A stretch of DNA of 41,045 nt from Fuerstiella sp. (GTDB lineage Bacteria; Planctomycetota; Planctomycetia; Planctomycetales; Planctomycetaceae): positions 1 through 41,045 of the forward strand of contig JAPYTO010000031.1 of NCBI GenBank assembly GCA_029941865.1. The letters run 5' to 3'. Below, one piece after another: positions 1 through 41,045 of the stretch; position 1 is the stretch's first letter, and the number at the start of each line of letters is the position of its first letter. A program made the position numbers and the translations under genes. The notes under the pieces are model-generated. The model saw only the letters and a program-made list of their open reading frames with translations, did no database searches and had not been told where the DNA came from.

Positions 1-2459
<2,459 letters not shown>

Positions 2460-2706
2460 TAGCGGAGTTGCCTTTCAGAGACGGTGAAGAAGGGGACCGC
2501 GACGCCGGCGGACGTCAGCGAGTCACCTCAGACCATGACGCCTTTGCGGGCGCCGGGCATGACCCGGATGCCGCCTGATAATTCCCACACCAGAGGCCTG
2601 AGGAGGAATCCTAAGGCCGTCTGACCGACTGCGAAATGGTTGCATCGAACTGCTGTCGTGCTCACACTGGCGAATCAGGCAATATTGTTTTCTTTCGCCG
2701 GAGCAC

Positions 2707-3972
2707 ATGATGGCACTGTTTTCGTCAACGCAGATTTCATGGAGTGAACCATGGTTCTTCTTGATTCGCATTCGCACGGCAGTCGGGTGGATGCCGCGCG
2801 TGGCGACAGCTTTTGTCGTGGTGGCAGTGATGTTTCTGTCCACGTACTTTTTTGACGACGGACGGTTCGGACTCGTCGAAGCAGGTTTACTCAGTCTTGC
2901 CTGCGGACTGGCAACCCTGCTGCTGCTGGACAAGGGCAATCTGCAACGGGAAGTCAGCGTCCAGAAAGACAGCATCAGCATTAGCAGTGCCATGGGCAGG
3001 ACGTGGCACTCGATCTTCAAACTTCAGGACATCGAATCCGTTGAGCTGATGCGGGCCGAAGAATGGAACTACTCCGTGAACGGCATGCTGATTGATCATG
3101 GTGACGACGACTTTTTCCTCGTGGCCATACCGCACAAGGTGTCGCTGGAAACCCTGGCAAACATCCTGTACCGCATGGATTTAGCCATCAGTCTTTCTGA
3201 CTGGTCACCGCCTGACGGCGATTCACGACATCAGGTCAAAGACGAGATTCCTCTGGAAGCCGAACGAGCCGTTGGCAACATCGACAATGAATCGCTGGCA
3301 GACGTCGAAAAGGCACTTCTCTCACCAGTCCAGATCGCGATGCAACTGAGCATCGCACTTGGTCCACTGCTGCTGGCGTTGATCGCGGCTGTGATCGCCG
3401 GAGTCTACCTGTTCCGAAACTGGGCCGATGTGCCGTTGCTGAACAGGTGCGTGATCGGTGGCGGAGCCTTCGCAGGACTGGCGGTGTCGTTCCTGTACAT
3501 GATCAAGATCGGCCAGTTCATCTCTGCGGCCTATGGCATCCGAATGGCGAAAGCATCACTACAACGGCGAGGCACATCGATGTTCAGTGGCCTGGAAGAG
3601 GACCTCGTCACCGTGGAACTGTTTTCACGTGACAAGTGGACATCCATGGCCATCACGGAGAACGACTTCGGTTTTCTGCAAATTGGTCGACAGCAACGAC
3701 GGCTGAGATTTGAAGGCAACAAGAATCGCTGGACGCTGCCCTTCGGTGCCTTAACAACATGCCGCATCGAAGAGAGCATTGTCGGCAGCGAAGGAGATGA
3801 AAATGCGGAGAGGCGTTATTACGTCGTGCTGGCCGCTCAACACGAAGAAGACGAGGAGTGGGAATACGGTTTCATTTACACTCGGACAGAAATCGGCAAT
3901 GACAGCCACGAACGCCGACACGACCGGGCAAAACTGCTGTTCACGCAACTGGCCGACGCAATCGGAAACTGA
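2707..3972 (+). CDS. Uncharacterised membrane protein with four predicted helices
   Basis: I do not recognise the family. The 421-residue product has two hydrophobic segments near the N terminus (about residues 28-47 and 56-76) and two in the middle (about 212-236 and 246-270). These are separated by soluble, mixed-charge domains of roughly 130 and 150 residues. The soluble parts contain beta-strand-like patches, with phrases such as SVQKDSISISSAMG and WTLPFGALTTCRIEE. This could mean PH-like or bacterial-PH folds beside membrane helices, but that is only an impression. Two adjacent ATG codons exist; GGAG at 2700-2703 is better spaced (6 nt) for the second one at 2710, so the protein may start one codon later. 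It stands alone, about 250 bp after ileS and 170 bp before a DUF1501 gene. Confidence 0.75.
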   Translation: MMALFSSTQISWSEPWFFLIRIRTAVGWMPRVATAFVVVAVMFLSTYFFDDGRFGLVEAGLLSLACGLATLLLLDKGNLQREVSVQKDSISISSAMGRTWHSIFKLQDIESVELMRAEEWNYSVNGMLIDHGDDDFFLVAIPHKVSLETLANILYRMDLAISLSDWSPPDGDSRHQVKDEIPLEAERAVGNIDNESLADVEKALLSPVQIAMQLSIALGPLLLALIAAVIAGVYLFRNWADVPLLNRCVIGGGAFAGLAVSFLYMIKIGQFISAAYGIRMAKASLQRRGTSMFSGLEEDLVTVELFSRDKWTSMAITENDFGFLQIGRQQRRLRFEGNKNRWTLPFGALTTCRIEESIVGSEGDENAERRYYVVLAAQHEEDEEWEYGFIYTRTEIGNDSHERRHDRAKLLFTQLADAIGN

Positions 3973-4103
3973 TTTTCCGCAGGCCTGCAGGGTACGTCCA
4001 GGCATGCGGAATGTACTGTCAAAATCACGTTTTCTGAACGAATGATTCCAGCGTGCCGATACCTGTGGTAGACTTTTAGATTCTGATTCCCCACCCCACC
4101 TCA

Positions 4104-4113
4104 CCCCCCCCCC
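4104..4113 (+). repeat. Run of ten C upstream of the DUF1501 gene
   Basis: Ten consecutive C residues lie inside a wider C-rich, G-poor stretch (about 4089-4130), 33 nt before the ATG of the following gene and upstream of its GGAG ribosome site. Such tracts can change length by slippage. Whether this one falls between promoter elements or in the 5' leader cannot be told from sequence alone. Confidence 0.8.
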
Positions 4114-4146
4114 TCCTCACGCGCCACGCCAGACGGAGATCCCACC

Positions 4147-5502
4147 ATGCTTTCGATCACTGGCCGTCCACTGAAGGGACGTGCGAGCAGACTCTGTGAT
4201 GGCCTGTCGCGCCGTGACATTCTTCGCGCTGGAACACTGGCCGTTGGTGGCCTAACGTTGCCTCAACTTCTGCAGGCCGAACGGGCAACCGGGATTCGCG
4301 ATTCGAAGAAGGCGGTCATCATGATCTACATGTGCGGTGCTCCCGGGCATCAGGACATGTATGACCTGAAGATGGATGCTCCAACGGAAATCCGTGGATC
4401 ATTCAAACCGATTCCTACCAATGTGCCAGGCATCGAAATCTGTGAACACATGCCTCGTCTGGCCGGTATCATGGATAAATGCGTGCCACTGCGAAGCATG
4501 TATGGCTCGCCCAGTGGTGCTCACGATTCGTTCATTTGCTACACCGGTCGTAAGGTGCCCAATCAACCGGCGGGCGGCTGGCCGTCAGTCGGCAGTGTCG
4601 CCTCAAAAGTCCTGGGTGCGCGGAACGAAGCCGTGCCACCGTTTGTGGGCCTGTCACCGGATGCCGGCCATCCGCCGTACGGTTCTCCAGGCCATCCCGG
4701 ATTTCTGGGCATCGCTCATTCCGCGTTCCGACCGTCGGGCCCGGCGCAGAACGACATGAAGCTGCAGGGCATCGACACATCACGGCTGGACAATCGCAGA
4801 GCACTGCTGACCAGCGTAGACAGTCTGCGTCGGGACATCGATGCCAGTGGAACGCTGGCAGGCATGGACACGCTGACTCAGCAGGCCTTCGACATTCTCA
4901 CATCGACATCGCTGGCCAACGCTCTGGACATCTCAGAAGAACCTGCCGCAGTGCGTGAACGGTACGGCAAGGGCGACCCCAAACGCTACGGCGACGGAGC
5001 TCCGCGGAATCTGGAGCACTTCCTGATGGCACGCCGCCTGGTAGAAGCCGGTTGCCGAGTCGTCACGTTGAACTTCGGCCGCTGGGATTTTCACAGCAAC
5101 AACTTTAACGGCATGAAGGACACTCACCTGCCGCAGTTCGATCAGGGCCTGTCCGCGTTAATCGAAGATCTGCACAATCGAGGCATGGCAGACGACGTGG
5201 CCGTTGTGGCGTGGGGCGAATTCGGTCGCACGCCTCGCATCAACAAGGACGCCGGTCGAGACCACTGGCCCCAGGTCGGTGGTGGACTGCTGGCCGGAGG
5301 CGGTTTCCGCACGGGGCAGGTGATCGGAGCGACCGATCGCCTGGGTGGAGAAATTGCCGAGCGTCCTGTTCATTTTTCCGAAGTCATCGCCACATTGTAC
5401 CGTCACCTTGGAATTGATCCCGACGCGTTGAAGCTCAACGACCTCACTGGGCGACCTCAATATCTGCTGGAGAAGACGACTCCCATGCCGGAATTGGTAT
5501 AA
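4147..5502 (+). CDS. DUF1501 family protein (Tat-exported, sulfatase-like fold)
   Basis: The 451-residue product is a DUF1501 protein, a family greatly expanded in planctomycetes and related to the alkaline-phosphatase/sulfatase fold. A twin-arginine signal is visible near residues 22-45 (SRRDILRAGTLAVGGLTLPQ), so export in folded form is expected. Family features follow in order: MIYMCGAPGHQDMYDLK, then IEICEHMPRLAGIMDKC, then RRLVEAGCRVVTLNFGRWDFHSN, and near the C terminus VAWGEFGRTPRINKDAGRDH with the histidine-rich acidic site expected for metal binding. GGAG at 4135-4138 sits 8 nt before the ATG. Unlike many family members it has no DUF1549/DUF1553 partner beside it. Its stop lies 20 nt from the stop of the converging GT4 gene. 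The biochemical role of the family is not established. Confidence 0.9.
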   Translation: MLSITGRPLKGRASRLCDGLSRRDILRAGTLAVGGLTLPQLLQAERATGIRDSKKAVIMIYMCGAPGHQDMYDLKMDAPTEIRGSFKPIPTNVPGIEICEHMPRLAGIMDKCVPLRSMYGSPSGAHDSFICYTGRKVPNQPAGGWPSVGSVASKVLGARNEAVPPFVGLSPDAGHPPYGSPGHPGFLGIAHSAFRPSGPAQNDMKLQGIDTSRLDNRRALLTSVDSLRRDIDASGTLAGMDTLTQQAFDILTSTSLANALDISEEPAAVRERYGKGDPKRYGDGAPRNLEHFLMARRLVEAGCRVVTLNFGRWDFHSNNFNGMKDTHLPQFDQGLSALIEDLHNRGMADDVAVVAWGEFGRTPRINKDAGRDHWPQVGGGLLAGGGFRTGQVIGATDRLGGEIAERPVHFSEVIATLYRHLGIDPDALKLNDLTGRPQYLLEKTTPMPELV

Positions 5503-5522
5503 CAGGAACGGTCAAAGTGTGT

Positions 5523-6584
5523 TCATGCGCTGTCCTGCAGTTTCTCGTAGAGCCTGATCAAAGATGTGGCTTCGCGTTCGAGAGAGAATTCGGCCCGCAC
5601 CAAGTCCAGCCCTGCCTGTTTTTGTGATTCGACTCGTTCCGGGTGATCCAGGTAAGTGGCGATCGCATCCTGCAATGCCGGGCCGTCGCCCGCCGGCACA
5701 AGCAGACCGTTTTTTCCGGGAGTAATCATATCCTCGTAAGCACCTGCATCCGATGCGACCACGGCCGTTGCTGAAGCCATAGCTTCCAGGGGCGTCAGGC
5801 CGAATCCTTCGTTCCGCGACGGCGCGACATACAGGTCGATGCGCTGATACCACGGTTGAATGTCATCGACCTCACCCAGAAACACGACGCGATCGTGAAG
5901 TCCCGCCGCATCGACTTCTTTCTGAAGCTTCCTATGAAACGCCGCATGTTCCGTAGTGGTTCTGCCGGCAATCACGGCGGTCCAGCCCACATACTTAGGA
6001 ATGAGGTTGATCATTGCGCGAACGAACAGGTCCGTCCCCTTTTGTTCTCTGACGCGACCGAAACAGCCAATGAGCTTTTGGCCCTGGAACTGCTGACCGG
6101 CGCTGATGTCCTCAGCAGAATCGGCAGGGCGAATATTGTCGACATCGACACCGTGCCAGATCACGTCGTGTGGCACTTTCAAATAGCTGCCGGAACGGGA
6201 ATTCCCAGCCACCACATAATCCATGCGCGCGATGAGCCAGCGAGTATAGGCCTTGTGTTCGCGCTGGGCGTCCGAGGTAAACATGACCTTGAGTTTCATT
6301 CGCAGAATATCGCGCAGGATAATACCCGGGAGCATTTCGACATTCCGCCGAGCGTGCCACACCCGATACTTAGCTCCGCGAGGCGACTTCCAAAGACGCC
6401 ACAGATCACGAAAACGAATCCGAGGAAACTCTGCAGGGAGACCGGGGCCAAGTGCTGCAATCGGGTATCCCAACTGACGTTGTCTGGGCACTAGCTGCAC
6501 AATCGTCGATGTCACGCCTGACAATCGCCGCTTAAAGTTTGGAGCAATTGTGCGAATATCGCGAATGTCAATTCTGGCTGTCAT
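5523..6584 (-). CDS. GT4-family glycosyltransferase
   Basis: This is a retaining GT-B glycosyltransferase that would transfer a sugar from a nucleotide donor during surface polysaccharide assembly in the cytoplasm. The C-terminal half carries the family signature: GCFGRVREQKGTDLFVRA (about residues 173-190) followed by the EX7E motif in APSRNEGFGLTPLEAMA, with the two glutamates near 259 and 267. The N-terminal half is shorter than in many GT4 enzymes but holds VWHARRNVEMLPG, typical of lipopolysaccharide-core or capsular mannosyl/glucosyl transferases. I chose the ATG at 6584 because AGGTGA lies 10 nt upstream; an in-frame TTG at 6605 would add seven residues. About 200 bp separate it from the SGNH-like gene on the same strand. 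Donor and acceptor cannot be assigned. Confidence 0.9.
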   Translation of the reverse strand: MTARIDIRDIRTIAPNFKRRLSGVTSTIVQLVPRQRQLGYPIAALGPGLPAEFPRIRFRDLWRLWKSPRGAKYRVWHARRNVEMLPGIILRDILRMKLKVMFTSDAQREHKAYTRWLIARMDYVVAGNSRSGSYLKVPHDVIWHGVDVDNIRPADSAEDISAGQQFQGQKLIGCFGRVREQKGTDLFVRAMINLIPKYVGWTAVIAGRTTTEHAAFHRKLQKEVDAAGLHDRVVFLGEVDDIQPWYQRIDLYVAPSRNEGFGLTPLEAMASATAVVASDAGAYEDMITPGKNGLLVPAGDGPALQDAIATYLDHPERVESQKQAGLDLVRAEFSLEREATSLIRLYEKLQDSA

Positions 6585-6594
6585 GAACTGCCCG

Positions 6595-6600
6595 TCACCT
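6595..6600 (-). promoter_or_regulatory. Ribosome binding site deciding the GT4 start
   Basis: AGGTGA on the minus strand lies 10 nt before the ATG at 6584. It lies inside the longer alternative frame that begins with TTG at 6605, which argues for the shorter protein. Confidence 0.55.
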
Positions 6601-6787
6601 ATCAATTACAGCGTATTACGCTTTAGAATATACATAATGACGGCGTCATTGGGGAATAGCGCCGCACCCGGGCAATTCGCCTTCAGCCTGACATCACAGA
6701 AACTGAACCAGGACGTGTGCGACACGCGTTCCTGCGTCAATACCGCGTGTTCAACAGACAGCATCAGCAGAAAGAACAGATGCCGGA

Positions 6788-7945
6788 TTAGTCGGCATAG
6801 ACACAGTAGCGGCTCCGGCGGTCGTCCAGGTCATCAACCAATTGCTGCCGGTCAGTGAATTCGTTCAGACGTGACCGCTGGTCCAGCATCCGCAACAGCA
6901 TTTTCAAGTAGGTCACATCGCTTCCGTGAAAACTGTCGATCGCCTCCGTATCGTCAGAGCCACATGATGCCATCGACTGGAATTCGTAGTATTCGAACCC
7001 GTGTTCCAGAAACAACGGCCTGACTTCATCGCCAATCTGAGCAAGGTAGCCGTGTTCTCCCGACTGTTCCATCTGGTCATAGAGGGCGTCCATCAACGGC
7101 GGCACGAAAGCGATCACATAGATTCCGTTTTCAGCACAGTAGTTCAGCAGTTCCCGAACCTCTTCCACGGCCTGTGAATCGACACGATCGGCACCAACGA
7201 ATCGTCTAATCTGTGGAAACTGAAAATCCTCCCCCGTCGAACCCGCCTGCAGCAGTTTCGTAACGTGGTTGCCATAGCTGAACGAGCCGTCATTTCGAAA
7301 TCCAATCCGATTACAGACAGCATTCAGTCCAACACACGTGATCGAAGCTTCAGCATTCAGTTGAGCCGGCCGCACTTTTCCACGAACCACATCTTTGTAC
7401 AGTTTACGGATCGACTTGAATCCCTTCTGCAGGCTTTGAGACGTGTTTTCAGTCCAGTCGCTTGACGTTCGGCTTGTGGGTCTGCTTAGCCACTCCGTGT
7501 TGAACATCCACTGATCAAGTCCGATCAGCAATATATCCGGATGATGTGATGTGGGAACAACTGTCAGGAACTCACGAAACTCCGTAATCGGGGAAACGGT
7601 GTAGCCAGCGTTGTAGAACGAACTGACAAACATCTCCTTGCGGAAGGCCAGAACGCGAGATGATCCCAGCGCGACAACCGACTGTCGCGGAAGCGTCGTG
7701 AGACGGCGATGCTTCAGATAACCATAGTTCTGTTCGTTGTAAGAAAAACCGATCAGCGTTGGCCTGCTGTTCAGCTGCGAAATCACTTCTTCGAGGTCGC
7801 AGAAACTCTCACCTGACCACGCCAGTATGATGGCCGGAGGAGTACACAAAATCACAATCGGCAGCAGAAAAATCAAATTCCGTCGCACAAAGGCTCGGAG
7901 CGAATTCTTCTGCAGGACTGTCGCCAGGTGATTGTCGCAGGTCAT
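6788..7945 (-). CDS. SGNH-like membrane-anchored partner of the MBOAT O-acyltransferase
   Basis: The 385-residue product has one hydrophobic segment near residues 24-43, so it is probably anchored in the membrane with its bulk outside the cytoplasm. The body resembles the AlgX/DltD-like SGNH-hydrolase superfamily: ALGSSRVLAFR at about 92-102 looks like the nucleophile block, and DSFH at 337-340 fits the Asp-x-x-His block near the C terminus. In alginate, teichoic acid and peptidoglycan systems such proteins work with an MBOAT acyltransferase to move acyl (usually acetyl) groups onto exported glycans. The gene starts 12 nt after the MBOAT stop, so co-transcription is near certain. The family assignment is from motifs only and sequence divergence is high. 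Confidence 0.72.
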   Translation of the reverse strand: MTCDNHLATVLQKNSLRAFVRRNLIFLLPIVILCTPPAIILAWSGESFCDLEEVISQLNSRPTLIGFSYNEQNYGYLKHRRLTTLPRQSVVALGSSRVLAFRKEMFVSSFYNAGYTVSPITEFREFLTVVPTSHHPDILLIGLDQWMFNTEWLSRPTSRTSSDWTENTSQSLQKGFKSIRKLYKDVVRGKVRPAQLNAEASITCVGLNAVCNRIGFRNDGSFSYGNHVTKLLQAGSTGEDFQFPQIRRFVGADRVDSQAVEEVRELLNYCAENGIYVIAFVPPLMDALYDQMEQSGEHGYLAQIGDEVRPLFLEHGFEYYEFQSMASCGSDDTEAIDSFHGSDVTYLKMLLRMLDQRSRLNEFTDRQQLVDDLDDRRSRYCVYAD

Positions 7946-7957
7946 CGAAGTTGCATT

Positions 7958-9397
7958 TCAAAATTGAAAATAAATGAAGTCCTGCTGTTCTCCGCCAAAG
8001 ATCAGAATCAGCAGGAGAACGGCATAGTAGGTTGCCCACCTTGCGGGAAGCGGTAGCGGTTTCGCAGGTAGTTCCAGCGGGTGCTGCCGCCCTCTCTGCA
8101 CCCACTCGGTGATCAGAAATCCGGCTATGATGGCAAACAGCCCACTTGGCACGTAAATGCTTTTTGACACCATGTCAAAAGCGAATATGCGCCCTAGAAA
8201 CGCGAAGGCGTGAGTCAGCGATTCCGCGCGAAAGAAAACCCACGCAAGGACCGTCAGTCCAAAAGTGGTGCCAATCTGAAACACTTCCCGAAATGTAGGC
8301 AGCAGTGCAGGCGAGGAGCCTTCCGTTTCGACAAACCGCCGATTGATCCCGAGAATCTGTAGAGGAAGAAAGTACAATGCGTTCAGAAAGCCCCACACAA
8401 CAAACGTCCAGTTAGCCCCATGCCAGAGGCCGCTGACGATGAAAACGATGAATGTGTTTCTGATCATTCGGGCCGTTGAGCATTTGCTGCCTCCCATTGG
8501 GAAATAGACGTAATCGCGAAACCACGTCGATAACGAAATATGCCAGCGTCTCCAGAATTCAGCGATATCCCGGGAGAAGTAAGGAAAGGCAAAATTGCGT
8601 TTCAGCGACATGCCGAAGAGTCTTGCCGTGCCGATGGCAATATCTGAATAGCCTGAAAAATCGCAGTAGATCTGCAGTGAGAAGCAGAACGCCCCCAGCA
8701 GCAATGAAAGACTGTTGTATTCTTCATAGCCGGAAAACGCCTCGCCCGCGCAAATCGCACAGTTATCTGCGATGACCACCTTCTTAAATAGACCCCATAG
8801 AATCTGTCGCAGGCCATCGAACGCTTTGGCACAGTCAAACTGGCGGCTGGTCAAAAACTGAGGCAGTAGGTGTCCCGCACGTTCGATCGGCCCCGCCACA
8901 AGTTGAGGGAAAAAACTCACGAACGCTGCAAACGCCAGCAGATCACGTGTCGGTTCAAGTTTCCCGCGATAGACATCGATCGTGTAACTCAGAGTCTGCA
9001 GTGTGTAGAAGCTGATGCCGACGGGTAGAACAATGTTCAACGAGTGAATGCTCAGTTCGACCCCCAGGAAGGAAAACGAAGAGACCAGTGAGTCTGCAAA
9101 GAAATTGCAGTACTTGAAGAAGCCAAGGATGCCCAGATTCGTGACAAGACTTGTCCACAGCAGCACCTTTCTTCTGCCCGGCGCGTTTGTGGCCCCCAGG
9201 CCCAACCCGACGCCGTAGTCGACCAGAGTGCTGATGGCGATCAAAGAAAGAAACCGAACGTCCCACCATCCATAGAAGACATAGCTAACGACGGCAACAA
9301 ACAGGTTCTGCAACCAAACGTGTCGACTCGCGACAGTCCAGTAGAGCAGAAAGACAATGGGCAGGAAGACTGCAAAATCGACTGAATTAAACAACAT
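7958..9397 (-). CDS. MBOAT family O-acyltransferase (AlgI/DltB/PatA-like)
   Basis: This integral membrane enzyme would carry acyl groups, most often acetyl from acetyl-CoA, across the cytoplasmic membrane for O-acylation of a polysaccharide. The 479 residues start with the usual MLFNS...FLPIVFLLYW helix. The MBOAT hallmark is present: FWRRWHISLSTWFRDYVYFP at about 281-300, and the catalytic histidine in SGLWHGANWTF (His326). Many hydrophobic helices span the length, and the protein ends in FIYFQF, a very common C terminus in this family. The size is that of a full-length AlgI homologue. It is followed at once by the SGNH-like partner gene, giving a two-gene O-acylation module within the glycan block. 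Confidence 0.95.
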   Translation of the reverse strand: MLFNSVDFAVFLPIVFLLYWTVASRHVWLQNLFVAVVSYVFYGWWDVRFLSLIAISTLVDYGVGLGLGATNAPGRRKVLLWTSLVTNLGILGFFKYCNFFADSLVSSFSFLGVELSIHSLNIVLPVGISFYTLQTLSYTIDVYRGKLEPTRDLLAFAAFVSFFPQLVAGPIERAGHLLPQFLTSRQFDCAKAFDGLRQILWGLFKKVVIADNCAICAGEAFSGYEEYNSLSLLLGAFCFSLQIYCDFSGYSDIAIGTARLFGMSLKRNFAFPYFSRDIAEFWRRWHISLSTWFRDYVYFPMGGSKCSTARMIRNTFIVFIVSGLWHGANWTFVVWGFLNALYFLPLQILGINRRFVETEGSSPALLPTFREVFQIGTTFGLTVLAWVFFRAESLTHAFAFLGRIFAFDMVSKSIYVPSGLFAIIAGFLITEWVQRGRQHPLELPAKPLPLPARWATYYAVLLLILIFGGEQQDFIYFQF

Positions 9398-9568
9398 CAG
9401 GAATGCCTTCAGCGGTTCAGCATGCTGGAACGACGCCCTGCAAATGAGCTGTGCAGATAAGATTACGGTGAGCTGTCGGACTTCGGGCCGTGATCGGCTG
9501 GAGTCGTCTCAGAGTCTCCGGATGCGGATAACCTGTGCATAGTTTCGACAAGTGATGTGCTCAGCGAA

Positions 9569-11008
9569 TTACGCGGCACGTTGGCGGTATTTGTTCGACA
9601 GCCATGCGCAGGTCTTAACCATGCGGCAAAACACATTTTCAGAGGTTCGCGCGATACGACTCAGCCAGGGCCGGTAAAGTCGAATCCCATTGGGGACAAG
9701 GGTTTTTCCGTTGTGCCCCACGTACCGCATCGGGTCAAAATCAAACACTTCAAAACTGGCCACACGAGCAGCATTCTGAGGATCTTTCGGAGCCAGATCC
9801 TGCCCAAGTAACCGAAGAAATTCGACTGATGTCGACGGATTATAGGAAATGTCCAGTTGGTCAAAGAACGACGGTCCGAGCATGATGGCAGGCTTTCCCA
9901 TCCAACAGGCCTCCACCGTGACCGTTGAACCAAAAGTAACAACGACATCGCTCCATTCGATCAATGTATACGTATTGGCAGTATCCGTTGGGTAATAGAC
10001 AACGGTGTTAGGCAGACTGTTCACGCCCGCGAAGGGAGTCGTAATATCGCTGGCCATATCCGCCTGATTGGGATGAAACCGGATGCAGAACAGGTACTCC
10101 GGATACTCGCGGCACGCCTGGTCGATCACCGAAGCATAGTCCGGAAAGGGCGACTTCCATTCCTGCCCCAGCGATTCGAATTCATCCTGGCTGCTCAGGA
10201 AGATACTTACTTTTTTCCGAAATTCGTCACTCCGGGGCGGTTCAAAAGCCGCGGCATGCTTCTTCGCGTACTTGTTGGTGCTCGGTCGGCGTCTATCGTC
10301 GAAGTACTCCTTCGCAACTTCAAAGTCCGCAGCATGGGTCAACATGCGCTGCTGAATCTTCAGGCGGTCATGAGCAGTATGCCCCTGAAAGACGATCGGC
10401 TTTATGCGCGTCGTCACTTCCAGCGTGTTGAAGGCAATTCCCTCAGCGCGAGCAGCAATCAGACAGAATCGCGAACAGGCGTGTCGCCCATTGAAGACCT
10501 CAATTCTGGCGGGCCGCACACGCTTCAATACAGACTTCATCGACTGCAGCAACCTCAACGTCGTTCGGAAATAACGCTTCTTAATCCCTTTAACAAGCAT
10601 GTTGCGGGAACTGTCGCCCTGCAACTGACGAAACGTAGTTGTCACACCACTTTGAACGCCTTCCGCAAGATCCTTCAGTTCGTGCCATGGTGGCTGTGGA
10701 TCAGTACTGCTGTCTGCGGGGGGCAGACGCAGAGGAATGGTTTTCAACCCGGCGTCTTCTGCCGTCTGTCGTGCATTGTTTCGACAGATATGACAGGTCA
10801 CACGGCTGCCGCAGTAGTTAACAGCGCATGTGCCACCCCGGCTGTCACAGTAGGTCACCAGAACGTCGGCACCGTCATCCTGCAGCTCCTTGGCACGCGC
10901 AACGGCAATCAGAGTGTGCTTGCGCCAGAGTGGGTAGGCCAGATGGACGATGACTTTCTCACGTGTTTGGTCATTCCCTGACTCAGATTCCTTGCCGCGA
11001 TCTTCCAT
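9569..11008 (-). CDS. Capsule-polysaccharide-type transferase (GT-B-like) with N-terminal cysteine motif
   Basis: The 479-residue product has no membrane helix. Its C-terminal half looks like capsule biosynthesis transferases of the KpsS/CDP-glycerol-transferase-like GT-B group: FCIRFHPNQADM, then EWSDVVVTFGSTVTVEACWM, then GKPAIMLGPSFFDQL. The N terminus carries four cysteines spaced C-x6-C-x10-C-x2-C (Cys54, 61, 72, 75) plus an extra Cys66. The next gene upstream encodes a paralogue with the same spacing, so the two come from a duplication. A role in transferring a sugar, possibly the nonulosonic acid made by the nearby operon, is inference. About 170 bp separate it from the MBOAT gene and 333 bp from its paralogue, so each may have its own promoter. 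Confidence 0.75.
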   Translation of the reverse strand: MEDRGKESESGNDQTREKVIVHLAYPLWRKHTLIAVARAKELQDDGADVLVTYCDSRGGTCAVNYCGSRVTCHICRNNARQTAEDAGLKTIPLRLPPADSSTDPQPPWHELKDLAEGVQSGVTTTFRQLQGDSSRNMLVKGIKKRYFRTTLRLLQSMKSVLKRVRPARIEVFNGRHACSRFCLIAARAEGIAFNTLEVTTRIKPIVFQGHTAHDRLKIQQRMLTHAADFEVAKEYFDDRRRPSTNKYAKKHAAAFEPPRSDEFRKKVSIFLSSQDEFESLGQEWKSPFPDYASVIDQACREYPEYLFCIRFHPNQADMASDITTPFAGVNSLPNTVVYYPTDTANTYTLIEWSDVVVTFGSTVTVEACWMGKPAIMLGPSFFDQLDISYNPSTSVEFLRLLGQDLAPKDPQNAARVASFEVFDFDPMRYVGHNGKTLVPNGIRLYRPWLSRIARTSENVFCRMVKTCAWLSNKYRQRAA

Positions 11009-11341
11009 GTCTGTACCAGCAGGATTTGCAGTTTCTGCATTGATGGCAATCAGATCGGCCGGAACTTGCGTTCACTCCACGATGTCCGATCACAGAACCA
11101 CAACCATAACTTCTTGCGTCCAGGCAGGTAAATAGATCTTTCGCGGCGATGCGACAGCTCAGCGGTACTCCCCGTATGTCTCGTCGTTCGATCGGGGCTG
11201 CGTATCACGGTTCAGCCTTTCGGCCGCACGGAACGTCGCGGCGGTGACGGCACGAACAGCGGACTTCTTTCGTCGATGTCTGCGGACGCTGCTCATCACA
11301 ATCGGCCTGATTCAGCCAACTGTGCCGGGACACAGTGCCCA
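11009..11341. other. Intergenic spacer between the two paralogous transferase genes
   Basis: I see no convincing gene, tRNA or strong terminator in this 333-base stretch. Short open frames here lack family-like sequence and run into the neighbouring coding regions. It probably holds the promoter for the 479-residue transferase. Confidence 0.5.
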
Positions 11342-13675
11342 TCAACCAGCAATTTTCCTGACGCCCTTGACCGCCTTCTGAACCAGATTGGCGACCAGAG
11401 TTCCTTCCAGATCGTCCGGCGACAGCGGATAGCCAAAATGCTCGCACCCCGCCCTGAGCTCCTGCAGGATTTTGTCTTTTTCCGGCGACCGCCGAAAAGC
11501 CTGCTTCACAAAATAGTAGTTGCTGTTTGGAGAAGGTTGCGGAATCTTCACCGCCTCCTCAAAACGACGCCCTGGATTGATGCCGAGTCCCCGGCAGATC
11601 TCCGAGATCTCCTCCCTTGGGGACTCAACGATCCGTTCATACTGTGCGACAACCCATCCCTGGTCCCGGAACTGAAAATAAGCATCCATGGCATCGTGCC
11701 AGCCAACGGCGGCCTGCAGAAGCAAACTGCCATTTTGCCCTTCCAATCGCGGAGTCCGCAGCACAAAGCTATCCCGACCGTTCCTGATCATCGATTGTAA
11801 TGTCGCCCACGGGCTTCGTGCACAGTAGACGAATTGTGCATCCGGAAAAACACAACGAATCAGGTCCGGGTACAGAATGTGAGATGGATTCTTGATTACG
11901 ATTCGTCGACCGTCTGCCACCTCCAGATACCGTTGACGAATTCTGTCAATCGAATCCGCGTTGCTCAGCGGCACGTCAACACGTGGCCGCTGGCGCACGG
12001 AGTTCCATGCCTGGTAATCAAAGTGCTCCCACCAAAGCCGGTGATCTTCCACACCGGATTGGTCTTCTGGAATGTCAGAATGCTTGTCCTGATGCTCCGT
12101 AATCAAACAGAAATCATCAAGCAGATTTGCAAACACCCGCCCCATCATCAGGCTTCCGCTTCGAGGACAGCCGGTAATAATTATGGGCGACATGTTCGCA
12201 CGGTTCTTTTTCTCAGTGGGTTGACTCAATGAAGCGCCATTTCGCGATCCCTGGTTCACTGACACGCGCGTTAAGGCAGATTTAGATGTGGTCGACAACA
12301 GACGCTGAGAAACTCTCTGTAGCGCGAACGTCGCAAGCTTATTGATTTCCTTGGCAGACTTTGCGAACAGAACGCCTCTCCGTCGCACCCCAACAAGCTT
12401 CAGATTTCGACGAGCGCCGTGCCTGAGATAACGAAGACTGTCGTAATCGTTCAACTCGTAGTTCGCAAAACGAGCTGCCGCTTCGGCGGATTGGGGCTGC
12501 AGGTCCGTCTGCAGGAGGTTAAGGAATTCTGCCGTATTCTGTGGAGTGTACGAAATGCCCAGGTGATCAAAGTATGACGGCCCAAGTTCAATAACCGGCT
12601 TACCTGTCCAACAGGCCTCGATCGCGATTGTGGATGCGAATGTTACAACCACGTCGCTCCATTCCATTAGCTGATAACTGTCAACATCGTCCTCAGGATA
12701 GAAAAGTTGCAGGTTGTCGAGTTGCAGCGACTGATACGGTCCAATGACATCACCAACAATGCTGGACTGATTCGGATGAAACCTGACGGTGAAGAAATGG
12801 TCCGGGAACCGTTGGCACGCCTCTCGAATGACAGAGACGTTGTTTCTGAAAGGAGATCGCCAGGATGGCCCGAGCGACTCACACTCGTCCTGACTGCTCA
12901 GAAAGAAGGTCACCTTCCTGCGATATTGCTCCGCATTCCGGGAAGGCTCAAACCGCTTGTGTGCTGCGGCATATTTATTGAACGACCGGTCGCGACGAGA
13001 CGCAAAATACTCGGCAGCCACTTCCCTGTCAGCAATGTTCCGTCGAATTCTTTCCTGCACAGCAATACGATCATGGGGCGTATACCCCGGAAACAACATT
13101 GGCCTGCCGTAGGCATTAAAATCCAGAGTATTGAATCCTGCCCCGGACGCATTCGCCGCCATGATGCCCACTTTTGCACAGGAGAACCTGCCGTTGAGCA
13201 CCTCAACACGACTGACTTCATTTCGCTTCATCAGCTGCATGAACGCACGCAACAGCGACGCCGCTGCCGCGAAGTAGCGTCGTTTTACATCACGAAGTTC
13301 GGGCACACGATTCAGGTCTGCAGTCATGACGCGAAGGTGCGTGACCAGACAACTCTGAACGCCCAACGCGATTTCGGACGCATCTTCATACGTCAGTCGC
13401 TCGCTCTCTGATTCGTCATTCTCGCCTGTCGGTTCGGCCCCGAGTTCAACGAACGGCAGCCCGCTGGCCTTCGCAGTGAGGCGACTACTCATGCGGCACC
13501 CGGTACAAACCAATCGGCTGCCGGCTAGATTATTACTACAGGTGCCGGCTTTCAGGGCGCAGTAGGCCAGAATGACATCTTCGCCGTCCTCCTGCACTTC
13601 TTTCGCGCGCGCAATCATCATGTAAAATGACCGCTTGCGCATCGGGGGCGGAAGATAGACAACCACAGAGGACAT
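11342..13675 (-). CDS. Fusion of capsule-type transferase and PAPS-dependent sulfotransferase
   Basis: The 777-residue product joins two enzymes. Residues 1 to about 440 are paralogous to the neighbouring 479-residue transferase, sharing the C-x6-C-x10-C-x2-C motif (Cys39, 46, 57, 60), TVRFHPNQSS, EWSDVVVTFASTIAIEACW and GKPVIELGPSYFDHLG. After a low-complexity Ser/Arg/Asn-rich linker (about 455-495) comes a sulfotransferase domain: the PAPS 5'-phosphate loop TGCPRSGSLMMG at 501-512, VIKNPSH near 593-599, and the 3'-phosphate motif CARSPWATLQSM near 618-629. A protein that both transfers a glycan unit and sulfates it is the simplest reading. It starts 40 nt after the amidotransferase stop, so it probably belongs to the HisF-HisH-amidotransferase transcript. 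Both domains look intact. Confidence 0.82.
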   Translation of the reverse strand: MSSVVVYLPPPMRKRSFYMMIARAKEVQEDGEDVILAYCALKAGTCSNNLAGSRLVCTGCRMSSRLTAKASGLPFVELGAEPTGENDESESERLTYEDASEIALGVQSCLVTHLRVMTADLNRVPELRDVKRRYFAAAASLLRAFMQLMKRNEVSRVEVLNGRFSCAKVGIMAANASGAGFNTLDFNAYGRPMLFPGYTPHDRIAVQERIRRNIADREVAAEYFASRRDRSFNKYAAAHKRFEPSRNAEQYRRKVTFFLSSQDECESLGPSWRSPFRNNVSVIREACQRFPDHFFTVRFHPNQSSIVGDVIGPYQSLQLDNLQLFYPEDDVDSYQLMEWSDVVVTFASTIAIEACWTGKPVIELGPSYFDHLGISYTPQNTAEFLNLLQTDLQPQSAEAAARFANYELNDYDSLRYLRHGARRNLKLVGVRRRGVLFAKSAKEINKLATFALQRVSQRLLSTTSKSALTRVSVNQGSRNGASLSQPTEKKNRANMSPIIITGCPRSGSLMMGRVFANLLDDFCLITEHQDKHSDIPEDQSGVEDHRLWWEHFDYQAWNSVRQRPRVDVPLSNADSIDRIRQRYLEVADGRRIVIKNPSHILYPDLIRCVFPDAQFVYCARSPWATLQSMIRNGRDSFVLRTPRLEGQNGSLLLQAAVGWHDAMDAYFQFRDQGWVVAQYERIVESPREEISEICRGLGINPGRRFEEAVKIPQPSPNSNYYFVKQAFRRSPEKDKILQELRAGCEHFGYPLSPDDLEGTLVANLVQKAVKGVRKIAG

Positions 13676-13715
13676 GATTGAAGACTTAGAAGAAATTCAC
13701 CTGACCGGACCCATA

Positions 13716-14972
13716 TCAAGCAGCATCGCGCTGAGCCTGCTCAGCGTCATCCAGTCCCTGACCGGAGATGGTGTGACGCAGCTTTGGTTCTCCGCTGGCG
13801 TCACGGCCCCAGAGATGAGGAGATCTGAACTTATCCGCCAACTTATGGAAGTGTTCCGGTTCCATCCCGATGTACTTCATCACGTCGTCAAAATACCGGT
13901 CGGGGAATTCACCGTCGAAGCGATTAACCAGGGCAACACCTTCTTCCCGAGTGATATGCCCGTTACGAATTTCCTGGGAAGCGTCGTAGGTCGCTCGACC
14001 GATGCCAAACTTGATGAACGTGGTGTAGTAGTGCAGGTCATCGATCTTGTCATCAATACTGTTGTATTTGCTGTACGTCCCCTGAGTTCGAAATGGTCGC
14101 GCCTTGAATCCACAATTGTCCACGGCGTAGTAATAAACTTCCTGCGGCGTCCACTTCAGATAGTATCCGAGATAGTGGACCTTGACATCAGTCTGACTCA
14201 ATTGTTCGTCCTGCGCTGGCAGGAAACACATCAGATCGCTGAGCGAGACACCATAGCTGTCGATGAGCTCGGCAAGTGAAACTCCACCCAGATAGATTTC
14301 ATCCAGGTTGTTAAACGTGTGATACGAATTGTCCCGCAGACTTGTGGTCGTATCCGCAATCGGATTGCCGTATTCCGCTTCATTTTCTCCGTAGAACACC
14401 AACGGTATTCCCAGACGTGCCGCCAGTTTCGGACCGATGTTCTTCTGGCCCAGCATGAACGTCTGGAACGGATGAAACAGGTTTTCAATGGAGAGTTTGG
14501 TCAACAGGTTCATCACACGACCGTTGCGTGTGAAGGAAATGTTGTCGAAGCCGCCAACGTCAATCCAGTTCTTCCAGTTCTGGTAACCATACTCAGTGTA
14601 GAGGATCGGTGGCCAGGTGATGGTCAACGGGTTCATCCCGTACTTATACTTCAACACGTGCGACTGATAGGCACTGTCCTTACCACCACTGCCGGGAACG
14701 ATGCAGTCGTAGCTGCCATCTTTGCTGCGGTACTGGTCAAGAAGACTGACCAGTTCCTGCTCTCTCTCCTCCCAGTTGAGTTTTTCTTTCTGTTCTGCAA
14801 AACGACAGGCATCGCAGACACCTTCTTCGTCAAATGCAATCGTCGTCTTTTTCGAGCTAATAGTATGCTTGAATTCGACGGCTGACGCGGGCCGCTGATT
14901 TGACATCACACATTGGCTACAAAACCTGACTTCTGTTGGCAAGCCGTAGTACGCCTCAAGACTAACTGACAT
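13716..14972 (-). CDS. N-acetyl sugar amidotransferase (WbpG/PseA/WbuX family)
   Basis: This ATP-dependent PP-loop enzyme converts an N-acetyl group on a sugar to an acetamidino group, using ammonia supplied by the HisH/HisF-like pair encoded just upstream. The N terminus has paired cysteines (FCSQC at about 17-21 and CDAC at 53-56), probably a zinc site, and the pyrophosphatase loop GSGGKDSAYQSH starts at residue 94. FYGENEAEYGNPIAD is another family stretch. The ATG at 14972 is preceded by AAAGGA at a good distance; a GTG at 14993 would add seven residues. Homologues act on Pseudomonas O-antigen sugars (WbpG with HisH2/HisF2), on pseudaminic acid (PseA), and in the Legionella legionaminic acid locus. 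The divergent legionaminic acid operon makes that sugar the likely substrate here. Confidence 0.92.
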   Translation of the reverse strand: MSVSLEAYYGLPTEVRFCSQCVMSNQRPASAVEFKHTISSKKTTIAFDEEGVCDACRFAEQKEKLNWEEREQELVSLLDQYRSKDGSYDCIVPGSGGKDSAYQSHVLKYKYGMNPLTITWPPILYTEYGYQNWKNWIDVGGFDNISFTRNGRVMNLLTKLSIENLFHPFQTFMLGQKNIGPKLAARLGIPLVFYGENEAEYGNPIADTTTSLRDNSYHTFNNLDEIYLGGVSLAELIDSYGVSLSDLMCFLPAQDEQLSQTDVKVHYLGYYLKWTPQEVYYYAVDNCGFKARPFRTQGTYSKYNSIDDKIDDLHYYTTFIKFGIGRATYDASQEIRNGHITREEGVALVNRFDGEFPDRYFDDVMKYIGMEPEHFHKLADKFRSPHLWGRDASGEPKLRHTISGQGLDDAEQAQRDAA

Positions 14973-15011
14973 CCGAGAATCCTTTCTCAACACCGTTCGA
15001 CGGTTCTGATA

Positions 15012-15659
15012 CTAAATCGACCGCGCCCAGTTTTCGTATATTTTCAGTCCAACGGGACCGCTCTTTTCGGGGTGAAACTGCACCCCAAGGATATGGTCTC
15101 GCTGCGTGGCACAGCAATAGCACAAATCCCCGTAGGTTGTGGTCAACAGTAAATCGGCCGTATCTGCCGGAGCAGCATAGAACGAGTGCACAAAATACAT
15201 GTAGGCACCGTCTGGAATTCCCTGCATGATCTCGCGATTCGGCACGCCTTCTGCAATCCACGCCTGATTCCACCCGACGTTGGGCACACGCAGCCTTCGA
15301 TTGCCATCGACCTGATCGGGAATTCGCCGAATCGTGCCTGGTAACAGACCCAGCCCGGTGTGTGTGCCGAACTCTTCACTTTCCTGAAACAACAACTGCA
15401 TTCCCAGACAGATCCCCATCAGGGGCTTGCCAGCCGTGACGGCGTCGCAGAGCGGACCAACCAGATTCAGGTTCCGGAGACTGTCCATTGCATTTCCGAA
15501 CGCTCCCACGCCCGGCAAAATAATACCATCAGCCCTGTCGATTTCCTCCGGTGCCGCTGACACAATGGGAGTCATGCTGGCGCGCTCGCATGCCTGCCGA
15601 ATGCTGAAAATGTTGCCGAGACCGTAATCGATGATCTGAATTCTTGGGGCGACGCTCAC
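15012..15659 (-). CDS. hisH2-like: HisH-type glutamine amidotransferase subunit for sugar amidination
   Basis: This class I glutaminase would release ammonia from glutamine and pass it through the HisF-like barrel to the sugar amidotransferase. Visible features are IIDYGLGNIFSI near the N terminus, the nucleophile loop GICLGMQLLF with the cysteine at about residue 84, and GVQFHPEKSGPVG giving the catalytic His and Glu. At 215 residues it is full length for HisH. I set the start at the GTG at 15659 because GGAGGT lies 6 nt upstream and the GTG overlaps the hisF-like stop (GTGA). No other his genes are nearby and an N-acetyl-sugar amidotransferase follows, so a role in glycan modification is far more likely than histidine synthesis. 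Confidence 0.92.
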   Translation of the reverse strand: MSVAPRIQIIDYGLGNIFSIRQACERASMTPIVSAAPEEIDRADGIILPGVGAFGNAMDSLRNLNLVGPLCDAVTAGKPLMGICLGMQLLFQESEEFGTHTGLGLLPGTIRRIPDQVDGNRRLRVPNVGWNQAWIAEGVPNREIMQGIPDGAYMYFVHSFYAAPADTADLLLTTTYGDLCYCCATQRDHILGVQFHPEKSGPVGLKIYENWARSI

Positions 15660-16516
15660 GCTGTCACCTCCATCCTGCACGGCACTCCGTTCGCCAGCAA
15701 ATGCTGTTTTAGTGCAGCAATCCCGGCGGCATCGACTCTGGCAACGCCTTTACCGCTTCTCAGGAATTCCGTATTCCCTTCAGATGAGTCTTCATTGGAG
15801 AACACGAGGGATCGAATAGCGTCGTAGTGCAGAACACTGGCCACCGCCACGGCGGCCACACCCGTTTTCCTGATCACCTCCGCAACGTCGTCAGGGCAAC
15901 CTGCTCCCCCATGAGCAATCACCGGAATGGAAACAGCGTCGGCAATATTCTTTGTCAATTCGTGATCATAACCATCGCCGGTGCCGTCCCGATCCACGGA
16001 CGTCGCCAGAATCTCTCCCGCACCAAGCTTTTCCGCGGTTCGCGCCCATTCGATCGCATCGACTCCCGTATGCTCACGGCCGTTGTCCGTGTACGCCAGA
16101 TACGTTCCCTCAGGCTGACGAATGCTTTCAATGGCCACAACAATGGTGGAAGAACCAAATCGCAGAGCTGCCTGGCTGATCAGATCGGGGTTGCGAATGG
16201 CCGCAGTGTTGATGGAAACCTTATCCGCCCCGGCGGCAAGGACCGCAGAAATGTCATCAAGTGTCCTCAGTCCACCACCAACAGTCAGCGGAATGAAAGT
16301 ATCCTTCGCAGTCCGCGAAATAAACTCCTTCAGACTGTTTCGTTCGAACAGGCTGGCAACGACATCCTGATAGATCAGCTCGTCCGCACCGGATTCGTAG
16401 TAATATTTCGCGAAGTCCTCAGGACTTCCCATCACGCGCAGACCCTCAAGATGAATTCCTTTCACCAGATTCGGGCCTTTGATATCAAGCCGCGGAATGA
16501 CGCGTACAGTGCTCAT
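15656..16516 (-). CDS. hisF2-like: HisF-type cyclase-like subunit for sugar amidination
   Basis: The 286-residue product is a HisF-family (beta-alpha)8 barrel. It starts RVIPRLDIKGPNLVKGI, carries IPLTVGGGLRTLDDI, and retains the Asp of TSVDRDGTGDGYD, followed by IPVIAHGGAGCPDDV. It would receive ammonia from the HisH-like glutaminase and hand it to the neighbouring N-acetyl sugar amidotransferase. It is longer than classical HisF (about 255 residues), as is common in the WbuZ/HisF2 branch of O-antigen loci. The ATG at 16516 is preceded by AAGAG at a suitable distance; a TTG at 16576 would add 20 residues with no family similarity. It is the first gene of the minus-strand transcript and faces the legionaminic acid operon across an 811-base gap. 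Confidence 0.92.
   Translation of the reverse strand: MSTVRVIPRLDIKGPNLVKGIHLEGLRVMGSPEDFAKYYYESGADELIYQDVVASLFERNSLKEFISRTAKDTFIPLTVGGGLRTLDDISAVLAAGADKVSINTAAIRNPDLISQAALRFGSSTIVVAIESIRQPEGTYLAYTDNGREHTGVDAIEWARTAEKLGAGEILATSVDRDGTGDGYDHELTKNIADAVSIPVIAHGGAGCPDDVAEVIRKTGVAAVAVASVLHYDAIRSLVFSNEDSSEGNTEFLRSGKGVARVDAAGIAALKQHLLANGVPCRMEVTA
15666..15671 (-). promoter_or_regulatory. Ribosome binding site for the HisH-like gene, inside the HisF-like gene
   Basis: GGAGGT on the minus strand lies 6 nt before the GTG at 15659. The GTG shares bases with the TGA stop of the HisF-like gene, a classic arrangement for translational coupling that should keep the two subunits near equal amounts. Confidence 0.75.
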
Positions 16517-17327
16517 CGTAAACTCTTGATTGAGGTTTCCTGTCGAAGTGCAGTCGCGATTGCTCGGGTAACACAAGTCATGGCCGTTCCGCGACTATTC
16601 TTCCAGCAGTTTGGCACGTGAATACTGCGTCTTCGACACAGTGAATCCGGAACTCTGACCAATCCGTGTTCAAGATCAAGCCCATTATCAGACTTCGAAG
16701 ACGCATTGCGTAAGTACAGAAATTAGCGGTTGTATCGGCCACAGCACTATCGACAGTCGACCGGAGATACGTGCAAACGCCGAAAAACACTGCAAAGCAC
16801 GAATTCCCAACTGATGGCCCGACAGTGTCGGGGGGCCTGTCGCCCGGCCAAGGCGCCCAATGACGTCTCGTTCGTCTCCCCGAGGCTTCTGCCGCATCAC
16901 GAACCAGCGTGATGGTTTTTTGCTCGGGCGTGTGCGGCAAGGCCGTCCTGCGATCGCACCACAATGCTCTTGTCGCAATCAACGGTATTCTGTTAGTACG
17001 CGTGGTGCTTGCGCCGCATGAACAAAGTCATTTAGCGCAGCGTGGCAGGACTTATCTGGAGATCATCACGGACGGGGACTTCAGACTGGAAAAAGGGAAA
17101 ACACAGGCACTGAGCCCCACATCGAGGGCCTGTCCGGCAATTCGTTCATCGATCGAATGGTGTGCATTCAGCAAAGCACATGAAGTTCCACTGCTGCGTC
17201 CGGACGATGAGTGACCGAACCTCGGAGGATAGGTTGGTTTTGCAGGCTTTACTTACGTTTTTCACTTATGGAATCCATTCAGGAGGTGCTCTCGTTCGCA
17301 CGCGGCAAGCGGTCGTGAACTGAGCAA
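16517..17327. other. Divergent intergenic region between the amidination and legionaminic acid operons
   Basis: These 811 bases separate two operons transcribed away from each other, so both promoters should lie here. Open frames of 134 codons (minus, 16578-16982) and 101 codons (plus, 16909-17214) occur but have no recognisable motif, odd composition and no clear ribosome site. The most regular structure I see is a palindrome at 16818-16832, listed separately. I could not assign promoter boxes with confidence. Confidence 0.5.
16818..16832. promoter_or_regulatory. Palindrome in the divergent region, possible operator
   Basis: CCCGACA-G-TGTCGGG is a perfect inverted repeat with 7-base arms around one central base. 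It is flanked by a further GGCC pair (16816-16819 and 16834-16837). With such a short centre it suits a dimeric DNA-binding protein better than an RNA hairpin. No regulator gene is nearby to pair it with, and chance occurrence in GC-rich DNA is possible. Confidence 0.3.
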
Positions 17328-18086
17328 ATGGGATTTTCAATGGTCGATAAGTCCACAACCACGTCACACAAACCTGGAATTCGGGCCACCCTGATTCCGT
17401 GCCTGCCGATCATAAAAGGGACACTTGCAGGCACGTGGTGGTCCCCCGCCAGCGGTGGCAAGATCGCCCGCGTATTTCTGGGTAGCTACGAACATGAGCA
17501 AACCCGTCTCATGGCGAATTCCTTCCGCCAGAACAGCGTTTTCTTCGACGTGGGTGCTCACCACGGGTATTACTCGCTGATCGCGTCGCGTGTGTCTGGC
17601 GGTGGCGCCAGGATCGTGGCGTTTGAACCAGACCAGGAAAACATCGCGTTTCTGCGCAAACATGTTCGGGCAAATGGTCTTGATCAGGTCGAGATCGTTG
17701 AATCGGCCGTTGGCGCAGAAGCTGGAACTGTGGGATTCTCGAAGGGCACGGGCACCGGGACGGGACATATTGCGGAAAACGGCGACGTGCAGGTTCCACT
17801 GGTGACACTGGATGACGAAGTTCGCCGTCGAAATCTCTGCCCGACACACATCAAGATCGATGTTGAGGGCGCGGAAGTCGACGTCCTCACCGGAGCACAG
17901 GACACACTGCAAAAGCATCGTCCAGTGCTCTTTCTTTCAACCCACGGTGACAGAGCTCATGCGGATTGCTGTCGCATGCTGGCGTCAATGGACTACCGGC
18001 TGGAACCGATTCTGGGGGATAGTGTCGAAACAACGACCGAGATTTTCTGCGTTCCCGCGGAGCAACAGTTAGAAATCGCCGCCTGA
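17328..18086 (+). CDS. FkbM family S-adenosylmethionine methyltransferase
   Basis: This is a predicted SAM-dependent methyltransferase of the FkbM type, a family that often O-methylates sugars in polysaccharide loci. The SAM-binding glycine motif is FFDVGAHHGYYSLIASR (about residues 72-88), followed by IVAFEPDQENIAFLRKHV, and the family block HIKIDVEGAEVDVLTGA lies near 178-194. A short Gly-Thr repeat (GTGTGTG) sits in the middle of the domain. At 252 residues it is a full single domain. A second in-frame ATG at 17340 could be the true start. It precedes LegF by 18 nt and heads the plus-strand operon, so the methyl acceptor is plausibly the nonulosonic acid or the glycan carrying it; this is inference from position only. 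Confidence 0.88.
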   Translation: MGFSMVDKSTTTSHKPGIRATLIPCLPIIKGTLAGTWWSPASGGKIARVFLGSYEHEQTRLMANSFRQNSVFFDVGAHHGYYSLIASRVSGGGARIVAFEPDQENIAFLRKHVRANGLDQVEIVESAVGAEAGTVGFSKGTGTGTGHIAENGDVQVPLVTLDDEVRRRNLCPTHIKIDVEGAEVDVLTGAQDTLQKHRPVLFLSTHGDRAHADCCRMLASMDYRLEPILGDSVETTTEIFCVPAEQQLEIAA

Positions 18087-18104
18087 CGCCTTCGAAAAAC
18101 TGAC

Positions 18105-18827
18105 ATGGTCAACACACTTGGATTTGTATTTGCTCGAGGCGGGTCGAAGGGGATTCCGAACAAGAATCTCCGTTTGCTGGGAGGCAAACCTCTGATCGCC
18201 CACGCCATCGATGCGGCACTGGAATGCCGGAGCCTTGACCGGGTTATCGTATCCACCGACAGTCCTGAGATCGCCAACGTGTCTCGCATGTATGGCGCCG
18301 AAGTGCCCTTTATGCGACCGGCGGAACTGGCCACGGATACAGTCATGGAAAGACTTGCCTGGCGACACGCCATTGAGCAGATGGAAGAACTCGAAGGCCA
18401 CCGGGTTGATATCTTCGTCAGCGTGCCACCGACGTGCCCGCTGCGGTCGCCTGACGACATCGACCGTGCCGTCGAAGCCCTGCTGGCCAGTGACGGAGAC
18501 ATCGTGCTGTCGGCAACGGAATCAAAGTGCAATCCGTATTTCAACATGATCACGATCGGCCCAGAAGGTACGGCGGAACTTGCTTCGAAGCCGGATGATC
18601 GAATTACCCGACGTCAGGACGCACCGATCGTCTATGAACTCACGGCTGTCGCGTACGCCGCCAGACGAGACTCAATTTTCGATTACGATTCCATTTTTGA
18701 CAGTGACGCCCGCGCCATCGAAGTCCCGGAGGAAAGGGCTGTTGATATCGATACGAACTTCGACCTGAAGCTGGCAGAGTTCCTTTACGCTCAGCAATCC
18801 GAACAACGCAACATGAAAGCGGCATAA
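18105..18827 (+). CDS. legF: CMP-nonulosonate cytidylyltransferase (LegF/NeuA family)
   Basis: This enzyme activates a nonulosonic acid with CTP to give the CMP-sugar donor, the last step of the pathway. The N terminus carries the family nucleotide-binding signature FARGGSKGIPNKNLRLLGGK. RVIVSTDSPEIANVSRMYGA and VSVPPTCPLRSPDDI follow, all standard for NeuA/LegF/PseF proteins. At 240 residues it has the single catalytic domain without a C-terminal esterase domain. Because LegB, LegC and LegH are encoded downstream, CMP-legionaminic acid is a better product guess than CMP-Neu5Ac. The gap to the next gene is about 50 nt. Confidence 0.93.
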   Translation: MVNTLGFVFARGGSKGIPNKNLRLLGGKPLIAHAIDAALECRSLDRVIVSTDSPEIANVSRMYGAEVPFMRPAELATDTVMERLAWRHAIEQMEELEGHRVDIFVSVPPTCPLRSPDDIDRAVEALLASDGDIVLSATESKCNPYFNMITIGPEGTAELASKPDDRITRRQDAPIVYELTAVAYAARRDSIFDYDSIFDSDARAIEVPEERAVDIDTNFDLKLAEFLYAQQSEQRNMKAA

Positions 18828-18878
18828 GAATTCAAACTGCGTGAACCTGTGGTCGTGTTGTTATCAAGGAAGTTCTCA

Positions 18879-19940
18879 ATGCCCTCACAATATTCCAACA
18901 TTCAAATCGGTGATCGTACTGTCGGAGATGGCCACCCCTGCTTCGTCATTGCCGAGGCGGGCGTCAATCACAATGGTTCCGTCGATCGTGCCCTGCAGCT
19001 GATCGACTGCGCCGCCAACGCCGGCGCAGACGCGGTCAAGTTCCAGACGTTTAACTCATCACAACTGGTCACCAAAGACGCAAAACAGGCAGCCTATCAG
19101 AAGAAGAATCTTGGCACCGAACAGTCTCAACTGGACATGCTCCGACAGCTGGAACTTTCAGATGCGGATCATCAGAAGTTGATGGACCATTGTCAGGAAC
19201 GCGGCATTCTGTTCATGTCGACGCCATTCGACGACCTCAGCGCAGACCTGCTGACGGAACTGGGTGTCAAGGTCTTCAAACTTCCGTCCGGCGAAATGAC
19301 CAACACGCCATTTCTGAAATACGTCGCCGCAAAGGGTCGACCGCTGATCGTGTCAACCGGCATGTGCAGTCTGGGTGAAGTCGAGGCTGCGGTTGAGGCA
19401 ATCGAGAAGGCCGGCAACAACAACTTCGTCCTGCTGCACTGCGTCAGCAACTACCCGGCGGATCCGGCCACGGTCAACCTGCGAGCGATGGCGACCATGA
19501 AAGCCGCCTTCGGTCGTCCGGTCGGCTATTCCGACCATACCATGGGGATCGAAGTCGGCGTGGCCTCCGCCGCGCTGGGTGCATGTGTACTGGAGAAGCA
19601 CTTCACACTGGACAGGTCCCTGCCTGGCCCCGACCACAAGGCATCACTGGAACCGGACGAATTGCACAATTTGATGAAGAGCATTCGGACGGTCGAATCG
19701 GCGATGGGGACCGGAATCAAGAAATCAACAGTTGCCGAAAAAGAAACCGCCCGCGCCGCCAGAAAGAGTCTGGTGACGGCCATAGAGATTCCGGCGGGGA
19801 CGGAAATAACGCCGAACCTGATCGCCATCAAACGGCCTGGGACAGGACTTCCGCCAGCGATGCAGCCGCATATCCTGAATCGGCGGGCAACCACCACGCT
19901 GCCCGCCGGTCATCTTCTCAGATTGGAGGACGTTGCGTGA
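18879..19940 (+). CDS. legI: Legionaminic acid synthase (LegI, NeuB family)
   Basis: LegI condenses a six-carbon N-acetyl-mannosamine-type sugar (here probably 2,4-diacetamido-2,4,6-trideoxymannose) with phosphoenolpyruvate to form the nine-carbon nonulosonic acid. The barrel domain shows FVIAEAGVNHNGSVDRALQL, AGADAVKFQTF, and VGYSDHTMGIEVGVASAALG with a downstream EKHFTLDRSLPGPDHKASLEP. The C-terminal part is an antifreeze-like SAF domain (ARKSLVTAIEIPAGTEIT). At 353 residues it is full length. The ATG at 18879 has AAGGAAG 6 nt upstream; a GTG at 18849 would add ten residues. Its TGA stop overlaps the GTG start of the next gene. Confidence 0.94.
   Translation: MPSQYSNIQIGDRTVGDGHPCFVIAEAGVNHNGSVDRALQLIDCAANAGADAVKFQTFNSSQLVTKDAKQAAYQKKNLGTEQSQLDMLRQLELSDADHQKLMDHCQERGILFMSTPFDDLSADLLTELGVKVFKLPSGEMTNTPFLKYVAAKGRPLIVSTGMCSLGEVEAAVEAIEKAGNNNFVLLHCVSNYPADPATVNLRAMATMKAAFGRPVGYSDHTMGIEVGVASAALGACVLEKHFTLDRSLPGPDHKASLEPDELHNLMKSIRTVESAMGTGIKKSTVAEKETARAARKSLVTAIEIPAGTEITPNLIAIKRPGTGLPPAMQPHILNRRATTTLPAGHLLRLEDVA
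19925..19930 (+). promoter_or_regulatory. Ribosome binding site for LegG inside LegI
   Basis: GGAGGA lies 6 nt before the GTG at 19937. That GTG overlaps the LegI stop as GTGA. This fixes the LegG start within an open frame that extends 118 codons further upstream (to 19583) through LegI in another phase. Confidence 0.75.
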
Positions 19941-21118
19941 GAAACGTCACCGCCGTCACTGTTGGACGATCCGATTGGGGCATTTACCGCCCGGTGCTGC
20001 AGCAGATCCGGGATAACTGTGCTCTGAATCTCAGATTGATCGTTTCCGGTGCGCACACAACTCCGGATGCGGGTTACACGGTCAACGAAATCACGGGCGA
20101 CGGATTTGTCGTCGATGACACGGTCGACATGCTGTTATCGGCCGACAGTCCTGCTGCCATCGCCAAATCAATGGGACTTGGCACGATGGGCTTTGCTGAC
20201 GTCTACCAACGAAATCGACCGGACATCCTGCTGCTGCTGGGCGATCGCTTTGAAATGCATTCCGCCGCATTGGCGGCCGTCCCGTTCGGAATTCCCATCG
20301 CACACATTCACGGCGGAGAAGTCACTCAAGGTGCTATCGATGATGCTTTTCGCCATGCCATCACGAAGTACAGTCACCTGCATTTTCCTTCAACGCAACA
20401 ACACGCAAACAGAATCGTTCAGTTGGGCGAAGAACCATGGCGGATCACTGTCAGCGGCGCACCAGCGCTTGATAATCTGCGAACAATGTCGTTCCTGAAC
20501 CGGGACCAGCTGGCCGAACGGGTGCAGCTTGATCTGAGCGATGCGCCCGTCATGGTCACTTTTCACCCAGTCACCCTGCAGCCCACTGAAACGGAGGCTC
20601 AGATCACAGAGGTGATCAGGGCGCTGGCAAATATCAGCGGGCCGTTCATCATCACACGTCCCAATGCGGACACTCGGCATTCTCTGGTCACAGATCGGCT
20701 GGAAGATTTCTGCCGTCAGCGGGATAACGCGTGCCTTGTCAGCAGCCTGGGAACTCAGGCTTACTTCAGTCTGATGCGTGAAGCACGAGTAATGGTCGGC
20801 AACTCGTCCAGTGGCATCATTGAAGCCGCGTCCTTTGGATTGCCGGTTGTCAACATCGGCCTGCGTCAGGCCGGCAGACCACGATCCGCCAACATTATCG
20901 ATGTCGACTGCACGGTCCGTGCCATCACGGAAGCGACTGAAAAAGCGTCTGCCCCGTCGTTTCGAAACAGTATCAAAGATCTGCACAACATCTACGGCCA
21001 GGGCAATGCGGCATCGATCATCACGGATTGCCTGAAGTCCGTGCCCCTGGACGAACAGCTGCTGCTGAAACGATTTCACGATCTGCCGCCCCTGTCCTCT
21101 CAGATGGCTGCAGCCTGA
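19937..21118 (+). CDS. legG: Hydrolysing NDP-sugar 2-epimerase (LegG, NeuC family)
   Basis: The product both hydrolyses the nucleotide and inverts C2 of a UDP/GDP-N,N'-diacetylbacillosamine-type sugar, giving the substrate of LegI. It opens with VRNVTAVTVGRSDWGIYRPV, the usual NeuC/LegG start, followed by DILLLLGDRFEMHSAALAAV, IAHIHGGEVTQGAIDDAFRH and VMVGNSSSGIIEAASFGLPV, all family-defining. Using the GTG at 19937 gives 393 residues, the normal family length, whereas the longer open frame would add 118 residues that are just LegI read out of phase. The next gene begins 3 nt after the stop. Assignment as LegG rather than sialic-acid NeuC rests on the company of LegB, LegC and LegH. Confidence 0.93.
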   Translation: MRNVTAVTVGRSDWGIYRPVLQQIRDNCALNLRLIVSGAHTTPDAGYTVNEITGDGFVVDDTVDMLLSADSPAAIAKSMGLGTMGFADVYQRNRPDILLLLGDRFEMHSAALAAVPFGIPIAHIHGGEVTQGAIDDAFRHAITKYSHLHFPSTQQHANRIVQLGEEPWRITVSGAPALDNLRTMSFLNRDQLAERVQLDLSDAPVMVTFHPVTLQPTETEAQITEVIRALANISGPFIITRPNADTRHSLVTDRLEDFCRQRDNACLVSSLGTQAYFSLMREARVMVGNSSSGIIEAASFGLPVVNIGLRQAGRPRSANIIDVDCTVRAITEATEKASAPSFRNSIKDLHNIYGQGNAASIITDCLKSVPLDEQLLLKRFHDLPPLSSQMAAA

Positions 21119-21121
21119 GCC

Positions 21122-21775
21122 ATGAACAGAATTGTCATCATTGGAGCGGGTGGACACGCTCGCGTATTGATTGAAGCCATCGCTGCCGATACGTCAGCAA
21201 CGGTGTCCGCAGTCGTGGACGACGATGCATCAACGTGGGGCACGTCGTTGTCCGGAATCCCGATCGTTGGTAGCGATGATCACCTGAAGTCGCTCTACGA
21301 CACGACGGAATGCGATTCTTTTGTCGTTGCGATCGGAGGGATCAACAGCTTCTCGTTGAGGCGACGGCTGTACAACGACGCTCAGGCTATCGGACTTAGG
21401 CCATACACCGTCCGACACTCGTCGTGCGAATGTTCGCCATCGGCAGTTCTTGCCGATGGCTGCCAGTTCCTGGCGCGTGCTGTGGTCAACGCCGGTGCCG
21501 AAATCGGCGAAAACGTCATCATCAATACGGCTGCTGTCGTCGAACATGATTGCATCATCGGCAGTCATGCCCATATCGCCCCTCAGGCCTGCCTGGCCGG
21601 TGGCGTCCGTGTCGGAGATGAAAGTCATATTGGCTTGGGAGCCGTTGTGAACGAGAATCTGTCAGTTGGTGCTCGCGCCCTTGTGGGCGCCGGAGCGGTC
21701 GTCGTCACTGACGTCCCCGATGACACGGTTGTTGTCGGCGTGCCGGCTCGTCCCATTCGAAAGCCGAATTCATGA
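21122..21775 (+). CDS. legH: Sugar O/N-acetyltransferase (LegH, NeuD/PglD family)
   Basis: LegH would acetylate the C4 amine left by LegC, using acetyl-CoA. The N-terminal Rossmann-like PglD domain begins RIVIIGAGGHARVLIEA, and the C-terminal half is a left-handed beta-helix of hexapeptide repeats, including VVEHDCIIGSHAHIAP with the likely catalytic histidine at residue 142. The end, DDTVVVGVPARPIRK, is the common terminus of the family. At 217 residues it is full length. It starts 3 nt after LegG and its TGA overlaps the ATG of the next gene (ATGA), indicating coupled translation. Confidence 0.92.
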   Translation: MNRIVIIGAGGHARVLIEAIAADTSATVSAVVDDDASTWGTSLSGIPIVGSDDHLKSLYDTTECDSFVVAIGGINSFSLRRRLYNDAQAIGLRPYTVRHSSCECSPSAVLADGCQFLARAVVNAGAEIGENVIINTAAVVEHDCIIGSHAHIAPQACLAGGVRVGDESHIGLGAVVNENLSVGARALVGAGAVVVTDVPDDTVVVGVPARPIRKPNS

Positions 21776-22830
21776 GCGACAACTTCAGAAATCTGTGCGT
21801 CGCTGAACCCACAACTCTTCGCGAGGTGATGCAGTTCATCGACCGCGGCAGCCTGGGCATCGCGATTGAGGTTGATGCACAGGAACGGTTTTTGCGAACG
21901 ATCACGGACGGCGATCTGCGACGAGCGATTCTTGATGGACATAACCTGAACGCAACGCTCAGTGAACTGCCGCAGCGCAAGAAGCCATCGGTCACGGCTC
22001 CGTCAGCAACGCCGCGCAGCGAACAACTGGCGATCATGCAGCGGGAAACGATTCGACATCTGCCTTTGCTCAACAGGGACGGCACGCTGGCCGACCTGGC
22101 GCTGGCGGAGGAGCTTACCCCCGCGCCGATGCCTTTGCAGGCCGTAATTATGGCCGGAGGATTCGGCACGCGTCTGCGACCATTGACAGATGATACTCCC
22201 AAGCCGATGCTGCAGATCGGCGGGAAGCCACTGATGGAACGAACCATCGAGAACTTTCAGCGTGCCGGGATCCACCGAATTAACGTGACCACACACTACC
22301 TGTCTGAGAAGATCACGCAGCATTTCGGCAACGGTAATCGATTTGGGGTTGAACTCAACTACGTCTCAGAAGACGAACCGCTGGGAACAGCCGGAGCGCT
22401 ACGATTGATCAGTGACGTGGATGAACCATTGCTGGTCATCAATGGCGATATCCTGACGGACGTCGACTTCCGAGCCCTGGCGAAGTTTCATCAGGAAAAC
22501 AACGCAGCAATGACGGTCGCCGTGCGGCAGTACGACGTTGAGGTTCCGTACGGCGTCATCGAAGCGGACGGCGGAATCGTACGCGGTCTTCGCGAGAAAC
22601 CGAGTTTCAACTTTCTGGTGAATGCCGGCATCTATCTGCTGGAGCCTTCCGTCCGACAGCACATTCCCGACGGCACACGCTACGACATGACGGACCTCAT
22701 CGACGCGCTGCTGCAGAACAACGAAACGGTCGTCGGATTCCCGATCACCGAATACTGGCTGGACATCGGCAAGCACGATGACTTTCAGCAGGCCCAGAAA
22801 GACATCCATCGCTACAGGCGGGCAGCATGA
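21772..22830 (+). CDS. ptmE: CBS-domain sugar nucleotidyltransferase (PtmE-like)
   Basis: The 352-residue protein has an N-terminal CBS-pair region (about residues 1-115, with FLRTITDGDLRRAIL and IRHLPLLNRDG) and a C-terminal nucleotidyltransferase. The catalytic loop GGFGTRLRPL starts at 129 and continues into the lysine-containing TPKPMLQIGGKPLMERT; LLVINGDILTDVDF carries metal-binding acidic residues. This architecture matches PtmE of Campylobacter jejuni, which makes GDP-GlcNAc to open the GDP-based legionaminic acid route. The CBS pair suggests control by an adenine nucleotide, which is inference. Its start overlaps the LegH stop and its stop overlaps the LegB start, both as ATGA. Confidence 0.9.
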   Translation: MSDNFRNLCVAEPTTLREVMQFIDRGSLGIAIEVDAQERFLRTITDGDLRRAILDGHNLNATLSELPQRKKPSVTAPSATPRSEQLAIMQRETIRHLPLLNRDGTLADLALAEELTPAPMPLQAVIMAGGFGTRLRPLTDDTPKPMLQIGGKPLMERTIENFQRAGIHRINVTTHYLSEKITQHFGNGNRFGVELNYVSEDEPLGTAGALRLISDVDEPLLVINGDILTDVDFRALAKFHQENNAAMTVAVRQYDVEVPYGVIEADGGIVRGLREKPSFNFLVNAGIYLLEPSVRQHIPDGTRYDMTDLIDALLQNNETVVGFPITEYWLDIGKHDDFQQAQKDIHRYRRAA

Positions 22831-23816
22831 CGTGGAGTGGAAAATCAGTACTGGTCACGGGAGCCGGCGGCTTCATTGGCAGTCATCTCGCGGAAGCATT
22901 AACGGAAGCCGGCGCAACGGTGCGCGCAATGGTTCACTATAACTCCAGCGGGCGAGCCGGGTGGCTGGACGAATCGCCAATGCGTCAGAACATGGAAATC
23001 GTCGCTGGCGACATTACCGATTCCGGCTCGGTGCTGCACGCGATGGATGGCTGCGACGCGGTTTTCCATCTCGCCGCTCTCATCGCGATCCCATATTCCT
23101 ACACCGCCCCGGCGTCGTATGTGCAGACAAATGTGGTCGGCACACTGAACGTTCTGGAAGGCGCTCGACGGCTGGGCACGTCACGCATCATTCACACGTC
23201 CACCAGCGAAGTCTACGGCACGGCTCTGAGCGTTCCCATTTCCGAAGAGCACCCTCTGCAGGCACAGTCTCCCTACTCGGCCAGCAAGATCGGAGCCGAC
23301 AAACTGGTGGAATCGTACTACCGCTCATTCGACACGCCAGTGGTCACCGTCAGACCGTTCAACACATTCGGTCCACGCCAGTCAGCGAGGGCTGTTCTGC
23401 CGACCATCATTACTCAATGCCTGAAACCGGATGTTACAAAAATTCGACTGGGCAGCCTGACACCAACACGTGACCTGAATTACGTGGCGAATACCGTTCA
23501 CGGCTTCATGATGGCAGGCGACCACCCGGACTCTCTGGGACACACCCTGAATATTGGGTCGGGCCGGGAAATCAGCATCGGCGATCTGGCAGCAACGATT
23601 GCCCGGCTCACGGGTCGGGAAATCACCATCGAATCTGACGAACAGCGAATTCGTCCGGCAAAGAGCGAAGTGGAACGCTTGCTGGCGGACAACACGCTGG
23701 CCAGAAAACTGATCGGCTGGGAGCCGTTGTTCACGCTGGAGCAAGGCCTGGAAAGAACCATCGAATGGTTCCGGGAAAACCTGTCTGGATACCGTGCCGA
23801 TGTCTACAACGTCTGA
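22827..23816 (+). CDS. legB: NDP-GlcNAc 4,6-dehydratase (LegB, extended SDR)
   Basis: LegB takes GDP- or UDP-GlcNAc to the 4-keto-6-deoxy sugar. It is an extended short-chain dehydrogenase: the NAD-binding loop VTGAGGFIGSH is at residues 10-20, the catalytic Tyr and Lys are in YSASKIGADKL (Tyr150, Lys154), and STSEVYGTA provides the third catalytic region. RPFNTFGPRQSARAVLPTII and the C-terminal DVYNV are very typical of LegB proteins. The length of 329 residues fits. Because a PtmE-like enzyme precedes it, the substrate is probably GDP-GlcNAc. The reading frame overlaps the start of LegC by 17 nt. Confidence 0.93.
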   Translation: MTWSGKSVLVTGAGGFIGSHLAEALTEAGATVRAMVHYNSSGRAGWLDESPMRQNMEIVAGDITDSGSVLHAMDGCDAVFHLAALIAIPYSYTAPASYVQTNVVGTLNVLEGARRLGTSRIIHTSTSEVYGTALSVPISEEHPLQAQSPYSASKIGADKLVESYYRSFDTPVVTVRPFNTFGPRQSARAVLPTIITQCLKPDVTKIRLGSLTPTRDLNYVANTVHGFMMAGDHPDSLGHTLNIGSGREISIGDLAATIARLTGREITIESDEQRIRPAKSEVERLLADNTLARKLIGWEPLFTLEQGLERTIEWFRENLSGYRADVYNV

Positions 23817-24999
23817 CAGCTCGTCCGGAGCTGCGACCTCACAGAATTCGTTCATCCCGTTATGCGAGCCCTGTTTACGGGGCAACGAATGGGAGTATGT
23901 CAAAGAGTGTCTCGATACCGGATGGGTTTCGTCCGTCGGCAGTTTCGTCGACCGTTTTGAGACCGGAGTCGCGCGCTACACGGGAGTCGACCACGCCGTC
24001 GCCACAGTCAACGGAACGGCCGCCCTGCACACCGGACTGCTGTGCGTGGGTGTTGAACCGGACGACGAAGTGCTGGTCTCAACACTGACATTCATCGCCT
24101 CAGCCAACGCCATTCGTTACGCCGGCGCACACCCGGTTCTGATTGATGCAGAACCACGCTTTTGGCAGATGGATCCGAATCTGGTGGAACATTATCTGTC
24201 ACAGGAGTGTGTCTTTAAGAATGGGATCCTGCGCAATCGGTCGACCGGCCGCCGCGTCCGCGCCATTATGCCCGTGCATGTTCTGGGACACCCGGTCCAG
24301 ATGGATGAGATACGACAACTGGCCGGAAAATACGAGTTGGCTGTCGTCGAAGACGCCGCCGAATCACTCGGAGCGGCCTATCACGGAAACCGAGTCGGCT
24401 GTGATGGCGACGTGACCTGCTTCAGTTTCAACGGCAACAAGACCATCACTGCGGGGGCTGGCGGCATGCTGGTCACCAATAACTCCCACGTTGCCGAACG
24501 TGCTCGGTATCTGACGACGCAGGCCAAAGACGATCCGGTGGAATATGAGCACCACGAAGTGGGCTACAACTATCGCCTGTCCAACGTGTTGGCCGCTCTG
24601 GGGCTGGCTCAGTTGGAACAGATTGATGCGGTCATTGCCAGAAAACGGGAAATCGCGGCAACCTACGATTCCCAGTTGAACCTGCCGGGATTTGACTGGT
24701 TCCGCGAGTCTCCGGACGTGTTTTCGACGTACTGGCTGTCCACCGCGATGATCGACCCGTTGTCCTCAGGAACAACGGCCACAGCCCTGCGTCTGGGACT
24801 TCACGAACAGGACGTTCAGACACGACGGCTGTGGAGACCGATGCATACGAACCCTCCCTACATGGAGTGTCAATCCGTATTGACCGGTGTCGCAGATTCG
24901 ATCGCTGACAACTCACTAAGTTTTCCGTCGTCCGCATCACTGACCGACGATGATCAGGCGCGGGTTTGCAACGCAGTCGCGGCTTTACTCGAACGCTAG
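23800..24999 (+). CDS. legC: PLP-dependent sugar aminotransferase (LegC, DegT/DnrJ/EryC1 family)
   Basis: LegC adds an amino group at C4 of the 4-keto sugar from LegB, with glutamate as likely donor. The N terminus reads FIPLCEPCLRGNEWEYVKEC then DTGWVSSVGSFVDRFE, a signature of LegC proteins. The PLP-lysine is in SFNGNKTITAGAGGML (about Lys214), and VVEDAAESLGAAYHG gives the cofactor-contact aspartate. At 399 residues it is full length. I chose the ATG at 23800; a GTG at 23794 is also possible. It is the last gene of the operon, followed by a REP-like hairpin element. Its presence with LegB and LegH separates this pathway from ordinary sialic acid synthesis. Confidence 0.93.
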   Translation: MSTTSDSSSGAATSQNSFIPLCEPCLRGNEWEYVKECLDTGWVSSVGSFVDRFETGVARYTGVDHAVATVNGTAALHTGLLCVGVEPDDEVLVSTLTFIASANAIRYAGAHPVLIDAEPRFWQMDPNLVEHYLSQECVFKNGILRNRSTGRRVRAIMPVHVLGHPVQMDEIRQLAGKYELAVVEDAAESLGAAYHGNRVGCDGDVTCFSFNGNKTITAGAGGMLVTNNSHVAERARYLTTQAKDDPVEYEHHEVGYNYRLSNVLAALGLAQLEQIDAVIARKREIAATYDSQLNLPGFDWFRESPDVFSTYWLSTAMIDPLSSGTTATALRLGLHEQDVQTRRLWRPMHTNPPYMECQSVLTGVADSIADNSLSFPSSASLTDDDQARVCNAVAALLER

Positions 25000-25017
25000 A
25001 GCATTTTACTTTTTGTC

Positions 25018-25079
25018 GTAGCGAAAGCCGCCCAGGCTTTCGACCTGTCCCTGCCGAAATTCTGGGCGAATTCCGCTAC
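25018..25079. repeat. REP-like element with two hairpins inside an inverted repeat
   Basis: Just after the LegC stop lies a compact symmetric element. An outer pair, GTAGCG (25018-25023) and CGCTAC (25074-25079), encloses two hairpins. The first is CGAAAGCC-gccca-GGCTTTCG (25022-25042), a perfect 8-base stem with a 5-base loop. The second is an imperfect stem CGAAATTC-tggg-CGAATTCCG (about 25055-25075). The loops are near reverse complements (gccca and tgggc), as in paired REP units. No T run follows, so it is not an obvious intrinsic terminator, though it may stabilise the operon's 3' end. I infer but cannot show that copies exist elsewhere in the genome. Confidence 0.6.
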
Positions 25080-25228
25080 AGAACGACCGCGTGATTTTGA
25101 AAACTGCTGTAGAGGCATCCTCCGAAACGGGTGTGCGTGCTCCCGGTCGGGGAAGTCAGCGTCATTCCGATCTCAACTCGCTGGCTGCATGCATAACGGG
25201 GCTGATTCCGCTCATGAGAGCTCAATAA

Positions 25229-26371
25229 ATGTCAGTATCTTCAAAGGCATTCCCTGCAACGTACAGCCTGCTGTTCATAGCAGCCGCTGCGTCATTGTTA
25301 TGGAATACGCCTGCCGAAATTCTGGATGACGCCCTGGCCGACACTGAGTTGGCGGAAAAAACATTCGAAGCCACACCACACTTCGAATGCGATTTTCTGC
25401 ACGTTTCGCCCGGCACTCCTTCGGTGCATGCAGGAACCATCACGGAACTCGCGGACGGTACACTGCTGGCTGGCTGGTTTGGAGGCACCAGAGAAGGCGC
25501 ACGGGATGTCGCGATCTATGCGTCTCGACGCTCGCCAGGCAGCGAATGGTCACACCCTGAGGCAATCGCCACTCGCGAGGACACCGTTGAAAGTCTGGGA
25601 CGCTATATCAGAAAACTTGGCAACCCCGTTATCTATCGTGATTCCGAAGATCGTGTCTGGCTGTTCTACGTCGCCGTCTCAATCGGAGGCTGGTCCGGCA
25701 GCTTCATTGTCGTAAAATCTTCCGACGACAACGGACGGACGTGGACACCAGCCAAACGTCTGGTCACTTCGCCGTTCCTCAACATCAGTACACTGCTTAA
25801 GGGCAGTCCACTGCAGACCACATCCGGGCATCTGGTATTGCCCGTCTATCATGAATTCGTTCAGAAATTCGGCGAGCTTCTGTGGTTGAACCGTGATGGA
25901 GACTTGGTCTACAAGAACAAGATCTCACCGACCACTGGCACACTGCAACCCTGGCTGGTGCCGACAGATCAACAGCAGATTCGCGCCTACTATCGACAAT
26001 CAGGACATCCTGAGAATCGAGTTCTGACAAATACAGCAGACCGACTTTCGGGGCCCTGGACCGATCCTGAGTCGATCGATGTACCGAATCCGAATTCTGC
26101 GACGGCCGTGATCCACAGAAACGGAGGTGGCTACCTGATGGCAGCCAATCCTACAGAGGCGGGACGGAAACAACTGGCCCTCGCGATATCAGACGACGGC
26201 GTGAACTGGCGTTTTATCAAGGACCTGGAAAATGAATCCGGCAAAGGACAGTTTTCCTATCCGTATGCCATCAGAAGCAGCGATGGCAACTACCATGTGA
26301 TCTACACATGGAATCGCAAACGAATGCGAATCGCCACATTTAACGACGCATGGCTGGAGGCACAGCAATGA
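25229..26371 (+). CDS. Sialidase-fold exported protein (BNR/Asp-box)
   Basis: The 380-residue product begins with a signal peptide or anchor (hydrophobic about 10-25) and continues as a predicted six-bladed propeller of the BNR_2/exo-sialidase type. Evidence is HAGTITELADGTLLAGWFGG near 67-86 with ARDVAIYASR after it, an Asp-box SSDDNGRTW at 164-172, a second SDDGVNW at 321-327, and YPYAIRSSDGNYHVIYTWNR near the end. It would act outside the cytoplasm. Next to a nonulosonic acid operon, a role in trimming or moving such residues is attractive but unproven; many proteins with this fold act on other glycans. Its TGA overlaps the start of the following membrane-protein gene. Confidence 0.8.
   Translation: MSVSSKAFPATYSLLFIAAAASLLWNTPAEILDDALADTELAEKTFEATPHFECDFLHVSPGTPSVHAGTITELADGTLLAGWFGGTREGARDVAIYASRRSPGSEWSHPEAIATREDTVESLGRYIRKLGNPVIYRDSEDRVWLFYVAVSIGGWSGSFIVVKSSDDNGRTWTPAKRLVTSPFLNISTLLKGSPLQTTSGHLVLPVYHEFVQKFGELLWLNRDGDLVYKNKISPTTGTLQPWLVPTDQQQIRAYYRQSGHPENRVLTNTADRLSGPWTDPESIDVPNPNSATAVIHRNGGGYLMAANPTEAGRKQLALAISDDGVNWRFIKDLENESGKGQFSYPYAIRSSDGNYHVIYTWNRKRMRIATFNDAWLEAQQ
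26356..26360 (+). promoter_or_regulatory. Ribosome binding site of the sialidase-linked membrane protein
   Basis: GGAGG lies 7 nt before the ATG at 26368, inside the last codons of the sialidase-fold gene. The ATG overlaps the TGA stop at 26369-26371, so translation of the two genes is probably coupled. It also rules against the upstream ATG at 26350. Confidence 0.7.
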
Positions 26372-26985
26372 CTGCAGGCCCCTGGATCTGGACACATCTG
26401 TCATTTGCACTGGTCGTGGCGAGCATCGGCGGAAAAACAACAAAACGCGCATGCCTGCTGCTGGGGATCTGTACGTTTGCCATTGGACTGGTCCGCATAG
26501 ATGGAATTGACATCTGCGGACGATTGCTGCCGTTCACAGGCAGCCTGAGCGTTGGCAGCGTGTGTGTGCTGTGCTTGATGATTCTACGCCGAATTCAGCC
26601 TGATATCGTACCGTACACCAAAGCCGAACAGTTCGCCGCGACAGTGTTCTGGGCCTGTGCCGGCACCCTCCTGCTGGCGTCCGCATTGGGCTTCTGGAGG
26701 TCAGATGTGTATGCCGTCGGATATCTTCCCCCGGCCGCGTGGGTCGTACTGTTGGGCTCATTAGCCGCGGTCTTCGTTCGCGACCGTGTTTTCGCAGGCT
26801 ATTTGGTCGTGGCCGTTGTCGCGTGGCAATTCCGAATCGTTGAATCCGCAAATCTCTGGGACTATCTGCTGGACCCATGGCTGACAATCGGCAGCTGCAT
26901 GGTTGTCACTCGAAACTGCCTGCGAAGAGGGTCAACTGTCACCAAAAGCGACGATTTACCGAACACGGCAATCGCAGATTCCTGA
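26368..26985 (+). CDS. Uncharacterised polytopic membrane protein coupled to the sialidase-fold gene
   Basis: I do not recognise the family. The 205-residue product is strongly hydrophobic, with about six predicted helices (near residues 7-20, 28-44, 54-73, 93-113, 121-138 and 140-160) and a short polar C-terminal tail. There are no catalytic motifs I can name. Its start overlaps the stop of the sialidase-fold gene with a strong ribosome site, so the two proteins are likely made together and may act together at the membrane, for example as an anchor or transporter beside the exported enzyme. That functional link is inference. Confidence 0.72.
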   Translation: MTAGPWIWTHLSFALVVASIGGKTTKRACLLLGICTFAIGLVRIDGIDICGRLLPFTGSLSVGSVCVLCLMILRRIQPDIVPYTKAEQFAATVFWACAGTLLLASALGFWRSDVYAVGYLPPAAWVVLLGSLAAVFVRDRVFAGYLVVAVVAWQFRIVESANLWDYLLDPWLTIGSCMVVTRNCLRRGSTVTKSDDLPNTAIADS

Positions 26986-27244
26986 ACCAGCAGTACGTTC
27001 TCAATGTATTTGGTGGCATCGGCACCGTGTTTGACGCCGATAATAGCGCGGCAGCCACAAGACAGCGATGATCGTGGAATTATCGATATTGTGCGGTTTT
27101 GCAGTTTCTGTCAGATTTCTGAGCTTGGATCAACTGCATCTGCGGCAAAAACCCATTGAACTTTTACCGAGCAACTACGGTTTTTGGTGACGGGGGTGAC
27201 GTGCCGCTTCGTTTCCACCGTGGTTCCAACGACACAAATTCATC

Positions 27245-29236
27245 ATGGGCACTCTACTACGTATCGGCGGCGTTCTCTGGCCGCATCGCAAGCGGGTCTT
27301 TCTGTCAGTCATCTGTGCATTTCTGATTTCTGCGCTATGGGCCGTGAACCTGTCCATCACCTACCCGATTGTCCGCGTGCTGTTCGAAAACGACAGCCTG
27401 CACGCCTATGTCGACACCGAGATCGAGGGCATCGAGGCAGAGATCGACAGATTATCCGACGTCCTGTCGACAACCGATGAATCGATGGTTTCGCACGGCG
27501 CCGACATACGGCGGAAGCTGCACAACGCTTCTCAGGAATTGCTCTTCAAGCAACGGCTCAAGACCTGGGTACTTCCGTGGGTTCCTTCGAACAAATTCAA
27601 TACTGTCCTCGCAATACTCAGCCTGGTGATCGCGGCCACCATCCTTAAAGGTGTCTTTCAGTATTTTCAGGAGCTTCTTGTTGGGAGCTTCGTGTTCGCG
27701 TCTTCAAACGACATACGGCGCAAAACCTTCGAACATGTCATGGGCCTTGATTATCAGTCCGTTCAGTCACTCGGAAGCGCTCAACTGACCTCACGCCTGA
27801 CAAACGATGTCACTATTCTCAGTGACGGTCTTCGCCTGTGTGGGTCGGTACTGGTTCGAGAACCCATGAAGGCGAGCTGCTGTATCCTGGCGGCCATGTT
27901 GTTCAACTGGCGGTTGACCTGTATTTCCATTCTGATTCTTCCCGTGATCGGACTTGTCTTCTACCACGCCGGACGGGCGCTACGACGGACTGCCACCAAA
28001 ACGATGGAAACGATGGGGAATATCTATCACCGCATAGCTGAAACTTTCGAGTCGACACGAGTCGTCATCGCATTCAATGGGCAGTCGCGCCATCGTGAAC
28101 AATTGGTATCTGCCAACCAGGACTATTACAACACATCCATGAAACTGATCCGTGTGAGTGCTCTGATAAAGCCGGCCACGGAACTTCTCGGGATCATCGG
28201 CTTCATTGGCATCCTTGTTCCAGGAGCCTATCTGGTGCTGAACAACACCGACAAGATCGCGGGAATCAAGCTGGCATCCGGCCCGTTGGGAATTGCCGAA
28301 CTGACGACGCTGTATGTTTTGATGGCCGGAGTTCTGGATCCGGTCCGAAAGCTATCAGGCGTCTTTCCGACCATGAAACGCGCATCTGCGGCCGCAGATC
28401 GTATTTTCTCCGTCGATGACAAAGTTTCTCGCGTCCCGGACACAGAGACACCAATATCGGCCATGACTCATTCGAAGCACATACGCTTTGACAACATCTC
28501 GTTTCGCTACGAAAACAGCGGTGAAACATTTCTGGATAATCCTCCGACGCTACAGAACGTAAGCCTCTCAGTGAACTTTGGAGAAGTCGTTGCGGTGGTC
28601 GGCGGAAACGGTTCCGGCAAGTCCACACTGATCAGCCTGCTGCCTCGACTGATCGATCCGGCAAAAGGTACAGTGAGCATCGATGGGATCGACACAAAAG
28701 ATCTGGCGCTCAAAGATCTTCGCAAACAGATTGGCCTCGTCACTCAGGACACCATGCTGTTCGACGATACGATCTACAACAATGTGCTGTACGGTAACCC
28801 ACAGGCAACGGCAACGGAAATTGAGAAAGCAATCAAACAGGCGCACGCCGCCGACTTTGTTTCACTGCTGCCGCAGGGCCTCAGCACACGCGTCGGCGCA
28901 AAAGGTCAGAAGCTTTCGGGTGGACAGAAGCAACGTATTTCACTGGCCCGGGCAATCGTGCGGAATCCATCGATCCTGATCCTGGACGAAGCAACTTCTG
29001 CCATCGACGCAGAAAGTGAAGCCATCATCTATGATGTGCTGAAAGAGTTCTCCAAGGGGCGTACGGTATTCATTATTTCGCACGTCATCAATCAACAGTT
29101 TGTGGACCTCATTGACCGAGTCGTCGTGCTGGAGGCCGGACAGATTATTGCCGAAGGAACTCACACGGAGCTCATGGTCAGCAGCCCGGAGTATGGCAGA
29201 CTTGTACAGACGGACGTCATAAAGAAAGTGGCGTAG
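27245..29236 (+). CDS. MsbA-like ABC exporter (fused membrane and ATPase domains)
   Basis: This 663-residue half-transporter would dimerise to move a lipid-linked or amphipathic substrate out of the cytoplasm. The membrane domain covers about residues 15-390. The ATPase domain follows with Walker A GGNGSGKST (about 453-461), Q-loop LVTQDTMLFDDTI, signature LSGGQKQR (about 557), Walker B LILDEATSAID (about 577) and H-loop ISHVIN (about 611). All catalytic residues look intact. Between helices 1 and 2 there is an extra segment of about 65 residues rich in Glu, Asp and Lys (about 50-115), probably outside the membrane and partly coiled coil. Placed after the glycan genes, it could flip a lipid-linked glycan; drug or lipid export is the alternative. 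It is about 260 bp downstream of the preceding gene. Confidence 0.92.
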   Translation: MGTLLRIGGVLWPHRKRVFLSVICAFLISALWAVNLSITYPIVRVLFENDSLHAYVDTEIEGIEAEIDRLSDVLSTTDESMVSHGADIRRKLHNASQELLFKQRLKTWVLPWVPSNKFNTVLAILSLVIAATILKGVFQYFQELLVGSFVFASSNDIRRKTFEHVMGLDYQSVQSLGSAQLTSRLTNDVTILSDGLRLCGSVLVREPMKASCCILAAMLFNWRLTCISILILPVIGLVFYHAGRALRRTATKTMETMGNIYHRIAETFESTRVVIAFNGQSRHREQLVSANQDYYNTSMKLIRVSALIKPATELLGIIGFIGILVPGAYLVLNNTDKIAGIKLASGPLGIAELTTLYVLMAGVLDPVRKLSGVFPTMKRASAAADRIFSVDDKVSRVPDTETPISAMTHSKHIRFDNISFRYENSGETFLDNPPTLQNVSLSVNFGEVVAVVGGNGSGKSTLISLLPRLIDPAKGTVSIDGIDTKDLALKDLRKQIGLVTQDTMLFDDTIYNNVLYGNPQATATEIEKAIKQAHAADFVSLLPQGLSTRVGAKGQKLSGGQKQRISLARAIVRNPSILILDEATSAIDAESEAIIYDVLKEFSKGRTVFIISHVINQQFVDLIDRVVVLEAGQIIAEGTHTELMVSSPEYGRLVQTDVIKKVA

Positions 29237-29800
29237 CAGCACAGTGCCCGATGAAGTCATGCCGGCATCGTCAAAAGACACCAGTATCATTGCTCTGGAA
29301 ACGATGTGAGCAATCGTCACCACGAATAGGCGGACACAGCCGAGAAAGCAGAGTTCACGATTCATGTTTTCTGGGCTTCCTCTGCGCCCTCCTGTTCAAA
29401 CAGACCAGCACCATAAATGCCACAGAAGCGGCCGGCATTTACCCAGGTGAGATCAGCCCCTGAGAGGAACCGGTTCTCCCAATCCAATGAATACTTGTGT
29501 GATACGATGAGCGCACGGGGAGGCCGGAAACAACGGCCAGACGACGTATGCCCGGCAGTCCCGCTTCACTGGGTTTGACTCTGCGAATTCTGCAGGACGG
29601 TTGTCTTTAATTCAGCAGGGCCATTCCTGCGCGGAGCGTCTTCCATAAGCGCTGATCCGCAGAGCCGTTTGAGTTCTCACCCGCGGAACTGGTGGACTGC
29701 TCTGCAGTCAGTCACGATTGGTCCTGGAGACCGCATGGAGATATTATGCGAAATCGACCGGCTGTTGACTGAATGCAGGAACGGCCGAAGTTTGCTGTGA
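29237..29800. other. Intergenic spacer between converging genes
   Basis: This 564-base stretch lies between the converging ABC exporter and PbgA-like genes. I see no convincing gene; a 70-codon frame at 29251-29463 has no ribosome site or recognisable motif. No clear intrinsic terminator with a T run is visible on either strand. Confidence 0.5.
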
Positions 29801-31600
29801 TCAGCGGAGAAACCGTCGTTCTTCGACCATGAGTGCCTTCACGACCTTCAGATCACCCAGCGACTTTTTCTTGTTCATGTCTTCCCACGAGTATTTCCTG
29901 CCGGTAAGACTCTCAAGAATCACGCCATCCGCCCAATAAGCGCTCGTAAAATAGGACGAGAACACCGTGCCCCTGCTTTCCGGCAAACTGAAAAGGTTGT
30001 TGCCGTTGGCGTACTGTTCAGTGGAAGATTCGCATCCCAGCACATCGTGCATCACTGTGGGGACCACATCCTGATGCAGTGACAGCCGGGTCTCCACGGC
30101 GCCCTTACGTTGCCCCGGCATTTTGACGATCAGCGGAGTCTGGGTCTGCCAGCGGGTGAAGTTGCTGCCGTGGCCCCAATAACCCAAACCGTTCTCATTG
30201 AACTCTTCGGCATGGTCGCCGGTGACGACCACCATCGTGTTGTCCAGCCGGCCCTGTCGCCTAAGCTCAGCAAACACCTTATCCAGTAAGGCGTCCACGT
30301 AATACAAGCTGTTGTGATAGTCATTCTTGTAGGGCGTCGCGTCCGCCATTTTGTTCAAAGCATAGCCACCCTCGACAACGGGCAGCGGCTTAAAGCGGGC
30401 AAATTCCGGTGGATATCGATACGGTGAATGTGGAGACGTCAGAAACAGGAAGTCAAAACGCGGCGACTGACTGGTGTCTGTCGATTTCAGGGTGGCCAGA
30501 TACTGATCCACCGCCTGCTCATCATCGCCCTGGAAATAGTCGTCCGACTTCACACGCGAAAAAATCAGCGACCGCAGCGAAAAACGATCCAGATTGCTCT
30601 CTGTGAATACTCGGGAACGGTAGCCCTGGGCGTGCAACGTTTCCGTCAGCGTGCTGGGATTACTTTGGGGCGAGGCCCTGAAATTATGATGGTAGCTGGC
30701 ATGTAATCCATACATCAGACTGAACACACCTGAAACAGTGGTGGAACCACCTGCCATGTGCTGATCGAAACGTGTAGCTGTGGCGGCAAACTCACACAGA
30801 TTCGGCATGATTTCAGGCTTTAGGCTGTCAGCCTGCCAGCTCTCAAGCAGCACGAACAGGATCGATGGCGGCGTTTCCGTCCTCTTGAAGACCAGGGGCT
30901 TAAGCGGGTACTGGACAGTGCCGCCCTTATTCCCACTCATCTTCAGGCCCTCGCCACGCTCTGCGGGAAACAACGCAGGCAACCATGTGCTGATGCGTGG
31001 GCCGTTCCGGTGACTGGTCACCGGATAGTAAAGTGGGAAAAGAGGGTTGATCTGCGTAATCTCTTCGCGGTCATAATAATTGGCCCAAATATGAATCACC
31101 GCGTTGGCCCCAAAGGCTGGGATCAGCAGCAACAGCAGTCCCGCAAAAACCCGGTAATATTTCTCCGACGTACGATACGAAAGTCGGTGCAGATAGAGGA
31201 CCAGTGCACCGATGCCGATGACAGCCCCTCCGGCCAGGCCAAGCAGGAAAGGGGGGACACCCATACCACGGAAATCCTCAAAAAACATTTCCACCAGAAG
31301 CCAGTTGACGTGAAAACGATACAGGTTAAAAGTGGCGAAATCGATTACCAGGTAGACTAACCAGACCCCCGCAAGCAACGGCGTCAGCCAGCGACTGAAG
31401 GAAAACAGACGCGTCGGCAACAGCACGACACTGGCAAGGATTAGCGCCCCGCCGAAATAGCTGGCCACACTCAGCGTATAAACACTGGATAACACTGTGC
31501 CCGTACTTGTTGCGGCAGACGCGTAGAGCCCCAGCATCCCGATTGTTATCAAAATGATATAGAAGGCAAAATTGAGATTTGCCTGAGCCTGCTTCTTCAC
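29801..31600 (-). CDS. PbgA/YejM-like inner-membrane protein, sulfatase superfamily
   Basis: The 599-residue product has five predicted membrane helices in the first ~215 residues, a linker containing INPLFPLYYPVTSH, and a C-terminal alkaline-phosphatase/sulfatase-fold domain outside the membrane. The soluble domain has ILFVLLESWQADSLKPEIMP, GGSTTVSGVFSLMYGL at the nucleophile region, and VVTGDHAEEFNENGLGYWGH with Asp and His near 462-463. This layout matches the YejM/PbgA family, whose enterobacterial members sense LPS and help set LpxC levels. I set the start at the GTG at 31600, which has GGAG 8 nt upstream and falls just before the first helix; a longer frame to 31795 adds 65 unrelated residues. 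The role here is unknown; phosphoglycolipid or LPS sensing, or a transfer or hydrolase activity, are possible. Confidence 0.82.
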   Translation of the reverse strand: MKKQAQANLNFAFYIILITIGMLGLYASAATSTGTVLSSVYTLSVASYFGGALILASVVLLPTRLFSFSRWLTPLLAGVWLVYLVIDFATFNLYRFHVNWLLVEMFFEDFRGMGVPPFLLGLAGGAVIGIGALVLYLHRLSYRTSEKYYRVFAGLLLLLIPAFGANAVIHIWANYYDREEITQINPLFPLYYPVTSHRNGPRISTWLPALFPAERGEGLKMSGNKGGTVQYPLKPLVFKRTETPPSILFVLLESWQADSLKPEIMPNLCEFAATATRFDQHMAGGSTTVSGVFSLMYGLHASYHHNFRASPQSNPSTLTETLHAQGYRSRVFTESNLDRFSLRSLIFSRVKSDDYFQGDDEQAVDQYLATLKSTDTSQSPRFDFLFLTSPHSPYRYPPEFARFKPLPVVEGGYALNKMADATPYKNDYHNSLYYVDALLDKVFAELRRQGRLDNTMVVVTGDHAEEFNENGLGYWGHGSNFTRWQTQTPLIVKMPGQRKGAVETRLSLHQDVVPTVMHDVLGCESSTEQYANGNNLFSLPESRGTVFSSYFTSAYWADGVILESLTGRKYSWEDMNKKKSLGDLKVVKALMVEERRFLR

Positions 31601-32163
31601 GTGGGGATCTCCAACAAGGGTCCATCGGCACACGCAGCGACCGGTGATGGTCCGCCATGCCAAAGATGAGGCATCCTGCGTATGGACGAGACTCCAGGGG
31701 GGCTGGACACACACATTGTCCACTTCATACGCTTGATGGATGACGAAATCGGCACTCCAACATGGCGCAGTATTCAAGCGACGACAGGCTGACAAAGGAA
31801 AATAGGTCGTCCACGGAACTAGTGCAATCCCGATTCGAGCGTTGCACTGGTGACTAAGGCGCGGCTCAATGGTGAAAGACCAGTCGGTTCGGCAACTTTG
31901 TGCTTACATGACATTTCTCCAGCACCAATTGACACGGCCCTGTTGTTAGAACTGCAGAGCTGAACCAAGTCTTTTTGCTGGTATTCAGGCGGTGACGCGA
32001 ATCGCAGCGCTATAGCTACGGGGCCGTCGGTGTCCGCCGCCGGTATGTCGTGGCGTATGCGCCCGGAGCGACCGCCTCTTCAATTCAGCACGACCTGCGA
32101 GTACACTGATTGGCAGCTGATTTGCAACTGACTGGTGCACCACAGAGCAATCGGATTGACCGA
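31601..32163. other. Divergent intergenic region
   Basis: These 563 bases separate the PbgA-like gene (minus) from the cytochrome-domain gene (plus). I see no gene with recognisable motifs. In-frame extensions of both flanking genes run into it but carry no family similarity. Both promoters should lie here; I could not place boxes with confidence. Confidence 0.45.
31609..31612 (-). promoter_or_regulatory. Ribosome binding site deciding the PbgA-like start
   Basis: GGAG on the minus strand lies 8 nt before the GTG at 31600. It supports a 599-residue protein beginning VKKQAQANLNF just before the first membrane helix. Confidence 0.6.
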
Positions 32164-35100
32164 ATGTCGCGAAGGACGATCCAGCAAATAATTCTGCCGC
32201 TCACGGTTCTGGCCGCGACGATGCTTAGCTGCGCCGCAGACGAACGGGGGGATCTGTTTGAACGCATGATTCGTCCGATTCTGGTCGAACAGTGTTCCGC
32301 ATGTCACGGCGATAAGAAACAGAACGGCGAACTTCGCGTCGATTCGCTGAAATCGTTGCTGCAAGGCGGAGATTCCGGCCCGGCCATTGTGCCGGGACAA
32401 TCGCGTCAGAGCCTGCTCATGAAAGCCGTTGTGCGGAGCGAGGATCTGGCGATGCCGCCCGATAAACCACTGACAAAGCAACAGGTCGACGCACTGCGAC
32501 AATGGATCGACGCTGGAGCACCATGGCCAAAGAACGCCGGTCAGCTGAAATCGATGACGGATCGTTCCGGGAAAGATCATTGGGCGTTTCAGCCGGTTCG
32601 CAAACCAAACGTGCCCCGGCATGAAGGCGACTGGGGCAACACGCCGGTTGACGCATTTATTCTTCAAGCCTTAAAGACGAACGGTCTCAGCCCCGCGCCA
32701 ACAGCAGATCGGCGGACGTTGCTGCGGCGTGCCAGCTACGCCATCATCGGACTGCCGCCGTCACCGGAAGCTGTGGCGGACTTTGCGGATGATCCACGAC
32801 CGGACGCGTGGCAGCAAGCCGCCGACAGTCTGCTGAGTTCTCAGCACTACGGCGAACACCAGGCACGACACTGGCTGGATGTCGCTCGATACGCAGACAC
32901 AAAGGGATACGTCTACGCTCGCGAGGAACGCTTCTGGGTACACGCATGGACATACCGTGACTGGGTCATCAACGCTCTTAACGCCGACATGCCATATGAT
33001 CGATTTCTGCTGCTGCAACTGGCAGCTGACCAGGTCGAAGACCGCGCAGAAGGCGATCTGGCAGCCATGGGATTTCTGACTCTGGGACGACGATTTCTGG
33101 GATTGAAGCACGACATTATCGACGACCGCATTGACGTCGTCTGTCGAGGCACGATGGGACTGACCGTCAGCTGCGCGCGCTGCCATGACCACAAGTACGA
33201 CCCGATTCCGACGGCTGACTACTATTCGCTGTACGGAGTCTTCGACAGCTGCGCCGAAGAATTAGTGCCGCTGAACCATGATCCGGTTGACGACAAAGGG
33301 TTCGCCGATGAACTGGCCAAACGGGTGGAGACTCTGGTAAGTACACGGCAGAAACGATGCGAAGAAACGTCAGCACGGATTCGCAATCGCGTCGGCGATT
33401 ATCTCCTCGCTCAGACCGAACTGCACAAATATCCACCGGCCGGTTTCGATCAGATCATCGCTGTGGACGATCTGCATCCAAGAATCGTGTCGCAATGGCA
33501 GACATGGCTGTACAACGCACGACGGCGCAACGATCCAGTGTTTCGCGCATGGCACGAATTCGAACGACTTTCGCCAGAGTCCTTTTCTGAGGCCGCAATA
33601 TCGGTCACCGGGCAACTGGCGAAACTGCCCGACCAACAGCTCAACCCATTGGTCGCCGCTGCATTTTCCACAGTTCCCGAATCATTTCACGAGGTTGTCG
33701 ACCGATATGCAGACCTGTTGTCGAACATTGACAGCAAATGGATCGCGTTGCTGCAATCTGCAGTTGATCGCAAGCAGTCGGTGCCACGATCACTGGAGAA
33801 CCCGGACGAAGAACAGCTGCGGCAGGTGCTGTACGGTGTGGGTTCTCCGTGCGTGATCCCTGAAGAACATATAGCGAACACAGAAACACTGTTCAGCTCC
33901 GGACACGTGAATGAGTTGTGGAAACAACAGGGCGAAGTCGACCGCTGGATTATTCAGACGAAGTACGACGTCCCGTACGCCCTGACACTCGTCGATCGCA
34001 CTGCTCCGTCCGAGCCGCGAATCTTTCGTCGAGGCAACCCAACCAGTCTGGGCGCACCGGTGCCACGAAAATTCATTTCTCGGCTGTCACCGGACTCCGG
34101 GACACCGTTCACCGTGGGCAGCGGCCGACGTGAGCTGGCCGATGCAATCATCGATCCCGGCAATCCCCTGACGGCACGAGTCATGGTCAACCGAGTGTGG
34201 GCTCACGTATTTGGTCGAGGCCTTGTCAGTACGCCCAGTGACTTCGGCCTGCGTGCAGAACGCCCGTCGCATCCGCAGCTGCTGGACTGGCTGACGTCGT
34301 GGTTTGTGGAAAATGACTGGAGTCTGAAGAAACTGCATCGACTTCTTCTGACCTCCGCCGTCTTCCAGCAGGCGACGCGTGGTTTACACGACGATGTGGT
34401 TCACGCCGCTCAGCAGATTGATCCGGACAACAGACTGTTGTGGCACCTGACACCACGTCGGCTGACTTTTGAAGAGTCACGGGACTCGTTGTTGCAGGCA
34501 TCCGGCGAATTGCAGACAACGATGGGAGGCAAGTCGTTCGATCTGTTCAGGAAAGACGGACAGATTCCACGACGAACGGTGTACGGCACGATTGACCGCC
34601 AGTTCCTGCCCGGCACGCTGCGGATGTTTGATTTTGCAAATCCCGATCTGCACATCGCTCAGCGGTCCGAAACAACAGTTCCGCAGCAGGCGTTGTTTTT
34701 CATGAATCATGAAATGGTGCTTGAACAGGTACGCGTGCTGGCGACGAAGTCGGCACAGATCGAAGAAACGGCGAATCGTGTTCGTCACCTGTTCCAACGC
34801 ATCCTGCAACGGGATCCGACCACGTCTGAGATCGGTGATGCCCTGCAGCTGGTCTCTTCCGCAGAGGAAACAACCGTTGAGCGGGTGCCACCAACGGTCG
34901 CGGACTGGAGTTACGGATACGGCGAAGTCAACGAAGCCGAACATCAGCTGGTCGGTTTCAAGCCAGCACCGTATTTCACGGGCACTGCGTGGCAGGGCGG
35001 TACAGAATGGCCGGATGCGAAGCTTGGCTGGGTCAACCTGACCGCAGTGGGCGGGCACCCGGGAAATACTCGACAGCACGCCTGCGTCCGCCGCTGGACG

Positions 35101-35487
35101 GCTCCCCGCGACATGACCGTAAACATCATTTCGAAACTAACCCACGAACCCGCTGCGGGAGACGGAATTCGAGCGTTCGTGCTGACGTCACAGAAGCGGG
35201 AACTGCACGCAGCGAAAGCTCATCAGAATACAATTGAATTGAACACTGATGCCGTGACAGTGAAAGCGGGCGACATCATCGACTTTGTTGTGGACATCGA
35301 CAAAGTGCTGAACAACGATCAGTTCCTCTGGCAAATCTCGATTACCGACAACGACGGGGCTGACTCAGCACATTCGCATTGGAACGCTCAGGCCGATTTC
35401 GCGCGCAACACAGTGGAAAAGCTTTCTGCATGGGAGCAGCTGGCACACGTTTTGTTGTGCACAAATGAATTCATGTTTGTAGACTAA
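32164..35487 (+). CDS. Planctomycete cytochrome-domain protein (PSCyt1-DUF1549-DUF1553)
   Basis: The 1107-residue exported protein has the three-part architecture characteristic of planctomycetes. After an N-terminal hydrophobic signal (about residues 8-23), a PSCyt1 c-type cytochrome domain carries the heme motif CSACH at 44-48. The DUF1549 (PSCyt2) region follows with HWLDVARYADTKGYVYAREE and a second CARCHDHKYDP at about 337-347. The DUF1553 (PSD1) domain contains NPLTARVMVNRVWAHVFGRG, STPSDFGLRAERPSHPQLLD and WSLKKLHRLLLTSAVFQQ. The C-terminal ~200 residues extend beyond that domain. I start at the ATG at 32164; a TTG at 32110 would add 18 residues before the signal. A DUF1501 gene follows 57 nt later, the standard partner arrangement. 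The substrate of these pairs is not established; polysaccharide breakdown has been suggested. Confidence 0.93.
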   Translation: MSRRTIQQIILPLTVLAATMLSCAADERGDLFERMIRPILVEQCSACHGDKKQNGELRVDSLKSLLQGGDSGPAIVPGQSRQSLLMKAVVRSEDLAMPPDKPLTKQQVDALRQWIDAGAPWPKNAGQLKSMTDRSGKDHWAFQPVRKPNVPRHEGDWGNTPVDAFILQALKTNGLSPAPTADRRTLLRRASYAIIGLPPSPEAVADFADDPRPDAWQQAADSLLSSQHYGEHQARHWLDVARYADTKGYVYAREERFWVHAWTYRDWVINALNADMPYDRFLLLQLAADQVEDRAEGDLAAMGFLTLGRRFLGLKHDIIDDRIDVVCRGTMGLTVSCARCHDHKYDPIPTADYYSLYGVFDSCAEELVPLNHDPVDDKGFADELAKRVETLVSTRQKRCEETSARIRNRVGDYLLAQTELHKYPPAGFDQIIAVDDLHPRIVSQWQTWLYNARRRNDPVFRAWHEFERLSPESFSEAAISVTGQLAKLPDQQLNPLVAAAFSTVPESFHEVVDRYADLLSNIDSKWIALLQSAVDRKQSVPRSLENPDEEQLRQVLYGVGSPCVIPEEHIANTETLFSSGHVNELWKQQGEVDRWIIQTKYDVPYALTLVDRTAPSEPRIFRRGNPTSLGAPVPRKFISRLSPDSGTPFTVGSGRRELADAIIDPGNPLTARVMVNRVWAHVFGRGLVSTPSDFGLRAERPSHPQLLDWLTSWFVENDWSLKKLHRLLLTSAVFQQATRGLHDDVVHAAQQIDPDNRLLWHLTPRRLTFEESRDSLLQASGELQTTMGGKSFDLFRKDGQIPRRTVYGTIDRQFLPGTLRMFDFANPDLHIAQRSETTVPQQALFFMNHEMVLEQVRVLATKSAQIEETANRVRHLFQRILQRDPTTSEIGDALQLVSSAEETTVERVPPTVADWSYGYGEVNEAEHQLVGFKPAPYFTGTAWQGGTEWPDAKLGWVNLTAVGGHPGNTRQHACVRRWTAPRDMTVNIISKLTHEPAAGDGIRAFVLTSQKRELHAAKAHQNTIELNTDAVTVKAGDIIDFVVDIDKVLNNDQFLWQISITDNDGADSAHSHWNAQADFARNTVEKLSAWEQLAHVLLCTNEFMFVD

Positions 35488-35544
35488 GACAACGCCCCTG
35501 CCCTACCGCAACTGCGCACCGCTGGTTCCCGCCTGTACAAAACC

Positions 35545-36993
35545 ATGCATCAACCACCAATCAACCAACACGCCATTTCAACAGACAACATCGGCACGTC
35601 GCGGCGATCGGTGCTGCAACGTTCAGCGTTGGGTGTTGGTTCGCTGGGACTGCTGAATCTTCTACAGCATGAACAGACGACCGCCGCTGAATCGCAGGCG
35701 CTGGCAACTTCACTTAGTTCAAGACCTACGCATTTTGTTCCGCGAGCCAAACGAGTCATTCACTTCTTCCTGAACGGTGGCCCGTCTCACGTCGACACGT
35801 TTGACCCGAAACCAATGCTGAAGCGTTTCTCCGGACGGACGGTCTCTGACAATCCGGCCACCGAACGCAAGACGGGAGCAGCACTGCCATCTCCCTTTCG
35901 CTTCCGCAAATACGGACAGTCGGGAATCGAAGTCAGCGAAATATTTCAACGCACGGCTGCACACATCGATGACATCGCCGTCATTCGATCGATGCACGCG
36001 GAGGTGCCGAATCATGAGCCTTCGCTGATGCTGATGAATTGTGGAGATTCCGTGCAGACTCGGCCCAGCTTTGGAGCATGGACGCTGTACGGATTGGGAA
36101 CGGAAAATCAGAATCTACCGGGCTTCGTGGCGATGTGTCCCGGAGGACTGCCGATCAAGGACACAGAAAACTGGCAGGCGGGCTTTCTGCCAGGTTCGTT
36201 CCAGGGTACGTACGTCGATTCGCAGCACAAAGAACTGAACCGCCTGATTGAGAACATCGAACACCCTCACATTTCACGACGGGCCCAGCGGAAACAGCTG
36301 GACCTGCTGGCGAAATGGAATGCACGCCACAAAGCTGACCGTTACGACGACCGTCTGGAGGCTCGAATTCAATCGTACGAGCTGGCGTTCCGCATGCAGC
36401 AGGATGCGGCTGAAGCCTTCGACGTTTCCCGGGAACCAAAGCACGTTCAGGAAATGTATGGCACGGGTATTCACGGTCGCCAGACTTTGATTGCCCGACG
36501 CCTGCTGGAACGCGGAGTGCGTTTCGTACAGCTGTGGCACGGGGCCGGTCAACCGTGGGACAATCACAGCAACATCCAGACAGAGCACCGCAAACTTGCC
36601 GGTCAGATCGACCAGCCGATCGCCGCACTGTTGACGGACCTGAAGCAAAGCGGAATGCTGGAAGACACGCTGGTGCTGTGGGGTGGCGAATTCGGACGCA
36701 CGCCGACGGTAGAGCTGGCCAGCGATGGCAAACCGATCAACGGACGCGACCACAATCACTACGGCTTCAGCGTTTGGCTGGCCGGAGGAGGTATCAAAGG
36801 CGGCACAGTCTACGGAGCCACGGACGAGATCGGTTTCAAAGCCGAACAGAATCCAACCAGCGTGCATGATCTGCACGCCACAATGCTGCACCTGCTGGGT
36901 CTGGCTCATGAACAGCTGACGTTTCGCTACGCTGGACGTGACTTCCGTCTGACCGACGTCCACGGCAACGTGATCCATGACATCCTGAGCTGA
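35545..36993 (+). CDS. DUF1501 family protein (Tat-exported), partner of the cytochrome-domain protein
   Basis: The 482-residue product has a twin-arginine signal around residues 19-40 (SRRSVLQRSALGVGSLGLLN) and a DUF1501 body: VIHFFLNGGPSHVDTFDPKP, then SGIEVSEIFQRTAAHIDDIA, then RFVQLWHGAGQPWDNHSN, and the C-terminal LVLWGGEFGRTPTVELASDG followed by GRDHNHYGFSVWLAGGG. The histidine and acidic residues expected for a sulfatase-like metal site are present. It lies 57 nt downstream of the PSCyt1-DUF1549-DUF1553 gene and is surely co-transcribed. It is longer than and clearly different from the other DUF1501 protein in the window (4147-5502), so they are distant paralogues rather than a recent copy. 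Confidence 0.92.
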   Translation: MHQPPINQHAISTDNIGTSRRSVLQRSALGVGSLGLLNLLQHEQTTAAESQALATSLSSRPTHFVPRAKRVIHFFLNGGPSHVDTFDPKPMLKRFSGRTVSDNPATERKTGAALPSPFRFRKYGQSGIEVSEIFQRTAAHIDDIAVIRSMHAEVPNHEPSLMLMNCGDSVQTRPSFGAWTLYGLGTENQNLPGFVAMCPGGLPIKDTENWQAGFLPGSFQGTYVDSQHKELNRLIENIEHPHISRRAQRKQLDLLAKWNARHKADRYDDRLEARIQSYELAFRMQQDAAEAFDVSREPKHVQEMYGTGIHGRQTLIARRLLERGVRFVQLWHGAGQPWDNHSNIQTEHRKLAGQIDQPIAALLTDLKQSGMLEDTLVLWGGEFGRTPTVELASDGKPINGRDHNHYGFSVWLAGGGIKGGTVYGATDEIGFKAEQNPTSVHDLHATMLHLLGLAHEQLTFRYAGRDFRLTDVHGNVIHDILS

Positions 36994-37056
36994 ACAAATA
37001 ATTCTGTATTTTCCTGCCTGGTGGCGAACCGCAGAGACCTGGACAAGCCGTGGGAA

Positions 37057-37461
37057 TCAGGACTGTCGAAAATAGCTGGCTGCGTTGCGGGGCTGACGCT
37101 TCTTCTGCCAATACGAGTCAGTCTCGGCTTTCTGCAACTTCAGAGCATCCCGTCGCATCAGCCGGAACACGATACCCATCGGCACAAAGACGAACAGATA
37201 AACCGAAAACAGGATTGCCTCGGCCATCACAAGTCCGATTGGAATCGCTGCCACCGACAACCCGATAAACAACGGTTTGACAGCTTTGGGCAAGAAAAAA
37301 GAAACCACACCAACCACAGCACCGATGCCCGCCATCGTGCCAATGACCGGCGTCGAGGCCCCCCAGATCAGCGCCAACATTGGCAGCGCGACAACAGCAA
37401 TGCCACCGAACTGTCTCAGCTGACGATCAGTGGGCTTCCAGTTGATTTCGACTAATGCCAT
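37057..37461 (-). CDS. SxtJ family small membrane protein
   Basis: The 134-residue product begins with a short polar stretch (ALVEINWKPTDRQLRQFG) and then three to four hydrophobic helices (about residues 20-35, 42-58, 63-75 and 78-98), ending in a basic tail. Sequence and position fit the SxtJ family, named from the saxitoxin cluster, where it sits beside a carbamoyltransferase. Here too it directly follows a NodU/CmcH-type carbamoyltransferase, about 96 bp downstream. The function of the family is unknown; the recurrent pairing suggests it helps the carbamoyltransferase, perhaps by placing it near the membrane. Confidence 0.8.
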   Translation of the reverse strand: MALVEINWKPTDRQLRQFGGIAVVALPMLALIWGASTPVIGTMAGIGAVVGVVSFFLPKAVKPLFIGLSVAAIPIGLVMAEAILFSVYLFVFVPMGIVFRLMRRDALKLQKAETDSYWQKKRQPRNAASYFRQS

Positions 37462-37557
37462 AATTGATTTCGTTTTAACAGCACCGTTTGAGTGTGGAAT
37501 TCGAGCGGATCATCGGGTTCCGAGCGGCAGCTCGACTCGGCTGGCGGGCCGCCCCGC

Positions 37558-39399
37558 CTAATCAAGTTGAAACTGTTTCAGATGCTCATCCCGCTGAGCT
37601 TCATCCATCTGACGGGACTGTTGTGATTTTCGGACAACGTGACGACCAAGTACCAGCACATCCATGCCAGTCATCTGAAAACAACGGTAGGCGTCTTCCG
37701 GAGTACAGACAATTGGCTCGCTGCGAACGTTGAAACTCGTATTGATCATCACAGGACAGCCGGTCTTATCATAGAACTGCGTCATCATTTGATGCAGCAA
37801 TGGATTCCTGTCCGCTCCCACCGTTTGTATACGCGCCGAATAGTCGACGTGAGTGATTGCCGGTACGGATGACCGCACATAGTTAAGTTTCTCGATGCCG
37901 AAGCTTTGCTCATAGTCGTCCGGCAGTTCGTTCCGATGTGCTGCCAGAACGTCAGCCACGACCAGCATGTACGGCGATTCCTGGCCATCCTTCAGATCAA
38001 AGTACTCATGCACGTGTTCCTTCAGCACGATTGGTGCAAACGGTCGAAATGATTCTCGAAACTTGATTTTCAGGTTCATCACCGACTGCATTTTTTGGCT
38101 GCGAGCATCACCAATGATACTGCGAGCGCCCAGTGAGCGCGGCCCGAATTCCATGCGTCCCTGAAACCAGCCGATCACATTTTGCTGATCGATCAGGTCG
38201 GCAATCTGTTCGCACAGTTCACGATCCGTCGAACAGGTATCGAATTCCGCACCGACAGAAGTCAAAAACTCAGCAAGGGTGACGTCATCAAATTCCGGAC
38301 CAAGGTACGAACCTTTCTGAACATCCGAAGTCCCCACCTGCCGCGGGCGTTCCAACAACTGATGCCAGATAAACATGGCCGTGCCCAAAGCCCCTCCGGC
38401 ATCCCCGGCGGCAGGCTGGATCCAGATATTCTCAAACGGACTTTCCCGCAGCAATCGTCCGTTACCGACACAGTTCAGGGCAACTCCGCCTGCCATCACC
38501 AGGTTTTTTTCGCCCGTCGTTTCGTGCAGATGCTGAGCCGATCGCAGCATCACTTCTTCCGTAACCGATTGCACGGACGCCGCCAGATCCATTTCCCGCT
38601 GAGTTAACTCGGACTCAGGAGCTCGAGGCGGTCCACCGAACAGGTCGTGGAACCTGCCCGATGTCATCGTGAGTCCCTGGCAGTAATTGAAGTAGCTCAT
38701 ATCCATGTGGAATGAACCGTCTTCTTTCAGGTCCATCACGTGGTCAAGTATCAAGTCACGATATTTCGGCTCTCCGTAGGGAGCGAGTCCCATGATCTTG
38801 TATTCACCGCTATTCACTCGAAAGCCGGTGTAATAGGTGAAAGCCGAATACAGCAGGCCCAGTGAGTGCGGAAAACGCAGTTCGTCCGTCAGTTCAATGC
38901 GATTGCCTTTTCCAACGCCCAGACAGGACGTGGACCATTCACCAACACCGTCCAGCGTCATGATCGCCGCAGATTCAAATGGCGAAGGAAAGAATGCGCT
39001 GGCGGCATGAGATTCGTGGTGATCGGTGAAAACAATGTTGCCGCTGTACTCTCCACCCAGACCTTTGCGGATCTCTTTCGGAAGATGTAGTTTCTGTTTC
39101 AGCCACAGCGGAATCGCCCGCCGAAAGGAACGGTATCCTCGGGGCACATACGCCAGATAAGTTTCCAGCAGGCGTTCAAACTTGGTGAACGGCTTGTCAT
39201 AGAAGCCAACGTAATCCAGATCTTTCGCCGCGACGCCAGATTGGCGCAGACAGAAGTCGATCGCGTTGACTGGAAACTCGAAGTCATGTTTCTTCCGAGT
39301 AAACCGCTCTTCCTGAGCGGCCGCCACGATCTCACCATCAATGACCAGCGCTGCGGCTGAGTCATGATAGAAAGCAGAGATACCGAGAATTGCAGTCAT
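37558..39399 (-). CDS. O-carbamoyltransferase (NodU/CmcH/TobZ family)
   Basis: This enzyme transfers a carbamoyl group from carbamoyl phosphate, through carbamoyl-AMP, to a hydroxyl of a sugar or natural product. The N-terminal Kae1-like domain starts ILGISAFYHDSAAALVIDGE and has the metal-binding FTDHHESHAASAF (His127 and His131). NLVMAGGVALNCVGNGRLLR is the ATP-site strand, and the C-terminal domain has GRMEFGPRSLGARSIIGDAR and CPVMINTSFNVRSEPIV. At 613 residues it is full length. AGGA is well placed before the ATG. Upstream on the same strand are sugar-nucleotide epimerase genes, and an SxtJ-type gene follows, so a sugar of a surface glycan or small molecule is the likely acceptor. Confidence 0.94.
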   Translation of the reverse strand: MTAILGISAFYHDSAAALVIDGEIVAAAQEERFTRKKHDFEFPVNAIDFCLRQSGVAAKDLDYVGFYDKPFTKFERLLETYLAYVPRGYRSFRRAIPLWLKQKLHLPKEIRKGLGGEYSGNIVFTDHHESHAASAFFPSPFESAAIMTLDGVGEWSTSCLGVGKGNRIELTDELRFPHSLGLLYSAFTYYTGFRVNSGEYKIMGLAPYGEPKYRDLILDHVMDLKEDGSFHMDMSYFNYCQGLTMTSGRFHDLFGGPPRAPESELTQREMDLAASVQSVTEEVMLRSAQHLHETTGEKNLVMAGGVALNCVGNGRLLRESPFENIWIQPAAGDAGGALGTAMFIWHQLLERPRQVGTSDVQKGSYLGPEFDDVTLAEFLTSVGAEFDTCSTDRELCEQIADLIDQQNVIGWFQGRMEFGPRSLGARSIIGDARSQKMQSVMNLKIKFRESFRPFAPIVLKEHVHEYFDLKDGQESPYMLVVADVLAAHRNELPDDYEQSFGIEKLNYVRSSVPAITHVDYSARIQTVGADRNPLLHQMMTQFYDKTGCPVMINTSFNVRSEPIVCTPEDAYRCFQMTGMDVLVLGRHVVRKSQQSRQMDEAQRDEHLKQFQLD

Positions 39400-39576
39400 G
39401 GACTTCCTGTCGTTACTCGGTGGGCTTCAAAACCGGGGCGGGAAAGCCGCAGAGTTCGTTACAGTCGGTTTCACTCAGATGATAAGCATCGCCGATATTG
39501 CGAACCAAAGACAGATCAGCATTCTCTGACCGGAAATGTAGGTAAAATTCCGTCCAGAGGCTATCTCGGTCAGATA

Positions 39577-39925
39577 TCAACGAGTCGTTTGCGTCTGGTT
39601 CCGCAACTCGCAGGTGTCAGCATTGTGTCCGTCAGTCATGCTCTTTCCGCTGACGCGTGCAGTTCTCTGTAACCACGCTTCGACAATCTGACCGATCGTA
39701 TCCGTCAGCCCCTGAGAGATATCCCAGCCAGGATAGTGCTGCCGCATTTTTGCCAGATCGCTGTAATAGCAAATGTGATCACCAACGAGTGTCCCCCTGC
39801 GGTCCAAAAAAGACGGCTCGCTGATTATTGTCGACGCCGTGAATCTTCCAACCGGCCGCCGCAAAGTAGAGACAAACCTCTGACCCGATCAGTCCGGACG
39901 AACCGGTGACAAGTAGTTTCTTCAT
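39577..39925 (-). pseudogene. Internally deleted NAD-dependent sugar epimerase gene
   Basis: From the ATG at 39925 the first 48 codons read as the N terminus of an extended SDR epimerase ([16 protein letters not shown], then [20 protein letters not shown]) and stop at a TGA at 39779-39781. In another phase, starting within a few bases of that stop, the sequence continues as the C terminus of the same kind of protein ([20 protein letters not shown]) to a stop at 39577. Intact homologues are about 350 residues, so some 700 bases between the two ends appear to be missing, and the join is out of frame. The intact epimerase gene ends 24 nt upstream on the same strand, so this was probably the second gene of a tandem epimerase pair ahead of the carbamoyltransferase gene. 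Confidence 0.8.
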
Positions 39926-39949
39926 GTCATCTTCATCGGCCCTGGGCAA

Positions 39950-41017
39950 CTAATTCGAGAACCCAATCCAGTCAGACTGACTTTCCGCAAACGTCGCAAT
40001 TTCCGTCAGTACCTGTTGTACCGAAGTTGCGGGTTCCCAACCCCATTCTTCGGCAGCCAGTGAAGAGTCCAGCACGATCCATGGCAGGTCGAAAGGCCTG
40101 GGAGTCGTGTCCGCCGCGACGTCTCGATCGCCCCAGCGTTCCGCACACCAGTTGCTCATTTGGGCGAGTGACATCGCCGACTCGACGCCACCGGAAACAT
40201 TAACCACTTTAGGTCGGTCCCCGTTCCCGGCGGCACACTGTTTCAGCAGCAACGGAACAATATCCCGAGGATGCAGACAATCGCGAACCTGATGCCCATG
40301 ACCACCAAAACCGATGTACTTCAACGGCCGCTGTTCCTTCCAGCTATGCAGCCAGAAAGCAAAGATGCCCTGATCGGCTTTGCCAAACTGCCCGGCTCCG
40401 GCCATCACGCCACAACGATTAATCCAGACCGGAAAGTCAAAGGTATACCCATACTCCAGTGCGATCTGCTCGGAAGCAAGTTTAGTCGCCCCATACAGTG
40501 AGACAGGAGCTGTGGTCGAGAAGCCTTCCGAAATACCGCTGGCTGTGATCCCCACTGGAAGATTGTGACCCGCCGGGATGAACGCCTTACCAGATGGTTC
40601 GACCTGTAAACCGGCCAGAGGTGGAATCGAATACACCCGGCTGGTGCTCAACAATACGAACCCGGCTTTGTGTTGCTTGCAGTATTCCAGCAGATTGACG
40701 GTTCCCAGCAGATTGTAGTCGATCAGCTGACGACTGCTCGACTTGCCGTCCACGCCCGCCAGCACGCTTGGATTCGCAGCGGCATCAATGACCCAATCGA
40801 CGGGACCAACGGCATCCAGGTCAGTTGCCAGTCGGATATCACCGTGAACAACTTCGATCTCCCACGCCGCCAGGCGTTCCCTGTTGCGCCAGCTGCCATT
40901 CCGCGAAAGGTTGTCGATGCCGATAACCTGCAGATCCGCCACCGATAAATTTTCGCGCAGCTGAAGGGCGATCTCGCTGCCAACAAATCCGCAGATACCG
41001 GTGATCAGAATCTTCAA
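39950..41017 (-). CDS. NAD-dependent sugar-nucleotide epimerase (CDP-paratose 2-epimerase-like)
   Basis: The 355-residue protein is an extended SDR enzyme with the NAD loop ITGICGFVGSE at the N terminus, LSTSRVYSIPPLAGL in the catalytic region, and the Tyr/Lys pair in SLYGATKLASEQIALEYG. NRCGVMAGAGQFGKADQGIF and LKYIGFGGHGHQVRDCLH are close to CDP-paratose/tyvelose 2-epimerase family sequences. It would interconvert an NDP-sugar for the glycan modified by the downstream carbamoyltransferase. The start appears to be a TTG at 41017: the frame is closed by a TGA nine codons upstream, and no ATG or GTG lies between. The natural substrate cannot be fixed from sequence. Confidence 0.88.
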   Translation of the reverse strand: MKILITGICGFVGSEIALQLRENLSVADLQVIGIDNLSRNGSWRNRERLAAWEIEVVHGDIRLATDLDAVGPVDWVIDAAANPSVLAGVDGKSSSRQLIDYNLLGTVNLLEYCKQHKAGFVLLSTSRVYSIPPLAGLQVEPSGKAFIPAGHNLPVGITASGISEGFSTTAPVSLYGATKLASEQIALEYGYTFDFPVWINRCGVMAGAGQFGKADQGIFAFWLHSWKEQRPLKYIGFGGHGHQVRDCLHPRDIVPLLLKQCAAGNGDRPKVVNVSGGVESAMSLAQMSNWCAERWGDRDVAADTTPRPFDLPWIVLDSSLAAEEWGWEPATSVQQVLTEIATFAESQSDWIGFSN

Positions 41018-41045
41018 GATGTGTCGCTCACTCGTTTGAGATCAG

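Follow-up and report, generated by a model that had tools for sequence, protein, structure and literature searches.

Seven intact leg-type genes lie closely packed on the + strand (18105-24999) of a 41,045-nucleotide stretch of Fuerstiella sp. DNA, hereafter the window, and raise the question of which nonulosonic acid their products make, through which nucleotide-linked intermediates, and what the neighbouring genes do with it. We consider it fairly probable that the operon leads to a legionaminic-series (Leg) sugar, a 5,7-diamido-nonulosonic acid activated with CMP, which would be amidinated by a nearby module and transferred by one or both of two BFO_1060-like glycosyltransferases. This reading draws on gene content, family scores, synteny, lineage and co-occurrence; the nucleotide, the stereochemistry, the amidination and its position, and the transferase function are inferred.

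An earlier note on this DNA had described seven consecutive pathway genes, and indeed all seven are present and open on the + strand in nearly contiguous reading frames. The set it listed also stands, although it was given in pathway order whereas the order on the DNA is LegF-LegI-LegG-LegH-PtmE-LegB-LegC. LegF, a predicted CMP-nonulosonate cytidylyltransferase (18105-18827, +), passes the Pfam cut-off (PF02348, 86 bits) and reaches no NCBIfam cut-off, the top model being PseF at 157 bits against a cut-off of 206; its best PDB match is NeuA 9ftb (102 bits), and it is 75% identical to the copy in Rhodopirellula rubra locus L052. The starts of the next two genes were corrected. LegI, a nonulosonate synthase of the NeuB family, now spans 18879-19940 (+; the listed ORF begins at GTG 18849), and LegG, a hydrolysing NDP-diNAcBac 2-epimerase of the NeuC family, spans 19937-21118 (+) from a GTG codon (the listed ORF begins at 19583, within LegI). 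Scored on these longer ORFs, LegI reaches 453 bits with NCBIfam TIGR03569 (cut-off 400) and LegG 430 bits with TIGR03568 (cut-off 236). One NeuB-family gene was found in the assembly at E 0.001. LegH, a PglD/NeuD-type N-acyltransferase (21122-21775, +), scores 214 bits with TIGR03570 (cut-off 161), and is followed by a PtmE-like protein with CBS and sugar-1-phosphate nucleotidyltransferase domains, probably a guanylyltransferase (21772-22830, +). LegB, an NDP-GlcNAc 4,6-dehydratase (22827-23816, +) that is 78% identical to its counterpart in locus L050, scores 456 bits with TIGR04180, 19 below the curated cut-off of 475, with the next model at 163 and PseB at 51. LegC, a PLP aminotransferase (23800-24999, +), scores 453 bits with TIGR04181 (cut-off 420) and 261 with the PseC model, below its cut-off of 424. 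The 2-epimerase, nonulosonate synthase, cytidylyltransferase and N-acyltransferase thus all occur together in one cluster. The motif support claimed for each family was borne out as well, in that the window proteins contain what we take to be the active-site motifs of the seven families.

A second group of genes (13716-16576), which the earlier note's account of the pathway leaves out, is divergent from the operon, on the opposite strand and about 1.5 kb away. It comprises a WbuX/LegA-type N-acetyl sugar amidotransferase (13716-14993, -; TIGR03573, 366 bits, cut-off 203) that carries a PP-loop motif, and adjoining HisH and HisF homologues: the glutaminase subunit HisH2 (15012-15680, -; TIGR01855 (HisH), 205 bits, cut-off 105) and the synthase subunit HisF2/WbuZ (15656-16576, -; TIGR03572 (WbuZ), 264 bits, below the cut-off of 300). 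Because HisH2 exceeds the HisH cut-off, that model alone cannot separate it from the histidine enzyme. HisF2 was considered as a histidine-synthesis gene and rejected; another contig (C12) carries a HisF over the cut-off, at 385 bits. WbuX is 58-67% identical to copies within three related leg clusters, and in a tree it groups with the copies of loci L054, L055, L058 and L119 (support 100) and with the first three of these (97). In all four, HisH2 homologues adjoin WbuX. The triad lies inside the leg cluster in three of the 11 other members of the LegG clade described below (L054, L055 and L058), eight of the 11 have no triad in the available stretch, and in L119 it lies outside the cluster.

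The assignment of the operon to the legionaminic series, as opposed to a PseB/PseC type of CMP-nonulosonate pathway, is supported by the family scores, the solved relatives and the trees. Among solved proteins, LegI comes nearest to the Bacillus Leg-pathway enzyme SpsE (229 bits, compared with 187 for SiaC and 167 for PseI), and the top PDB matches of LegG are 5zlr/5xvs, a GDP/UDP-diNAcBac 2-epimerase; the Acinetobacter LegG-type epimerase scores 266 bits and the sialic-acid enzyme GNE 160. Phylogenetic placement, which the earlier note had proposed as a check, put both LegG and LegI with leg-cluster homologues (supports 100 and 90) in trees that were quick builds with SH-aLRT support only, drawn up without the Campylobacter and Legionella enzymes and without PseI. 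The window LegG falls within a 12-row clade of such homologues, with the Acinetobacter enzyme among the remaining leg-cluster rows and GNE as an outgroup set beforehand; the LegI and PtmE trees recover similar sets (90 and 93), and in the LegI tree the branches leading to SpsE, SiaC and a Leptospira NeuB are long and poorly placed. It is true that LegF scores best against the PseF model and that the LegG and LegI families also take in NeuC and NeuB, and the operon could on these grounds be a pseudaminic or neuraminic acid operon mistaken for Leg. However, the models for PseB, PseC and PseI all fall far behind (PseI 297 bits against 453 for NeuB/LegI), and to our knowledge the neuraminic route requires neither a 4,6-dehydratase nor an aminotransferase, both of which the operon carries. 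A Pse or Neu reading was thus rejected on the family scores, and we regard such a mistake as extremely improbable. A subtler alternative is that the same kind of gene set yields a stereoisomer, 4-epi- or 8-epi-legionaminic acid, and not Leg itself. The configuration cannot be fixed from sequence, and Leg and its isomers are depicted as a single synthesis pathway in the excerpt of PMC7371886 available; the seven-gene operon has no additional epimerase gene, however, and we judge this outcome unlikely.

The nucleotide carrier bears on a further claim, that the CBS-nucleotidyltransferase fusion marks the GDP route. PtmE matches the CBS family at 30 bits over the whole protein (PF00571, cut-off 24), with no single stretch significant by itself, and carries the nucleotidyltransferase domain C-terminal to it (PF00483, 168 bits). 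The fusion occurs in 42 of 47 loci with LegB, LegC, LegI and LegG, compared with 19 of 53 other LegB loci. Its link to Leg clusters therefore holds, and by accompanying complete clusters it supports the GDP route, short of proof. The same pathway could run through UDP-linked intermediates, with the fusion protein taking UTP or having another role. PtmE is under every NCBIfam cut-off among the 25 models listed (best 171 against 440), and its top-scoring matches include both guanylyltransferases (ManC-type, 171 bits) and uridylyltransferases (MurU, 143 bits), such that GTP and UTP use are indistinguishable by the sequence tests applied; the nearest LegG structure is itself labelled GDP/UDP. Against this, the nearest solved relative of LegC is the perosamine synthetase 3bn1, an enzyme that acts on a GDP-sugar. 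A UDP route to Leg exists in Legionella pneumophila and Bacillus subtilis (excerpts of PMC6137143 and PMC7439481), yet the latter excerpt also reports no or partial Leg rescue of a B. subtilis spsM mutant by the C. jejuni GDP-GlcNAc enzyme LegB. Together with the tie between the fusion and complete clusters, this leads us to consider the UDP route improbable. As for the module, the final product is probably acetamidino-Leg, given the identity of WbuX to copies inside related Leg clusters. The module and the two glycosyltransferases might instead serve another sugar, leaving the operon to yield plain Leg5Ac7Ac. The position of the module on the other strand fits this possibility, as does the minority of leg clusters that have WbuX (5 of 47 complete loci at the chosen threshold, four of them with HisF2/HisH2), and the genome holds further WbuX/HisF copies away from NeuB, which implies that such modules also serve other sugars. 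But a second WbuX of this genome is only 29% identical to that of the window over 114 residues, and the closest relatives found sit within leg operons of the same lineage. WbuX also tends to co-occur with NeuB in the genomes sampled from the phylum: it is found in 18 of 246 genomes, 16 of which have NeuB (92 of 246 overall), and 11 of 25 matches lie within 15 kb of a NeuB, the window's own gene counted. Service to another sugar therefore seems to us somewhat unlikely.

The operon had also been said to supply every step. The seven families are there, but this was an overclaim: the N-acetyltransferase GlmU, which joins the two halves of the Leg route in Campylobacter (excerpt of PMC4481668), is absent from the window, where the GlmU model matches the nucleotidyltransferase part of PtmE and nothing else. 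The best match in the assembly, which is 90.5% complete, is a 317-residue frame covering model positions 3-307 of 452, without the acetyltransferase domain. A different acetyltransferase may perform this N-acetylation. The suggestion that early precursors come from housekeeping enzymes held for GlmS, which was found in the assembly, but not for GlmM, for which there was no match over the cut-off.

Next to the module lie two candidate CMP-Leg transferases, likewise left out of the earlier note's account and predicted to be of GT-B type: GTa (9569-11008, -) and GTb (11342-13675, -), which is 41% identical to GTa and has a C-terminal sulfotransferase domain (PF13469, 77 bits) as well as a PF05159 match (29 bits). 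They score 52 and 34 bits with NF046086, whose cut-off for the BFO_1060 family is 200, and we therefore call them BFO_1060-like only. Of the two motifs expected of bacterial sialyltransferases and NulO transferases, HP is invariant in three of three aligned rows, and D/E-D/E-G, far N-terminal, is present in two. The predicted GTa structure has a mean pLDDT of 53, and sequence comparison of GTa with the PDB found no relative at E 0.1. BFO_1060-like matches occur in 27 of 246 phylum genomes, every one of which also has NeuB (control PF04230, 31 of 67 genomes); 21 of 32 matches are within 15 kb of a NeuB, counting the window's own genes. The NF046086 cut-off is exceeded in just one of these 27 genomes. 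A profile built from GTa, GTb and their R. rubra homologue, which adjoins LegF, found only four further phylum genomes, and BFO_1060-like matches are missing from 39 of 50 leg genomes. A literature search for BFO_1060 found no paper; its map position suggests that it could be the Leg transferase of Tannerella. Tentatively, as a possibility more than an expectation, we suggest that the island makes, modifies and transfers acetamidino-Leg and that the Capsule_synth/BFO_1060-like proteins GTa and GTb represent a large, uncharacterised set of CMP-nonulosonate transferases, one that the constant company of NeuB in the sampled genomes would make recognisable in planctomycetes. In that case the GTb fusion would let one polypeptide add Leg and sulfate the glycan.

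Other neighbours may contribute. An FkbM-family methyltransferase gene (17328-18086, +; TIGR01444, 105 bits, cut-off 38) lies directly upstream of LegF, a position that makes a link to the system, perhaps through sugar methylation, possible. An MsbA-like ABC transporter (27245-29236, +; TIGR02203, 398 bits, cut-off 602) is a possible glycan exporter, and a 65% homologue directly follows LegC in locus L050. The BNR protein at 25229-26371 was rejected as a part of the system, with one weak match (L092, 33 bits) among loci L030-L129, and has no solved relative at E 0.001. The window also holds an epimerase/dehydratase-family gene at 39950-41017, and more may be present elsewhere. Promoter-like sites were fewer than in shuffled sequence (2 compared with 5.0) and terminator-like sites no more numerous (9 compared with 9.2). 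The DUF1501, PSD1, PSCyt1 and PSCyt2 proteins encoded in the window are in line with a planctomycete host, as are the nearest named relatives, which are from Planctomycetota.

In the proposed pathway, PtmE would activate GlcN(Ac)-1-phosphate, for which GTP is the likeliest nucleotide. LegB would remove water to give a 4-keto-6-deoxy sugar, LegC would place an amino group on C4 and LegH would acylate it. LegG would then cleave off the nucleotide and invert C2, LegI would condense the sugar with phosphoenolpyruvate, and LegF would add CMP. WbuX-HisH2-HisF2 would convert one N-acetyl to an acetamidino group with ammonia from glutamine, and one or both BFO_1060-like glycosyltransferases would transfer the sugar to a surface glycan, which may additionally be sulfated and O-acylated.

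The cluster adds a further example to a pathway that is already known and widespread. Its gene order recurs in R. rubra CECT 8075 (L052; no WbuX was found in the R. rubra stretch available), SAR202 (L070) and genome G039 (L045), and the window's version belongs to a lineage other than that in five genomes of the same family; a DNA-level search of E. coli genomes with the leg region of locus L109 gave no match. The enzyme families are those of the CMP-Leg pathway of Campylobacter jejuni/coli, including the PtmE-type nucleotidyltransferase, but the planctomycete genes form a single operon, and the partners PtmF, PtmA and PgmL did not turn up in the scanned set of window proteins. Campylobacter has a named acetamidino-synthase, PtmG (excerpt of PMC13317340); a Maf-type transferase was not found in Pfam scans of 27 window proteins. 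In Tannerella forsythia, legBCHIGF and ptmE cluster with the NulO transferase GtfS/TFUB4_00887, according to the excerpts of PMC6120980 and PMC6388019. The window likewise combines Leg genes and ptmE with neighbouring glycosyltransferases, here candidate NulO transferases of probable GT-B type, but these are only distantly BFO_1060-like, one is fused to a sulfotransferase, and the HisH/HisF/WbuX triad is present, unlike in the Tannerella cluster. NeuB, HisF and HisH homologues also occur together in the Legionella pneumophila O-antigen (poly-legionaminic acid) cluster, in the excerpt of PMC3694923, where a reference title names a 5-acetamidino sugar. The Legionella route is, however, described as UDP-linked (excerpt of PMC6137143), and nothing in the window points to a homopolymer. 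The Bacillus subtilis sps genes share the Leg end product, and SpsE is the nearest solved relative of LegI, but the first enzyme there is SpsM, a different dehydratase acting on UDP-GlcNAc (excerpt of PMC7439481).

As the Leg pathway was already known and widespread, what the window adds to it is a Planctomycetota lineage. The neighbourhood may matter more, as few Leg transferases are known: in the excerpt available, a 2019 review covering the Tannerella transferases states that no Leg transferase predictions were otherwise available (PMC6388019), and in 2021 Maf4 was proposed as a putative Leg transferase in Campylobacter (excerpt of PMC9298399). A glycosyltransferase group for which every sampled planctomycete genome with a match also has NeuB offers testable transferase candidates. 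If the reading is true, acetamidino-Leg on a planctomycete surface would be a pathogen-associated sugar in an environmental bacterium, for which immune mimicry would seem to be no obvious reason.

The legionaminic acid (Leg) operon consists of seven consecutive plus-strand genes (18105-24999), neighbours overlapping or lying apart by no more than about 50 bases, in the order LegF, LegI, LegG, LegH, PtmE, LegB and LegC; the starts of LegI and LegG were corrected to ATG 18879 and GTG 19937. The window is the whole of contig C31 (41045 bases) in a host assembly of 8.04 Mb and 612 contigs that is 90.5% complete. Motifs which we take to be typical of the respective families are present in LegF (ARGGSKG), LegI (EKHF, PGPDH), LegG (GDRFE, HGGE), LegB (Rossmann glycine motif, YxxxK), LegC (NxNK lysine region) and the CBS domain-nucleotidyltransferase PtmE (21772-22830; TDGDxRR in the CBS part, and AGGFGTRLRPLT).

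The earlier note had assigned the pathway to the Leg series, which was right in substance. The rival Pse family models clearly lose, with 456 bits for the dehydratase against the LegB model versus 51 for PseB, 453 versus 261 for the aminotransferase (LegC, PseC), and 453 versus 297 for the synthase (NeuB/LegI, PseI). The nearest solved relatives point the same way: LegG is closest to a GDP/UDP-diNAcBac epimerase, presumably from Acinetobacter (266 bits, versus 160 for the sialic-type GNE), and LegI to SpsE (229 bits), ahead of another synthase that we take to be from Leptospira (190), SiaC (187) and PseI (167). For LegC the best solved match is perosamine synthetase (265 bits), whose substrate is a GDP-sugar. 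On the weaker side, LegB scores 19 bits below its model's cut-off, and LegF is above no NCBIfam cut-off; the trees were built without any Campylobacter or Legionella enzyme and without PseI. The product would be placed in the Leg series, its exact stereochemistry lying beyond the reach of sequence. Leg and its isomers are shown as a single pathway in the available part of PMC7371886.

GDP and UDP routes to Leg have both been published, according to the available parts of PMC6137143 and PMC7439481. We compared 100 LegB loci: 20 regions from the 22 other phylum genomes with LegB above 300 bits, plus the 80 top-scoring of 583 matches confirmed in named genomes. A homologue of LegB, LegC, LegI or LegG was counted when its match exceeded 120 bits and 60% of the query length; the full CBS-nucleotidyltransferase was recognised with a model derived from the PtmE rows of the same loci. 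Across these 20 regions and best 80 of 583 matches, all four genes occurred together in 47 loci, and the full CBS-nucleotidyltransferase was found in 42 of the 47 compared to 19 of the remaining 53; in another 20 of the 53 the nucleotidyltransferase match did not include the complete CBS part, so the presence of LegB is by itself no marker of Leg synthesis. The linkage supports the CBS fusion as an accompaniment of Leg clusters; as the marker of the GDP route proposed earlier it holds as linkage, but linkage does not prove GTP use. LegB loci without LegI, for example L059, L062, L064 and L079, combine LegB with a nucleotidyltransferase match in which the CBS part is incomplete, and have no nonulosonate synthase in the stretch examined; in these, LegB probably serves the synthesis of another sugar.

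In Campylobacter, the N-acetyltransferase GlmU joins the GDP-sugar half of the pathway to the CMP half (PMC4481668, available part). The sole match of the GlmU model in the window was the nucleotidyltransferase part of PtmE; the claim that the operon supplies every step goes too far, since the window has no gene for Campylobacter-type GlmU N-acetylation. Another acetyltransferase, possibly LegH, may take this role. The best GlmU match in the assembly (C70 15385-16311), a 317-residue open frame spanning model positions 3-307 of 452, comprises the uridylyltransferase part only, and the C-terminal acetyltransferase domain is absent from it, in an assembly 90.5% complete. GlmS was found (794 bits), and no assembly match to GlmM exceeded the cut-off (best 81 and 55 bits). 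Supply of early precursors by housekeeping enzymes is plausible given GlmS, but because of the truncated GlmU match and the lack of a GlmM match above cut-off it is not complete on this assembly.

The window LegG falls within a 12-row clade (SH-aLRT 100) drawn from Planctomycetota, Verrucomicrobiota, Thermodesulfobacteriota, Chloroflexota, Armatimonadota and one Methanotrichaceae archaeon. LegI recovers a nearly identical set of 11 rows with support 90. The PtmE set is similar, at 12 rows and support 93, but the PtmE tree places the Verrucomicrobiales locus L053 elsewhere and leaves out L039 and L058. Within the window's own family, 5 of the 12 further genomes sampled have another lineage of the pathway, with a different gene order, and LegB exceeds 300 bits in 23 of 246 sampled phylum genomes, 19 of them with NeuB. 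The operon adds one more member to a pathway that is widespread, and is ordinary in kind. It looks mosaic when its genes are compared individually. Identity to Rhodopirellula rubra is 75% for LegF, 76% for LegI, 54% for PtmE, 65% for LegB, 45% for LegG, 34% for LegH and 43% for LegC, and identity to Planctomycetaceae HKST-UBA52 is 74% for PtmE, 78% for LegB and 68% for LegC, with no LegF, LegI or LegG in the HKST-UBA52 stretch examined. The close pairs (LegF and LegI with R. rubra; PtmE, LegB and LegC with HKST-UBA52) are supported at 97-100 in the trees, and LegH pairs with HKST-UBA52 at 44% identity.

The surroundings suggest a decorated surface glycan. They include an FkbM methyltransferase (start 17328), an MsbA-like exporter (start 27245), which in HKST-UBA52 has a homologue of 65% identity immediately behind LegC, and, on the minus strand within 6788-9397, an MBOAT acyltransferase (at 7958) and an adjoining 385-aa protein (at 6788; matched by neither Pfam nor NCBIfam at E 0.001), a possible O-acylation pair. 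Directly after LegC lies a sialidase-like BNR protein (25229-26371, plus strand; PF13088, 253 bits) with, by eye, one Asp-box and a signal-like N-terminus; it has a single weak homologue among loci L030-L129 (the 20 regions and best 80 of 583 matches).

An amidination module of WbuX, HisH2 and HisF2 occupies 13716-16576 on the minus strand. WbuX scores 366 bits (cut-off 203) and HisF2 264 bits to the WbuZ model (cut-off 300); HisH2 is also above the cut-off of the histidine-enzyme model, and a separate HisF above cut-off (385 bits) lies on another contig. Among the loci compared, this triad recurs within the Leg clusters of Desulfobacterales (L054), Planctomycetota (L055), Armatimonadetes (L058) and Sulfuricurvum (L119), and the window WbuX groups with these four (67%, 66%, 58% and 46% identity, respectively); to a second WbuX of its own genome it is only 29% identical, over 114 residues. 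Against this link, the triad is absent from the stretch examined in 8 of the 11 other LegG-clade members. NeuB (E 1e-30) is found in 16 of 18 phylum genomes with WbuX (E 1e-40) versus 92 of the full 246 (Fisher p 4e-6, too small since the genomes are related), and 11 of 25 WbuX matches, the window's own included, lie within 15 kb of NeuB. Campylobacter PtmG is named a CMP-Leg5Am7Ac acetamidino-synthase in the available part of PMC13317340. Given this precedent, the kinship with WbuX copies of Leg clusters and the NeuB association, the expected product is acetamidino-Leg. Further HisH/HisF paralogue pairs occur on host contigs C88, together with WbuX, and C332, with no NeuB on either contig; these probably serve other sugars.

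No planctomycete Leg operon was reported in the literature searched by title or start of abstract, which is no proof of absence since many journals lie outside the search; PMC2693436, in its available part, is on catabolism. What the window adds of value is the amidination module, together with a group of NeuB-linked candidate transferases.
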